Virus record (IMG/VR): IMGVR_UViG_3300008735_001623
Span: 1 to 47,429 of that record
DNA from: a virus
Strand: one strand, 5' to 3'
Length of the DNA: 47,429 bases
Numbering within the stretch: the stretch's first letter is position 1; every line of letters starts with the position of its first letter. Position numbers and translations under genes: made by a program. Under the pieces are notes generated by a model that was given only the letters and a program-made list of their open reading frames with translations, had not been told where the DNA came from and ran no database searches. Shown one piece after another: positions 1 through 47,429 of the stretch.

Positions 1-225
1 CAGCTTAGAAGAATTATTAAGGAAGCACTTCAATTCCCTGATGATGTGTTGGTTGATTCCGATTCTCAAGATTACCAAGAAGGTTATGCTGACGCATATG
101 ACGGCATAAAAATACAAAAAAACGAGCTCGAAAATAAATCTCAGCAATATCAAAACGGCTGGGATGACGGTCATTTTGATATCATTAGAGACAATGAGCC
201 AAACCCCCGCCACCAGGAAGGATAA
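1..225 (+). CDS. Tagged phage protein, 5'-truncated
   Basis: The reading frame is open from the first base and stops with TAA at 223-225, leaving 74 visible residues. It begins QLRRIIKEAL, which is the end of the basic N-terminal tag carried intact by the next genes, so only about six residues of the tag and the start codon lie outside the window. The rest is acidic and Tyr/Gln/Asp-rich, with no recognisable domain. By analogy with its neighbours I infer a tagged, possibly head-packaged, small protein. Function is otherwise unknown. Confidence 0.75.
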   Translation, partial: QLRRIIKEALQFPDDVLVDSDSQDYQEGYADAYDGIKIQKNELENKSQQYQNGWDDGHFDIIRDNEPNPRHQEG

Positions 226-232
226 TCATAAA

Positions 233-607
233 ATGAGAATCACCCGGCGGCAGCTCAGACAGATAATTCGAGAGTCTATCTTGGAAGAGAGGAAAGGTGC
301 GTCAGCATCTGACATCGCTCGCTTCAAGCCACAACTTCTTGAGTGGACAGAAATTCTATTAGATGAATTAGCTGAGGCGGTACCCACGATGAAAGAGATG
401 AGCGAGAAAGCTAGAACCAATATGGCAGGAAGGCTCGCTGATAAAGTCTCTGTTGAGCTGGTTAGCCTAACGAGCGGTATGAGTTACTCTTCAAAGAAAC
501 GAATTGAGAAGAGAGCCGAAAAGAAATCTCATGAAGAGTGGGATAAAAAGCGAAGGGCCCGAGCGAGTGGGGTTCAATACTGGGGCGAGTGGGGTTCAGG
601 CACATGA
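233..607 (+). CDS. Tagged small phage protein (124 aa)
   Basis: Starts at ATG 233, preceded by an AGGAAGGA ribosome site at 215-222; an upstream in-frame ATG at 164 would place the conserved tag 23 residues inside, so 233 is preferred. Residues 1-15 are MRITRRQLRQIIRES, the shared tag with an I-R-E site. The remainder is predicted helical and charged, with a basic Lys/Arg-rich stretch near residues 80-110. No known domain is recognised. The stop overlaps the next start (ATGA), indicating translational coupling within one tagged-protein operon. Possible head-internal protein (inference). Confidence 0.75.
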   Translation: MRITRRQLRQIIRESILEERKGASASDIARFKPQLLEWTEILLDELAEAVPTMKEMSEKARTNMAGRLADKVSVELVSLTSGMSYSSKKRIEKRAEKKSHEEWDKKRRARASGVQYWGEWGSGT

Positions 608-870
608 AAGTAACTCGACACCAGCTTAGAAAGATTATTGCCGAGGCCATGGACCTTGATATTGAGGTGGGCGACGTAATCTTGACAGGTCGTTTTAAGA
701 ATAAACGGACAGTCGTTAAAGACATCGGCAAGGATAAGCTTGGACAACCCACTGTCAATGGAATGAAAGTCCTATCTTTTCGTATAGAAAAATTAATGCC
801 AAAAGAAAAGTGGAGCAAGAAATCTATAGAGGCGCTCGAGTTCGCGGACAGTGTGGAGAAAAAGAAATGA
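604..870 (+). CDS. Tagged small phage protein (88 aa)
   Basis: Start ATG 604 overlaps the previous stop. Residues 1-15 are MKVTRHQLRKIIAEA, the tag with an I-A-E-A junction that closely resembles the T4 gp21 prohead-protease site. The body has a short beta-rich basic region: a VGDVILTGRFKNKRTVV segment, then KVLSFRIEKL. This resembles a small SH3-like or KOW-like barrel, but I cannot name the family. It couples to the next gene by another ATGA overlap. Confidence 0.75.
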   Translation: MKVTRHQLRKIIAEAMDLDIEVGDVILTGRFKNKRTVVKDIGKDKLGQPTVNGMKVLSFRIEKLMPKEKWSKKSIEALEFADSVEKKK

Positions 871-1562
871 GAATCGCAGAGAGACAGCTTAGAATAATTA
901 TTCGTGAAGCATTTGCCGCAAGCGCCGAAGAAGAAGCGCTTAAGGTAAACAAAGAAGCTGGCATTAGTTTGGTAACAGATCAGGCGTTCTGGGATGAGAG
1001 GGGAATCTCTACCGGCGAAGAATTAGCAAAGCACTTGCTGGCTTCCACTTACTCGGATTACTACAAAGACTTGCACGGTATACGACCGCGATGGATGGCT
1101 GACAGAATCAAGACTATGTCTGTTGAAGAGATCCAGACATTAATTGATAATTTAGACAAAGAAGCAGAGGTCATGGCAGCGGATGAGAAATGGGAAGAAG
1201 AGAATCTTCCTGGCTGGGAAGATGAAATGATGGCTGCTGTTGAAGCTAACCCTGAAGATATTCCTTCCGAGTACTTAGAGTATGAAAATCTACCGCAACA
1301 ATCAGGAATGGGTCGTAGAGCAGAGGGCATCGTGAGGATTACAGAAAGACAACTCCGAAATATTATTAAAGAAGTCTTGGTAGAGCAGGGCTGCGCTGAT
1401 ACAGATGACGGTTGCGTTAAGCAGAGCAACGGTGGTGAATATGGTCCAACTGGAACCTGGTATATATTAAATAATAAGAAGGGCGGAGTCTGGAAGAAGG
1501 GCTTTAAGTCTAAACAGTCTGCGAAAGATAGCCTCGGAGCCATGCACGCGAGGGGTGGATAG
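867..1562 (+). CDS. Tagged phage protein with a second internal tag (231 aa)
   Basis: Start ATG 867 overlaps the previous stop. Residues 1-15 are MRIAERQLRIIIREA. A second tag, VRITERQLRNIIKE, begins at residue 156 (GTG at 1332) and is preceded by AGAGGG, so it could also be an internal start. The first module is acidic and helical. The second ends in a compact domain with the pattern TWYILNNKKGGVWKKGF followed by KSKQSAKDSLGAMH; its fold is not recognised. The structure suggests two ancestral tagged genes fused in frame, or a proprotein with two processing sites. Confidence 0.75.
   Translation: MRIAERQLRIIIREAFAASAEEEALKVNKEAGISLVTDQAFWDERGISTGEELAKHLLASTYSDYYKDLHGIRPRWMADRIKTMSVEEIQTLIDNLDKEAEVMAADEKWEEENLPGWEDEMMAAVEANPEDIPSEYLEYENLPQQSGMGRRAEGIVRITERQLRNIIKEVLVEQGCADTDDGCVKQSNGGEYGPTGTWYILNNKKGGVWKKGFKSKQSAKDSLGAMHARGG
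1332..1379 (+). repeat. Internal copy of the tag motif
   Basis: This stretch encodes VRITERQLRNIIKEVL inside the 231-residue protein. It matches the N-terminal tag of neighbouring genes position by position. It begins with GTG and has AGAGGG at 1322-1327, so internal initiation is possible. Confidence 0.7.
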
Positions 1563-1613
1563 AATCCCGTTGAGTCAAATACTTAAGAACGAGATTCTAT
1601 AAGGAGAAATTTT

Positions 1614-2027
1614 ATGTTAGAAATCTTAAACTCATGTTGGAGTTTGTTAGTTGGACTTGGAGAAACCGGTTGGGGGCTCCTTGTTCTCGTTAGTACTTGG
1701 GCATGGGAGGTACTTTATCACCTTCATGTTTCCTCACCTCGTTTAGAGGGTTTGTTGGTTGGTGTGGCATTGGCTTGGCTAATGCTTCGAAGGGATAAGC
1801 ATCCCTTGCTCAGAGTGCTTAGCGCTCCTCTGAAGCTAGTGTTAGACATTCTTGATCTCGGTTGGGATCAGGTTGTTGAAGTCTGCGGTGACCTTTGGGG
1901 CACTGCACGCGCTTGGGTAACCGGTTCGCTCGGTTGGGTTCGCGATAGAGTCGTTGGCCTTTACAATCGGGGTATGGGTATGCTTATAGCTGTAAAAGAC
2001 AGACTAGTCAAGAAGAAGGACGACTAA
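1614..2027 (+). CDS. Hydrophobic membrane protein (137 aa)
   Basis: Start ATG 1614 follows AAGGAG at about 1601. The N-terminal 60 residues are strongly hydrophobic and Trp/Leu/Gly-rich, fitting two or three membrane segments (about residues 8-32 and 43-58). An amphipathic, Trp-rich helical region follows, and the protein ends in a basic tail, RLVKKKDD. It lacks the tag of its neighbours and sits between two tagged genes, with the next ATG one base after its stop. It could be a holin-like or head-associated membrane protein, but no family is recognised. Confidence 0.6.
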   Translation: MLEILNSCWSLLVGLGETGWGLLVLVSTWAWEVLYHLHVSSPRLEGLLVGVALAWLMLRRDKHPLLRVLSAPLKLVLDILDLGWDQVVEVCGDLWGTARAWVTGSLGWVRDRVVGLYNRGMGMLIAVKDRLVKKKDD

Positions 2028-2028
2028 G

Positions 2029-3006
2029 ATGAAATTCACCCGACGGCAACTGGTTAAATTAGTGAAAGAAGAAATGGCTCACCCACGAGATCATCTTGGG
2101 AAGAACATTGCTGACGTCGAATTTCCAGTTGTCGTCGGGTATGAGGACAAATCAGAGATTGCATATAATCAAGATGAGCTGGATAATATTTTAGATGATA
2201 TTACACCTGGTCCCCGCGGAAAAGCTGATATACCGTACAGCTTAAACTCGTTAAAAGATGTTGAAGCAGAAGATATGCCAGTAGGCGCTGCAATAGAGCA
2301 GATGGAGAATTTTAAGATTTCCAAAAGTAGCCTGAAAGAAATGATAAAGAACTCTGTAAGGGCGACCATACTCGAGCAAGTTGTAGGCTATGAGGCGCCA
2401 AGTGGTTCTGAAGAAAGCGAGCAAGATGATTATTTGACAACCGGTCAAACTTCTATCGCCGCTGCCCCGCATAGTCAAGAAGAAGAACAGGCAGCAGATA
2501 CCAGCACAAGAGAGTTGACCCAACAGCGGCAACAGCAGTTAGATACAGATGATGCTGTCACAGCAGACGATACAGGACGTCAGCTTAAAGACTTATTGAA
2601 ACAGAAAAATGAGGGTAAAATGAGGGTTACAAAAAGACAGCTTCGAAAGATTATACATGAAGCTTTATTGAATGAACAAGCTGGTGATGGAAATTGGAAG
2701 CCCGAATACCAAGGGTACCACCCATTATTTGCCGGAAATTACGCTGGTAACGGTTACACAACACGCATGTGGGAACCAGCAAGAGCATTTTTTGAAGCGA
2801 ATGCAGACAACGAACATTTTGCTTTAGCGCTAGAAATAATGGACGGTAAGAATAATCGTCCGCCCTATTTGCCGTTTGGTTTTGCTTCAGCTGTGATGAA
2901 GCAAATAACTAAAGTGGGTGGTCTGTCTCCTGAAATTATACAAGAATTAGACATGGATATGATGAGTACTGATAACGAATATATGGTCGCGTACACAGAC
3001 TGGTAG
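2029..3006 (+). CDS. Tagged phage protein with two further tag-like segments (325 aa)
   Basis: Starts at ATG 2029, one base after the preceding stop. Residues 1-15 are MKFTRRQLVKLVKEE. A degenerate copy, FKISKSSLKEMIKNS, lies near residues 95-109, and a near-perfect copy, MRVTKRQLRKIIHEA, begins at residue 198 with GAGGG upstream of its ATG (2620). Between them is a low-complexity Glu/Gln/Asp-rich linker (about residues 125-195). The C-terminal module (about residues 215-325) is Tyr/Asn/Phe-rich and of unknown fold. The architecture recalls phage scaffold or internal proteins cut at several sites, but that is inference. Confidence 0.75.
   Translation: MKFTRRQLVKLVKEEMAHPRDHLGKNIADVEFPVVVGYEDKSEIAYNQDELDNILDDITPGPRGKADIPYSLNSLKDVEAEDMPVGAAIEQMENFKISKSSLKEMIKNSVRATILEQVVGYEAPSGSEESEQDDYLTTGQTSIAAAPHSQEEEQAADTSTRELTQQRQQQLDTDDAVTADDTGRQLKDLLKQKNEGKMRVTKRQLRKIIHEALLNEQAGDGNWKPEYQGYHPLFAGNYAGNGYTTRMWEPARAFFEANADNEHFALALEIMDGKNNRPPYLPFGFASAVMKQITKVGGLSPEIIQELDMDMMSTDNEYMVAYTDW
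2620..2667 (+). repeat. Internal copy of the tag motif
   Basis: This stretch encodes MRVTKRQLRKIIHEAL inside the 325-residue protein. It has its own ATG and GAGGG nine bases upstream of it (2611-2615), so it may be an alternative start or the scar of a gene fusion. Confidence 0.7.
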
Positions 3007-3015
3007 GAGAAACAA

Positions 3016-3384
3016 ATGAAAATTACAAGAAGACAATTACGAAGACTTATTAAAGAATCCTGTGGGCTTGATGCAGCCCCAGCTGCGGCGGCACCAGAAA
3101 TGATGCCGGCTGCAGTACAACCCCCTACTGATGTGGTACCTGTTCCTGAAGATTATAACATGGTTCGTGATATGCTGGAGCAAAATCCTGAGATTGTTGA
3201 TTTAGGAATTTCTACAGTGATGGATATGGTGGGTACTGGGTGTGAGCGAAGCACAGCACAGGGGATCATAGACCACCTACAAGAGATTGTACTGGGAGCT
3301 GCTCCTGCAGAAGCAGAAGTAGAACAGATACCGATGCTGCCCGTTTCTGATATGGAAATGATAAAGGGCCCGGGATTTATGTAG
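3016..3384 (+). CDS. Tagged acidic phage protein (122 aa)
   Basis: Start ATG 3016 has GGAG at 3006-3009. Residues 1-15 are MKITRRQLRRLIKES. An Ala/Pro/Met-rich flexible linker follows (about residues 19-45), then an acidic helical segment that could fold as a small three-helix unit (about residues 46-95), then an acidic tail. No family is recognised. Its TAG stop overlaps the GTG start of the next gene. Confidence 0.75.
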   Translation: MKITRRQLRRLIKESCGLDAAPAAAAPEMMPAAVQPPTDVVPVPEDYNMVRDMLEQNPEIVDLGISTVMDMVGTGCERSTAQGIIDHLQEIVLGAAPAEAEVEQIPMLPVSDMEMIKGPGFM

Positions 3385-3641
3385 TGAGAATAACGCGTCG
3401 CAAACTACGAGAGATTATTAAAGAGACTCTGCTTTTAGAGCAAGAGGGTGTAGGTAGCGGTGCGATTGAAGCTTTTATTCTAAACGATCTTCTAGAGGAA
3501 AACGAAGAAATGCCATTAGAAGATATTCTAGAACAATCTGAAGGTGCCGGCTTCGATTCAAAAGAAGTGGAAGAAGTGGTGGCTATACTCTTAGATACTG
3601 GCCAGCTTGTGGATGAAGATGGCGCGATTTCGTTAGCATGA
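3384..3641 (+). CDS. Tagged small acidic protein, winged-helix-like (85 aa)
   Basis: Uses GTG at 3384, overlapping the previous stop (TAGTG). This start makes the tag, MRITRRKLREIIKET, exactly N-terminal. Residues 30-85 are strongly acidic. The arrangement FILNDLL, then a helix, then EVVAILLDTGQLVDEDGAISL resembles a minimal winged-helix or DNA-mimic fold, but that is only a pattern impression. It overlaps the next start by ATGA. Confidence 0.7.
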   Translation: MRITRRKLREIIKETLLLEQEGVGSGAIEAFILNDLLEENEEMPLEDILEQSEGAGFDSKEVEEVVAILLDTGQLVDEDGAISLA

Positions 3642-3895
3642 CCCCAGATGTTTATCTGATCTGGTACCGCCACGGCGGTGATAAGCAAGACACCATCGTC
3701 GGAGTAGCGTACCGGTGGGAACATGCCAAGACGATGGCAGAGAATTTATACTCCATCCAAAAGGGTATAGACAAGAAAGAAGAGGTATCAACTGGGGTAT
3801 CTCTCTTTGAGTGTGGTAACCTCTACACTAGTAAGCAACCAAAGTCAAGGTGGCAGGTTCTTCCCATCATGTCCATATCTGCACCTTCTTGGTGA
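3638..3895 (+). CDS. Hypothetical protein (85 aa), last gene of the tagged operon
   Basis: Start ATG 3638 overlaps the upstream TGA, so it should be co-translated with the tagged protein before it. It lacks the tag. The N-terminus, VYLIWYRHGGDKQDTIVGVA, looks like a beta-strand-led small domain. Function is unknown. A promoter and the gene-free stretch begin directly after its stop. Confidence 0.55.
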   Translation: MTPDVYLIWYRHGGDKQDTIVGVAYRWEHAKTMAENLYSIQKGIDKKEEVSTGVSLFECGNLYTSKQPKSRWQVLPIMSISAPSW

Positions 3896-3926
3896 CTAAA
3901 AATAAAATCATTTTCTTTTGAAACCT

Positions 3927-3956
3927 GTGCAAAAGAACAACGCTGTATGATATAAT
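3927..3956 (+). promoter_or_regulatory. Promoter of the structured RNA locus
   Basis: A perfect TATAAT at 3951-3956 is preceded, after an 18-base spacer, by GTGCAA at 3927-3932. The same GTGCAA-18-TATAAT arrangement occurs at 5326-5355. Downstream of both lie similar bases (ATTGA, GG, GGGG). The expected transcript would start near 3962 and immediately form the hairpin GGGGT/ACCCC at 3970-3984. Confidence 0.6.
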
Positions 3957-4059
3957 ATTATTGATGGTTGGGGTAGATGACCCCTTCCCTCCGCTCTTTA
4001 ATATTCTAACGATTTCAGTGGAAGTTAGCAAATGGCTTGGCTCCACACGTCCGGCTCCT

Positions 4060-4073
4060 GGTGAGCGGCAAAG
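4060..4073 (+). repeat. 14-base direct repeat within the RNA locus (copy 1)
   Basis: GGTGAGCGGCAAAG here is repeated exactly at 4389-4402. The copies lie in different helical domains, suggesting a repeated structural motif rather than a transposon trace. Confidence 0.6.
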
Positions 4074-4388
4074 CTTGGGATGACAACGGGTTAAGAACCG
4101 TTGAGCAATGTAGGAAACGTCTGAACCCGAAAGGGTATGTCCGGTTTCCCGATCACGCACCCGTGCCAATCGTGTGGCCACTGATTTTTATTTTTAAGGT
4201 TTAGTGACGGTATTGATCCGACCCCTTAAGTTCTAAGCCCCGCAGTCGCGGGTGGGGAAAACGTTGCTAGCTAGACCATCGATCATCGCCAAAGAGCGAA
4301 GACGCTAAACCTTTTTATTTTGAGGCCTTGGGCTTAGCGGCCCAAGGAGCCGGTGGGGATCGGCAGTTGTTGTAGACAAAGAATGAGC

Positions 4389-4402
4389 GGTGAGCGGCAA
4401 AG
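4389..4402 (+). repeat. 14-base direct repeat within the RNA locus (copy 2)
   Basis: Exact second copy of the 4060-4073 sequence, inside the domain closed by the 10-bp helix 4352-4361/4471-4480. Confidence 0.6.
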
Positions 4403-4582
4403 TGGTAGTCGGCAAGATACGTCAGCCTGAGGGATAACGGACCACCCAGTTATCTCGTACACATACAACGGATCCCCACCTCCTCTTTCATCTGCAAAAA
4501 CACCAGGGAATGGCCCACCTTGGGATGTCAATAAATCAAAAACAACGGGCCCCTTTTATATCATCCATTCCCCGGGGGGATT

Positions 4583-5308
4583 ATGACAAACTCAATCAGA
4601 CTTTTCGAAGTTGGTGGCTCCATTCGTGATGAACTAATGGGCATCACCGAAATTCCTGACCGCGACTTCTGTGCTGAAGCACCCTCCTGGCCTGCTCTTC
4701 TTGAGTGGTGCCGCTCTAGTATGGAGCGAGTGTTTCTTGTTACTCCTGAATTTTTTACCGTCCGTGGGCGTATGCCGAACGGTGATTCGATTGACGTGGT
4801 CATGTGTCGTAAGGACGGTTCAAGTTCTGACGGTCGTCATCCTGATACTGTCGAAGCTGGTACTCTTCTTGACGACTTGGCTCGTAGAGACTTCACGGTC
4901 AATGCTATGGCTCGTGAGGTGGACCCCGCAACTCTTGAACCGATTGGTGAGATCATCGACCCGTTCAGCGGTCGTATCCATCTGGAGAAGGGATTGCTTC
5001 GTTGCGTCGGAACAGCGGCGCTAAGGCTTGAGGAAGACGGTCTTCGAGTCTTGAGAGCTGTTCGGTTCTCTATCACCAAGGAACTCACACCCTGCGAAGA
5101 GCTTGGTTTCGAACTCAAGTCTGGTCATTGGTGGACTTTCGCTGGTGAGACTGTCAGCAACGAACGCATCCGTGAAGAACTTACGAAGATGTTCAAGCAC
5201 GATACTCTTCGAACCATGATTCGGTTTGTTGAGCATCTTCCTGGCGAGGCTCTTATGCTGCTCGAAACAGCTGGCATCTGGCTTAAGCCGACGGTGGAAA
5301 AAAAGTAA
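4583..5308 (+). CDS. tRNA nucleotidyltransferase (CCA-adding enzyme) / poly(A) polymerase family
   Basis: The class II nucleotidyltransferase signature is complete. GGSIRDELMG (residues 11-20) is followed by the metal-binding DRD (26-28), a further Asp in SIDVVM (about 71), RRDFTVNAMA (101-110), and the nucleotide-selecting EEDGLRVLRAVRF (about 150-162). In this family these build the 3' CCA end of tRNA or add short tails to RNA. At 241 residues it lacks the long C-terminal body and tail domains of bacterial enzymes, so it is a minimal version. A GGGGGG ribosome site precedes ATG 4583. It lies directly after the structured RNA locus. Its codons are visibly richer in G and C than those of its neighbours, suggesting separate acquisition. 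Confidence 0.85.
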   Translation: MTNSIRLFEVGGSIRDELMGITEIPDRDFCAEAPSWPALLEWCRSSMERVFLVTPEFFTVRGRMPNGDSIDVVMCRKDGSSSDGRHPDTVEAGTLLDDLARRDFTVNAMAREVDPATLEPIGEIIDPFSGRIHLEKGLLRCVGTAALRLEEDGLRVLRAVRFSITKELTPCEELGFELKSGHWWTFAGETVSNERIREELTKMFKHDTLRTMIRFVEHLPGEALMLLETAGIWLKPTVEKK

Positions 5309-5313
5309 AACTG

Positions 5314-5360
5314 TTTCTGACAATCGTGCAAGAACCATCAGAAAAATGGTATAATATAAT
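5314..5360 (+). promoter_or_regulatory. Promoter with flanking inverted repeat
   Basis: GTGCAA at 5326-5331, an 18-base spacer and TATAAT at 5350-5355 repeat the architecture found at 3927-3956. TTTCTGA (5314-5320) and TCAGAAA (5338-5344) form a 7-bp inverted repeat bracketing the -35 box, a possible operator. It would drive the genes from 5403 onward. Confidence 0.55.
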
Positions 5361-5402
5361 TGAAGGTGGGGAAATACTTCCTCCCAAAATCCTCGGTGAA
5401 TA

Positions 5403-5648
5403 ATGACTGAACATCTTAATACAGACAATTTTGATTTTAACTCCTCATCACAAACGTTCTTTGCTGATGCATCTGAGCTCGGATGGAAGCCCGGACTTAT
5501 CCCCGCTCGAATTGCTTTGACATCAGCAAGAACCGGTAAAGTCATAAGCTTTAAGCTTGATTTTATCGAGGAAGATGGATCTCTCAAGTTCGAGGCTTGG
5601 AACCCAACTAATTGGCGCGGGGTTAAAATCCACGTCTTTAACGACTAG
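5403..5648 (+). CDS. Hypothetical protein (81 aa)
   Basis: First gene after the promoter at 5326-5355, with only a weak ribosome site (CGGTGA). The acidic N-terminal third is followed by a beta-rich core (IPARIALTSARTGKVISFKL) and a Trp-containing C-terminus. I recognise no family. It precedes another unknown gene by seven bases. Confidence 0.55.
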   Translation: MTEHLNTDNFDFNSSSQTFFADASELGWKPGLIPARIALTSARTGKVISFKLDFIEEDGSLKFEAWNPTNWRGVKIHVFND

Positions 5649-5655
5649 GGACAGA

Positions 5656-6216
5656 ATGTCAGACTACGACCCAAATGTACCGATGCTTAGACAACTTCTT
5701 GCTCTTCAAATTCTTGGAAAGCTTGAAGACGCAGGGTTTAAGCATGAGCCACCAACAAAGAAGATGGCTAAGCCCTACATGGCAGAAAGAATTTATGCAC
5801 GTCATGATGGACTTCCGCCGGGTATGAAAGTGCAAGTCTACACGACTGTCATTGGTGATGGTGAGAATGTGCCGATAGAAGTACGCACGAGTGGCAAGGA
5901 TGCCATCCGAGTATGCGCGGTATATGTGACCAAGGATGGAAAGACAAGGGGCCTTGGAAAGGAAACTCGCGTCAATCGTGCCGGGAATATCGAGGATATC
6001 GTAGACCGGATGGTCGAGCGGATGCGCAAGGCATGGATGACATGCAAGACGGCTGAGAAATGTAACAGCTGTGGCGCGCCAAAATTCGTAACTAAAAATA
6101 ATAAGCTTTGCTGCTCAGAGATCTGCTGGAAATCAGATGAAGAAAAGCGGGCAGATGAAATTTCATTCAAAACAAAAAACCGCCGGACACGGCGCAACTA
6201 TCGTCGATGGCGGTAA
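5656..6216 (+). CDS. Hypothetical protein with C-terminal zinc ribbon (186 aa)
   Basis: ATG 5656 follows GGGACAG; an in-frame upstream ATG at 5557 would overlap the preceding gene heavily and is rejected. Residues 45-110 form a beta-rich domain (MKVQVYTTVIGDGENVPIEV). Near residues 135-155 is C-N-S-C then C-C-S-E-I-C, a four-plus-cysteine zinc ribbon, followed by a very basic tail ending RRTRRNYRRWR. Together these suggest nucleic-acid binding, but no named family is assigned. Confidence 0.65.
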   Translation: MSDYDPNVPMLRQLLALQILGKLEDAGFKHEPPTKKMAKPYMAERIYARHDGLPPGMKVQVYTTVIGDGENVPIEVRTSGKDAIRVCAVYVTKDGKTRGLGKETRVNRAGNIEDIVDRMVERMRKAWMTCKTAEKCNSCGAPKFVTKNNKLCCSEICWKSDEEKRADEISFKTKNRRTRRNYRRWR

Positions 6217-6226
6217 GGAGAAAAAT

Positions 6227-6499
6227 ATGCAAGACAAACCTGTTTACATCTACTTCAATCACGACCAGTGCCATAACTTCAACATTGAATATTTTGGCGA
6301 ATCCACTCTAACAGCTACAGGGGAAGAGATACTCAATTCTCGCTGGCAAGGATACGACAAGTTTCACCAGACTGTTCTTAAGCCTTTATCGTACAAACTT
6401 CTAACCTTGATTAAGACAGAATCTGATAGACCGGGGTGGTACTTATTGACAGGATATAATGAATCTGACTTTCCGGAGCTGAATGATGGAAATGCATAA
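6227..6499 (+). CDS. Hypothetical protein (90 aa)
   Basis: ATG 6227 is preceded by AAGGAG at 6215-6220, which decides this start over an earlier in-frame ATG inside the upstream gene. It is Tyr/Phe-rich, with a plausible alpha/beta layout and no known motif. Its 3' end overlaps the next gene by 17 bases. Confidence 0.6.
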   Translation: MQDKPVYIYFNHDQCHNFNIEYFGESTLTATGEEILNSRWQGYDKFHQTVLKPLSYKLLTLIKTESDRPGWYLLTGYNESDFPELNDGNA

Positions 6500-6719
6500 A
6501 GAAAAATATGAAGAGCTTCTTCGAAGATTTTGTCAGGAGCTACATGAAGTTGGGGTGAGTGAGAACCTCAAAGGTCTTATTCAAGACCAGGGAAACAGGA
6601 CCCCAAATGTTATAGTCACCAGCGCCGAAGAGACCACGGATCGGTTTACCTACAGGCATGAGGGCTATATGATTGAAGCAGTAAGGACTGTCAAACTAGT
6701 AGTGAAAACAACAAAATGA
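6483..6719 (+). CDS. Hypothetical protein (78 aa)
   Basis: Start ATG 6483 lies inside the end of the preceding gene, with CCGGAG upstream. An N-terminal amphipathic helix (EKYEELLRRFCQELHEVGV) is followed by a beta-rich half ending in VRTVKLVVKTTK. No family is recognised. Its TGA overlaps the next ATG, so it is coupled to the cysteine-cluster gene. Confidence 0.55.
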   Translation: MMEMHKEKYEELLRRFCQELHEVGVSENLKGLIQDQGNRTPNVIVTSAEETTDRFTYRHEGYMIEAVRTVKLVVKTTK

Positions 6720-7105
6720 ATTATCGTGCTTGTGGTAGCTGCTCCGTATGTTGCGAAGTACTGGAGATACCCACGCTAGAAAAGCCCAAGAAGACCCTCT
6801 GTAGTAATGTTTGTGAGGGCGGGGGTTGTTCCATATATCAAGACAGACCAAGTGAATGTCGTACGTTTCAGTGCATCTGGAGTGAAGGATATACTGGAAG
6901 CGGACAACGTCCGGACAAGAGCGGTATCATGGCCTATCATATCGATACACAATACGGTAGGACGCTGCTAATTCTTGAAGTAAAAGAAAAAGCGTTCGCT
7001 CGGCGTTCGTCACAAAAAGATAGGCTGGTCAAGTTCGCAGAAAAAAGAAATACGCCAGTGTTCGTGTCAAATCACAGAGGAGAAACTACCGCGATGATTC
7101 CGTAA
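6716..7105 (+). CDS. YkgJ-like CxxCxxCC cysteine-cluster protein (129 aa)
   Basis: The N-terminus, CGSCSVCC (residues 6-13), followed by paired cysteines in LCSNVC, GGGCSIYQDRPSECR and FQCIW, is the signature of the YkgJ/UPF0153 family. This family is thought to bind zinc or an Fe-S cluster through eight conserved cysteines; its biochemical role is unknown. The conserved C-x-I-Y-x-x-R-P-x-x-C-R block is intact. Start ATG 6716 overlaps the previous stop. Confidence 0.8.
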   Translation: MNYRACGSCSVCCEVLEIPTLEKPKKTLCSNVCEGGGCSIYQDRPSECRTFQCIWSEGYTGSGQRPDKSGIMAYHIDTQYGRTLLILEVKEKAFARRSSQKDRLVKFAEKRNTPVFVSNHRGETTAMIP

Positions 7106-7126
7106 AGCGGTATGAGGGGATAAATT

Positions 7127-7639
7127 ATGAAGAATGCAGAAAAAGCAAAAATTTACGCTTATGAAAAACATGCTGGTCAAATTCATGGAACTAGACCATT
7201 TACAACTCATCTACATGAGGTAGTCGACACCCTCCATGAATTTGGATATAAGGACGATGATCTTACAGCGGCTGCATGGTTGCACGATGTGGTCGAAGAT
7301 ACTTCTGTAACTATTGAAGAAATTTATACAGAATTCGGAGACAGAATCGGAGACCTTGTGGATGCGCTAACTGATGGGCCTGGTGAGACACGTCTAGAAA
7401 AGAAAGCAAAACCATATGCGACGATACCCAACGTTCCTGGAGCTGTTATCGTAAAACTAGCTGACAGAATAGCCAATGTTAGATTTACGATGGTCGAGGG
7501 TGCCAAAGCTGAACGGTATCGGATGACGTATAAAAAAGAGCACGCCGGCTTTTGCAATGCGCTTAGCAAAGAAGGTGAAGCGACCGAGATGTGGTATCTA
7601 CTGGACAATCTTCTGACCGGGGGTTTGAGGGGCGTGTAA
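7127..7639 (+). CDS. HD-domain (p)ppGpp hydrolase-like protein (MESH1/SpoT type)
   Basis: At 170 residues it matches the stand-alone hydrolase domain of RelA/SpoT homologues in order. HAGQ lies at residues 15-18, then TTHLHEV with the metal His near 28, the HD and ED pairs in WLHDVVEDT (53-58), and LADRIANV with Asp 113 and Asn 117. No synthetase domain is present. Family members remove the 3' pyrophosphate of ppGpp and need manganese. The predicted role is lowering alarmone in infected, starved cells. Other HD nucleotide pyrophosphatases cannot be excluded. A ribosome site (GAGGGG) precedes ATG 7127. Confidence 0.75.
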   Translation: MKNAEKAKIYAYEKHAGQIHGTRPFTTHLHEVVDTLHEFGYKDDDLTAAAWLHDVVEDTSVTIEEIYTEFGDRIGDLVDALTDGPGETRLEKKAKPYATIPNVPGAVIVKLADRIANVRFTMVEGAKAERYRMTYKKEHAGFCNALSKEGEATEMWYLLDNLLTGGLRGV

Positions 7640-7687
7640 GTCAACAACTGCTTCTACGAAATACTTAGCATGGAGGTGAAAGCTTCC

Positions 7688-7879
7688 ATGCGTTTTTATT
7701 TGTTATTGATCCTATTATTACTTCTTTGTTGCGCCAAGAAAGAAGAACCACTCCAGCCCGCCTACGTTCCACCAGAACTAGACTGGACAGAAGATATGGA
7801 TTTTGAAGAACTTCCTGAAGCGGGTGATACAGCAGATAATGATGTTGACGAAGACTTTATTATAGAACAAAATGATTGA
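7688..7879 (+). CDS. Small acidic lipoprotein (63 aa)
   Basis: ATG 7688 is chosen because GGAGGTG at 7673-7679 lies at correct spacing; the ATG at 7670 overlaps that ribosome site. MRFYLLLILLLLLCCAKKEE is a compact signal peptide with a lipobox at LLLCC. The mature part is Pro- and Asp/Glu-rich with no fold apparent. It could be an outer-membrane lipoprotein of spanin or superinfection-exclusion type, but no neighbouring gene supports a lysis cassette. Confidence 0.6.
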   Translation: MRFYLLLILLLLLCCAKKEEPLQPAYVPPELDWTEDMDFEELPEAGDTADNDVDEDFIIEQND

Positions 7880-7906
7880 TATAATGATTCTTCGTGAGAG
7901 AAGAAT
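7880..7906 (+). promoter_or_regulatory. Possible promoter with hairpin
   Basis: TATAAT at 7880-7885 is followed at once by a perfect 7-bp hairpin, ATTCTTC (7887-7893) with GAAGAAT (7900-7906), at the expected transcript start. The -35 is poor (TTTATT at 7856-7861). It precedes the second block of tagged genes. The hairpin has no U-run, so it is not a terminator. Confidence 0.35.
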
Positions 7907-7934
7907 AATTAAAGATAACTCCTGGAGATAAAAA

Positions 7935-8447
7935 ATGCGTATAAGCAAACGAGAGATACTGGAATTGATTTACGAACAGCAGGTTCAGGATTCGAAACGA
8001 CCTGATGAAGTTCAACCCGAGGAAGATGTGTGGGGTACGGGTGAGGAGCTTGAGCGCCCAATTGACTTCGAGAAAGAGTCTGGTCTTCCAGCTAATGTTG
8101 ATGAACCAGAAGTTTTGGAGATTGTTGAAAGAGTAAAGCGACGCGCACGACTTCGTAGAATGATTAGGGAGCAAATGGCTGCCGCTGTTGAGGAAGAAGT
8201 TGTAGAACCAGAAGGCGGAGCTGTTGTAGATCCGGTAGTTGATGTTGAAGAAGAAAGAGCATCAGCAAGCCAGCAGTCATTACGTGACTGGCTAAAGGAT
8301 ACGGCTGCTGGAGTAGCAGGAATGGGAATTGCTGATGGACAGATTCCAGCATTGATTGCGTCCATGGATGACCTGATCCTCTCCGCGCAGAGCGGAAAGA
8401 TGGCAAGCAGAGAAGACAAAGTTCGTCAACACATTGACACGGAGTAA
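7935..8447 (+). CDS. Tagged acidic phage protein with internal tag-like helix (170 aa)
   Basis: Start ATG 7935 has GGAG upstream. The tag is a divergent version, MRISKREILELIYEQ. A second basic helix, VKRRARLRRMIREQM, occupies about residues 67-81, with M-I-R-E in place of I-I-x-E. Between and after are very acidic segments (AAAVEEEVVEPEGG and similar) and a C-terminal helical domain (about residues 112-170). Alternating basic tags and acidic spacers resemble phage scaffold or internal head proteins; function is inferred only. Confidence 0.7.
   Translation: MRISKREILELIYEQQVQDSKRPDEVQPEEDVWGTGEELERPIDFEKESGLPANVDEPEVLEIVERVKRRARLRRMIREQMAAAVEEEVVEPEGGAVVDPVVDVEEERASASQQSLRDWLKDTAAGVAGMGIADGQIPALIASMDDLILSAQSGKMASREDKVRQHIDTE
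8133..8177 (+). repeat. Internal tag-like helix
   Basis: Encodes VKRRARLRRMIREQM, similar in charge pattern and the R-x-x-I-R-E ending to the N-terminal tags. It is more degenerate than the copies at 1332 and 2620. Confidence 0.45.
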
Positions 8448-8450
8448 AAA

Positions 8451-8999
8451 ATGCAGTTGTCCAAAAGAGACCTGCTTCGTATCATTAGAGAAGAAGCTGC
8501 GAAATCGACAGAAAAATATGATGAAGATTCTGCTTTAAAGGGAGATCAAGATGAATTACCCGACGCGCTACAGAAGGGTATCATCGATAAGACAGTCGAG
8601 GATAGAGAAAAAAATGAGTCGACAATTCGTTTTACTCGTCAGCAACTGCTTAAGATTTTGCGCGAAGAAATGGAGCTCGTCCAGGAAGAAGAGCCGCTAG
8701 CTTTAGACGCTGATGGTCTTGCTGCTGTTATTGCAGATATTGTAGGGGGAGTTGAGGCCGAAGAAGAGCCCCTTATGATGGGCGATGGTGGTAGAGCGAG
8801 AATGGCAAAACAGCAGCTGCAGCAGATCGCTAGCGCAGCTCAGGGCCTTCATGATCAACTAAATGACGATGATGAAATTCCAGAATGGACTCAGTCAAAT
8901 ATTGCGGTTGCTGAAGACAACATTGATGCAATAGCAGACCACCTTGGATATAAGATGACGGTCCAAGAAAATCGACGTAAAATTCGAAGAAAAAAATGA
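8451..8999 (+). CDS. Tagged phage protein with second internal tag (182 aa)
   Basis: Start ATG 8451 follows the previous stop by three bases. Residues 1-15 are MQLSKRDLLRIIREE. A second copy, IRFTRQQLLKILREE, begins at residue 59. The C-terminal half (about residues 95-170) is predicted as a helical bundle (RMAKQQLQQIASAAQGLHDQ), and the protein ends in a strongly basic tail, RRKIRRKK. Its end overlaps the start of the Dps-like gene (ATGA), so the two are likely produced together. Confidence 0.7.
   Translation: MQLSKRDLLRIIREEAAKSTEKYDEDSALKGDQDELPDALQKGIIDKTVEDREKNESTIRFTRQQLLKILREEMELVQEEEPLALDADGLAAVIADIVGGVEAEEEPLMMGDGGRARMAKQQLQQIASAAQGLHDQLNDDDEIPEWTQSNIAVAEDNIDAIADHLGYKMTVQENRRKIRRKK
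8625..8672 (+). repeat. Internal copy of the tag motif
   Basis: Encodes IRFTRQQLLKILREEM within the 182-residue protein, matching the N-terminal tag including the L-R-E end. It has no ATG of its own at the motif start. Confidence 0.6.
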
Positions 9000-9562
9000 T
9001 ACGTCGTATTAAAGAACAATGCGATCTGGGTCCGATTCCGGGCGGTGATGTTGAAGTTGTAGTTCCTGAAATTGAAATGAACGCAATGGAACAGATGATT
9101 CCAGTAACTGCTTCAGAAATTATGGCTGCGTACATCGGGTTCACCAGAGCATATCACCTATGGTTCCATGCCGCGCATAACCTCACCAAGGGAACAGGGT
9201 TCGCTGGTGATCATGTAGACCTTTATGGTAAGATATACATAGAGGTGCAAGACTCCATCGATAGAGTGATTGAAAAAGCAGTTGGCGTTTTTGATGATGA
9301 GGCCTTGGCTTGTCCAATAAGAATAACTGCTGATGCATCGCTTGTTCTAGAGGAGTGGAATTCTCCAGCGGGACAATCGGCTGCTGTTATCGCAGACGCA
9401 GCGTTAGCCTACACAGAGCAGCTCGTTAAGCTTGACGAAAGAGTGGCTCAGACTCTAGATGAAATGGGCGCATTAACGTACGGACTTGATAACCTACTTG
9501 CAGAACTAGCAGATACGCATGAAGGGTACGTCTATCTACTAAGACAGCGCGTTAAGAATTAA
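8996..9562 (+). CDS. Dps/ferritin-like protein (188 aa)
   Basis: Residues 44-185 follow the Dps pattern: a helix, then A-H-N, a His twelve residues later in GDHVDLYG, and D-x-x-x-E in SIDRVIEKA about sixteen residues on. These correspond to the inter-subunit ferroxidase ligands of Dps (His51, His63, Asp78, Glu82 in E. coli). The C-terminus, LADTHEGYVYLLRQR, matches the final Dps helix. Dps shells bind and oxidise iron and protect DNA. The N-terminus, MIRRIKEQCDL, looks like the second half of the tag of the upstream genes. One extra residue in the ligand spacing keeps this call moderate; a broader ferritin-like function is possible. Confidence 0.55.
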   Translation: MIRRIKEQCDLGPIPGGDVEVVVPEIEMNAMEQMIPVTASEIMAAYIGFTRAYHLWFHAAHNLTKGTGFAGDHVDLYGKIYIEVQDSIDRVIEKAVGVFDDEALACPIRITADASLVLEEWNSPAGQSAAVIADAALAYTEQLVKLDERVAQTLDEMGALTYGLDNLLAELADTHEGYVYLLRQRVKN

Positions 9563-9821
9563 TTAATTTCTTGAACAACTGAACGGCGCGTGGTTTAATT
9601 GCTCTATGGCACGCCTTTACAAAGCTCTCAAGTTGTAAAGCGTGGCTCTTGGATTCGACCTCAGCAAATTCTATAAGTCTAACTGGCACTCGAGCAGCAG
9701 TGTATTTAGCGCCCTTTTTTTCGTTATGCTGGTTTATCCGACGGTTAATGTCAGTTGTGATACCACAATAGTAAGATTTATCTGCGCACTCTAGAAGATA
9801 CACAAACCATTTTTTCTGCAT
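9552..9821 (-). CDS. GIY-YIG nuclease-like protein (89 aa)
   Basis: Read from ATG 9821 on the reverse strand. WFVYLLECADKSYYCGITTD carries the GIY-YIG pair (VYLL and YCGIT), followed by the conserved Arg and His in INRRINQHNEKKGAKYTA. A Glu follows later in ALQLESFVK. This is the single-domain URI/YhbQ class; family members cleave DNA, and small phage forms may be free-standing endonucleases. An in-frame upstream ATG would lie deep inside the opposite gene. Its start codon overlaps that of the forward gene at 9820. The 3' end overlaps the Dps-like gene by 11 bases. Confidence 0.8.
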   Translation of the reverse strand: MQKKWFVYLLECADKSYYCGITTDINRRINQHNEKKGAKYTAARVPVRLIEFAEVESKSHALQLESFVKACHRAIKPRAVQLFKKLINS

Positions 9822-10155
9822 GACAAATAATAGCGCTAGAAAAAGAAAGTTTAAAGTTGGCCAAGTATATTTGACTGACACGTTCGCTGGAGTGCGGGTA
9901 AAGATTAAGCTTACTAGAAAAGAAATAGACCCATTTACAAAGAAAGATGTGTGGTGGGGGGTCCTCATAGATGAGGAAGATGCTAAAGCTTTACATAAAG
10001 CAAGCGTGCCTTACAGTAGAATTAATATTGATGAATCTATTGTGTTCGAGTGGTTAATAGTTAAGAGTATACGACAACCCAGGAAAGCAGCAAAAAATGC
10101 AGACACTAACAGGAAGCGTAGGGTCAGAAGAAGACCAAAAAAAGAGTCCGTTTGA
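9820..10155 (+). CDS. Hypothetical basic protein (111 aa)
   Basis: Start ATG 9820 shares CATG with the reverse-strand nuclease start, so neither gene has a private upstream region, and no strong ribosome site is visible. The central region (KVGQVYLTDTFAGVRVKIKL) looks like a small beta-barrel, followed by an acidic turn and a basic tail, RKRRVRRRPKKESV, consistent with nucleic-acid binding. No family is recognised. Confidence 0.55.
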   Translation: MTNNSARKRKFKVGQVYLTDTFAGVRVKIKLTRKEIDPFTKKDVWWGVLIDEEDAKALHKASVPYSRINIDESIVFEWLIVKSIRQPRKAAKNADTNRKRRVRRRPKKESV

Positions 10156-10387
10156 TAGGGCTCATGAAAATGCTTTAGCATTTATGGTGAATATGCAGAC
10201 ATGCGCAACCTTTGAGTCGCTAGCTCAACGAATCGAATTATTAGAAACAGTTATGTCACTACCTGTTATGTCATCATCTGCTGCAAAAATTGTGACAATG
10301 ACAAAAATTGGCTATGAGCAAGAGCTACAAGAAATAGACACTGCAATCAAAGTCTATTGTTCTTTACCCGGGGTTCCCGAAGCTTAG
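10097..10387 (+). CDS. Hypothetical helical protein (96 aa)
   Basis: The start is placed at ATG 10097, with AGGAAAG upstream, giving a 59-base overlap with the preceding gene; ATG 10184 is an alternative. Residues 30-95 form amphipathic helices (FESLAQRIELLETVMSLP), suggesting a small coiled-coil or helical bundle. Function is unknown. Its stop overlaps the stop of the reverse-strand vWA gene. Confidence 0.5.
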   Translation: MQTLTGSVGSEEDQKKSPFDRAHENALAFMVNMQTCATFESLAQRIELLETVMSLPVMSSSAAKIVTMTKIGYEQELQEIDTAIKVYCSLPGVPEA

Positions 10388-11289
10388 TCTAAAAAGTACG
10401 CTACTTCTACTAACACGCCATCGCCTGGTATCGTTAGGAAATTAACAGTGTTTGTGGGGCTGTCATATTCCCATTCAACATCAAGCATTGGAACACCATC
10501 CAAAAATACAACGATGCTTCCTGGCTCTGGTATCTGTGAAAGCTCAATGGAATCTATCGGCTCATAAGACTTGCTGGCTTCTTCAACGCCCTGAGTCCAA
10601 TCAGAACTACATATGTCAATTTCCATGCCATTGAAGTCTCTGGTTAATTCCAGATACCTTTCACCAACTTGGTCTGCACAAGTGCTTGAGTCTAGACCGA
10701 CTATTGAGGTAACAAAAGTTCTGGACCTGATGGTAGACAAGTAAGTACTAAAGTCTGGTACTGTCCAATCGAATGATTGTTCGTCCTCATCAGACACGAA
10801 TACCACAAGTAAGGCCGCAGTTGGCCTCATCCAGGTAGATGAATATGAGCCCAGCGTGATATATGAATATACAGCTTCAAACCCCTCTTCTCCCGGGGGA
10901 CCGTAGTAAGAGCCCTGTAGCGCATCTAGCGCAAGCGTAGCATCAATAATATCATCACCAGGAACAAGAGGAAATGTTGTGTTAGATATTGAGTAATTCC
11001 CATCAGTGCTAATAATCCCAAGACGCCAGCCGGTATCTATTGGAAGAGCATTCATCATAGCTTCTATTCCAGCAAGAAGCTCTGCGTCATGATTACCCAT
11101 GCTCCCGGATCTATCAATGACCCACAGGATATCATATCCATCGGTAGCAGAAGGTTGAATGAAAGAGTCGACCCAAACGTCTGGATACATTTCAACTTCT
11201 TCAATCTTTTCGTAAGTGAGTATATTGTCGCTGCCACAACTTAGACAGACTGTCAGTGCTATCAATAAAAGCGAGAAAATTTTATTCAC
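10384..11289 (-). CDS. von Willebrand factor A-domain lipoprotein (301 aa)
   Basis: GTG at 11289 gives the signal peptide VNKIFSLLLIALTVCLSC, with a lipobox and the modified Cys near residue 18, and AGAGG lies upstream; a more distal ATG at 11349 would add an unlikely leader. The vWA fold is clear. DRSGS (about residues 59-63) is the MIDAS metal site, followed by GWRLGIISTDG, then VVFVSDEDEQS and FVTSIVGLD. Such proteins bind ligands through a metal ion at the cell surface. The C-terminal 70 residues are a beta-rich module ending in VLVEVAYFLD. In a phage this suggests alteration of the infected cell envelope. Confidence 0.75.
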   Translation of the reverse strand: MNKIFSLLLIALTVCLSCGSDNILTYEKIEEVEMYPDVWVDSFIQPSATDGYDILWVIDRSGSMGNHDAELLAGIEAMMNALPIDTGWRLGIISTDGNYSISNTTFPLVPGDDIIDATLALDALQGSYYGPPGEEGFEAVYSYITLGSYSSTWMRPTAALLVVFVSDEDEQSFDWTVPDFSTYLSTIRSRTFVTSIVGLDSSTCADQVGERYLELTRDFNGMEIDICSSDWTQGVEEASKSYEPIDSIELSQIPEPGSIVVFLDGVPMLDVEWEYDSPTNTVNFLTIPGDGVLVEVAYFLD

Positions 11290-11351
11290 TTTGACGGTGC
11301 CTCTAAAAATTAAATATAGAAAAAAAACGTTTAGTTGGTGTACTTTCAAGG

Positions 11352-11367
11352 AATGATGACTATCATT
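11352..11367 (+). promoter_or_regulatory. Inverted repeat in divergent intergenic region
   Basis: AATGAT, four bases, ATCATT form a perfect 6-bp inverted repeat in the 123-base region between the reverse vWA gene and the forward gene at 11413. An AT-rich TATTAAATAA follows at 11369. It may be an operator or mRNA hairpin. No convincing -35/-10 pair is seen. Confidence 0.3.
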
Positions 11368-11412
11368 GTATTAAATAACCTCACCGGCTATAGGTTTCCT
11401 ATTGAGTAACGT

Positions 11413-11703
11413 ATGAAAGAAGTAACTACCATGTTAGTAATTGCGAGTATGCGTAGTTGGGATGGCTCAAGAATTTTAGGCGCTTTTAATTCAGAAAAAG
11501 AAGCGCTCAAGTTATGTGACGACGCAGGATATGATATTAACGGTGAAGAGTTTTACTTGGATGTTGTTGAGATGAACAAAATTTCCGATTCGCAACATCT
11601 TGTATTAGACCCGAGTACCACTACCAAGAACTTCAAGAGAATACACGTTTATTCTTGCGCTCTTAACACTTCTGAAAAAGATAAAAAAGATATGAATACT
11701 TAA
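11413..11703 (+). CDS. Hypothetical protein (96 aa)
   Basis: The start may be ATG 11413 or ATG 11431 (MLVIASMRSWDGSRILGAFN); no strong ribosome site decides. The pattern ILGAFNSEKEALKLCDDAGYD, a strand followed by a helix, resembles a small domain common in phage proteins, but no name is assigned. It is followed by two further small genes. Confidence 0.5.
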   Translation: MKEVTTMLVIASMRSWDGSRILGAFNSEKEALKLCDDAGYDINGEEFYLDVVEMNKISDSQHLVLDPSTTTKNFKRIHVYSCALNTSEKDKKDMNT

Positions 11704-11738
11704 TATTGCGCATGCGCAGACATGTTGGCAGGTGTGAA

Positions 11739-11924
11739 ATGCGTAATTCAGAGAAGGATGCAAAGAAGCTAGAGTTGATTTATCAATTAAGAAAATGTCT
11801 TCTGCATCTTAATAGAACGTATATTCTGGCTGCTTCGTGTAATGAAACAGCGACCATCGGAGAAATAAAGAAGTGCATGGATTTGATAAAAAGACGGATA
11901 AAAGTGCTGTCAGCAAAGTCCTAA
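11739..11924 (+). CDS. Hypothetical helical protein (61 aa)
   Basis: ATG 11739 follows AGGTGTGAA and is preferred over the in-frame ATG 11706, which has no ribosome site. The protein is Lys/Leu/Cys-rich and all-helical (LELIYQLRKCLLHLNRTY). Function is unknown. The downstream gene, if started at 11873, overlaps its 3' end. Confidence 0.45.
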   Translation: MRNSEKDAKKLELIYQLRKCLLHLNRTYILAASCNETATIGEIKKCMDLIKRRIKVLSAKS

Positions 11925-12211
11925 ACGAAGATGGGCCTGGTAGCAACTTTCATACGATAGACCCCCACCCAATTAGTTTTTTCCACGATGACCGTGTTGA
12001 CGTGGAAATGTTTCCATCTGGATGGGGAGAGTTTGGGGTCCAGGTTACATGTGATGACTTGGAATATAACAGCGGCCTTCGCCGATTTTCAGATGAAGAA
12101 CAAGGTGAGCTTTGGGCTAGAAATCAATACAGCAATTTAATTTCCAAACTTGATTCAGCAAACAATGTCGTAGAAGAAGTGATTAAAAGGCTTCTAGAGA
12201 ACGCCGTTTGA
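11873..12211 (+). CDS. Hypothetical protein (up to 112 aa)
   Basis: The frame is open from ATG 11873, but this start overlaps the previous gene by 52 bases and no ribosome site is obvious, so the true start may be internal. The region from about residue 26 (FHTIDPHPISFFHDDRVDV) to the end reads as a real acidic alpha/beta domain with a C-terminal helix, VEEVIKRLLENAV. Its 3' end overlaps that of the reverse-strand protease gene by 18 bases. Confidence 0.45.
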   Translation: MHGFDKKTDKSAVSKVLNEDGPGSNFHTIDPHPISFFHDDRVDVEMFPSGWGEFGVQVTCDDLEYNSGLRRFSDEEQGELWARNQYSNLISKLDSANNVVEEVIKRLLENAV

Positions 12212-12979
12212 TATTAAGAAATTTCTAAGTGCTTGCGTTTTACACCCAATCGCATATTCATCAAAGCTCACCGCCGCGGCGTTGATTATGGATAATACTT
12301 CTCCATCTTCATTCATAACTGGAGAGCCACTAGAGCCAGGTGCTGCGGGTATTGTGAAAATATAGAGCGAAGAAACTTGTCCTGTGAAATAACCATCGAA
12401 GACGGGGACAGCGACTGGTACAGCTAGTCCAAGTGGTGATGCCATGTTGTACACTTTTTCGTGCAGTGAAGGCTCACCTTCATAAATAGGTAATGCTGGT
12501 CCGAGGTACGTATCAGATATTAGAAGGCAAAGATCATTGATCATGTCAATAGAAAGTATTGTACCAATTCCCGGTTTGCCGAATCCTGTTTCCAGTTCAA
12601 TATGATATTGTACGTTTAGATTCTGAATCATAGGAACCATGTCACTGCCACCTGCACATACGTGTCCAGCTGTTACCACTAAAGATTTTCCATCTCGTTC
12701 CCCAACCACAACACCAGAGCCGGTTCCAGATATTTTGTTTGTCGGGCTTGGAACCGGAATGCAATCTTCATCTGATTGATTACAAATTTGTTGAAACGTT
12801 ATCAGGTCTTGTGTTACCATAACAAAAGATTCAATCGGAAAATAGCTGTCAGCCTTTTCGATTTGAGAAACTGGAATCCAGCGAATGTTAGAAGTGATTG
12901 AAGCAAAATTTAATACGCTTACAATTGTGAGCGCGCAAAGCATCATTGTTATTATTAATTTGTAAGGCTTCTTTATCAT
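12194..12979 (-). CDS. Membrane-anchored trypsin-like serine protease (261 aa)
   Basis: A hydrophobic segment (about residues 8-27) forms a signal anchor. The chymotrypsin-fold triad is complete. His106 lies in VVTAGHVC, Asp149 in MINDLCLL, and Ser217 in GSSGSPV; SGTGSGVVV gives the first core strand. Extra cysteines (about 66, 73, 108, 151) may form disulphides, consistent with export. The expected location is periplasm or cell surface. The start lies 50 bases from the divergent phosphomannomutase gene. It is an unusual phage cargo gene; possible roles are envelope remodelling or processing of exported proteins. Confidence 0.8.
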   Translation of the reverse strand: MIKKPYKLIITMMLCALTIVSVLNFASITSNIRWIPVSQIEKADSYFPIESFVMVTQDLITFQQICNQSDEDCIPVPSPTNKISGTGSGVVVGERDGKSLVVTAGHVCAGGSDMVPMIQNLNVQYHIELETGFGKPGIGTILSIDMINDLCLLISDTYLGPALPIYEGEPSLHEKVYNMASPLGLAVPVAVPVFDGYFTGQVSSLYIFTIPAAPGSSGSPVMNEDGEVLSIINAAAVSFDEYAIGCKTQALRNFLISNGVL

Positions 12980-12994
12980 TCGAATTGCATATCC

Positions 12995-13003
12995 TATAAA
13001 TTA
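12995..13003 (+). promoter_or_regulatory. Late-promoter-like TATAAATTA box
   Basis: The 50-base divergent gap between the protease and phosphomannomutase starts contains TATAAATTA, one base off the T4 late consensus TATAAATA. No -35 partner is seen. This is weak evidence on its own. Confidence 0.2.
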
Positions 13004-13029
13004 CTTATGACTTAGCGAGACTTTCTGAA

Positions 13030-13824
13030 ATGACTACTTCAAACGTGATCACTCTATTCGACATGGACGGTACACTGACTCCGCCTAGAAAGACAATAGA
13101 CAATAATGTGATAAGGGCCCTTAGTCGGCTTTCAAAAATAACCAGAATTGGAATCATTACCGGTTCTGACTTTGAATATATTCTAGAACAATGTAATGCT
13201 ATGTTTGATGTGGGTGGCGTTTCAATGAGTGATATTGATCTACTGCCATGTAACGGAACCAAATTAGCGAAATGGGAAAAGTCAAAGTGGACCATGGTTC
13301 ATGAAGTAGATATGATCGAGAAGATAGGCAAAAATACTTACAAGAATATTCTTATGAAAATATTCGAGTGGCAAGCAGAAATAACTCGATTCTATCCAGA
13401 CCTCCCCTTTAGCGGAACATTCTTTCAGTACAGGGGCTCTCTTTTAAATTGGTGTCCGATTGGCAGGACAGCAGATACACAGCAGAGAGACGAATGGAAA
13501 AAATGGGATGAGGGCTATTGCATCCGCTCCAATTATATGGACGAGTTACAAAAGTATATCGCTAAGGAAAAACTTCCCATCACCGTCGCACTGGGTGGCT
13601 CAACAAGTTTTGATATTTACCCAGCTGGATGGAACAAAACTTACGGTCTTCAGCACTACGATGGATGGGATGTGTTATTCGTGGGAGATAAATGCCAGCC
13701 CGGTGGTAATGACTGGCACCTTTATTCTGCATTATCAGATGCAGATAGAGCGTGGGAAACCGATGGACCAGAAACTACAATCAGCATAATCAATAGAATC
13801 ATAGAAAAGCTTTCTAGCGCTTGA
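13030..13824 (+). CDS. Phosphomannomutase, eukaryotic (HAD/PMM) type
   Basis: Length (264 aa) and motifs fit the alpha-PMM1/PMM2 family of HAD enzymes rather than the bacterial ManB/AlgC type. LFDMDGTLTPPRK (about residues 9-21) has the catalytic Asp 11 and 13. It is followed by ITGSDFEYI, FQYRGSLLNWCPIGR, GGSTSFDIYPAGWNKTY and FVGDKCQPGGNDWHLY. The reaction is mannose-6-phosphate to mannose-1-phosphate, feeding GDP-mannose. With the PMI-like cupin at 15993 and the glycosyltransferase operon it implies phage control of mannose-based sugar supply. Confidence 0.85.
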   Translation: MTTSNVITLFDMDGTLTPPRKTIDNNVIRALSRLSKITRIGIITGSDFEYILEQCNAMFDVGGVSMSDIDLLPCNGTKLAKWEKSKWTMVHEVDMIEKIGKNTYKNILMKIFEWQAEITRFYPDLPFSGTFFQYRGSLLNWCPIGRTADTQQRDEWKKWDEGYCIRSNYMDELQKYIAKEKLPITVALGGSTSFDIYPAGWNKTYGLQHYDGWDVLFVGDKCQPGGNDWHLYSALSDADRAWETDGPETTISIINRIIEKLSSA

Positions 13825-13868
13825 AAATTTCCACTTATTTCTCTACAATAATGTAAAAGGAGTCTAGT

Positions 13869-15503
13869 GTGAGCTTTGAGTATAACCAACAATTTCCACA
13901 TAAATCTATTCGTGAACAACAATCGAAAGCTATCGACTTTGCATTGAACGCTTCCCTGAACGAAGGTAAGAGATTTATCATCATCGAAGCCGGTACAGGC
14001 GTTGGTAAGAGTGCAATCGGTCTGACAGTTGCACGATACCTTAGCAAAAATATATCGAATACAGCAGGATTATTTGAACCAGGGTCTTATTTTTTGACAA
14101 CTCAGAAAATTTTGCAAGAACAATATGTCAAAGATTTTGGTGGATTTTCAGGACCAATGAAGTCTATTAAGTCAGCCACAAATTACACATGTAGTTTTAA
14201 CAAAAAGACAACATGTGCCGAAAGTCTTAGGGCTTTACGCACAACGGAAAAGGGCAGCCGGTTTTGGAAAGCATGCACTTTCAACTGTGTATACAGGACA
14301 GCTAAGGATGGTTTTCTAAAGTCTCCGGAAGGGGTCACCAACTTTCCTTACTTTCTTGCCGAAACACAATACGCTGGAAAGCTTACCCCACGTCAAGTAT
14401 TAGTAATCGATGAAGCCCATAATGTTGATAACGAACTTAGCAAATTTGTCGAAGTCACGATTTCAAATCGGTTTTGCAAAAGCTTTCTAAATTTTGAAAT
14501 TCCAAAAGGGCTTACTACTGCTAAGTACGTTACATGGATTAAGGAGACCTACGTCCCCACCATATCAGGTAAGCTTAAGCATCTCGAGCAAATGCTAGAA
14601 AAATATGTCGGTCTGAAAGAGAAGATTAAGTCTGGTGAGTTCGCTTCTCTTGCAAAGAAATTTGAGATTATGGATAAACATGTTTGTAAGGTTCGTCGAT
14701 TTTTAGGATTGTATAATTCAGAAAATTGGGTTATGAATGAAATTGCCGCTGATGGACGCTCAGGTAGGAAAATAGAATTTAAACCAATTGATGTTGCGCC
14801 CTTCGCGGAGGAGCACCTGTATAATTTCGGAGAGATCGTAATCCTGATGTCTGCTACAATCTTAGATAAAGATGCTTTCACAGAAAGTGTGGGTATACCC
14901 AAAGATAAAGCAGCTTTCATTAGTCTGCCGAGTCCGTTTCCTGTAGAAAACCGGCCGGTTGTTTTTAGCGGTATGGGAAAGATGAGCTCGAAATCGATCG
15001 ATGAAACGCTCCCGCGCATGGCTGATGCAGTAAAAGAAATTTTGAAACAACATAAAAATGAAAAAGGGATTATTCATTGCCATTCGTATAAGGTCGCAAA
15101 TTATATCAAACGAAATGTTCGCAACTCTCGGCTACTGATTCATAATTCTGTTAATAGAGAAGCTGTATTAGAAAAGCACCTAAGAGGTAAAAAGCCCACT
15201 GTACTGATTTCTCCATCAATGACAGAGGGTGTTGATCTAAAGGGAGATTTAAGCCGGTTTCAAATTATCTGCAAGGTTCCCTATCCATATTTAGGAGATA
15301 AGCTTGTAAGAAAAAAGATGAATAAATGGAAGTGGTGGTATCCCCTTCAGACAGCAAAAACGATAGTTCAAGCGACCGGACGATCTGTCCGATCTAAAGA
15401 TGACACAGCAGTAACCTACATCTTAGATTCCGATTTTGAGATGTTTTATAACCGTAACCGTGAAATGTTTCCAGAAGGATTCAAAGAGAGTCTACACAAA
15501 TGA
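13869..15503 (+). CDS. DinG/XPD-like Fe-S DNA helicase (544 aa)
   Basis: Uses GTG 13869 with AAAGGAG upstream. Superfamily 2 motifs are present in order: Walker A AGTGVGKS (41-48), DEAH in VLVIDEAHN (181-184), SAT in LMSATIL, and motif VI QATGRSVRS. Four cysteines at about 108, 116, 136 and 140 between motifs I and II match the Fe-S cluster of XPD/DinG, which couples to DNA unwinding. The family unwinds 5'-3' on forks, R-loops and D-loops, so a replication or recombination role is likely. The 3' end overlaps the next ATG. Confidence 0.85.
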   Translation: MSFEYNQQFPHKSIREQQSKAIDFALNASLNEGKRFIIIEAGTGVGKSAIGLTVARYLSKNISNTAGLFEPGSYFLTTQKILQEQYVKDFGGFSGPMKSIKSATNYTCSFNKKTTCAESLRALRTTEKGSRFWKACTFNCVYRTAKDGFLKSPEGVTNFPYFLAETQYAGKLTPRQVLVIDEAHNVDNELSKFVEVTISNRFCKSFLNFEIPKGLTTAKYVTWIKETYVPTISGKLKHLEQMLEKYVGLKEKIKSGEFASLAKKFEIMDKHVCKVRRFLGLYNSENWVMNEIAADGRSGRKIEFKPIDVAPFAEEHLYNFGEIVILMSATILDKDAFTESVGIPKDKAAFISLPSPFPVENRPVVFSGMGKMSSKSIDETLPRMADAVKEILKQHKNEKGIIHCHSYKVANYIKRNVRNSRLLIHNSVNREAVLEKHLRGKKPTVLISPSMTEGVDLKGDLSRFQIICKVPYPYLGDKLVRKKMNKWKWWYPLQTAKTIVQATGRSVRSKDDTAVTYILDSDFEMFYNRNREMFPEGFKESLHK

Positions 15504-16006
15504 AAGTATACAATTCTGTTAAAGAATTTAGAGAGTATGTTGATAGAGACGGAGTCTGGGGTGGGGAGGGTATTAACGTCTACATGACATCCGGAGGATT
15601 TGATCCTCTCCATGTCGGTCACTTGAGGTGCATTCTTGAAACCGTAGATATGGCAGAGCAAGATGGCGGATATGTAGCTGTCATTGTTAACGGTGACGGA
15701 TTCCTGGAGCGAAAAAAGGGAAGAGCCTTTATGCCCGCTGCTGAGAGGGCAGAAATTATCGCAGGAATTCGAGGAGTAGATGCCGTGATTATTTGGGATG
15801 ATGGAGGTCAGACAGTCATTGGTGCAATAGCTGATCTTAAACCCGATTTCTTTACAAAGGGCGGTGACAGGGCTGCACCTGAAGATATTCCAGAATGGGA
15901 TATATGCAATGAAGTCGAGTGTAAAGTGATATTCAATGTCGGTGGGGGTAAAGTACAGAGCTCTTCCTGGCTGCTAGAGGAGGTAGAAAAAAATGCGGAC
16001 GATTGA
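15500..16006 (+). CDS. HldE-like nucleotidyltransferase (cytidylyltransferase fold)
   Basis: TSGGFDPLHVGHLR (about residues 30-43) holds the HxGH nucleotide-binding motif (His38, His41). FFTKGGDR and GGGKVQSSSWLL correspond to the KGGDY and SSSxL elements of the HldE/RfaE C-terminal domain, which couples heptose-1-phosphate to ATP. The residue order fits a sugar-phosphate adenylyl- or cytidylyltransferase. The substrate cannot be fixed from sequence, but the phosphoheptose isomerase at 42693 supports heptose. Start ATG 15500 overlaps the DinG stop. Confidence 0.75.
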   Translation: MKVYNSVKEFREYVDRDGVWGGEGINVYMTSGGFDPLHVGHLRCILETVDMAEQDGGYVAVIVNGDGFLERKKGRAFMPAAERAEIIAGIRGVDAVIIWDDGGQTVIGAIADLKPDFFTKGGDRAAPEDIPEWDICNEVECKVIFNVGGGKVQSSSWLLEEVEKNADD

Positions 16007-16331
16007 AAAACCGTGGGGATTTGAGATAATATGGGCGGAAACAGAACACTACGTTGGAAAACTTCTTCATATTAACGCCGGCCATAAGTTGTCTAAGCAA
16101 TACCACGAAGTCAAAGAAGAGACGATATATGTTCTGAATGGGACGTTATACAATTACGAAGCAGATGGGAGGATTACGAAGGTAGCACCCGGAAATGCGC
16201 TACATATTCATGTTGGACAGATCCATAGATTTGGAGCAAACGAATCTTCTGTAGAGTTAATCGAAGTGAGTACGAATTATTTAGATGATGTAGTCCGTTT
16301 GGAGGATGATTATGGGAGAAAAGAATCCTAA
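15993..16331 (+). CDS. Cupin, mannose-6-phosphate isomerase type II-like
   Basis: A 112-residue single cupin. EKPWGFEIIW and HYVGKLLHINAGHKLSKQYH supply the metal-binding His pair; EETIYVLNGTLYNYE and IHVGQIHRFGA complete the barrel. The end, DDVVRLEDDYGR, is characteristic of the PMI domain of bifunctional GDP-mannose pyrophosphorylase/PMI enzymes. The likely role is fructose-6-phosphate to mannose-6-phosphate conversion or a related sugar isomerisation. GGAGG at 15979-15983 precedes ATG 15993. Confidence 0.75.
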   Translation: MRTIEKPWGFEIIWAETEHYVGKLLHINAGHKLSKQYHEVKEETIYVLNGTLYNYEADGRITKVAPGNALHIHVGQIHRFGANESSVELIEVSTNYLDDVVRLEDDYGRKES

Positions 16332-16737
16332 GCAGGGAGCCGGCTTTATTATTTTTAGCGAAAATGATAGAACCAAAATGTTAGTTTTAGTCAGGAATGA
16401 CGGCGTATATGACATTCCCAAAGGTGTAAAAAATAAGGGTGAATCCGATCTCTCTGCTGCTAAAAGAGAGTGCTTCGAGGAATGTTCAATAGTAATCGAG
16501 GGTAATGAATTATTACCTTGCGCACCTCTACGCTCTGGTGCCCTCGTTACGTTCAGCGCACAAACATCTAAAACGCCAGAAATCGTTCCGAACGAAGAAA
16601 CAGGGATATGGGAACACGTAGGTTACAAGTGGGTATCTGAAGAAGAGGCATTGACGAAATGTATATCTTATCTTAGACCCTTAATATCAAATACATTCCG
16701 CCAAGTACAAATGTTATCAACGTTAGAGGCCGAATAA
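16312..16737 (+). CDS. Nudix hydrolase (141 aa)
   Basis: The Nudix box is intact: G-(x5)-E-(x7)-R-E-x-x-E-E, seen in GVKNKGESDLSAAKRE and CFEECSI (about residues 38-60). Start ATG 16312 sits six bases after GGAGG, whereas ATG 16306 abuts the ribosome site, so 16312 is preferred. Family members cleave nucleoside diphosphates linked to another moiety. The location after sugar-nucleotide genes suggests a nucleotide-sugar or dinucleotide substrate, but this is inferred. It overlaps the cupin gene. Confidence 0.8.
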   Translation: MGEKNPKQGAGFIIFSENDRTKMLVLVRNDGVYDIPKGVKNKGESDLSAAKRECFEECSIVIEGNELLPCAPLRSGALVTFSAQTSKTPEIVPNEETGIWEHVGYKWVSEEEALTKCISYLRPLISNTFRQVQMLSTLEAE

Positions 16738-16758
16738 TACTTAAAGTAAGAGGGACCC

Positions 16759-17919
16759 ATGTCAATATTCAAAAGACATAAGACGATAGCAGATCGATCG
16801 GCTAATGATCGATCGAGGCATCGCAAGAAAATTGAGAAAGCTATCAAAGAGGGGATCCATAATATCGTTGCAGAAGAGTCCATTATCGGAAAAGGTGGAA
16901 AGAAGAAATTTCGAATTCCTGTTAGGGGGATTAAAGAATATCGCTTTGTATATGGAGACAATGGGTCTAAAAGAGTGGGGTCAGCCCAAGGAAAAGATGT
17001 CCAGCGTGGACAAGTTATTGGTGAGAAAGAGCGCCGGCGTGATCAAGCTGGTGGAAAGCCAGGACAAGAAAAGGGCGAAGAATTTTATGAAGTAGAACTA
17101 ACTCTAGAGCAACTGTCTGAATACCTCTTCAAGGATTTAGAGCTTCCAAATTTTGAAAAGAAAAGAAATGCAAAAGTTGTTTCGAAAAAAATAAAGAGAA
17201 AAGGCTACAGAACAAAGGGTATCCGACCAAGGCTTGATAAGAAAAAGACAGTCATGCAGAAGATCAAGCGAAGAAAGAAGGCCGAGTACTCGGGCACTAG
17301 AGGAGAAGATGAAGACTTTTCATTTCATGACAGAGATCTACGATATCGTCATTATAAGGTTTCAAAAAAGCTGTCCTCAAATGCTGCGATTTTCTTTTTG
17401 ATGGATATCTCTGGATCAATGACAAAAGAAAAGAAGTTTCTTGCAAGGAGTTTTTTCTTTTTGCTTTATCACTTTATTCGCTCTAAATATGACAAGGTGG
17501 AACTAGTATTTATATCACATGATGTAGAAGCGTATGAAGTGACAGAAGAACAATTCTTCGGACGTGGTTCATCAGGTGGAACTCTAGTTTCTTCTGCTGT
17601 TAAAATGACAGATGACATTATTGATATTCGATATCATCCGTCTAACTGGAATACATATGTTTTTCAATGTTCTGATGGTGACAACTGGCCAGGTGACAAT
17701 GATGCTGTACGAGGTTTGCTTTCTACGCTAATGCCGAAAGTACAATTCTTTGGGTACTGTGAAATATCTCCTAACAGTGAACGTCTAAAGTGGATAAATG
17801 ACACATCGCTTGGGAAGCTTTACGAGACAATGACGAGTGATAAATTTAAATCTGTAGGGATATATTCAAAAAATGATATCTGGGTGGCGTTTAATAATTT
17901 TTTTAAGGGAGAATATTAG
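16759..17919 (+). CDS. YeaH/DUF444-family vWA protein
   Basis: At 386 residues it is slightly shorter than E. coli YeaH (about 427). The N-terminal half is basic and Lys/Arg-rich, as in the family. The vWA core starts near residue 210 with FFLMDISGSMTKEKKF, giving the DxSxS metal site. SHDVEAYEVTEEQFFGRGSS, GGTLVSSAVKM and QCSDGDNWPGDN follow, as in YeaH. In bacteria YeaH acts with the kinase PrkA/YeaG in starvation and stationary-phase adaptation. Here it is the first gene of YeaH-SpoVR-PrkA, with no gap to the next gene. Confidence 0.9.
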   Translation: MSIFKRHKTIADRSANDRSRHRKKIEKAIKEGIHNIVAEESIIGKGGKKKFRIPVRGIKEYRFVYGDNGSKRVGSAQGKDVQRGQVIGEKERRRDQAGGKPGQEKGEEFYEVELTLEQLSEYLFKDLELPNFEKKRNAKVVSKKIKRKGYRTKGIRPRLDKKKTVMQKIKRRKKAEYSGTRGEDEDFSFHDRDLRYRHYKVSKKLSSNAAIFFLMDISGSMTKEKKFLARSFFFLLYHFIRSKYDKVELVFISHDVEAYEVTEEQFFGRGSSGGTLVSSAVKMTDDIIDIRYHPSNWNTYVFQCSDGDNWPGDNDAVRGLLSTLMPKVQFFGYCEISPNSERLKWINDTSLGKLYETMTSDKFKSVGIYSKNDIWVAFNNFFKGEY

Positions 17920-19224
17920 ATGTCTTTATTAAAAGAATTAGAGAAGTGGGACGAGACCTTAGAGAAGATGGCTCTTGATCATGGCTTGGATTGGTTTCCT
18001 ATCCTGTATGAGACATGTGATTATTATGAAATGATTGGTACAATGGCATATCATGGAATGCCCTCTCATTACGGACATTGGAGCTACGGCAAAAGCTTTG
18101 AACGGACGCATGCCATGTATAATGCCGGCCTAGAAGGCTTACCTTATGAATTGATCATCAATAGTGATCCATCTTTAGCTTATTTGATGGAAGAAAATCC
18201 ACTCTATCTTCAAATCTTAATAATGGCTCACTGTATCGGACATTCAGACTTTTTCAAGAATAACGCAACGTTCAAAAAAACCAGGCCAGACCAAGTTATC
18301 TTAAGAATGCGCAATGCAAAAAGATACATCGATCAGCTCGTAGAAGATCCAAGCGTTGGTGTAGAGCGAGTTGAAGAAGTTTTGGATGCGGTTCATGCGT
18401 TATCTTTGCACGTGCCCAGAAGGCACAAGAAATATGTTTCTCAAAAAGAGCAACGCAAAGAGCTTATTCAAGAAATTAAGGGTGGATTTTTCAAAGATGA
18501 AAAAACATCTCCGAACCCCGACAGATATCCCATAAGTAGAGAAGAAAATCTTATCGCATTTATTGCAGAAATGGCGCAAGGATTAGAAGAGTGGGAAAGA
18601 GAATTAATGTTGATTGCTTTGGATGATGCTCAATATTTCATGCCACAGATTAGAACGAAGATAATGAACGAAGGATGGGCGTCATACTGGCACTACAGAT
18701 TGATGCATGAATTAGAATTAGATTCAGGCATGCACTTGCCATTCCTAAAAATGCATAATGAAGTTGTTCGTCCCCACCTTGGTTCGATCAATCCTTATCA
18801 TTTAGGGTTTCATATGTTTCAGAAAATTGAAGAGAGGTTTGGACTTGAGGAATGCTTTATCGCAAGAGAGTCATTAAATGATGAATCATTTTTAAGACAA
18901 TACCTCACCGAAAAGGATTGCGAAGAATTGAACCTATTTAGTTTCTCTTTACACAAGAATGAGTACATGATAGATGATGTGTCAGATACACAAGGATGGA
19001 AAAACGTGAAAGAAGACCTAATCAAACAAGTTGGCGGGAATAATATACCCGTAATAACAGTGGCTGGTATTGAAGAAGGAAATATTTTGTGTCTACAGCA
19101 TGAACACGATGGTAGGGATTTAGACTTAGATTACGGAGATGCAGTGGTCCGACATATTACTCGTTTGTGGGGTGATATTGTTAAATTGGATACGATAATC
19201 GAAGATGAACCCTTCGAGATTTAG
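17920..19224 (+). CDS. spoVR: SpoVR/YcgB-family protein
   Basis: At 434 residues it is close to the family length (about 470-510). It contains the family hallmarks GLDWFPILYETCDYYEMIG, MPSHYGHWSYGK, and HCIGHSDFFKNN near residues 108-119, plus MNEGWASYWHYRLMHEL near 250. SpoVR affects Bacillus spore cortex formation, and YcgB is a stress- and stationary-phase protein in E. coli; the biochemical activity is unknown. It begins immediately after the YeaH stop, so they are surely co-expressed. Confidence 0.9.
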   Translation: MSLLKELEKWDETLEKMALDHGLDWFPILYETCDYYEMIGTMAYHGMPSHYGHWSYGKSFERTHAMYNAGLEGLPYELIINSDPSLAYLMEENPLYLQILIMAHCIGHSDFFKNNATFKKTRPDQVILRMRNAKRYIDQLVEDPSVGVERVEEVLDAVHALSLHVPRRHKKYVSQKEQRKELIQEIKGGFFKDEKTSPNPDRYPISREENLIAFIAEMAQGLEEWERELMLIALDDAQYFMPQIRTKIMNEGWASYWHYRLMHELELDSGMHLPFLKMHNEVVRPHLGSINPYHLGFHMFQKIEERFGLEECFIARESLNDESFLRQYLTEKDCEELNLFSFSLHKNEYMIDDVSDTQGWKNVKEDLIKQVGGNNIPVITVAGIEEGNILCLQHEHDGRDLDLDYGDAVVRHITRLWGDIVKLDTIIEDEPFEI

Positions 19225-19238
19225 TTCGGGAGAAGCTT

Positions 19239-21167
19239 ATGTCAAAAAACAAATATCTAGATATTATTAAGGCTCAACGGGCTTCTAATAAGAAAGAAAA
19301 ATTTAGAGGGACTTTTCTCGAGTACCTTTCTCTTATAGAGAAGGATCCCTCCATAACTGATCATGCACATAAAAGGCTTTATGATACAATCACTGAGCAC
19401 GGTGTGAGTAGGCTTGATGACACTGACCCTAGAAAACACAAGCTATTTGATGGAGAGAACATAAAGACTTATGAGTATTTTCAAAGTCAATTTTATGGGA
19501 TGGAAAAAGTAATAGCTAAAATAATGAGGTATCTTCGCTCGGCTGGACTTAAGGGTGAAGAGAGTCGTCAGGTATTACTTTTGATGGGCCCGGTTGGCGC
19601 TGGAAAATCTGCTCTCACAGAGCATATAAAGAGCTGTCTGGATGGCCATACATACTACCACTTAGAAAGTGATCCTCAGTGCGGTGAGCCGCTTCAATTA
19701 ATTCCGCGGTCTTTGAGACCAAAGATGAAAGAGATGTTAGGCGTGCATATTGAAGGAGACATATCTCCCGTTGCAAGACACCTCTTGTTTGAAGAATACG
19801 GTGGGGAATATGAAAAGTTTATTGTAAAAGAAACTACATTTTCCCAGCGAGCAAGAAGGGGTGTTGCATCAGTACCACCAATGGATGCAAATAGCCAAGA
19901 CGTTTCTGTCCTTATCGGTTCAGAAGACATTTCCAAGTTAGACAAATATTCTGAAGATGATCCCAGAGCGCTTAGTCTTAATGGAGCATTCAACGTGGGT
20001 AATCGTGGGATTGTAGAGCTTGTGGAGGTCTTTAAGAATGAAATTGAGTTTCTCCACACAATCATCACCGCGACACAGGAGAAGAGAGTTCCGTCCCCCG
20101 GAAAGCATGATATGATCCATTTCGATGGTGTGATCTTAGCGCACTGTAATGAGGCGGAATGGAATCGGTTCCAGAGTGAGCACACTAACGAAGCTATTTT
20201 AGATAGGATTGTTAAGATCGATGTACCGTATGTTCTGGAACTAGAACAGGAAATTCGGATTTACGAAAAAATTCTTGGTCAAGCCAATTTTGATATTCAT
20301 ATCGCTCCCCATACTCTACGCGTTGCGTCGATGTTTTCGATTCTCAGTCGATTGCATGAAAGTCAAAAATGTGATCTCTTAACAAAGCTAAAAATCTATA
20401 ATGGCGAAGAAGTTGTAGAAAAGGGTCGAGTCAAGAAAATAGACATTACTGACTTGAAAGACGAATCAGACAGAGAGGGAATGACTGGAATTTCTACAAG
20501 ATTCATAATGAAAGCAATTGATAACGCATTAAGTGATTCTGATCGTGATTTTATCACCCCTGTTTCCATGCTAGACTCCTTGATGAAGCAAGTGAAAGAA
20601 CAACTGATAAACAAAGATTTCGCAGAGCGTTGTCTTGAATTGATTCGAAATACGGTCAGGAATGAATATCTTAGATTGCTTGAAAATGAAATCGCAAAAG
20701 CATTTATTACTGCGTATGAAGAACAAGCACAATCCATTTTTGAAAACTATCTTGATAATGCCGAAGCCTTTACAACAAAGTGTAAACTAAAAGATCGAGT
20801 AACAAAAGAAGATATGCATCCTGATGAAGACTTTATGAGATCTATCGAAGGTGCTATTGGAGTGAGCTCATCGGGCAAAGAGGGGTTCCGAGCAGATGTG
20901 ACTGCTTACATGTTCGCTAAAATGAGAAGGGGCGAAGTTGTTGATTATACATCTTATGAGCCGCTTAAGGAAGCGATCGAAACATACCTAATCAGCTCAG
21001 TAAAAGATCTGGCTAGAATCGTTACAAAGTCTAAGACTAGAGATGATGAACAGAAGCATAAATACTCAAGCATGGTGCAAACCTTGATAGACGAATATGG
21101 TTACACAGCTGAATCAGCAGAAGAAGTCTTGGTGTACGCTAGTAACAATCTCTGGAGAGATAGCTGA
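19239..21167 (+). CDS. prkA: PrkA/YeaG-family serine protein kinase (AAA+)
   Basis: At 642 residues it is essentially full length (E. coli YeaG is about 644). Walker A is GPVGAGKSALTEH (about residues 117-129). Regions recognisable in the family include QFYGMEKVIAKIMRYLRSA before it, and FDGVILAHCNEAEWNRF followed by ILDRIVKIDVPYVL. The C-terminal third resembles the region related to kinases. PrkA is an AAA+ protein reported to have Ser/Thr kinase or protease activity and, in enterics, to act in nitrogen starvation with YeaH. Start ATG 19239 follows GGGAG and lies 14 bases after SpoVR. Confidence 0.9.
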   Translation: MSKNKYLDIIKAQRASNKKEKFRGTFLEYLSLIEKDPSITDHAHKRLYDTITEHGVSRLDDTDPRKHKLFDGENIKTYEYFQSQFYGMEKVIAKIMRYLRSAGLKGEESRQVLLLMGPVGAGKSALTEHIKSCLDGHTYYHLESDPQCGEPLQLIPRSLRPKMKEMLGVHIEGDISPVARHLLFEEYGGEYEKFIVKETTFSQRARRGVASVPPMDANSQDVSVLIGSEDISKLDKYSEDDPRALSLNGAFNVGNRGIVELVEVFKNEIEFLHTIITATQEKRVPSPGKHDMIHFDGVILAHCNEAEWNRFQSEHTNEAILDRIVKIDVPYVLELEQEIRIYEKILGQANFDIHIAPHTLRVASMFSILSRLHESQKCDLLTKLKIYNGEEVVEKGRVKKIDITDLKDESDREGMTGISTRFIMKAIDNALSDSDRDFITPVSMLDSLMKQVKEQLINKDFAERCLELIRNTVRNEYLRLLENEIAKAFITAYEEQAQSIFENYLDNAEAFTTKCKLKDRVTKEDMHPDEDFMRSIEGAIGVSSSGKEGFRADVTAYMFAKMRRGEVVDYTSYEPLKEAIETYLISSVKDLARIVTKSKTRDDEQKHKYSSMVQTLIDEYGYTAESAEEVLVYASNNLWRDS

Positions 21168-21168
21168 T

Positions 21169-21615
21169 GTGTTTAGATTGCCCCCAGATCAAAAATCTTA
21201 TTTCTATAAAAACATTGAAATAAGAGAATCTTCTGTGCATGGCTTGGGTGTTTTTGCGACACAAGACATTCCAATACACACATGCTTTGAAATTTCACCC
21301 GTTGTTATTTTTGACAGAAGCCTTATGCAGGACTGGCTAGATATGTACGATGAGCGGCATATTCTAAACGAGTACTTGTTCCAATCGTACGACAAACAGC
21401 ATGCAGTCGTGCTTGGTTTTGGAAGCATCTATAACCATTCAGCGTTCCCAAATGCATTTTACAGATGGCGAGAATGTGAAAAATTTCCAGCAATGGAATT
21501 TTGGTCTAAAAGAGCGATCGTAAAAAACGAAGAAATATTCGTGAAATATACACATTATTCTGATACATTACAATTCATGGATGAGAAAGAATCCAAGTAT
21601 CTTGGGCTTGAATAA
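21169..21615 (+). CDS. SET-domain protein (putative lysine methyltransferase, 148 aa)
   Basis: GTG 21169 is used, one base after the PrkA stop, with GGAGAG at 21153-21158; the ATG at 21166 is out of frame. SVHGLGVFATQDIP (about residues 22-35) is the first SET motif (G-x-G-x-F). GFGSIYNHSAFPNAFY supplies the N-H-S knot element, and EEIFVKYTHY the catalytic-Tyr region. Minimal viral SET proteins of similar size occur in chlorella viruses. Substrates here are unknown; adjacency to PrkA and a chaperonin-like gene suggests a host protein target, by inference. Confidence 0.75.
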   Translation: MFRLPPDQKSYFYKNIEIRESSVHGLGVFATQDIPIHTCFEISPVVIFDRSLMQDWLDMYDERHILNEYLFQSYDKQHAVVLGFGSIYNHSAFPNAFYRWRECEKFPAMEFWSKRAIVKNEEIFVKYTHYSDTLQFMDEKESKYLGLE

Positions 21616-21626
21616 AGGGAGTTAAG

Positions 21627-21896
21627 ATGAACATACGTTTTGGTATGTCAGAGATGATGGTTGTTTTTGCAACTGCCCTATTGTGGCATAACGTTGTCGG
21701 GGCTTGTTGCATTTTTGCGCTAGCAGTATTTTCGGCATTTTGTAGATGGGCAGTTGAATTTTCAGAAAAAACCAAAAAAGCAGAAGCGAATCGTAAAGCA
21801 GTACAGACGCTAAATGAACAAGCAGGTGAATTGGGAGAAGCGCTTGGCGCACTTTTCTCTAGTGGTAATCAAAAGAAAAATACAAACTTGCACTGA
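21627..21896 (+). CDS. Small membrane protein with coiled-coil tail (89 aa)
   Basis: Start ATG 21627 has GGGAG upstream. Residues 8-42 are hydrophobic (MMVVFATALLWH then CCIFALAVFSAFCRWAV), giving one or two membrane segments. An Ala/Glu/Lys-rich helix (about residues 45-75) with a hydrophilic end follows. No family is recognised. It lies 11 bases before the chaperonin-like gene. Confidence 0.6.
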   Translation: MNIRFGMSEMMVVFATALLWHNVVGACCIFALAVFSAFCRWAVEFSEKTKKAEANRKAVQTLNEQAGELGEALGALFSSGNQKKNTNLH

Positions 21897-21907
21897 TCGG
21901 ATGTCAT

Positions 21908-23230
21908 ATGTCTGTGCACAATCAGGTTATACGTGGAGATGAGCTCGATAAATGTAAGTCGATCTTAAAAAAAGATATCTCTCTATTGATCGAAGACATC
22001 AACAGTCTTTCATCTTCTGTTCTAATGACAGACCGGCTCCATACTATAGGATGGAGTGATTCTTTTCGTGGGCTTCTTGTTGGGTTGAATAACTGCGAAA
22101 CAGCATACAAGAACTTAATCTTGAATAGCGCGTATCATCTAAATGAAACATGCGCCCTGGCAATTCCTGTATATTTGCTTACACTTCAAAAGATTCTTTC
22201 CTCGTCAATCACAAATGAAAGAGCTCTTGCCTTAATAAAAGCACCAACTCGGCCTCGGCGAGTCAAGTCAATCGATATCATTAAGGAATGGGAACGAAGC
22301 ATTCATGATGAAGTTACACTTTCCTATAAGAATGTTTTTATCGATGCTGTACGAACAGCTGGTTCACTTGGTTCCGTTGTCATTGAGCAGACAACAGGAA
22401 ATACAATCACTGAACTCGAGTCGGGCTGCCAATTTCAATGTAGTCTACATTCCTTTTTTCAAGAATCTTTTGATGACTACGTAGAATTAAGAGAGTGTAT
22501 AGTTGTTGTGATCGATGGTGCCATCATCGATGTCAGCGAAATACATCATTTGTTAACATATGCTTACGAAAATAAGACGCCGGTGGTGGTCTTCGCGAGT
22601 AATTACTCAGACGATGTTGCAAACACTCTGATTGTGAATTGGGAAAAGGGGTTAGTGAAAGTCCTCCCATTCATCATGGATAAAAGTCTAGATAATGTTA
22701 ACCAAGTAAAAGATTTGTGCACTATTGCTGGTATTACACCGGTGTCTAAAGAGTCAGGGATACTCATAAGCACTCTAGATTTTGATACAATCCCGTCAAA
22801 TACCGCAAAATATTCTGTCAAGAAACAAACTTGCTCAATTCAAACAAGCAAGAATAATTTTGATTCGATCAAGTATCTACGTCAAGATATTCAGAAAAAG
22901 CTGACTAAAGAAAAAGTAGATGATGTAAGAGATGTATTGAAAAAACGATTATCGCGATTATCAACACGGACAGTAAAAACTAAAATTCATTGCTCCAAAA
23001 CAGAGGAGGGAATTCTTCAAGATAGAGCCGCATGTCTGGTCCAGCTTCTAGCATGTTCGGGGAGAGAAGGTATTATCGATATTCAGCCGATTTATGATAT
23101 GCTGAACTACACTCCTTCGAATTTTATGCCGACAATATTACCACATCAAATTACGCTTAATGCAATGCGAAGAGCTGTAGCTGATGCGAAAGCCATAAGT
23201 AATATTAGCGTCATTATCAAGCTGGATTAG
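21908..23230 (+). CDS. Divergent GroEL-like chaperonin with degenerate ATP site (440 aa)
   Basis: The order of GroEL segments is recognisable. Residues 150-300 match the apical domain: GSVVIEQTTGNTITELESG, then IVVVIDGAIIDVSEIHHLL, TPVVVFASNYSDDVANTLIV and EKGLVKVLPF. Residues 315-385 match the intermediate/equatorial return, with Asp372 (LQDRAACLV) at the position of catalytic GroEL Asp398. Residues 412-440 match the final equatorial helix and strand. The protein is about 100 residues shorter than GroEL. Where GDGTTTAT should be, it has NETCALAI (about 79-86), so normal ATP binding is doubtful. It may be a specialised phage folding factor or a subunit that mixes with another ring. Confidence 0.7.
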   Translation: MSVHNQVIRGDELDKCKSILKKDISLLIEDINSLSSSVLMTDRLHTIGWSDSFRGLLVGLNNCETAYKNLILNSAYHLNETCALAIPVYLLTLQKILSSSITNERALALIKAPTRPRRVKSIDIIKEWERSIHDEVTLSYKNVFIDAVRTAGSLGSVVIEQTTGNTITELESGCQFQCSLHSFFQESFDDYVELRECIVVVIDGAIIDVSEIHHLLTYAYENKTPVVVFASNYSDDVANTLIVNWEKGLVKVLPFIMDKSLDNVNQVKDLCTIAGITPVSKESGILISTLDFDTIPSNTAKYSVKKQTCSIQTSKNNFDSIKYLRQDIQKKLTKEKVDDVRDVLKKRLSRLSTRTVKTKIHCSKTEEGILQDRAACLVQLLACSGREGIIDIQPIYDMLNYTPSNFMPTILPHQITLNAMRRAVADAKAISNISVIIKLD

Positions 23231-23231
23231 A

Positions 23232-23708
23232 ATGGTAAAATGGAGCACATCGAAGATACAGTGGCATAATGCTGATTCTAAGCCGGCATCATTTAATGAT
23301 ATTATTGAAAAAATAAATAGTAATAATGCATACCAAATTCATGTAGGGTGTGATTCTCACAAGCGAGGGGATACATATGTTTTCGCCGTTGTAATTGCTG
23401 GGTATGTTAACCGCAAGGGTGGCACTTTTTATTTCCACAGAAAAAGAAGCAAGGATTGCGCTTTAGATTCTATGAAATTTCGTCTTATGAAAGAAGCAGA
23501 ATTAGCAATAGAAGCTGCACGATCTTTAAGAGAAGCATTTCCGATTAAGATTATAAATGTTCATCTAGATCTAAACCCTAACAAGAAATATCCGTCATCT
23601 AAAATTTTAACATCTGCGATTTCTTGGGTAAACTCTTATGGGTTTACACCGATTGTGAAGCCAAATTCATGGGCTTCTTCATCTTTAGCTGACGCATATG
23701 CTAAATAA
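23232..23708 (+). CDS. DUF458 RNase H-like protein (158 aa)
   Basis: QIHVGCDSHKRGDTYVFAVV (about residues 35-54) holds the first acidic residue. RLMKEAELAIEAAR gives the conserved Glu, and VHLDLNPNKKYPSS plus KPNSWASSSLADAYAK complete the DUF458 (YkuK-type) pattern with its Asp residues. The family is predicted to adopt an RNase H-like fold; activity is not firmly known. Start ATG 23232 is one base after the preceding stop. Confidence 0.75.
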   Translation: MVKWSTSKIQWHNADSKPASFNDIIEKINSNNAYQIHVGCDSHKRGDTYVFAVVIAGYVNRKGGTFYFHRKRSKDCALDSMKFRLMKEAELAIEAARSLREAFPIKIINVHLDLNPNKKYPSSKILTSAISWVNSYGFTPIVKPNSWASSSLADAYAK

Positions 23709-23711
23709 ACG

Positions 23712-23738
23712 TTTACTATCGCGCACTACAGTTATAAT
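23712..23738 (+). promoter_or_regulatory. Possible promoter
   Basis: TATAAT at 23733-23738 with TTTACT at 23712-23717, a 15-base spacer, in the 50-base gap before the gene at 23759. The spacing is short and the -35 imperfect, so this is tentative. Confidence 0.3.
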
Positions 23739-23758
23739 TGGTACCAGGAGGATGACTA

Positions 23759-23998
23759 ATGCCACCCAAGACAAAAACAAAAACTAAGAGCTGGTCGACT
23801 AAAGAGGTTAGGGAATTAATCCAAGAAATTCTAGTCTTTCAGAACGATTCTATTTTATCAGCGTTAATGACAGCTACGACAGAAGATATGTCTGAAGCTC
23901 AACGCTTAACTAGAGATCAAGCTAATGGACTTGGCTTACTAATAGAGCACTCGTCTAAGGATGCTGCGTTTAAGGTCTTAGCTTCGAAGAAGCTATAA
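23759..23998 (+). CDS. Hypothetical protein (79 aa)
   Basis: ATG 23759 is well placed after AGGAGG at 23747-23752. The Lys/Thr-rich start (MPPKTKTKTKSWSTKEVREL) is followed by two or three helices. No family is recognised. It begins a run of four small forward genes ending at the terminator near 24940. Confidence 0.6.
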   Translation: MPPKTKTKTKSWSTKEVRELIQEILVFQNDSILSALMTATTEDMSEAQRLTRDQANGLGLLIEHSSKDAAFKVLASKKL

Positions 23999-23999
23999 G

Positions 24000-24461
24000 A
24001 TGCAAGGGTTAAAGCACTTGATAAAGTGTCGGTGCATTTTACCCACGCTAAAGAATAGGACCGACCCACCGCTACATCAATTTATAGTATTTTCGATTGT
24101 AGAAAAAGATGTAGTGCTTGAAAAAATTGTGAATTGTAATAACTGCGGTATAGCACACCGGATAACCGACATCTGCAAATCTGTTATTATGGAAAGTGTA
24201 GAATCAGCAAAGTCAGTAATGACGATAGATGATGTGGCAGTTATGTTGCCAGAGTCAGTTTCAACAATTTTACAAACATATGAAAAAGATTTACCAGATT
24301 ATGAACAGGCACATTTCATATTACAATATGAGAGACGAGGGGATTTTATAGTGCTTTCCTCAGAGATAGCTGAAGAGAAGAAGTTGGGTAAAGTATTGAC
24401 ATATCAAGGGGACGGGAAATTCAAGATCGAACCTTACTCGATAGATGAGATATTAAAATGA
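24000..24461 (+). CDS. Conserved-looking phage protein with zinc-type cysteines (153 aa)
   Basis: The N-terminal CRC (residues 10-12) and CNNCG (about 46-50) could bind zinc together with nearby His. HQFIVFSIVEKDVVLEKIVN is a beta-rich core. The C-terminal half has a helix-rich region and ends in an acidic GDGKFKIEPYSIDEILK. I have an impression of similar proteins in marine phage genomes but cannot name a family. Its stop overlaps the next ATG. Confidence 0.6.
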   Translation: MQGLKHLIKCRCILPTLKNRTDPPLHQFIVFSIVEKDVVLEKIVNCNNCGIAHRITDICKSVIMESVESAKSVMTIDDVAVMLPESVSTILQTYEKDLPDYEQAHFILQYERRGDFIVLSSEIAEEKKLGKVLTYQGDGKFKIEPYSIDEILK

Positions 24462-24712
24462 CAGAAGAGAAGAAAGAAGAAAAGCTAGAACGAGAAGACA
24501 CAGACTGGCTGCTTGACATTAAGAAATCGCGAGATATATGTCAGGAAATTTTAAGGTTTGGGGTTTCCCAAACACAAATTAGGAATATAATCAATTTGCT
24601 TGCACTCGAGCTAGAAGATAGGGAGATGATGCTGGCAATCAACAGGGCTGTAAAACAAGAAGAGGATGAAGAACGCCCGAAGATTCTTCATCCAGGAGAA
24701 AACGATGAGTGA
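24458..24712 (+). CDS. Acidic helical hypothetical protein (84 aa)
   Basis: Start ATG 24458 overlaps the upstream stop. It is charged at both ends (EEKKEEKLEREDTD, EDEERPKILHPGENDE) with a central helical part, ICQEILRFGVSQTQIRNIIN, that might be a small helix-turn-helix. Function is unknown. It overlaps the Hc1-like start. Confidence 0.55.
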   Translation: MTEEKKEEKLEREDTDWLLDIKKSRDICQEILRFGVSQTQIRNIINLLALELEDREMMLAINRAVKQEEDEERPKILHPGENDE

Positions 24713-24899
24713 TTCAAACACAATTCTCGAAAATTGGGAGAGCCTGAAGGAGCTAGTAGCATCTTTAGAGTTAGACGTGCACAAGAACGCGCATGGAAAC
24801 AAGTCTGCTGGTGTAAGAGCCAGACGCGGTTTGCGTAGACTAAAGGATTCATCCGCTAGCTTGGTTAAATTAACTTTAGAAGTTGAAAAGAGCAAGTAG
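24705..24899 (+). CDS. Histone H1-like (Hc1-type) protein (64 aa)
   Basis: ATG 24705 follows GGAG at 24697-24700. The pattern LELDVHKNAHGNKSAGVRAR then RGLRRLKDSSASLVKLTLEV matches the N-terminal Hc1 domain of chlamydial and Bacteroidetes histone-like proteins: acidic helix, G-N-K-x-A-G-x-R-x-R, basic helix. It lacks their Lys-rich tail. The family binds DNA and condenses nucleoids, but a domain without the tail may have another role. It is the last gene before the terminator. Confidence 0.55.
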   Translation: MSDSNTILENWESLKELVASLELDVHKNAHGNKSAGVRARRGLRRLKDSSASLVKLTLEVEKSK

Positions 24900-24925
24900 C
24901 TCGCCCTATCATTCGAGCAAAATCT

Positions 24926-24955
24926 AAGAGAGAGCGTAAGCTCTCTCTTTTTTTT
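24926..24955 (+). terminator. Rho-independent terminator
   Basis: The stem AGAGAGAGC (24927-24935) pairs perfectly with GCTCTCTCT (24940-24948), with loop GTAA and then an uninterrupted T run to 24955. It ends the forward transcript carrying the genes from 23759, before the reverse gene at 24970. Confidence 0.9.
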
Positions 24956-24969
24956 ACGCGAAGCTATAC

Positions 24970-25290
24970 TTAATTGTGTGATTGATCGGACAATATCTTC
25001 GGGGAAGATGATTTCAAGAATTGCTTTGCTAGTTTCTCTATCTGACATATTCGCATGCGAGTTACTTTGAATATGTCCCCCACTTCTTGTAGCGTCATTG
25101 GACCATCCTTAGATGCAAGAATAACGCAATTGTGGTGCTTCTTAGATTCCATCTCTTGCCAATATCGACAATCTTTTTTCTGGCAATCTACGCCAAGATC
25201 AGAGTGTGCTTTAAAGCAGGTTAGTCCCTCTATAGCGTCGTCAGCCCTGGCTGCGCGCTTTGTATTCTTCTTTATTTTACCTTTATTCAT
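24970..25290 (-). CDS. Sigma-70 region 4-like HTH protein with cysteine motif (106 aa)
   Basis: The C-terminal half, GPMTLQEVGDIFKVTRMRIC followed by QIEKLAKQFL, matches the sigma-70 region 4 helix-turn-helix (TLxEVGxxFxVTRxRIxQIExKA), which reads the -35 element. Upstream, CFKAH, DCQKKDCRYW and HHNC form a probable zinc site. It lacks regions 2 and 3, so it is a partial sigma-like regulator, perhaps redirecting host polymerase or acting as a late activator. AGAGG precedes the ATG. It is the only gene on this strand between 12979 and the window end. Confidence 0.7.
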   Translation of the reverse strand: MNKGKIKKNTKRAARADDAIEGLTCFKAHSDLGVDCQKKDCRYWQEMESKKHHNCVILASKDGPMTLQEVGDIFKVTRMRICQIEKLAKQFLKSSSPKILSDQSHN

Positions 25291-25327
25291 TCAGTATTCC
25301 TCTAAATGTTACTTCATGTACAAAGGT

Positions 25328-25357
25328 ATTGTAAGTCACTTGTAGCTAATTTTTCAA
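25328..25357 (-). promoter_or_regulatory. Promoter for the sigma-like gene
   Basis: On the reverse strand TTGAAA (25357-25352) and TACAAT (25333-25328) are separated by 18 bases, about 40 bases from the start of the reverse gene at 25290. This is a good sigma-70-type arrangement. It lies immediately upstream of, and partly overlaps, the ribosome site of the forward PhoH gene. Confidence 0.55.
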
Positions 25358-25367
25358 GGAGAAAATT

Positions 25368-26681
25368 TTGGAAAGCAAAAGAAAACGATTTATTCTTGAC
25401 ACGAGCGTTCTTCTGTATGATAAATCATCGATACATTCGTTTCCTGGAAATGATGTAATCTTGCCCCTTCAGGTCATAGATGAACTAGACCGCTTTAAGG
25501 AAAAACCCGGTATCGTGGGTGATGCGGCAAGATATGTAAATCGATTTTTAGATGAGCTTCGAGATATGGGTCGACTGGATGAGGGTGTTGAGGTTGATTC
25601 TTCACTGGCCGAAAGCCAAACAGTCAAAGTTACTATTGACGAAGATTTATCAAAGCTGCCCCGAGGGCTTGCGAAGGAAAGGGGTGACAACAGGATCCTG
25701 GCGACGTGTATGTCTGAGAAGGCGAAAACGAAGTCTGGGCCCATCGTCGTCGTAACTAAGGACATTAACCTTAGGGTGAAGTGCGATGCACTAGGGATAA
25801 AAGCAGAGGATTACTATAAGGATCATCTCGAGCGGGGGAACACGGAATATACTGGGCATCGAGAGCTGATGATTCAAAAAAATAAAATCGATTCTTTTTA
25901 TAGCGACGGTGTTCTAGCTTTAGAGAATGAAGACCTATCTCCTAATGAATGTGTTGTTATGGTATCATCAGAAAGATCATCTTCTGCGCTTGGCATGTAT
26001 CGGGCTGGTGCCGTGTATCCATTGACACAAAGGCCGGGACAGCTTATGAGCAATTTTGAGTCTAAGAATAAAGAGCAAGCTTTTGCAGTGGAAGCCTTAT
26101 TGAGAGATGAGATACAACTGGTGACCCTTACCGGTTTGGCTGGGTCTGGAAAGACATATGTCGCATTAATGGCTGGCTTGGATGGTGTGCAACAGGGGAA
26201 GTATAAGAGGATAGTGGTTTCCAGGTCCATACAGCCTGTTGGAAGGGACCTTGGGTATTTACCTGGGGATATGGATGACAAGATGCAACCGTGGCTTGCA
26301 CCGATCACAGACAACTTCAGAACAATGCTTAGTGACAAGAACTTTACGTACTTCGAAATGATGAAAGATCGTGGAGAATTAGAGGTCGCACCGCTGGCGT
26401 ATATTCGCGGTAGAACGTTTAACGATTCGTACGTGATTGTTGACGAAGCACAAAATGCGACAGTGCATGAATTAAAGACAATCATTACCAGAATTGGTAA
26501 GGGTTCGAAAATTGTGCTGTTAGGAGATACGGATCAAATAGATACTCCGTACATTAATAAATTAAGTAATGGACTGTCAATTGTCGTTCATAAATTTAGG
26601 GACAAAAATTCAGCCGCGCACGTGCAATTAGTAAAAGGCCAAAGATCGGACATAGCTTCTCTTGCTTCTTTGATTCTTTAA
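25368..26681 (+). CDS. phoH: PIN-PhoH fusion protein (437 aa)
   Basis: A TTG start at 25368 has AAGGAG at 25357-25362 and places FILDTSVLLYD near the N-terminus, so no ATG is needed. The PIN domain (1-150) keeps its acidic residues in LDTS, VIDELDRF, DNRILAT and VTKD. The PhoH ATPase has Walker A GLAGSGKT (about 258-265), YLPGDMDDKMQPWLAP, YIRGRTFNDSYVIVDEAQN (Walker B) and LGDTDQIDTPY. PIN-PhoH proteins (PhoH2 type) couple RNA cleavage to ATP-driven RNA unwinding; PhoH is common in marine phages and linked to phosphate stress. Confidence 0.9.
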   Translation: MESKRKRFILDTSVLLYDKSSIHSFPGNDVILPLQVIDELDRFKEKPGIVGDAARYVNRFLDELRDMGRLDEGVEVDSSLAESQTVKVTIDEDLSKLPRGLAKERGDNRILATCMSEKAKTKSGPIVVVTKDINLRVKCDALGIKAEDYYKDHLERGNTEYTGHRELMIQKNKIDSFYSDGVLALENEDLSPNECVVMVSSERSSSALGMYRAGAVYPLTQRPGQLMSNFESKNKEQAFAVEALLRDEIQLVTLTGLAGSGKTYVALMAGLDGVQQGKYKRIVVSRSIQPVGRDLGYLPGDMDDKMQPWLAPITDNFRTMLSDKNFTYFEMMKDRGELEVAPLAYIRGRTFNDSYVIVDEAQNATVHELKTIITRIGKGSKIVLLGDTDQIDTPYINKLSNGLSIVVHKFRDKNSAAHVQLVKGQRSDIASLASLIL

Positions 26682-26715
26682 CTCTTCCCGTGCATATTTA
26701 GTAGAGAGGTGCACA

Positions 26716-27069
26716 GTGGGAAGTTCAAAGTTAAAAAAGTTTGATAAGAATCGCTTTCGAAAAGTCTATCCCCGTTTTCGAAAGATGCCCATTTATTCGT
26801 ACATGGGCGACGCTGAAATGGTGATAGAAGCTCATGAAGTTACTTTTACAAATACGGATGAAGTGGCGTTCCAGTTAAAGGAAAATTATACGTCAGCTCC
26901 AAACGTTACGTGTACTCCTGTAGGCGAGCACCATTCAGATATCAATATATTCATAGCGAAAGTAGAAGTAGGCGGAGTGCCCCCAGGTGGCAGAAAAGCT
27001 ATCATAACAATTCGAGCAAGCGCTACCTGGACGGGAACAGTGTTCTTACAAGCTGTGAAGGCGGGATAA
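26716..27069 (+). CDS. Small structural-like protein before the fibres (117 aa)
   Basis: GTG 26716 follows AGAGAGG. The upstream sequence has a GTGCA/TGCAC inverted repeat around 26690-26713 that may fold over the ribosome site. The basic N-terminus (KLKKFDKNRFRKVYPRFRK) is followed by a beta-sandwich-like region (EVTFTNTDEVAFQLKENYTS then KAIITIRASATWTGTVFLQA). Position and fold fit a fibre or head-decoration component; no family name is supported. Confidence 0.55.
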   Translation: MGSSKLKKFDKNRFRKVYPRFRKMPIYSYMGDAEMVIEAHEVTFTNTDEVAFQLKENYTSAPNVTCTPVGEHHSDINIFIAKVEVGGVPPGGRKAIITIRASATWTGTVFLQAVKAG

Positions 27070-27071
27070 TA

Positions 27072-27371
27072 ATGTCAGGATTCTGGGAAAATGGACATGT
27101 TGGATTATCTACTGGACAAGTAACATGGGACTACGGAGTAACTGAAACACCTTATATGGCTTTAGACGTCGGTAAGCACCCAAAGAAGGTTAAGCCGATA
27201 ATTGTATTTAACCCAATCGGTGAAGATAGCAATATGAATGCCTACGTTCAGCATGTCACATTTGATGAAACGGATAATAATTGGAAATGGAAAGCCGGCA
27301 TCTCTGCTGGAAACTGGGGCTTCGATGGTCCGGTTCTGGCTTCATATATAATTATTTCTATGTGGGCTTAA
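27072..27371 (+). CDS. Small structural-like protein before the fibres (99 aa)
   Basis: ATG 27072 comes two bases after the previous stop; earlier in-frame starts would sit inside that gene. It is Trp/Gly/Asn-rich and beta-predicted (WDYGVTETPYMALDV then VKPIIVFNPIG). The end, VLASYIIISMWA, resembles the buried final strand of a small trimer-forming domain. Likely a fibre-associated protein, on context. Confidence 0.55.
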   Translation: MSGFWENGHVGLSTGQVTWDYGVTETPYMALDVGKHPKKVKPIIVFNPIGEDSNMNAYVQHVTFDETDNNWKWKAGISAGNWGFDGPVLASYIIISMWA

Positions 27372-27381
27372 GAGGTAAAAG

Positions 27382-30300
27382 ATGGCAAGAGACTTTAGAG
27401 CAGACCAAATACGCGTAAATAAGATAATCGCTTCTGGGTCGAGTTGGCCTTTGGCAACTGGGCGAGCGGTGGATACGAATGGTAACCCCACTCCAGCTGA
27501 GCAGTACCACCCCAACCTGGGATTGCTGTTCTACTCATCTAGCGCCGCGGCAGATTACTCAGGCGTGATTGAGGGATCAACGGACTTGATGAACCAATTT
27601 GGTAATGAGCCGTGGCTCGTTTTTTCTGGTTCTGCAAATAACACTGCCCTGACTCCCGTGGGGGATGGTAGCGCGGTTCTCTTTCTTGGAGATGTCATTA
27701 TCAGTGGTACGCTGTTTGGAAAGCGACAGCTAATCCAGATTGATAGCGATGTCCCGAATGATTTTTATGTTCAAGGGAATACGCACCTTTCCGGTAACTT
27801 TTTTGCTGGTCCTACCTCATATGATAATGGCGGAACGCACACCCAGAATATGACAGTCTATCCGAACCAAAGGGGTGATAGAGGAGTCAAGATTAACTCT
27901 GATATGATCGTCTATACAAGGGGTAGCTCGGCAATGCCCCCTCGGATATCTTTCAGAACACTCACATGGGAAGACCGACTTACTCCAGCAACCGGGAATG
28001 AACATCCTGATGTCTTCTTTCACGTTTCAGGAACCGTTGGTGGTAGACTCGGAAACCAGCGCGGTATTGCTTTATTCGGTGGTGATCTTCATGTTTCCGG
28101 AAACTTCAGCGTTGATGGGTCAAATGACCTTGTTAAATTCCAAGAGGACATGATCCTCAATAATACCAGAAGTATGCCGCCGAACTTCGGTCATGATTAT
28201 ACCAACCCCGCGAACCTTCCGCCTCCTCTTTCTCGTATTAAAAAGCTGGATCGCTGGACTGTTGGTCAGTTTGCACCCAACGCTTCTAGCTGGTGGTCGG
28301 TCCTTCATAACTCATCTTCCACCGCGGTGGGTGGCCATGGTGGGTGGAAGCTTAAGGTCAAAGGGGGCGCGCCCTGGAATGGGAATGAATTTACGGTTTC
28401 CGGGTCGGGTGATGTTGGAATAGACCCAGGTAAAACTTTCTGGTTTGACTCTCGCGGTGCAACGAAAACGGGTATTAAGCATACATGGGCAGTTGGTTCG
28501 AACAAGCTGCAGATCTCCGGCAATATCCCTACGTCGTATGAATTCAATCATGGGGTTGTGACAGGATCAGGCGGGTTCCATCTGCCACAAGGAACATCAG
28601 CTGAAGGTAGATTTGGTCAATCAATGGGAATTATGTTCCGCGGAGAGGGCTCAGGACTAGCAGGAAACGAAGCAGATATAGGAATATACTACAACGGAAG
28701 TGTCCTTACAAACCCAATCTTAGGCGGGACTACAAATACACTAGTCTTTACAGGAACAAATGCCGCCAGCGATGGGTGGATGGGAGTTGGTGGTAAATTA
28801 CAATTAATTGCGCATGGTGGTCTTGGAAAATTCCAGGCTAGTACAAATATGTTTCTTGGGACCGATTCAGGAGATATTAATATCAACCCTGGCGGTGGGA
28901 ATGTAGTATTCAAAGATGCAACTGGTGCTGCCGTCGTTGATATAGACACAAGCAATGAACATCTACGACTACCTTCGACAGCAGATCCGGATGACTATTT
29001 CCAAATAGCGGTAGGTGCTGCAGGAACAACCACCATCAAGACTTTTGATGATGCTGCAACAGGTGCGCATCTTACAGTAAATATTGACGGTAATATTGCA
29101 ATGAACGCCGCTGACGCATCAACGATCGGTCTCGGTAACAGCAACGCAGATACTGGAAAGATAACAATTGGTGGGTCTGTTGCGAATAGGTCAGAAATCG
29201 AGCTTAACGCGACGAACATTGATGTTAACGCCGGGTCGGGAGGAATCAATCTCGATGCAGCTGGACAATCTCATCTTACCACAACAGCAGGGACACTAAC
29301 ACTTGACGGTGCTGGTGGAGTGAACATTGTAGGTAACTCATCTGAAGTTGATATAACAACTACCGGTGGCGTTGATATTAATTCGGCGGCTTTTGATGTT
29401 GACGCTTCAGGCGCAATAGCTCTTGATTCTGATTCGACATTTAATATCGGGGCTACGAACTTTGTCGTTACAGCTGACGGTGGCGCCGGTGATGGCGCAA
29501 TTAGTCTACAGACTACCGACACTACGAATGGTGTTAAAATATGTACCGTCGGCGGCGCTAGCGCAGTGCCGATCCAAATTGGTGGTGCCACTTCTACGGT
29601 CACGATTGGTAACGATTTAAGTGTCGGAACGAATGCTCATTCTGGAAGTGTGGATGTTTGGGGTGATCTCACTGTCCATGGCAGCTTTATTAAGGGTCAT
29701 ATTATCAGTGCTTCTGTCGGTGACCCATTACTGCTTCTTAACTCTGGTGCGCTTAGTAGTAATAGTGGCGGAGGTATTGCAATCGCATCTGGTTCCAACC
29801 AGACCAACATCGCTATGGTGTTCGGTAGGGATACCTCATTCGTAAATACTTTCTTGGTCGGTACTCTTGACGTTGGTGACGGTGATTCCCAATCAGAAAC
29901 TAAGGTCGATCTTTCCGGGGCTACACCAATTCCCATTAGAACAACTGGTGTCCGGTTCCCGGCTGGAATGGCGCTAACTTCATCTCAGGTAACAGCAGGC
30001 CCATATCATCTATCGATGTCTAATCCGAGTAATAAGGGTGGCATTAGAATAAGAGCAGGAAACCCAGTAGTAGGAGTAAATCAAGGACCGGTTCAATTAA
30101 GCGGTTCGATGTTCAGTATTCAGCCTGATAGAAAAGTCTATTTATTAGAATCAGATCCAGGAACGCATACAGGCGCTTGGTTAAAAGGTAATTCAAGCTC
30201 CGGACTGATTACAGTAAGCGCTCCTGATGGTGTTACAATCCAAGGAGAGAAACCAGAATTACGTCTTGCTGACACTTATAAAATGCTCACATGCTTTGGT

Positions 30301-32628
30301 GGTGGAGCGGGTACAGCAAATCTTCAACTTCAAAACGCCGGCGGAGATCTTCATCTAAGCTCTAGCGCGCCAGGAAATGCATGGACCCAGACAGTAATAT
30401 CATCTTCGCATGATATAAACATTAAGGCTGGACTCGGTAGTTTGCTTGGTGTAAATACCGGTGGTACATTCAAAGTAACTGGTTCAACATACTCATTCCA
30501 GATGGCTGCTGGTCAGAAGATGTATCTGGACGAGGGAACAGACGTCAGTCTTCAGCTTGACAGCAATCTATTAAAGATCAATCTTGGTGGCGCTTATACC
30601 GGACTAAGATTAGACGATGCATCGCATATCTATTTTGATGGGTCTGCAAAGTACGTGCATGATTCCGGTCAAGTGTCAGATGGCGCACTAACGTATCAAG
30701 GAACTGACATCACTGTTAATGCTTCAGCTGATGGTATCATTAACGCTGGGGGCGATCACCTCCAGCTTCGTAATAGAACATACGGAAAGGCTGTTGATTT
30801 ACATGCAGGCTCAGCTTGGGTGTGGAGCGCTGCCGGTCAAAATAACAGATCAGGCGCGATATTAGTCGCATCATCATCTGCAACGGGTTTACCAGATAGA
30901 GGGTACCTCTCATTAGGTTCTCAGCGAGGTGAGTTAACGAACGAAGTATTCTACAACGGTAGACATACAGACGTTGCAATCTGGGTTTCAGGAACGATGG
31001 GTGGACGAGGAAATGCATTCCCATCCGTCACGGCTTTCGGCGGTGACGTCGTTATGTCAGGAAGCCTCTCGCTTGCAGAATATATCTATCTCGAAGACTC
31101 TACTGCTACGAACATCAGGTTTAGAAGCAATAGGATTGATCTAAGCGCAAATTCCGTACAGTTGATATCGCTACAGCCAACTGCAGGAACACCTTCAATA
31201 GCAATTAACGGCGACCAAGGTCAGTTTACTACTAGCATTGGCGGTCATGGTAGCCTTATTTTTGCAGCAGCTGGTCATGATAGCACAAATAGAGCCTTGT
31301 TCTTCTCCGATGGAACCGGGGAAGCAGCAGGACTTGACGTCAAATTCTACGTATCCGGTGCAGCCGGGTCCAGGAATAGTAGTACAAGAGGTACAACAGT
31401 GTTTGGCGGAGATGTTCACTGTTCGGGATCGTTAAGCACAGACACTTTGTCACTTGATAGCTTGACGCTTGATGCAACAAACTCGAAACTCGGATTCTAT
31501 AACGCTAGCAATTTTTATATCCAAAAGTCTTCCGCAGACCTGGTGTTTAAGGATTCAAACCTGGGCACTCAGAAAACGCTAACGCAGTTGGCAAGTCAGG
31601 CTATGACCGAAAATCTGTTCAGCGTTACACAGACGGCTGTCGGAGTACCGAACTACGGAATGACAACAGGATCATTCTCATTCGATACCGGTGTAGGGGG
31701 TCCATCTGCGAACAATGCAAGGGCAACAAACGCCATCGGTGGAGATGTTTACTTCTTCGTCAGCGGGACGATGGGAGCAAAAGCTCTACATCCAGCCGCT
31801 ACTCCAAACAGAGGCGTGTCGGTGTTCGGTGGAGACATGCACGTATCGGGCGCGATCACGAGCGATAACACTGCATTCGGCGGGAGCTTAGATGATGCTT
31901 ATGACATGCCAAACGGTGGCGGGACACCCTCGACTGGTGCAGGAAGATCAATAACAGTTAACGGTCCACCCGTCGCATTAGCAAACGGCGCGTCTCTCGT
32001 AACATCAGACTTGTTGGTCGTTTCCGGGGGAATAGCGATGGGCCAAATGCGTATGGTGCCTATGGCCGACACTGATAGCTTTTATACAAAAGCAGGTTTG
32101 TTCCTTACATCAAGCGCAGGGGAACTATCGTTCGGCGCGGGGGGAGCACCTTCGGCGGCGAAAACGGCATTTACCATTAACTCAAATGCAAATGTGATGA
32201 TGCAACAAGCTTCAGGTGTTGGAAAGAAACTAGCATTCTCGCCGTCTGAAGCAGCGACGTATTTACAGTACACAAATGCAAACGGATCGAATCCGGGCGG
32301 TCGTCAATTGACTATGGCTAACCAAACAACTGCCGGGATCATTCGACTCATTGCGGGTAACGACAATGGCGTAGGTAACCCAGGAACCGGAACAGGATTC
32401 GATGGAGTCGTTCATTGTACAGGTAGCTTCCTCCCTGGTTTCGATCAAGAGTATAATCTTGGATCAGCAACAAAGCGCTGGGCGAATGTATACACCGGTG
32501 ACCTCCATTTGAGAAATGATCGTGGAAACTGGACTATTTATGAGGAACCAGACATGCTGGTCGTGGTGAATAACCTCACCGGAAAGAAATACAAAATGGG
32601 ACTTACCCCCCTCGAGGATGAAGAATAA
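27382..32628 (+). CDS. Giant tail-fibre/adhesin protein (1748 aa)
   Basis: A Gly/Ser/Thr/Asn-rich beta-repeat protein. A recurring unit of about 35 residues, V-S-G-T-M-G-(x10-18)-F-G-G-D-x-H-x-S-G, appears near residues 210-245, 1195-1230, 1318-1350 and 1453-1490. Low-complexity parallel-beta-like stretches (SIGLGNSNADTGKITIGGS and similar) lie between. The C-terminus, YNLGSATKRWANVYTGDLHL, then RNDRGNWTIYEEPDMLVVVN, then a basic/acidic tail, is the conserved end seen on many marine phage fibres, probably a trimerisation region. Its stop overlaps the next start (TAATG). Confidence 0.8.
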   Translation: MARDFRADQIRVNKIIASGSSWPLATGRAVDTNGNPTPAEQYHPNLGLLFYSSSAAADYSGVIEGSTDLMNQFGNEPWLVFSGSANNTALTPVGDGSAVLFLGDVIISGTLFGKRQLIQIDSDVPNDFYVQGNTHLSGNFFAGPTSYDNGGTHTQNMTVYPNQRGDRGVKINSDMIVYTRGSSAMPPRISFRTLTWEDRLTPATGNEHPDVFFHVSGTVGGRLGNQRGIALFGGDLHVSGNFSVDGSNDLVKFQEDMILNNTRSMPPNFGHDYTNPANLPPPLSRIKKLDRWTVGQFAPNASSWWSVLHNSSSTAVGGHGGWKLKVKGGAPWNGNEFTVSGSGDVGIDPGKTFWFDSRGATKTGIKHTWAVGSNKLQISGNIPTSYEFNHGVVTGSGGFHLPQGTSAEGRFGQSMGIMFRGEGSGLAGNEADIGIYYNGSVLTNPILGGTTNTLVFTGTNAASDGWMGVGGKLQLIAHGGLGKFQASTNMFLGTDSGDININPGGGNVVFKDATGAAVVDIDTSNEHLRLPSTADPDDYFQIAVGAAGTTTIKTFDDAATGAHLTVNIDGNIAMNAADASTIGLGNSNADTGKITIGGSVANRSEIELNATNIDVNAGSGGINLDAAGQSHLTTTAGTLTLDGAGGVNIVGNSSEVDITTTGGVDINSAAFDVDASGAIALDSDSTFNIGATNFVVTADGGAGDGAISLQTTDTTNGVKICTVGGASAVPIQIGGATSTVTIGNDLSVGTNAHSGSVDVWGDLTVHGSFIKGHIISASVGDPLLLLNSGALSSNSGGGIAIASGSNQTNIAMVFGRDTSFVNTFLVGTLDVGDGDSQSETKVDLSGATPIPIRTTGVRFPAGMALTSSQVTAGPYHLSMSNPSNKGGIRIRAGNPVVGVNQGPVQLSGSMFSIQPDRKVYLLESDPGTHTGAWLKGNSSSGLITVSAPDGVTIQGEKPELRLADTYKMLTCFGGGAGTANLQLQNAGGDLHLSSSAPGNAWTQTVISSSHDINIKAGLGSLLGVNTGGTFKVTGSTYSFQMAAGQKMYLDEGTDVSLQLDSNLLKINLGGAYTGLRLDDASHIYFDGSAKYVHDSGQVSDGALTYQGTDITVNASADGIINAGGDHLQLRNRTYGKAVDLHAGSAWVWSAAGQNNRSGAILVASSSATGLPDRGYLSLGSQRGELTNEVFYNGRHTDVAIWVSGTMGGRGNAFPSVTAFGGDVVMSGSLSLAEYIYLEDSTATNIRFRSNRIDLSANSVQLISLQPTAGTPSIAINGDQGQFTTSIGGHGSLIFAAAGHDSTNRALFFSDGTGEAAGLDVKFYVSGAAGSRNSSTRGTTVFGGDVHCSGSLSTDTLSLDSLTLDATNSKLGFYNASNFYIQKSSADLVFKDSNLGTQKTLTQLASQAMTENLFSVTQTAVGVPNYGMTTGSFSFDTGVGGPSANNARATNAIGGDVYFFVSGTMGAKALHPAATPNRGVSVFGGDMHVSGAITSDNTAFGGSLDDAYDMPNGGGTPSTGAGRSITVNGPPVALANGASLVTSDLLVVSGGIAMGQMRMVPMADTDSFYTKAGLFLTSSAGELSFGAGGAPSAAKTAFTINSNANVMMQQASGVGKKLAFSPSEAATYLQYTNANGSNPGGRQLTMANQTTAGIIRLIAGNDNGVGNPGTGTGFDGVVHCTGSFLPGFDQEYNLGSATKRWANVYTGDLHLRNDRGNWTIYEEPDMLVVVNNLTGKKYKMGLTPLEDEE

Positions 32629-35600
32629 TGTCAGTTTTCACTACAGTCTTATCAGCGTCTGATGGCGTTCAGGTTACCGGATCAGTTGACATCAAGGGTC
32701 AAGGACTAATAACAGCTGGAATTATTTCTGGTTCAGCGATTGCAATTACAGGATCAGCTCATTTGGGGCATCCCGCTGGTCAATCAGCTCTAGTATTTAG
32801 TCGAATAGATTCTGATGTCCAGGCAGACGAGCAGCTTGGGTCGATCCAATTTGATGGTCGTGATTCGAATAGCGCCGGAGTCGGCGCAGAGATTCGCGGG
32901 GAAGCGGCTGACACATGGGCGAGCAATGATCGTCGAGCAACTGATATTAAATTCTTTACACAAGATAATACGTCCGGAGTTAACACATTGACGGGCGCAA
33001 GGCTGACCGTATCCTCATCGGGTGGGGTCGGAGCTGACATTCATATACATACTCCAGTGCTACAGGTTGGTACGGGAGGTGATGGAAACCAAGGAAAAAC
33101 AGGTTCTGGAGTCCAAGCAAGAGTTTCCGCATGCACCACGGGTGATGAGGGTGATGCCGGTATAGAAATAGAGGCAGGTGGAACTACCAACACATCTGCT
33201 CTTACGTTTGCCAGGGACAACAACACTTCCGAACGACAGGGGTGGTATGTCGACTGGAATGCAGCAGATGCCGATCGCGTAACGTATAGACAGTCGGATG
33301 CAACTGACCTCGGAGCATCACCGATTGCGATTACTGACCCGGCCGAGAACACTGATGGTTCTGGAGGTTGGACAGTCAGAGTTGGGGGCGGGGGAGCATG
33401 GACGGCGCAGAATGCCGCTTGGGATAGGAAGCCCAGTCTTCTTGTGACTTCATCTTATTTTAGCAGGCAGTCTTTAATAACAATCCGAAACATGAATCAG
33501 AGCAATCCCTCGACAGGCCTTGCAGGGCACAAAGACGCTGTTCCGGGTATTGCATGGAATTATCTGCAAAAGAATGGCGCTCAAAATAATGGCATCTGGA
33601 CGATGGGCATCGAACCATATAACAAGTCACTGACCATTGGTTCACCATCCGGAGGCTTGAGCACGGGATATAACAGAAATACAACTGCGATGGTATTTGG
33701 TGAAGCCGGCGATAACACGAAGGTAGGAATTGGAGGCGACAGTGTCACGTGGGGACCAGGAACAGGTGGCAATACTAGATCACTAATCCCCAGTGCTACG
33801 CTTCATGTTGGTAATCAGAATAACAATCCGTATTCATCGATGGATAAAACGTTAACTCAAACATCAACACTTCTTCTGGATAATTCTATTAACGGTAGCG
33901 GTGAAGTTCAAGCAACCCTAACGTTCGATGTTTCCACGCAATCTGATATTGAATACCATTCTGCTCATATTGCATGTGTCAATGACGGTGCTGCAGCTGG
34001 ACATACATCTTACTTATCAACAGGTCTATATGACGGATCTGGCAACAAGGATTCAACGCGGTCGCGGATAAGGGTCGACAGCCAGGGTGGCATCATCGTA
34101 TTAAGCGGTACAATGCCCGGTGCCGGCACAGGTTGGCCACGAAATGGAAATAGCTTTTATGATATAAGCGCAGGAGATGTACCATCTGGATCTCTATCAC
34201 TGATTTCATTAATGGATGGAACATATGGGAAGTCACAGCCAACCCTAAACTTTGTTAGCTGGACAGGTACCAATGGTAATCAGGGTGCCATTGCAGATGG
34301 GGCTGAATTAGGTAGAATAACTTGGTGGAGTTCCGATAGCGGGAATTCAACAGACAATGATCGAACAGCCGCATTCATTCAGGCAGTTGCAACGCTAGCT
34401 CACGGTGGATCTAATGAATCTCCCGCTGAACTTCAATTCTTCACACGATGGAGTGGGGACTCCGAACCGCAGAAACAGATGGTGATTTCGCAGGGCGGTA
34501 ATTTGCTACTCGGTCAAGGATACATGCAACTCGGCGGTAATCAGATAAGGGATGCTGGTGATAATATTGTCATCAAGATGGACGGTTCAGGTAACCTGAA
34601 TAAGGGACTGACAATCTCCCCCGCGGGTGCCGGCACACACGTATCTCTAAACATGGGGAACAGAGGTGCCACAAATGATACGATCATCAAACTGGGAAAT
34701 GCTGGAAGAGTAGGTCAACTTGGGGTTGATTATTCTGATACATCTTTTAAGATCGGTTTAGACACAGGGTATGATGATTTTGGCGCAACTGCGATTACGA
34801 TTGACTCATCTCTCAAAACTACTCTCTCAGGAACGCTTCAAGTTGGTGGAAATATAATCAAAGCTTCTGACGGTGGCAACACCATTACTATGGACACCAG
34901 TGATAATGTCACTATTGCCGGCGACCTAACCGTCGGAGGTAATGATATTAAGGATTCCGGTAGTAATACATTCATCGGGTCTGACGGTACTGGAAATATT
35001 AACGATCTCGGTATAATCACCGTCCCTACAACAACTTTCCGCAGCGCGACCACATCATTCCATCCAGAGATTCACCTTGAGTCGACCGACGCAACAACAG
35101 GTGATGCTGCAGAGATCCACTTTAGCAGATACGACGACGCGGTGTTACAGGCTGGTGACAAGCTGGGTGAAATATATTTCAATGGTACCGAAACAAATGA
35201 CAACACATATTTTCAAGCCGCAGTCATCGAAGGACAGGTAGGTACCGGCACATGGACGGATAGTTCATCCCAACCAGGAAGATTGTCATTCTACACAGTG
35301 GCAAACGGAGCTACATCACAGACTGAACGAATGACAATCGATTCCGACGGATCCGTCGAAATTACCGGTGACTTATTCGTTAATGACTACGCTCGAATCG
35401 ATGCGCTGAGAGTTGGCACAACCTCTACAGATCCTGGAGACGGTAATCTTTACGTCGAAGGAGAAGTTCAAACAGCACAGATATCGTATACAGACGGTGA
35501 CGATGCTATAACAATCGCCGATGGCGGATACACATCATATGCTGTGGGTAACACCAACGCCGGTGGCATACTGGTTAGCGACAATGCCAGCGCTGGTGAT

Positions 35601-36566
35601 AACGAATGGTGTAAATTTGCACAGGCAACACCAACGAGCAAATGCGCTGAAGGTACTTTTATTGTTAATCTGGGTGGGGCGATGACGTCCACCTACGTCA
35701 AATCTTCGACCTACATAATTTTCGCAAAGGTGGCCGATAATTCTGCTACTAACATGATTCTTACTGCAGAACCACTTTCTCGTGGTCTGGATGGGCCGAC
35801 GTCAGCTGATCAACCATGGGATCCAACAACCGACCTTGCATGTACTTGGACAAACAACACAGCAGAGCTTTGGATTAAGACTACGACAACAAATGTTGGA
35901 TGTTGGGTCACTGCTCTTAGTGGACCGACTGTGACCGAAGAAAGAATAACCTCATGGACTATTCCAATTGGCGGAGATCAAGAAGGATGGCTTGCTTCCA
36001 TCAGCAACATCGGTACTATAACTTACGGTACATGGGCAGAAAAGATATTCTCGAAGATTGATCTTCCAGACCAGGGTGGAATTGTTCTTGCATGTAGCGT
36101 ATACGATAGTGGGACCGCCAGCAGCTACGATACGTTCTCCTCCGCCGCGACGCTGAACTATATTCTTGGAGACTCCGGTGGCGGTACTGGTACACAAAAA
36201 CACAGTGTTACTTTCACAGCACCAGCATCTGGGAATGTATTAGTGTCGGTACAAATTATGTGCGATCCGACTAGTGGCGAATATGGTGCTCTCGGATTGT
36301 CAACAAACGGTAGCACATGGTCTACCTATACAGGACCCGGGCAGCCAGAAGGTACATACCGACTAGTTATGTACGCCGATGAAACAGATATTAGCGAAAT
36401 TCACTGCGATTGGGCGATCACTGGATTAACTGCCGGCTCTTCTTACACATATTATCTGGGAGGAGCCAGTCACGGTGGTGGCTCCGTCACCTTCAGGTGG
36501 GGATGGAATTACGTACCGATGATCTTTAAAGTGACGTCACTTCCCAGTACCATCGGCGGTTACTAA
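32628..36566 (+). CDS. Second giant tail-fibre protein (1312 aa)
   Basis: Start ATG 32628 overlaps the previous stop. A two-copy motif is visible: EQLGSIQFDGRDSNSAGVGA near residue 67, and DKLGEIYFNGTETNDNTYFQ near 845. Each is followed by a charged turn and a strand ending FFTQDN or FYTVAN, and both precede a TLTVSSSGG/TIDSDGS element. Strand-rich repeats (GGNDIKDSGSN type) continue to about 1000. The C-terminal 300 residues form a distinct beta-sandwich-like receptor-binding part rich in Trp and Tyr. It is likely a partner fibre or distal segment of the first fibre. Confidence 0.75.
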   Translation: MSVFTTVLSASDGVQVTGSVDIKGQGLITAGIISGSAIAITGSAHLGHPAGQSALVFSRIDSDVQADEQLGSIQFDGRDSNSAGVGAEIRGEAADTWASNDRRATDIKFFTQDNTSGVNTLTGARLTVSSSGGVGADIHIHTPVLQVGTGGDGNQGKTGSGVQARVSACTTGDEGDAGIEIEAGGTTNTSALTFARDNNTSERQGWYVDWNAADADRVTYRQSDATDLGASPIAITDPAENTDGSGGWTVRVGGGGAWTAQNAAWDRKPSLLVTSSYFSRQSLITIRNMNQSNPSTGLAGHKDAVPGIAWNYLQKNGAQNNGIWTMGIEPYNKSLTIGSPSGGLSTGYNRNTTAMVFGEAGDNTKVGIGGDSVTWGPGTGGNTRSLIPSATLHVGNQNNNPYSSMDKTLTQTSTLLLDNSINGSGEVQATLTFDVSTQSDIEYHSAHIACVNDGAAAGHTSYLSTGLYDGSGNKDSTRSRIRVDSQGGIIVLSGTMPGAGTGWPRNGNSFYDISAGDVPSGSLSLISLMDGTYGKSQPTLNFVSWTGTNGNQGAIADGAELGRITWWSSDSGNSTDNDRTAAFIQAVATLAHGGSNESPAELQFFTRWSGDSEPQKQMVISQGGNLLLGQGYMQLGGNQIRDAGDNIVIKMDGSGNLNKGLTISPAGAGTHVSLNMGNRGATNDTIIKLGNAGRVGQLGVDYSDTSFKIGLDTGYDDFGATAITIDSSLKTTLSGTLQVGGNIIKASDGGNTITMDTSDNVTIAGDLTVGGNDIKDSGSNTFIGSDGTGNINDLGIITVPTTTFRSATTSFHPEIHLESTDATTGDAAEIHFSRYDDAVLQAGDKLGEIYFNGTETNDNTYFQAAVIEGQVGTGTWTDSSSQPGRLSFYTVANGATSQTERMTIDSDGSVEITGDLFVNDYARIDALRVGTTSTDPGDGNLYVEGEVQTAQISYTDGDDAITIADGGYTSYAVGNTNAGGILVSDNASAGDNEWCKFAQATPTSKCAEGTFIVNLGGAMTSTYVKSSTYIIFAKVADNSATNMILTAEPLSRGLDGPTSADQPWDPTTDLACTWTNNTAELWIKTTTTNVGCWVTALSGPTVTEERITSWTIPIGGDQEGWLASISNIGTITYGTWAEKIFSKIDLPDQGGIVLACSVYDSGTASSYDTFSSAATLNYILGDSGGGTGTQKHSVTFTAPASGNVLVSVQIMCDPTSGEYGALGLSTNGSTWSTYTGPGQPEGTYRLVMYADETDISEIHCDWAITGLTAGSSYTYYLGGASHGGGSVTFRWGWNYVPMIFKVTSLPSTIGGY

Positions 36567-36759
36567 CCAGTAATTCAATTAATTAATTAATTAGAAAATT
36601 TACTAAAGAAAACAGATATACTGGATTACTGGGAAGCTGAATTCAGAATTAATATACAGCAGCTGTAAAATTTGTACACCAAAAAAAGTTGAAAAAATCT
36701 GATTTTTCTATCTTTACAGTCAATCAAGAGGGCTTATTATTCATCAGCAGGAGTGTTTG
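36567..36759 (+). promoter_or_regulatory. Palindrome-rich control region before the glycosyltransferase operon
   Basis: The 193 bases hold no gene. CCAGTAAT (36567-36574) and ATTACTGG (36625-36632) are perfect 8-bp complements around an AT-rich loop with TTAA repeats. CTGAATTCAG (36637-36646) is a palindrome, and ACAGC-A-GCTGT (36656-36666) is another. A weak hairpin GAAAAA/TTTTTC follows at 36691-36708. No confident -35/-10 pair is seen. Confidence 0.45.
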
Positions 36760-38712
36760 ATGTTTACTAGTCCCTTTGAGACTCCGCAGATACCGGTTGT
36801 AGATCCGGATGCGGATATTATTTTTGTTGCAGATTTCTTTATAGAAGATTATGCAGGTGGTGCAGAAATGACCACTGAAGCTTTGATACAATCAGCAACA
36901 GATCTGAAAGTTCAGAAGCTTCACTCTCATCACATAGCTATGAACCATCTTAAGGGTGGTATGGACAAGCATTGGGTTTTTGGAAATATTGCTGGATTAA
37001 AACCCGATTTGATTGCCAGCATTATTGGTAACCTCTCTTATTCTATACTTGAATACGATTATAAGTTTTGTCAGTATCGATCGATAGAGAAGCATGAACA
37101 TGAGACCGGTTCTCCTTGCGATTGTTCCGAGCAGTTACATGGAAAAATGATATCAGCTTTCTTTCATGGCTCAAAATCGATTTGGTGGATGAGCGAAGAG
37201 CAAGAAAAAAGATACCTGGAAAGATTTCCGTTTCTAGCAGATAATGCAAGATGCGTGCTAAGTAGCGTATTCGGTGAAAATTTCTTTCGCATGGTCGGTG
37301 CATTAGCTGAAGTTGCTAGAGAGAACCCACCAGAGCGCAAGGGCTGGATCGTCTTGGGTTCGGATTCTTGGATTAAGGGTGCTGAGGATGCCATAGCTTA
37401 TTGTGAAAAAAATAATTTAGAACATGAAGTCGTCTGGGGTATACCACATGATCAGTTACTAGCGAAGCTAGCCGTATCAGAAGGGTTTGTTTATCTGCCT
37501 CGAGGGGGAGATACATGCCCGAGGATGGTGATTGAAGCCAGAGCAGTTGGGTGTGATATTGTTCTTAATGAAAATGTACAGCATAAGAATGAAGAGTGGT
37601 TTACTGGTGATGAGCTAGATATGATGTCATATCTTTATGCAGCTCGTGAACGGTTTTGGACTGCCATAAAATCAGTCGCAAGTTATGTTCCATCGCTCAG
37701 TGGCTACACGACAGTAAGAAATGCGATTGATATGAAATACCCCTGGATGGCAACTGTGCAATCTATGTTAGGCTTCTGTCATGAGGTTGTCGTTGTAGAT
37801 GGCGGTTCTACAGACGGTACCTGGGAAAAATTACAAACATGGGCAGAAGAAGAAGAGAGATTAAAGATCGAGCAGATTTCTGTTGATGAGGCTAGCCCAA
37901 GCTTTGCATATGAATCAGACGGTATGCTAAAGGCTGCTGCAAGAGATTTGTGCACATCAGAATATTGTTGGCAGATGGATGCAGATGAAGTGGTTCATGA
38001 ACATGATTATGCGAAGGTTCATAATCTCTTAAGAGGGTTCCCACGCTATACAAATCTAGTGTCACTTCCCGTGATTGAGTATTGGGGGTCCACGGAGAAG
38101 GTGAGGATGGATATAAATCCCTGGAAGTGGAGATTGAGTAGGAATCTTCCGCATATAACTCAGGGCATACCCGCAGCGCTTCGTAATGTTGATGATGAAG
38201 GGTATGAATACGCGTCGATGGGAACAGATAGCTGTGATTATATCGATAGAGAGTCTGGTGAATTAATTCCTCATGCTGGATTTTATGATGAACAAATTCA
38301 TAATATCAGACTAGCAGGTCTGGGTGGTAATGAAGAAGCTCGAAAGACTTATGAAACATGGTTTAATAATGTAATTGATTCTCTCCCAGGTGTGCATCAC
38401 TATTCGTGGTATAACATCGCGAATAAAATAGGTCAGTATAAATTACATTGGGGTAAGTTTTGGAAGAGTATGTATCGTTTTGATACAGAAGACACAGCTG
38501 AAAATAACGTCATGTTTGATAAACCATGGGTTGATGTAACAGATGACGATGTCGATAAGATGTCGACAAAACTAGCCACAGAATTAGGCGGGTGGATTTT
38601 TCATAACAAGGTTGATTTTACGCAAAAAGTCCCCCATATTTCTGTACAACGAGAGCATCCTTCTACATTTATAGCATACGAGAAAAGTCTGCAAAAATTA
38701 AATGAGGAATAA
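36760..38712 (+). CDS. Two-domain glycosyltransferase (GT-B-like + GT2, 650 aa)
   Basis: ATG 36760 has AGGAG six bases upstream; a TTG at 36757 is too close to it. The N-terminal half has a GT-B C-lobe pattern: WIVLGSDSWIKGAEDAI, then AVSEGFVYLPRGGDTCPRMV and IEARAVGCDIVLNE, the E-A nucleotide-sugar region. From about residue 315 a GT2 domain follows: EVVVVDGGSTDGTWEKL and WQMDADEVVHEHD (the D-x-D metal site). The two catalytic modules in one chain probably add consecutive sugars. Confidence 0.75.
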   Translation: MFTSPFETPQIPVVDPDADIIFVADFFIEDYAGGAEMTTEALIQSATDLKVQKLHSHHIAMNHLKGGMDKHWVFGNIAGLKPDLIASIIGNLSYSILEYDYKFCQYRSIEKHEHETGSPCDCSEQLHGKMISAFFHGSKSIWWMSEEQEKRYLERFPFLADNARCVLSSVFGENFFRMVGALAEVARENPPERKGWIVLGSDSWIKGAEDAIAYCEKNNLEHEVVWGIPHDQLLAKLAVSEGFVYLPRGGDTCPRMVIEARAVGCDIVLNENVQHKNEEWFTGDELDMMSYLYAARERFWTAIKSVASYVPSLSGYTTVRNAIDMKYPWMATVQSMLGFCHEVVVVDGGSTDGTWEKLQTWAEEEERLKIEQISVDEASPSFAYESDGMLKAAARDLCTSEYCWQMDADEVVHEHDYAKVHNLLRGFPRYTNLVSLPVIEYWGSTEKVRMDINPWKWRLSRNLPHITQGIPAALRNVDDEGYEYASMGTDSCDYIDRESGELIPHAGFYDEQIHNIRLAGLGGNEEARKTYETWFNNVIDSLPGVHHYSWYNIANKIGQYKLHWGKFWKSMYRFDTEDTAENNVMFDKPWVDVTDDDVDKMSTKLATELGGWIFHNKVDFTQKVPHISVQREHPSTFIAYEKSLQKLNEE

Positions 38713-38714
38713 AA

Positions 38715-39497
38715 ATGCCCAAAGTCTCCATTATTCTTCCGGTTCATAACGGAGAGAAAAAAATATCGCGTGCGTTGACGTCGCTAGCGAAGCAAACATA
38801 TCGAGACTTTGAAACAGTATTAGTAGACAATAATTGCACTGACTTGACCGTTGAGGTTGCAATGCAATTCAAGGATTCTGTGAATCTAAGAGTTGTGAAA
38901 TGTGAAGTGCAGGGATTGGTCGCTGCTTTAAATTTTGGTATTGCAAATTCGGATAGCGAATTTATAGCTCGTCAAGATGATGATGATTATTGGTACCCGG
39001 ATAAGCTAGAAAAGCAGATGAAGTATTTTGAAGAAAATCCAGATGTTGATGTATTGGGTACTCAAATTAGGTTGTTGGATACCGATGGAAGAGTTGAAGA
39101 ACTTGGTACTTTTGGATCAGCAGTAACGTACGCTGTACATGATCAAGCAATGAAGATGGCTTTGTTAATCGGCCAAAATCCGATATGTCATCCTTCAGTC
39201 GTTTTCAAAAGAGCTGTTATTCTGAAAGTTGGTGGGTACGTCGATATTTGGCATCTAACAGAAGATCTTGAATTGTGGTGTAGAATGATTCCATTTGCAA
39301 AATTTGCGAATATAGATGAAGTGCTGATTGACTATACTCAGACGATACGGGATGACTATGATCCGAATCTAGCTATCTTGATTTCAGATATGTACTATCA
39401 TCTTTATAAGGTGCTAGGGTATGTTAAGGGTGAAAGACCTCCGGTACTTGCAGAGTGGCAAGTCGATCAGATGATGGAGAAGAATAATGACAAATAA
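38715..39497 (+). CDS. Family 2 glycosyltransferase (260 aa)
   Basis: A typical GT2 GT-A fold: VSIILPVHNGEKKISRALTS, ETVLVDNNCTDLTVEVA, the acidic cluster IARQDDDDYWYPDKLEKQ (nucleotide-sugar/metal site, about residues 88-105), then NPICHPSVVFKRAV and TEDLELWCRM, where E-D is the likely general base. Donor and acceptor are unknown. It starts three bases after the preceding gene and overlaps the next one. Confidence 0.85.
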   Translation: MPKVSIILPVHNGEKKISRALTSLAKQTYRDFETVLVDNNCTDLTVEVAMQFKDSVNLRVVKCEVQGLVAALNFGIANSDSEFIARQDDDDYWYPDKLEKQMKYFEENPDVDVLGTQIRLLDTDGRVEELGTFGSAVTYAVHDQAMKMALLIGQNPICHPSVVFKRAVILKVGGYVDIWHLTEDLELWCRMIPFAKFANIDEVLIDYTQTIRDDYDPNLAILISDMYYHLYKVLGYVKGERPPVLAEWQVDQMMEKNNDK

Positions 39498-40395
39498 AGA
39501 TTTCAAAAAGGTTATCATATGGGGGTTACCCCTCCATTCTCATACGCACAGTTATATTCATGATTGTTTTTTTAAGGCTTTTACGTCTATGGGCTACGAT
39601 ACCGTGTGGGTTGATAAGACACAAGAGAAAATTGATAATTCATTTTTAGATAATTCTCTGGTGATTGTTTGTGGTGTTGATTGTCAAACATTAAGCGTAA
39701 ATGAAAACTGTTTTTACGTTCTTCATAATGTTGATGATTACCGCTTTAGGCAAGGTGATAATTTCATGAATCTGCAAGTTTATACTAAGGATACGTTACT
39801 ACCAGAAAGAAAAGCTCAAAAGTTATCAACATTCACGTATTGGCAAGAGAGCGAGAAATGCCTGTATCAACCCTGGGCAACCGATTTGTTACCAGAAGAA
39901 ATGATTTATGATCCAGTTCCTGCACCAGAAGTTAACAGAGTTGTTAATTGGGTGGGATCGATTACAGATGGTGAGCAAGGGAATTTTCGACAAGTCCAAG
40001 AATACGCACAACAGCTTGCTGTAAGCTATAATATTCCTGTTCACGCTCATAGGGGTGTCGATAGAGATGGAATGATTAAGCTAGTTCGTGGATCAAATCA
40101 AGCTCCAGCGATTGTTGCGGGATGGCAAAAAGAGAACATGTACGTTCCATGTAGATTATTCAAGAATATCTCGTACGGTCAACCGACATTCTCTAACAGT
40201 CCTGTTGTTGAGGAGCTTTGTGGTTCAGAATATTTTGAAGAAGACTGTGCAAAGTTGGCGATAAAGAATCATGAGTATCTTCAAAACAGGGATTTTGAAA
40301 AAGAAAATGAGCTTTTACAATTTATAAAGAAAGAGCACACGTATGTCAATAGGTGCAATCGTATTTTAGAGCTCGCTGGAGGAATAAGGAAGTGA
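39487..40395 (+). CDS. Putative glycosyltransferase, GT-B-like (302 aa)
   Basis: Start ATG 39487 overlaps the preceding gene by 11 bases. VIIWGLPLHSHTHSYIHDCF opens a Rossmann-like lobe. CLYQPWATDLLPEEMIYDP is a linker seen in GT4-like enzymes, and RLFKNISYGQPTFSNSPVVE corresponds to the nucleotide-sugar region of the second lobe. The family cannot be fixed. Context in a run of glycosyltransferases supports the role. Confidence 0.6.
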   Translation: MTNKDFKKVIIWGLPLHSHTHSYIHDCFFKAFTSMGYDTVWVDKTQEKIDNSFLDNSLVIVCGVDCQTLSVNENCFYVLHNVDDYRFRQGDNFMNLQVYTKDTLLPERKAQKLSTFTYWQESEKCLYQPWATDLLPEEMIYDPVPAPEVNRVVNWVGSITDGEQGNFRQVQEYAQQLAVSYNIPVHAHRGVDRDGMIKLVRGSNQAPAIVAGWQKENMYVPCRLFKNISYGQPTFSNSPVVEELCGSEYFEEDCAKLAIKNHEYLQNRDFEKENELLQFIKKEHTYVNRCNRILELAGGIRK

Positions 40396-41210
40396 GTGGA
40401 TCTGAATCGACTGTCAACATTTGCATTTTTTCTAGAAATCGACCATTACAGCTTCAAGCTTTGTTACGGTCTGTGAAGTCATTTGTGCACCCGCATGGAG
40501 ATATCACTATTCTTCATCGTTATGATGAAGAGTATAACCCTGCGCTAGCCGAGGTGAAAGAGCAATTTCAGGAATGTAAGTTTATAGAAGATGATAATTT
40601 CAAGCATCAAGTTTGTTCATTCTTGGAGGCCTCGGCGAATAATTGCTTTTTCTTGGTAGACGACATTGTATTTCGGCGACCTGTTGACATGCATCTTTGT
40701 GATAGCATTCTTGAAAGTAATCCTGACGTTTTAACGATATCATTACGTCTCGGTCTTCATCTGAATCATTGTTATCCAGTCAGCTCCTGGCAGAAAATTC
40801 CAGATGGGCAGGTTCAGCAAGGATTTTTCTTATGGCCTTGGCGAGCGGGCATGCACGATTGGGGATATCCCTTTTCGGTAGATGGTCACATCTTTCGAGC
40901 AAAGCAAATACTGAATTATATCAGACACTTAGAGTTTACAACCCCGAATTCTTTTGAGGCAGAGATGCAAAAGATTCCGCATTATTTCGCGGTGCCGAAT
41001 CTTACTATCTGTAATGTAGAGTCTTGTTTATTCAACAATCCGTTAAATCGCGTACAGGATGCATTTCAAAATAGGAGCGGGAATGTTACAACTGAAGAAT
41101 TATTGGCTAAGTGGAATGAAGGTCTAGAGATTGATATTGATAAATTGGCTAGACTAATTCCGAATGGTGCTCATTTCGTTGCAGAACTTCCCTTTAGAGA
41201 ACGAAAATGA
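40392..41210 (+). CDS. Glycosyltransferase-like protein (272 aa)
   Basis: GTG 40392 overlaps the preceding stop (GTGA) and has GGAGG at 40378-40382. STVNICIFSRNRPLQLQALL followed by RSVKSFV is the first strand/helix of a GT-A fold, and NNCFFLVDDIVFRRPVDMHL carries a D-D motif at the metal position. RAGMHDWGYPFSVDGHIFRA supplies a D-G-H region. It looks like a GT2-like phage enzyme of unknown specificity. Confidence 0.65.
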   Translation: MSGSESTVNICIFSRNRPLQLQALLRSVKSFVHPHGDITILHRYDEEYNPALAEVKEQFQECKFIEDDNFKHQVCSFLEASANNCFFLVDDIVFRRPVDMHLCDSILESNPDVLTISLRLGLHLNHCYPVSSWQKIPDGQVQQGFFLWPWRAGMHDWGYPFSVDGHIFRAKQILNYIRHLEFTTPNSFEAEMQKIPHYFAVPNLTICNVESCLFNNPLNRVQDAFQNRSGNVTTEELLAKWNEGLEIDIDKLARLIPNGAHFVAELPFRERK

Positions 41211-41962
41211 AAGATTACCACATAGGAATATTGACGATTGCGACTGGGAAATATATAAAATTTCTTCCCAATCTTTACGCTTCCATCAACAAGAATTTTT
41301 TAGTTGAGAATAAAATTACATGTTATCTATTCACTGATGATATCGAAGCCGCGAAAGCTTTGGTCCCTTCCACTAGATTATCTCATCAATATTTCCATAT
41401 TGAGAGACAAGGATTCCCGGGAGATACGCTTTATAGGTACAAGCATTTTTCTACTTTAGACGATCGACTTACAGAAAAGCCTGACTTCTTATTTTACTCG
41501 GACGCTGATATGCTCGTCGTTTCCGATGTGGGACCAGAGGTGATTCCAGAAGAGAGAGTTGGGCTAACGGCAACAGCTCATCCAGGATTTTATTTATACC
41601 GAACACCACAGCACCCATTAGGTACCCCAGAAGATCGTCCAGAATCAAAAGCGTATGTTGATCCAAGTCGCTATCGTCCCTATTACGTCGCTGGTGGATT
41701 CAACGGCGGCGCATATGAAGCATTTGTAAAGATGTCAAAAGAGATATCAGCCAACATCGATGATGATTATTCTCGTGGAATTATTGCAGTGTGGCATGAT
41801 GAATCTCATCTTAATGAATATGTCACTCGTCCAGAGAACCTACAGAATCTTAAGATAATGACACCGTCATATTGCTTCGCAGAATATAACAACCCTCGTG
41901 AAGTCGGGTATCCTGCTAGAATCGTTGCGCTAGACAAAAATCATGATGAGGTTCGTTCATGA
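41207..41962 (+). CDS. Family 6 glycosyltransferase (ABO/alpha-1,3-galactosyltransferase type)
   Basis: Matches vertebrate GT6 at all key sites. FYSDADM (residues 97-102) is a D-x-D manganese site; HPGFY (125-129) and YYVAGGFNGGAYEAF (159-173) line the donor site; AVWHDESHLNEY (194-205) includes the catalytic Glu199; and a final ALDKNHDEVRS corresponds to PKNHQAVR. The 251-residue soluble length equals the catalytic domain without the eukaryotic stem and anchor. Bacterial GT6 enzymes often have N-x-N instead; this one keeps D-x-D. The expected reaction is transfer of Gal or GalNAc in alpha-1,3 linkage. Confidence 0.92.
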   Translation: MKDYHIGILTIATGKYIKFLPNLYASINKNFLVENKITCYLFTDDIEAAKALVPSTRLSHQYFHIERQGFPGDTLYRYKHFSTLDDRLTEKPDFLFYSDADMLVVSDVGPEVIPEERVGLTATAHPGFYLYRTPQHPLGTPEDRPESKAYVDPSRYRPYYVAGGFNGGAYEAFVKMSKEISANIDDDYSRGIIAVWHDESHLNEYVTRPENLQNLKIMTPSYCFAEYNNPREVGYPARIVALDKNHDEVRS

Positions 41963-42696
41963 ATAATCTGGTAAGTGTAATAATCCCATACAGGAATGCA
42001 GAGAAGTATATTTTTCAAACATTGGAAGCGGTGCTAGCACAGACTTATAGCAATTTTGAGTTATTGTGTGTAGACAATGGTTCTTCAGATGACAGTACTT
42101 CTGTAGTTAGAGATTTTGCAAATAACGATGATAGAATTTGTGAATTAGAATTTCCCCATGCTGGAAAAAGTCTTGCTTTAAATTACGGTCTCTCCCGGGC
42201 GACGGGAGCATGGATCGCAATTTGTGATGCTGATGATACGTGGGATTCAGAGAAATTAGAAAAGCAAGCTCTGTTCATGGATCGATTTCCGGAATATGAT
42301 GTTATCGGTACTCAGATGAGATATGTTAATGATGCTGGTGCGCAATTCAAAGAAGCGCCATTTCTACCCTTACATCATGATGGAATTTGTGAGTCGATTT
42401 TTAAGCGTAAAGAAAATCCTGTATGTAACAGCAGCGTAATGTATAAAAAATCTCTACATGATGTGCACGTTGGATTTTATGATCCTCTCTGTGCAGTAGA
42501 GGATTATGACCTCTGGTCAAGATGCGCTTTTGCTGGACTTAAGTTCGCTAATTTAGAGGATGTATTAGTTTCTCATCGATTGCACGATAATTCAAATTTT
42601 AATAGCTCAAGAAAACAATCATATCACAAGCAGCTTGTAGATGCGAAGATAGACGCTTATAATTCTATTGAAGAAGCGTTGGCGGAGAAAGAATGA
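41959..42696 (+). CDS. Family 2 glycosyltransferase (245 aa)
   Basis: VSVIIPYRNAEKYIFQTLEA, then ELLCVDNGSSDDSTSVV and AICDADDTWDSEKLEKQ, where D-A-D is the metal-binding motif (about residues 88-90), then NPVCNSSVMYKKS and VEDYDLWSRC with the base Glu-Asp. It is a canonical bacterial GT2. Start ATG 41959 overlaps the GT6 stop, and its end overlaps the SIS gene. Specificity is not readable. Confidence 0.88.
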   Translation: MNNLVSVIIPYRNAEKYIFQTLEAVLAQTYSNFELLCVDNGSSDDSTSVVRDFANNDDRICELEFPHAGKSLALNYGLSRATGAWIAICDADDTWDSEKLEKQALFMDRFPEYDVIGTQMRYVNDAGAQFKEAPFLPLHHDGICESIFKRKENPVCNSSVMYKKSLHDVHVGFYDPLCAVEDYDLWSRCAFAGLKFANLEDVLVSHRLHDNSNFNSSRKQSYHKQLVDAKIDAYNSIEEALAEKE

Positions 42697-43193
42697 ATTT
42701 AAGCGAAGTCGTTCAAGCAATCAATGAGATAGATCCAAGCGATGTTGCTGAGTTAAAGTCGTTGGTTGGAAAATACACTGACATTATTATGATTGGAAAT
42801 GGCGGGAGTAATGCAATCTGTTCTCACATTGCGCAAGACTATACAAAGATGCTCGGGAAACGCGCATTTGCATTTTCTGATGCTTCTCGTTTAACGTGTT
42901 ATATCAACGATTTTGGGATGGAGAATGCGTATGAACGATTCATTGCAGATTTTGAGACTATTGATACACTAGTCGTTTTAGTATCTTCTTCGGGGAATTC
43001 TAAGAATATCTTAAATTGCGCAAAACATTGTGTAGCAGAAAATATCCCTTTCATTATTTTAACAGGGTTTGACGATTTTAATGAGCTTAGATCGAATTAT
43101 GCTACAGCTGCAGAAATAGACATGCATGTGAATTCAAGGTCTTACGGTGTGGTTGAATGTGTTCATCAGGTTTTTCTACATACACCAGTGTGA
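42693..43193 (+). CDS. gmhA: Phosphoheptose isomerase-like SIS protein (GmhA type)
   Basis: At 166 residues it is slightly shorter than GmhA (about 190). MIGNGGSNAICSHIAQDYTK and VLVSSSGNSKNILNCAKH are the two SIS phosphosugar loops. VVECVHQVFLH near the C-terminus carries the catalytic Glu/His region of sedoheptulose-7-phosphate isomerases. The reaction would give D-glycero-D-manno-heptose-7-phosphate. With the HldE-like transferase at 15500 it supports a heptose-nucleotide pathway, though the kinase is not in the window. Confidence 0.8.
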   Translation: MNLSEVVQAINEIDPSDVAELKSLVGKYTDIIMIGNGGSNAICSHIAQDYTKMLGKRAFAFSDASRLTCYINDFGMENAYERFIADFETIDTLVVLVSSSGNSKNILNCAKHCVAENIPFIILTGFDDFNELRSNYATAAEIDMHVNSRSYGVVECVHQVFLHTPV

Positions 43194-43202
43194 GGAGTTT
43201 TT

Positions 43203-43523
43203 ATGATTTATTGTTTTGACATTGATGGTACAATTTGTACATTGGAAAAAAATAGCCAGTATAAGAATGCGAAACCTTTTGCTGGAATGATTTCTAAGAT
43301 TAACGATTTGTATGAGCAGGGCCACACGATAAAATTTTTTACTGCAAGAGGATGTAATTCTGGGATTGACCACACCGATCTGACAACGAATCAGCTAAAG
43401 GGGTGGGGTGTAAATTATCATGAATTAATCATGAACCGTAAACCCCATTATGATTTATTGATAGATGATAAAGCTGTAAACGTTGAAGATTGGATGAGAT
43501 GTATGGGGATAAGAGATGTTTAG
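43203..43523 (+). CDS. Small HAD phosphatase of polysaccharide type (106 aa)
   Basis: YCFDIDGTICTLEKNSQYKN carries the nucleophile motif D-I-D-G-T (about residues 5-9). IKFFTARGCNSG is motif II (Thr), and YDLLIDDKAVNVEDWM supplies the second Asp pair. This short capless form occurs in capsule or LPS sugar clusters (BcbF-like). The predicted role is removal of a phosphate from a sugar intermediate after the isomerase. A GAGG ribosome site precedes ATG 43203. Confidence 0.8.
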   Translation: MIYCFDIDGTICTLEKNSQYKNAKPFAGMISKINDLYEQGHTIKFFTARGCNSGIDHTDLTTNQLKGWGVNYHELIMNRKPHYDLLIDDKAVNVEDWMRCMGIRDV

Positions 43524-44397
43524 CGTTTTATTACCAGTCTATAATGGGGAGCGATGGCTTGGAGAAGCAATTCAGTCTGTTATGGATCAAACATTTAAAG
43601 AATTTGAGTGCCTCATCTTATGTAACGGGTGTACAGATAGCTCTGCTGATATTGCAACGGAAATGACCGCCGACGATGATAGATTTGTAGTACATAAATT
43701 ACATTTAGCTAATAAAGCAAACGCCTTGAATTTTGGTGTATGTTTTTCAAAGCATCAATGGTTAGCTCCAATCGATGCAGATGATAAGTGGCTTCCAGAA
43801 AAGCTCCAGACACAATATAATTTTATTTCACAAAATCCCGCAGTTGACATAATCGGTACCCAGTTAGATTATTTCGGTACGCTTGAGTGTGCAGCACCTC
43901 GAAATCCTTGTTCACATGATGAGATATATGAGTGTTATTCGAGAGGAAAGAATCCGCTCCCGTTTCCCTCAGTTGTTTATAAGAAGAATGTGCACTTAAG
44001 AGGTGTGGGGTTTTTTAATACTTCACACTTTGTCATAGAGGATTACGATTTCTGGCAACGCTGTCGTCACAGCGGTATGATCATGGTCAATCTTCCTAAT
44101 GTGCTGTTACATTATAGAATACATGGTAATGCTGCAAATTCTCGTGTGAAAGATCAAAAGAAGCAAGACGGTGGCGTTACCACAGAAAGTATACAGACAG
44201 ACAGCATTGTGACGGCACGTCAGACTATCGCAAAAGCCATAACAGATGCGATGTACGTGAGCTGTGATGATGTTGAAAAGATGCCCACAAGTTGGGGTTT
44301 AATTGGATTTTTAAGAAAATTTGATAGACAATACCCAAAGGGAGATGGCACCCCAGTTAATTCTACAGATAACATGAAGGTGGATCATGAAGATTAA
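43516..44397 (+). CDS. Family 2 glycosyltransferase (293 aa)
   Basis: FSVLLPVYNGERWLGEAIQS, CLILCNGCTDSSADIATEM, WLAPIDADDKWLPEKLQTQ with D-A-D-D (about residues 88-91), NPLPFPSVVYKK and VIEDYDFWQRC. A full GT2 catalytic domain is followed by about 70 residues of helical C-terminal extension. Start ATG 43516 overlaps the HAD stop. Donor and acceptor are unknown. Confidence 0.87.
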   Translation: MFSVLLPVYNGERWLGEAIQSVMDQTFKEFECLILCNGCTDSSADIATEMTADDDRFVVHKLHLANKANALNFGVCFSKHQWLAPIDADDKWLPEKLQTQYNFISQNPAVDIIGTQLDYFGTLECAAPRNPCSHDEIYECYSRGKNPLPFPSVVYKKNVHLRGVGFFNTSHFVIEDYDFWQRCRHSGMIMVNLPNVLLHYRIHGNAANSRVKDQKKQDGGVTTESIQTDSIVTARQTIAKAITDAMYVSCDDVEKMPTSWGLIGFLRKFDRQYPKGDGTPVNSTDNMKVDHED

Positions 44398-45259
44398 ATT
44401 ATTAGCATCACAGCGATCAGCTCGTGGTCCAGGAATGGTGTACAAGAACCTTAGAAAAGGTCTTGAGGCCCTAGATATTGAAGTTGCAAATTACCCGGTT
44501 CGTATTGAAGAAGAGTGTGACTATACAGTTAGTCTTTCACATCCTTCGCCTTGGGAAAAGTCTGGGGTGGATAGTAATTCTATTTGCGTTATTGGACCGA
44601 ATATCTGGGAAATTCCTGAAGAAGCCACAGCTGCCAAGTATAGTGATATAATTGTACCATCTCAATGGGTCAAGACCTTTTATGAAACATTTGATTTTAT
44701 GAAAGATAAAAATATCCACATCTGGCCAGTGGGAATTGATACTGAAGACTGGACTCCGGCTTTGCCCGAGCAAAAAAAGGGCGATTGCTTGATTTACTAC
44801 AAGGCTGCCCCTAAGCAGTATCTTGATCAAGCTGCTGAGATGTGTATTAAGGCTGGGCTGTCATTTGGGATATTGGAGTATGGGAAATATCATGAGGATG
44901 CTCTTCGACAAGCAGCAGAGCAATGCAAATTTTGCATTCTAGTTACAAGAACAGAAAGTCAGGGTATCGCGTATCTGCAGGTGCTATCAGCGAATTTACC
45001 ATGTTTTGTCTTTGAGAAAGAAGTGTGGGATGATCGTAGCGATGGTGTATCATGTCCAGCAACAGCTGTCCCGTATTTCGATGAAACGTGTGGCGTAAAG
45101 GTTTCACAGTCTGCTACACTAGAAGAAAAACTAGAGAAGTTTTCAGAATTTTTAGAGAATTTAGAAAATTTTGCACCTCGTGATTACGTGACTAGCAATC
45201 TTGGATTGGAGGATTGTGCAAAGAAATTCGTAGATATTCTGGAGAGTACAGATGAGTAA
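44387..45259 (+). CDS. Putative GT4-like glycosyltransferase (290 aa)
   Basis: SQRSARGPGMVYKNLRKGLE resembles the opening loop of GT-B enzymes. YSDIIVPSQWVKTFYETF then IHIWPVGIDTEDWTP marks the inter-lobe linker, and CKFCILVTRTESQGIAYLQV then LSANLPCFVF is the E-S-Q-G/A donor-binding region of GT4. It is shorter than usual (about 350), so loops are trimmed. It overlaps both neighbours. Confidence 0.7.
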   Translation: MKIKLLASQRSARGPGMVYKNLRKGLEALDIEVANYPVRIEEECDYTVSLSHPSPWEKSGVDSNSICVIGPNIWEIPEEATAAKYSDIIVPSQWVKTFYETFDFMKDKNIHIWPVGIDTEDWTPALPEQKKGDCLIYYKAAPKQYLDQAAEMCIKAGLSFGILEYGKYHEDALRQAAEQCKFCILVTRTESQGIAYLQVLSANLPCFVFEKEVWDDRSDGVSCPATAVPYFDETCGVKVSQSATLEEKLEKFSEFLENLENFAPRDYVTSNLGLEDCAKKFVDILESTDE

Positions 45260-46094
45260 AAAAGTTAGCTCAATAACGCCGTGTTATAAAGGTGGAAAAT
45301 ATCTCGCTGGATTTTTGAACAATGTAGCATCTCAGACAATGCTAGATGATATCGAAATTGTCTTAGACCATAATGCTCCCGAAAAGTGGGAGATCGAAAT
45401 GGTTCAGAAATTTCAGGAAGAATATCCTGGTGTTGTGAAGCATGTTGTGAAAGATCACGTTGATAATATTGGTAGATCTATGAATGATTGCTGGTCTGCT
45501 GCGTCTGGAGACTATGTCGCGATTTGGAATATTGATGATTTGCGGGTCCCAAACTCATTAGAACTGCAGGCAACATTTTTGGATGAAAATCCAGACTACG
45601 GTGTCGTTCATGGAAATTTTGTTGTTGTTAATACATTTGGTTCTGGTACTGGAAGACTAGTAGATCATTCTCAATATTGTACACCCCACCCAGAGCTGAC
45701 TAGAGGAATGGTGACAGGACCATTTCTAATGTGGAGAAGAAGTCTAAAAGACGTGTGCGGAATGTTCGATGAACAACTTGTTTCAGGCGCCGATTTTGAT
45801 CTATCAGTTCGTCTTTGTGCTACAATGAAGACAATGGGCATTAATGAAATTTTGGGTGCATATCTTGATGAGGGCAAAGGCGCCAGTACCCGACCGGATA
45901 CAAAACAACCTCTCGAGCGAACAGTCATAGAGCTTCGTTACGGGATATATGATAAAATTGATCCCAGATTTTTAGAAGAAGCAAGACAGAAATATGATAT
46001 TGATAATCTGATTTGGTATGAAAATAAAACAGACGTTTCAACTACAATAACCGAATTTTTGGATTTTAGGAAAAAGAACAACAGGAAAATATAA
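45252..46094 (+). CDS. Family 2 glycosyltransferase (280 aa)
   Basis: VSSITPCYKGGKYLAGFLNN, then the metal motif in VAIWNIDDLRVPNSLE, where N-I-D-D replaces D-x-D (about residues 94-97), then GMVTGPFLMWRRSLKD and SGADFDLSVRL. The N in place of the first Asp is notable but common in GT2 variants. Start ATG 45252 overlaps the previous gene; the stop shares a base with the next start. Confidence 0.8.
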   Translation: MSKKVSSITPCYKGGKYLAGFLNNVASQTMLDDIEIVLDHNAPEKWEIEMVQKFQEEYPGVVKHVVKDHVDNIGRSMNDCWSAASGDYVAIWNIDDLRVPNSLELQATFLDENPDYGVVHGNFVVVNTFGSGTGRLVDHSQYCTPHPELTRGMVTGPFLMWRRSLKDVCGMFDEQLVSGADFDLSVRLCATMKTMGINEILGAYLDEGKGASTRPDTKQPLERTVIELRYGIYDKIDPRFLEEARQKYDIDNLIWYENKTDVSTTITEFLDFRKKNNRKI

Positions 46095-46798
46095 TGCTAA
46101 GTGAAGTGCTTCAGAAAGTGATAGAAGAGACTAGAGAAAATCCCCATGTTGAATGGAATGATCATGAATGGCCTGAGCTTGTTAATAAAGATCCTGAGTT
46201 TTCAGTGTACATGAATAATGAACCGATCGTACAGTCTCCTGGTGAGCCAGCCCAGAAGTGTCATGGCTATTTTGCATTACTCCATAATCTTGTCTCCAAT
46301 CTCCCTGCTAATACAACAATTTTTGAATTAGGAAATCGAGAGGGTCTTTCAACTATAGCAATTTTAGATTCACTAAAGCCTTCGCACGTTTTTGTGACGT
46401 ACGACATTGTGGCAGACTTGAGATTTGTCAATGCAGATAAGGCGCTAGAATTAAAAAATATCTTCTGGCCGACAATTGAAGACGTCTTAGGAGAAAATGC
46501 ACAAAAGTTTGCTGAATGGATTTGCGATCGGTACGGAAAAATAAGTCTTTTATTTTGCGATACTCTTCACACGTATGAACAGCTTTCAGCTGAAGTGAAA
46601 GTATTTGAGAGATTTCTTTGTGATGAAGCAATTATTCTTGTTGACGATATTCAAAATAATTTCGATCATCCTAACAAGGCTTATCATAGAGACAAGTATC
46701 GATTTTTTGAAGAGTGGGAAGGGGAGAAATATGATTTGACTGATTTCTGTCATAACCCCTCCGGCTTTGCAGCGTTTGTGTATCGGAGAGAAAAATGA
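46094..46798 (+). CDS. Class I SAM-dependent methyltransferase-like protein (234 aa)
   Basis: TTIFELGNREGLSTIAILDS (about residues 74-93) is the glycine-rich SAM motif I with an acidic residue. VFVTYDIVADLRFV fits motif II, and ISLLFCDTLHTYEQLSAEVK then AIILVDDIQNN match the metal-dependent O-methyltransferase/Methyltransf_24 pattern. Context suggests sugar O-methylation of the product glycan; a cephalosporin-hydroxylase-like variant is possible. Confidence 0.7.
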   Translation: MLSEVLQKVIEETRENPHVEWNDHEWPELVNKDPEFSVYMNNEPIVQSPGEPAQKCHGYFALLHNLVSNLPANTTIFELGNREGLSTIAILDSLKPSHVFVTYDIVADLRFVNADKALELKNIFWPTIEDVLGENAQKFAEWICDRYGKISLLFCDTLHTYEQLSAEVKVFERFLCDEAIILVDDIQNNFDHPNKAYHRDKYRFFEEWEGEKYDLTDFCHNPSGFAAFVYRREK

Positions 46799-47429
46799 AG
46801 ATTGTAGGAATATTACCTGTCAAAAATGAAGAATGGATTTTACCCACATTTCTCTCTAATGTCATGCCGATTGTTGACGAGCTAATTGTTATTGATGACG
46901 GCTCAACAGATAATAGTAAGAAAATACTAGAAGAAGCCGGCGCAACGATAAAGGGCTATGATGACACGGAGCAGTTAAAAGGAGGTTGGCCCTGTGGCTT
47001 AATTCGAAGCCATCTTTTTCGGTATGCTAGAGAAGCTGGAGGTACACATTTTTTGTGTCTAGATGCGGATGAGACCTTCACGACTAATTTTGTGCCCGTC
47101 GCAAGAAACCTTATATCTCAGCTACAACCAGGTCAGAAATTAGCGATGCACTGGCTGGCCTTATGGCAGAGTTATACTCACTTCCGTCATGATAACACGG
47201 TTTGGAGCAACAATTGGAAAGACTTTGTTGTTTGTGACGATCCTTCGTTAACATACGATTATAACTACATGGCGGAGGGTCGCACTATTGGAACAAATGA
47301 GAATACGTGGTTTAGACTGCCGACTCAACAAGGGGCAGTTATGCACTATCAATTTGCGGCCCTTAATAATTTTTTGCTTAAGCAGGTCTGGTGTCAGTGC
47401 GGTGAATTAGTACAAAAACCGGGTCATGC
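46795..47429 (+). CDS. Family 2 glycosyltransferase, truncated by the window end
   Basis: ATG 46795 overlaps the previous TGA, and the frame stays open to the last base (211 codons seen). IVGILPVKNEEWILPTFLSN, then ELIVIDDGSTDNSKKILE, and FLCLDADETFTTNFVP with the D-A-D-E metal motif (about residues 93-96). The variant with D-A-D-E resembles GT2 enzymes that work on surface polysaccharides. The operon continues beyond the window. Confidence 0.85.
   Translation, partial: MKIVGILPVKNEEWILPTFLSNVMPIVDELIVIDDGSTDNSKKILEEAGATIKGYDDTEQLKGGWPCGLIRSHLFRYAREAGGTHFLCLDADETFTTNFVPVARNLISQLQPGQKLAMHWLALWQSYTHFRHDNTVWSNNWKDFVVCDDPSLTYDYNYMAEGRTIGTNENTWFRLPTQQGAVMHYQFAALNNFLLKQVWCQCGELVQKPGH

Follow-up and report, generated by a model that had tools for sequence, protein, structure and literature searches.

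Why should many otherwise unrelated genes of one virus start with the same short peptide? This question is raised by the left end of a 47,429-bp virus record, which is a fragment (the whole stretch analysed, hereafter called the window). A preliminary description listed nine gene starts with a basic N-terminal tag and interpreted the tag as a head-targeting signal that ends in a cleavage site for a prohead protease. All nine listed places carry the tag, although the gene at position 1 is truncated. The tagged genes and their neighbours are as follows; a slash follows the Glu that ends a putative site.

1-225, + strand: truncated tagged gene; the tag enters the window at residue 7 (QLRRIIKE/A), and the complete start is at L007:120
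233-607, + strand: tagged gene; tag at 233-274, MRITRRQLRQIIRE/S; tagged orthologues in L017 (85%) and L033
604-870, + strand: tagged gene; tag at 604-645, MKVTRHQLRKIIAE/A; the body (GDVILTGRFKNKRTVVK) is kept in many relatives
867-1562, + strand: two-module tagged ORF; tag at 867-908, MRIAERQLRIIIRE/A
1332-1373, + strand: internal tag of ORF 867-1562 (GTG), RITERQLRNIIKE/V
1614-2027, + strand: untagged hydrophobic, Trp-rich gene with no family match; conserved, recurring beside tagged genes in many loci
2029-3006, + strand: multi-module tagged ORF; tag at 2029-2070, MKFTRRQLVKLVKE/E
2311-2352, + strand: weak internal tag of ORF 2029-3006, then ATILE/Q
2620-2661, + strand: internal tag of ORF 2029-3006, MRVTKRQLRKIIHE/A
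3016-3384, + strand: tagged gene; tag at 3016-3057, MKITRRQLRRLIKE/S
3384-3641, + strand: tagged gene with a GTG start; tag at 3384-3425, VRITRRKLREIIKE/T; second site LLLE/Q
7935-8447, + strand: tagged gene; tag at 7935-7976, MRISKREILELIYE/Q
about 8133-8171, + strand: internal tag-like helix of gene 7935-8447, RARLRRMIRE/Q
8451-8999, + strand: two-tag gene; tag at 8451-8492, MQLSKRDLLRIIRE/E
8625-8666, + strand: internal tag of gene 8451-8999, IRFTRQQLLKILRE/E; the two-tag architecture is also found in G010
8996-9562, + strand: Dps-like (ferritin-fold) protein with the short N-terminus MIRRIKE/Q

A strict regular expression for the tag, applied to all six frames of the 47 kb, gave nine matches, all on the + strand and all within 1-8.5 kb, and a start codon was found two codons upstream in 9/9. 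The number expected by chance is about 0, as 60 windows simulated with a second-order Markov model and 2000 shuffled proteomes contained no strict tag. Two of the strict matches, at 1332 (GTG) and 2620 (ATG, with a good ribosome-binding site), lie within longer ORFs. The tags at 604 and 8625 come in with looser forms of the motif, weaker internal copies lie at 2311 and 8133, and the N-terminus of the protein at 8996 is a short tag remnant. The preliminary description lists neither the internal copies nor this remnant. The gene at position 1 is cut by the contig edge; the overlapping record L007 places the start of this gene 18 nt upstream, and the full tag read from that record is MKITRRQLRRIIKEALQF.

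Other parts of the window have features of their own. Positions 3900-4560 are poor in ORFs and include GC-rich segments and a repeated GTGAGCGGCAAAG word, and neither this region nor the window as a whole matched Rfam (at the gathering threshold for the window). A complete trio of DUF444 (YeaH-like), SpoVR and PrkA kinase genes, which is normally a bacterial operon, occupies 16759-21167 of this phage contig, and a SET-domain protein (PF00856) is encoded directly after the PrkA gene (21097-21615). A long run of glycosyltransferase-like and sugar-handling genes lies at 36757-47427, behind two large tail-fibre-like proteins.

We scanned IMG/VR with a degenerate DNA form of the tag, which gave at least 119 stretches, many of them from records of 100-290 kb, and fetched six related records of 102-284 kb in full; genes were called with a simple custom script. 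At the profile threshold, the six records have 41, 39, 25, 19, 14 and 12 tagged start codons, all on the coding strand, so that the search for the motif in related phages proposed in the preliminary description yields 12-41 per full record. Because the loci were found by the tag itself, these counts describe tag-bearing phages and not phages at large. The tagged genes are mostly 70-230 aa long and stand in tandem, head to tail, often with a spacing of -4, -1 or +1 nt. The carriers of the tag are a group of uncultured giant T4-like phages. In 84,980 bacterial and archaeal genomes, the pattern was found in five contigs only, all in metagenome-assembled genomes, and one of these, 305.8 kb long, encodes a gp21-family protease as well as 24 tags. 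The motif is all but restricted to contigs of phages; it is not found mainly on non-virion genes of hosts, which the preliminary description had named as an outcome contrary to its interpretation. A tblastn search of phage records with a 20-residue consensus tag, a short query, gave no match, and at up to one DNA mismatch there is no tag in immuto, Mel-JY01, T4, RM378, Tunturi_5 or LR756508, the six closest of the cultured or published records that were tested. A literature search for the tag string found no paper, and virion proteomics for these uncultured phages was not found in the literature.

Is the I-x-E at the end of the tag a real site? We sampled 133 N-termini selected on residues 1-8 only, because otherwise the answer would be forced. 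Residue 14 was Glu in 131/133 and residue 12 was Ile or Val in 132/133 (126 Ile). The information content is 3.73 bits at residue 14 and then falls to 1.97, 1.16 and 0.69. Among 135 representatives, M1 and E14 are the only invariant residues, and I3, Q7, L8 and I12 are also conserved. The tag has about 14 residues; they form a regular basic amphipathic pattern with a net charge of about +4.4 in the fetched records. The end in I-x-E claimed in the preliminary description was borne out, whereas A, S or T after the site was not typical across the lineage: about 60% of tags have Glu at P1', unlike the capsid site described below, and this counts against a cleaved leader. A second bump of conservation, Glu22 with Leu, Val, Met or Ile at residue 20, lies about eight residues past I-x-E. 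This second [LIVM]xE site is present in 76/131 tags, compared with a mean of 32 and a maximum of 46 in 500 shuffles, and it goes with Glu at residue 15 (59/80 vs 17/51; Fisher p about 1e-5, a purely descriptive value given the relatedness of the tags). The T4 protease gp21 cleaves after L/I-x-E and its substrates have leaders of 10-19 residues (PMC9026906), and the [I/L]-x-E of the tag fits this consensus.

The preliminary description also called for a search for a gp21-like protease gene. PF03420, the T4 gp21 family, was found in 17/38 tag-bearing records among the matches listed, including 14/14 of those of at least 142 kb; the gene was not found in the window, which is a fragment. The protease of the lineage matches Peptidase_S77. 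Co-occurrence with the protease alone is weak support, because to our knowledge any T4-like phage is expected to have a gp21-family protease. The head loci themselves show sites that resemble that of the tag. Their gene order is portal, conserved protein, protease, two small proteins, others, scaffold-like protein and capsid protein; in G011, the protease gene is at 30278-30880 and the small-protein genes are at 30886 and 31385. In 17/17 head loci, the propeptide of the capsid protein, about 60 residues long, ends in a conserved ENQA-x-Q-[VIL]-L-[RK]-E form, slightly varied in places; the next residue is A, S, Q or V, and P2 is basic as in the tag. Near the C-terminus of the scaffold, [LI]-[NSA]-E/[SG] is conserved in most sequences examined, a form similar to that of the second tag site. 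The small protein encoded next to the protease typically has the N-terminus MAKxSRxxLKxLVKECLVEILxE/G, and when 1648 proteins were scored with the tag profile, it exceeded the 99.9% null level in 6/6 genomes. The second small protein scores more weakly and not in every genome, some homologues being near null. In the 17 head loci, the untagged proteins that match the tag best are nearly all one or other of these two small proteins. The capsid gene of G002 is immediately followed by four tagged genes.

Some further observations were made in head-gene clusters. The head loci of G001 and G003 (L216 and L217) encode two paralogous capsid proteins, both with the same propeptide site. A bS21-like ribosomal protein gene is found in the cluster at L152:13596-13820 (G011) and L229:9143-9370, and also in Microcystis phage Mel-JY01. 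In LR756508, a 484-kb uncultured phage, paralogues a few kb behind the capsid gene (L234:11787-13607) begin with MRLKEILLE or MRLKNVLLKE, which may be another kind of capsid-address leader, used in a different lineage.

What lies behind the tag? The bodies were said to be mostly acidic and otherwise unrelated, and both statements hold. The bodies carry -6.6 charges per 100 aa, compared with -2.5 in untagged proteins of the same genomes, and the 439 non-redundant complete tagged proteins among the matches listed fall into 249 body clusters, 193 of which are singletons. The 135 representatives of tagged bodies matched seven Pfam families (Zeta toxin, AAA, DUF3008, DUF5824, DUF1522 and two EF-hand models), compared with 63 for 132 untagged proteins that were taken from the same phages and matched in length. 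Families of replication and nucleotide metabolism are absent from the tagged bodies, whereas many of the families in the untagged set are of that kind; the tagged proteins avoid housekeeping, non-virion enzyme families. The one body with a clear fold is the Dps-like protein at 8996, whose AlphaFold2 model (mean pLDDT 80.6) has only Dps proteins as top PDB matches (best E 4e-4) and whose orthologue in G011 has a longer tag-like leader, MKIKKSKLRRIISE/Q. A RelA/SpoT-type HD_4 hydrolase has a weak tag in G008:1319-2263 and may therefore be an injected alarmone hydrolase there; its relative in the window (7127-7639) is untagged.

Tags also occur inside genes. In L112 and L016, the second module of ORF 867-1562 stands alone as a tagged gene. 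In L079, the first half of this ORF is followed by a tag and then by the 604-type module, which is a separate gene in the window. ORF 2029-3006 joins pieces that are separate tagged genes in relatives, for example the VVGY module. Internal tag-like segments were found in 36/270 longer tagged proteins vs 11/1063 untagged proteins, and C-terminal ones in 8/432 vs 2/1492. As read from these arrangements, internal tags mark module boundaries, and the modules are shuffled between genomes. Internal tags would suit polyproteins whose parts come apart at the tag; where an ATG or GTG is in place, it is equally possible that genes have fused and that the internal starts are used independently. A wider proposal is that the cargo is delimited by tags throughout, such that every module opens with the leader, shuffling and fusion recombine the modules between genomes, and polyproteins are cut into effectors by the prohead protease inside the head. 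We give this proposal slightly less than an even chance.

Each informative sequence test that was run supports the head-targeting and cleavage reading of the preliminary description. A search for T4-type late promoters, which would point to late expression of the kind that allows packaging, found no enrichment. We put the probability at roughly 0.85 that the tag is a capsid-targeting and prohead-protease leader that works like the capsid-targeting sequence (CTS) of T4, without sequence homology to it and greatly expanded. Because the label ends in a site of the type that appears to be used in capsid maturation, the tagged proteins are probably packed into the head, trimmed and delivered to the host. 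We infer a bipartite leader, in which the basic amphipathic helix (M-K-I-T-K-R-Q-L-R-R-I-I) would attach its protein to the prohead's scaffolding core. The terminal I-x-E would be cut by the gp21-family prohead protease when the capsid protein and scaffold mature. The second L-x-E, about eight residues further on, may often back up the first cut site. The freed bodies would remain in the head, be ejected with the DNA and act as effectors, and internal tags would make some ORFs polyproteins that the same protease could separate. By this mechanism, the tagged genes would be a large, fast-changing set of cargo plus some core components.

It should be considered whether the tag is cut at all. It might only dock its protein to the prohead core or another phage complex, with Glu14 kept for helix contacts, and the amphipathic pattern, the conserved I3, Q7, L8 and I12 besides E14 and the frequent Glu at P1' would agree with this. 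We regard it as improbable, since conservation ends right after E14, the L/I-x-E form is shared with the sites in the capsid propeptide and the scaffold, the second L-x-E site is enriched over shuffles and internal tags lie at the boundaries of interchangeable modules. It is more improbable still that the tag addresses DNA, a membrane or a host machine and that the tagged proteins are early intracellular factors. This would not explain why the tag ends in I-x-E, why the capsid and scaffold sites match it, why the small proteins encoded next to the protease resemble it or why tagged genes can directly follow the capsid gene, although the basic leader, the small acidic bodies and the conserved hydrophobic neighbour at 1614 are compatible with it.

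The tandem arrays with their short spacing could also bring to mind a translated DNA-level repeat or recombination cassette without peptide function. For the tags of the window, codon identity at matching residues is 0.40, near the chance level, and the peptide is kept. In other records it is 0.49-0.59, above the expectation of 0.36-0.41 from codon usage, which suggests some recent duplication and would suit a repeat. The start codon is exactly in place for nearly all matches, and codon choice that diverged while the peptide was kept indicates selection on the peptide. We reject the repeat on this codon divergence and leave it hardly any probability.

If the leader works as proposed, the address would show which proteins an entire lineage of giant phages is likely to inject. 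They number in the hundreds, have not been studied, almost all lack a recognised domain and would probably be active at the very start of infection. The Dps-like protein would be among them, and a P-loop protein and the weakly tagged HD-domain hydrolase are candidates. If the tag-delimited system is also true, one phage would inject a repertoire of at least 40 proteins that can be read directly from sequence. The tag would also offer a second, independent leader for testing how capsid targeting works.

The closest comparison is with the CTS of the T4 internal proteins IPI, IPII and IPIII. In both systems, a short N-terminal leader is common to otherwise unrelated small proteins and ends in I-x-E (MKTYQEFIAE/A in IPII and IPIII, ..ITE/A in IPI; NC_000866), and a gp21-family protease is present in T4 and in the relatives here. 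The three T4 internal proteins are injected anti-restriction factors (PMC12373910). T-even relatives of T4 carry many variants of them, a diverse defence-countering set in which the leader is the only shared part (PMC3012670, PMC12373910). Homology between the two leaders was not found, as the tag profile scores about -24 on IPII and IPIII. The systems also differ in scale: a genome here can have as many as about 41 tagged start codons, whereas T4 has 3 and reports for the T-even phages together give 10 or more. The bodies are acidic here, whereas T4 internal proteins are described as basic, and internal or C-terminal tags and fused modules are features unlike those of T4 internal proteins.

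Other gp21 substrates of T4 give further parallels. T4 gp23 is cut at residue 65 (LTE/A), compared with a propeptide of about 60 residues here. Alt, gp24, gp67, gp68 and gp22 are cut after L/I-x-E, and the start of gp24, MAKINELLRE/S, is close in form to the capsid site here; these proteins are a fixed structural set in T4, unlike the tagged genes here. A likeness of LIKEEK in gp67 to the tag was not significant (267/5000 shuffles). Alt is processed at both ends (PMC5694885), and by analogy the C-terminally tagged proteins here might be as well. The giant phages SPN3US and phiKZ have many head proteins with leaders cut after a Glu-ending motif, and ejected cargo (PMC5694885). In these phages, the examples given have A-x-E or S-x-E motifs, several propeptides exceed 100 residues and the protease belongs to MEROPS S80, whereas here the leader has about 14-22 residues, the motif is I/L-x-E and the protease matches Peptidase_S77.

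Follow-up and report, generated by a model that had tools for sequence, protein, structure and literature searches.

Large marine phages carry a reduced GroEL relative that has lost the ATP site, usually in addition to a normal chaperonin of their own

An ATP-driven cycle is what defines a chaperonin, and three reports describe the phage chaperonins as ATP-driven GroEL orthologues (PMC7185714, PMC9598537, PMC5934643). The locus analyzed here raises the question of whether a group I family has departed from that definition by losing the ATP pocket and, if so, what such a protein might still do. The locus lies in a virus record of 47,429 bases, a 47-kb fragment that we refer to as the window, in which an intact open reading frame (ORF) of 440 amino acids occupies exactly positions 21908-23230 of the plus strand. 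Profile searches, alignment, and a predicted structure identify this ORF as a reduced chaperonin-like gene without a nucleotide site.

The product is a true relative of GroEL, and its fold is well supported. The window protein matched the PHROGs entry PHROG_5725, "chaperonin groEL" (E = 3.4e-11), and the top phmmer match in the PDB was a GroEL (8.6e-11, over residues 144-370). A profile of the family matched the PDB at 2.6e-38 over GroEL residues 127-410, and 60/60 of the matches listed were chaperonins. In the profile-profile alignment made with hhalign, residues 1-440 fell collinearly on GroEL 1-524 (probability 99.9, E = 3.3e-35), so that the GroEL relationship claimed in the original prediction was borne out by the profile search proposed with it. 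The apical and equatorial segments do follow the GroEL order, as had been claimed, but the equatorial segments at the two ends of the chain can be recognized by profile and fold only. A single-sequence Pfam scan gave no match of the window protein to PF00118 (Cpn60) over the cut-off, which shows the extent of drift in both outer parts. The profile alignment leaves 89 GroEL residues without a counterpart, close to the deficit of about 100 that had been estimated.

The AlphaFold2 model, calculated with a 51-row alignment of reduced proteins, has a mean pLDDT of 92.1 and a pTM of 0.79, and all three GroEL domains are present in it; the monomer prediction suggested earlier as a check thus returned a complete GroEL fold. 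With VIA-align, the model matched a Cpn60/Cpn10 complex over 424 residues (Z = 22.3, rmsd 4.4), and the apical domain alone matched 5cdj over 177 residues at 2.1 Å. By its profile relationship and its complete three-domain fold, the protein is a homologue of the group I chaperonins. Compared with the model of a co-resident canonical phage GroEL, the C-terminal equatorial part lacks three helices and a hairpin, and the N-terminal equatorial helix pair is shortened. The two models also differ in conformation, the reduced one resembling the extended, lid-bound subunit (TM of 0.71 to 4pj1 and about 0.41 to the closed one) and the canonical one a subunit in the relaxed or closed state (TM of 0.89 to 4ki8, against about 0.65 to lid-bound forms), a comparison between single-chain predictions with unequal alignment depths (51 rows for the reduced protein and 12 for the canonical one).

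All parts of the gene read on the plus strand. The N-terminal equatorial part (aa 1-114, 21908-22249, with limits taken from the hhalign mapping) has no counterparts of GroEL 36-40 and 104-119, and the AlphaFold2 model predicts in it an edge strand at aa 6-9 and a hairpin at aa 37-46. The apical, peptide-binding domain (aa 172-355, 22421-22972) is the best-conserved part and includes the helix H/I peptide groove (aa 213-247, 22544-22648). The C-terminal equatorial remnant (aa 387-440, 23066-23227) has lost GroEL 425-486 and keeps the terminal helix and edge strand.

We take the GroEL nucleotide site to consist of the GDGTT motif with D87, D52, D398, G414-416, N479-A481, and D495. GDGTT is present in 15/15 canonical reference sequences (14 from phages and 1 from Salmonella) and in 0/51 reduced members. 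D87, D52, and D495 are each found at their aligned columns in 0/51, the register of D52 being uncertain by about 3 residues, with an Asp three columns on in 33/51. The D398 column holds Asp in 1/51 members, each of G414-416 is kept in 1-2 of 51, the GGG is absent from the window protein, and GroEL 479-481 fall within its deletion. Of the pocket positions that never vary among the 15/15 canonical sequences, none is retained in more than 5/51 reduced members. In the window protein, a degenerate phosphate loop, NETCALAIPV (aa 79-88, 22142-22171), stands at the position of the GDGTT loop. The reported replacement of GDGTT by NETCA is right in that GDGTT is gone, but NETCA itself sits some three residues out of register, GroEL D87 aligning with L84. 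The reported retention of an Asp398 equivalent arose from a misalignment and is rejected on the profile register. In the helix M segment (23021-23035), profile alignments place D372, of a QDR sequence, at GroEL position 394 without gaps, where the co-resident canonical phage GroELs have the D of KDRVEDAL, and position 398, a catalytic Asp in GroEL, is C376; the register is bracketed by position 395, which is Arg in both, and by the conserved G410. With D372 at 394, there is therefore no catalytic acid that is demonstrably kept.

Loss of the ATP site in the reduced family is well supported, as is the ATP independence that had been proposed for the protein. Because the parts that touch the nucleotide in GroEL have been changed or removed, the sequences make the use of ATP by the reduced chaperonin very unlikely. 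By the state of its nucleotide site, the protein falls outside the functional group I chaperonins, and, having no intact ATP motif, it also falls outside the ATP-dependent phage chaperonins of the EL, OBP, and AR9 type.

Constraint on the remainder of the protein is unevenly distributed. Counting as invariant a residue present in at least 14/15 canonical sequences, and as kept one present in at least half of the reduced members, the reduced family keeps 8/26 canonical invariants in the apical domain, 0/36 in the N-terminal equatorial part, 1/32 in the two intermediate parts, and, at the C-terminal end of the equatorial domain, 2/21. The strongest conservation lies in and around the helix H/I groove, where N265 is kept in 51/51 members, T261 and F204 in 48/51 each, and L237 in 46/51, and position 257 (GroEL numbering) carries an acid in 50/51. 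The groove of the window protein retains L216, T240, and N244 as the equivalents of L237, T261, and N265, with H213 in place of L234. Y199, Y203, L234, and V263, four of the hydrophobic positions associated with broad substrate binding, are mostly replaced in the family (in 47/51, L234 has given way to His, Asn, or Asp), which suggests a narrower range of clients. We infer from this pattern that the groove has probably been retained for peptide binding and retuned toward fewer partners.

The contacts between GroEL rings presumably involve K105 and A109 on one part of the chain and E434, R452, E461, S463, and V464 on another. All seven fall within the deletions of the window protein (GroEL 104-119 and 425-486), and none of this set is present. 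Within a GroEL ring, neighboring subunits are joined by a sheet to which the two termini of the chain contribute strands and the intervening part a hairpin; these edge strands and the hairpin are predicted in both the reduced and the canonical phage GroEL models.

Relatives of the window protein were reached through the neighboring gene for the PrkA/YeaG kinase (19239-21167, plus strand), a marker of the phage lineage. PrkA relatives occur in 206 viral contig stretches, and among the best 80 of these 206 loci, a profile of the reduced protein found a reduced relative adjoining PrkA in 59. The 61 profile hits at the 80 loci include two canonical GroELs (L074 and L076), and 19 loci gave no hit; where PrkA had no reduced gene next to it (21 loci), the search covered the whole contig in 17, the exceptions being L062, L071, L078, and L092. 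The alignment holds 51 distinct sequences, identical copies and three members taken as cut at contig ends (L046, L069, and L079) having been left out, and 41/51 individually match the phage GroEL PHROG. The reduced members form one clade, with 100/100 support in a 49-row tree containing 13 of them, and all 56 reduced rows of a 156-row tree sit on one branch; rooting was at the midpoint, and long branches (2-4 changes per column in some rows) may inflate the clade support. L186, whose motif reads GDGAT, is a canonical phage GroEL and was excluded from the reduced set in the clade test. A subgroup of about 400 aa (L005-L008 and L015) has lost a further apical segment. In one record (G082:C1:217451-218638), the reduced chaperonin match crosses a single in-frame TAG, for which an error, an upstream start, or a recoded stop are possible explanations.

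The reduced gene is fast-evolving yet maintained, under purifying selection. Between loci L003 and L004 the reduced proteins are 76% identical, compared with 95-97% for the three YeaH-, SpoVR-, and PhoH-like neighbors, and dN/dS is 0.08, 0.13, and 0.20 in the three pairs with finite dS, dS being saturated in two further pairs. This fast evolution is what might be cited for a decaying gene without function, an explanation that we find scarcely credible because the ORF is open beside PrkA in 59/80 loci (the best 80 of 206) and dN/dS is 0.08-0.20; the confident full fold and the invariant N265 also speak against decay.

Searches for an isolate carrying the reduced gene turned up none. When two reduced proteins were compared by tblastn with 50,697 phage records, no match reached 80% coverage of the query; a family profile run on 11 selected records matched 5, over partial spans and in ORFs of 526-550 aa, among which the ATP motif was examined in the one from Aeromonas phage AhC3_1. 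That phage was considered as a possible isolate and was rejected, its chaperonin being canonical and ATP-motif-bearing. The AhC3_1 protein, ORF37 (L312 3254-4849), is annotated "hypothetical protein" and proves to be a complete chaperonin that carries the GDGTT and TKDG motifs, beside a Clp-protease-like gene.

The family is one of large marine phages, and its reduced chaperonin is usually carried in addition to a normal chaperonin of the phage's own. Among PrkA-bearing records of at least 176 kb, 9/10 contain both (G007, G020, G026, G031, G041, G050, G051, G064, and G082); three of these (G051, G064, and G082) were reached through the canonical GroEL itself, and six of the seven records reached through PrkA alone have both. 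The largest PrkA-bearing record, G048 (361 kb, locus L094), has neither a canonical GroEL nor the reduced chaperonin nor the zinc-finger-like gene described below. In a set of 40 records, 37 of them reached through canonical GroEL with L026, L097, and L018 added, the reduced gene is present in 8/8 that bear PrkA and in 0/32 that do not. A canonical GroEL passing PF00118 was found in 13/50 related contigs, and the canonical copies examined in related records keep GDGTT, TKDG, and GGG; none was seen in the 47-kb window fragment. A search for Cpn10 itself, as distinct from T4 gp31-like proteins, found it in 0/50 related contigs; hosts could supply GroES. Canonical and reduced genes are nonadjacent in the regions read, and the correlation between their distances vanishes when PrkA is controlled for (partial r = 0.06 in 9 records).

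The constant neighbor of the reduced gene is a zinc-finger-like gene of 153 aa (24000-24461, plus strand), which follows it in 57/57 testable loci, also where PrkA is nonadjacent. Testable loci are those with at least 1.2 kb downstream, 57 of 63, some near-identical ones being counted separately. The encoded proteins have conserved H/C positions of the zinc-finger type and belong to no known family, with no significant match in Pfam, PHROGs, the PDB, or phage records. The gene is present in 9/9 records with the reduced chaperonin and in 0/41 others examined; this shared presence could be explained by common descent, and the kept adjacency is the stronger hint. Mirror-tree covariation between the two proteins gave a partial r of 0.56 in 9 records and 0.04 in 29 loci; being specific in the first set and not in the second, the covariation tests are therefore treated as uninformative. 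A small conserved ORF of 84 aa (24458-24712, plus strand) overlaps the zinc-finger-like gene, and an RNaseH-like (PF04308) ORF (23232-23708, plus strand) begins one base past the stop of the chaperonin-like gene; such an ORF follows the reduced chaperonin in 29/63 loci and has relatives in Vibrio and Cronobacter phages. In two records (G050 and G031) PrkA lies elsewhere, yet the reduced gene, the zinc-finger-like gene, and PhoH remain together. The case for PrkA as a functional partner is weakened because the reduced gene keeps these genes, and not PrkA, as neighbors there. The linkage to large ORFs is nonspecific: among the 9 two-chaperonin records, 5 have relatives of the 1748-aa ORF within about 12 kb and 2 have them at a distance of 33-41 kb, with none found in the remaining 2, and a second large ORF was matched in 10/23 records. 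The suggestion that the protein might be an adaptor for huge fiber proteins therefore has no specific backing, 5/9 comparing with 57/57 for the zinc-finger-like gene.

Our preferred reading, which we hold tentatively and somewhat short of an even chance, is that the reduced protein is an ATP-independent, client-binding pseudochaperonin that probably works with the phage's own GroEL, much as BBS6 and BBS12 do with CCT, on which this division of labor is modeled. In this reading, a GroEL-derived subunit kept its three-domain fold and apical groove and gave up both the nucleotide pocket and the regions of contact between rings. Its clients, dedicated and few or even single, would bind through the reworked groove without ATP and would be delivered to, or held for, the ATP-driven GroEL of the phage; alternatively, the reduced subunit may join the phage GroEL ring through its retained edge strands. 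The first candidate for a client or partner would be the product of the invariant downstream zinc-finger-like gene. The partner and the ring state are conjectural: contact with the phage GroEL is suggested by co-residence. Against it stand the nonadjacency of the two genes, the distance correlation that vanishes with PrkA controlled for, the canonical GroEL not seen in the window fragment, and the poor conservation of the equatorial residues needed for a shared ring (0/36 N-terminal invariants).

Nearly as likely as this partnership, if doubtful in its own right, is a stand-alone scaffold or holdase, in which the protein would form a single ring or small oligomer of its own and hold a specific partner, such as the zinc-finger-like protein, without nucleotide and without GroEL. 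Such a device would fit the linkage of the two genes (57/57) and their identical presence (9/9 versus 0/41), the predicted edge strands beside the deleted ring-ring contacts, and the lack of excess covariation with canonical GroEL; single-ring phage chaperonins that work without a co-chaperonin have been described (PMC9598537). The linkage could, however, be lineage synteny, the covariation with the zinc-finger-like gene is not robust, and, because these phages almost always have a canonical GroEL as well, independence does not follow. A quite unlikely alternative is that the fold was exapted for a job other than folding, for example as a scaffold in nucleic acid or transcription control together with the RNaseH-like, zinc-finger-like, and PhoH genes that surround it. 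The loss of several hydrophobic residues of promiscuous binding would suit such a change, but few residues of the family are as well conserved as N265, T261, L237, and F204, which points to peptide binding, and no nucleic-acid-binding feature was detected. The original prediction had also proposed a dominant subunit inserted into host GroEL. A protein with an apical domain and no ATP site could insert into the rings of the host and act there as an inert subunit or a decoy, but these phages bring an intact GroEL of their own and the equatorial contact surfaces have diverged (0/36 N-terminal invariants kept); we regard interference with the host as highly improbable. With the two chaperonins co-resident in 9/10 records, a partnership with the GroEL of the phage itself is the likelier of the two. 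A more ambitious picture, and one that we consider rather unlikely as a whole, would be a two-chaperonin system in a large marine phage lineage, in which a dedicated ring, or ring subunit, of ATP-free chaperonin would work with a zinc-finger partner of its own as a nucleotide-independent binding or assembly device derived from GroEL, with no known bacterial counterpart.

Set against GroEL/Cpn60, the reduced protein shares the collinear three-domain fold, an apical domain that superposes at about 2.1 Å over 177 residues, and an invariant helix I Asn265; it differs in its length (440 aa versus about 548), in the absence of GDGTT, aligned D52 and D398, and GGG, and in the deletion of 104-119 and 425-486. 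The isolated apical domain of GroEL can act without ATP, as the mini-chaperones do. PDB apical fragments of that kind match the apical domain of the reduced protein, which, unlike them, retains all three domains, at least in the model. The chaperonins of phages EL (gp146), OBP (gp246), and AR9 (gp228) are full-length; they are described as ATP-dependent or ATPase-active and as co-chaperonin-independent (PMC7185714, PMC9598537, PMC5934643). They resemble the present family in being phage-borne GroEL relatives and in needing no GroES partner (PMC7185714, PMC9598537), Cpn10 being absent from the 50 contigs here; the reduced family has no ATP site and is additional to a canonical phage GroEL. It therefore differs from them in chemistry and shares their ancestry. 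A closer functional parallel may be BBS6/BBS12, described as chaperonin-like, without an ATP motif, and as a substrate-binding unit of CCT (PMC10356136). The reduced protein is like them in combining a chaperonin fold with the absence of an ATP motif and in coexisting with a canonical chaperonin; they are vertebrate proteins, group II/CCT relatives in eukaryotes, whereas the reduced family is a group I relative in phages, for which a complex with canonical subunits is conjectured from co-residence.

No earlier description of a phage chaperonin family lacking the ATP site was found in the literature searched; a virioplankton chaperonin survey (ISME J 2017), outside that search, may mention short variants. 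As far as we have found, a widespread family without the ATP pocket and both ring-ring regions, and with a strongly constrained groove, would be a phage counterpart of BBS6/BBS12. What a chaperonin can do without ATP can be put to a direct test using two or three small genes, since an intact paralogue shares the genome and the putative partner gene is constant.

The window and the related loci contain several other features of note. A YeaH(DUF444)-SpoVR-PrkA cluster at 16759-21167 has the bacterial arrangement, here in a phage. Between L003 and L004, dS is 0.25 for PrkA and ranges from 0.66 to saturation for the other locus genes, which suggests recent exchange of PrkA between these phages. 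Upstream of the chaperonin-like gene, the end of PrkA is overlapped by a SET-domain (methyltransferase-like) ORF (21097-21615); among the 12 loci that the SET-domain profile matched, two seem to be brief overlaps with the PrkA end. Two very large ORFs of the window, without a Pfam or PHROG match, are followed by a series of glycosyltransferase-like ORFs at 36757-44397. Positions 13030-13824 encode a eukaryotic-type phosphomannomutase (PF03332), and positions 4583-5308 encode a poly(A)/CCA polymerase head domain (PF01743).
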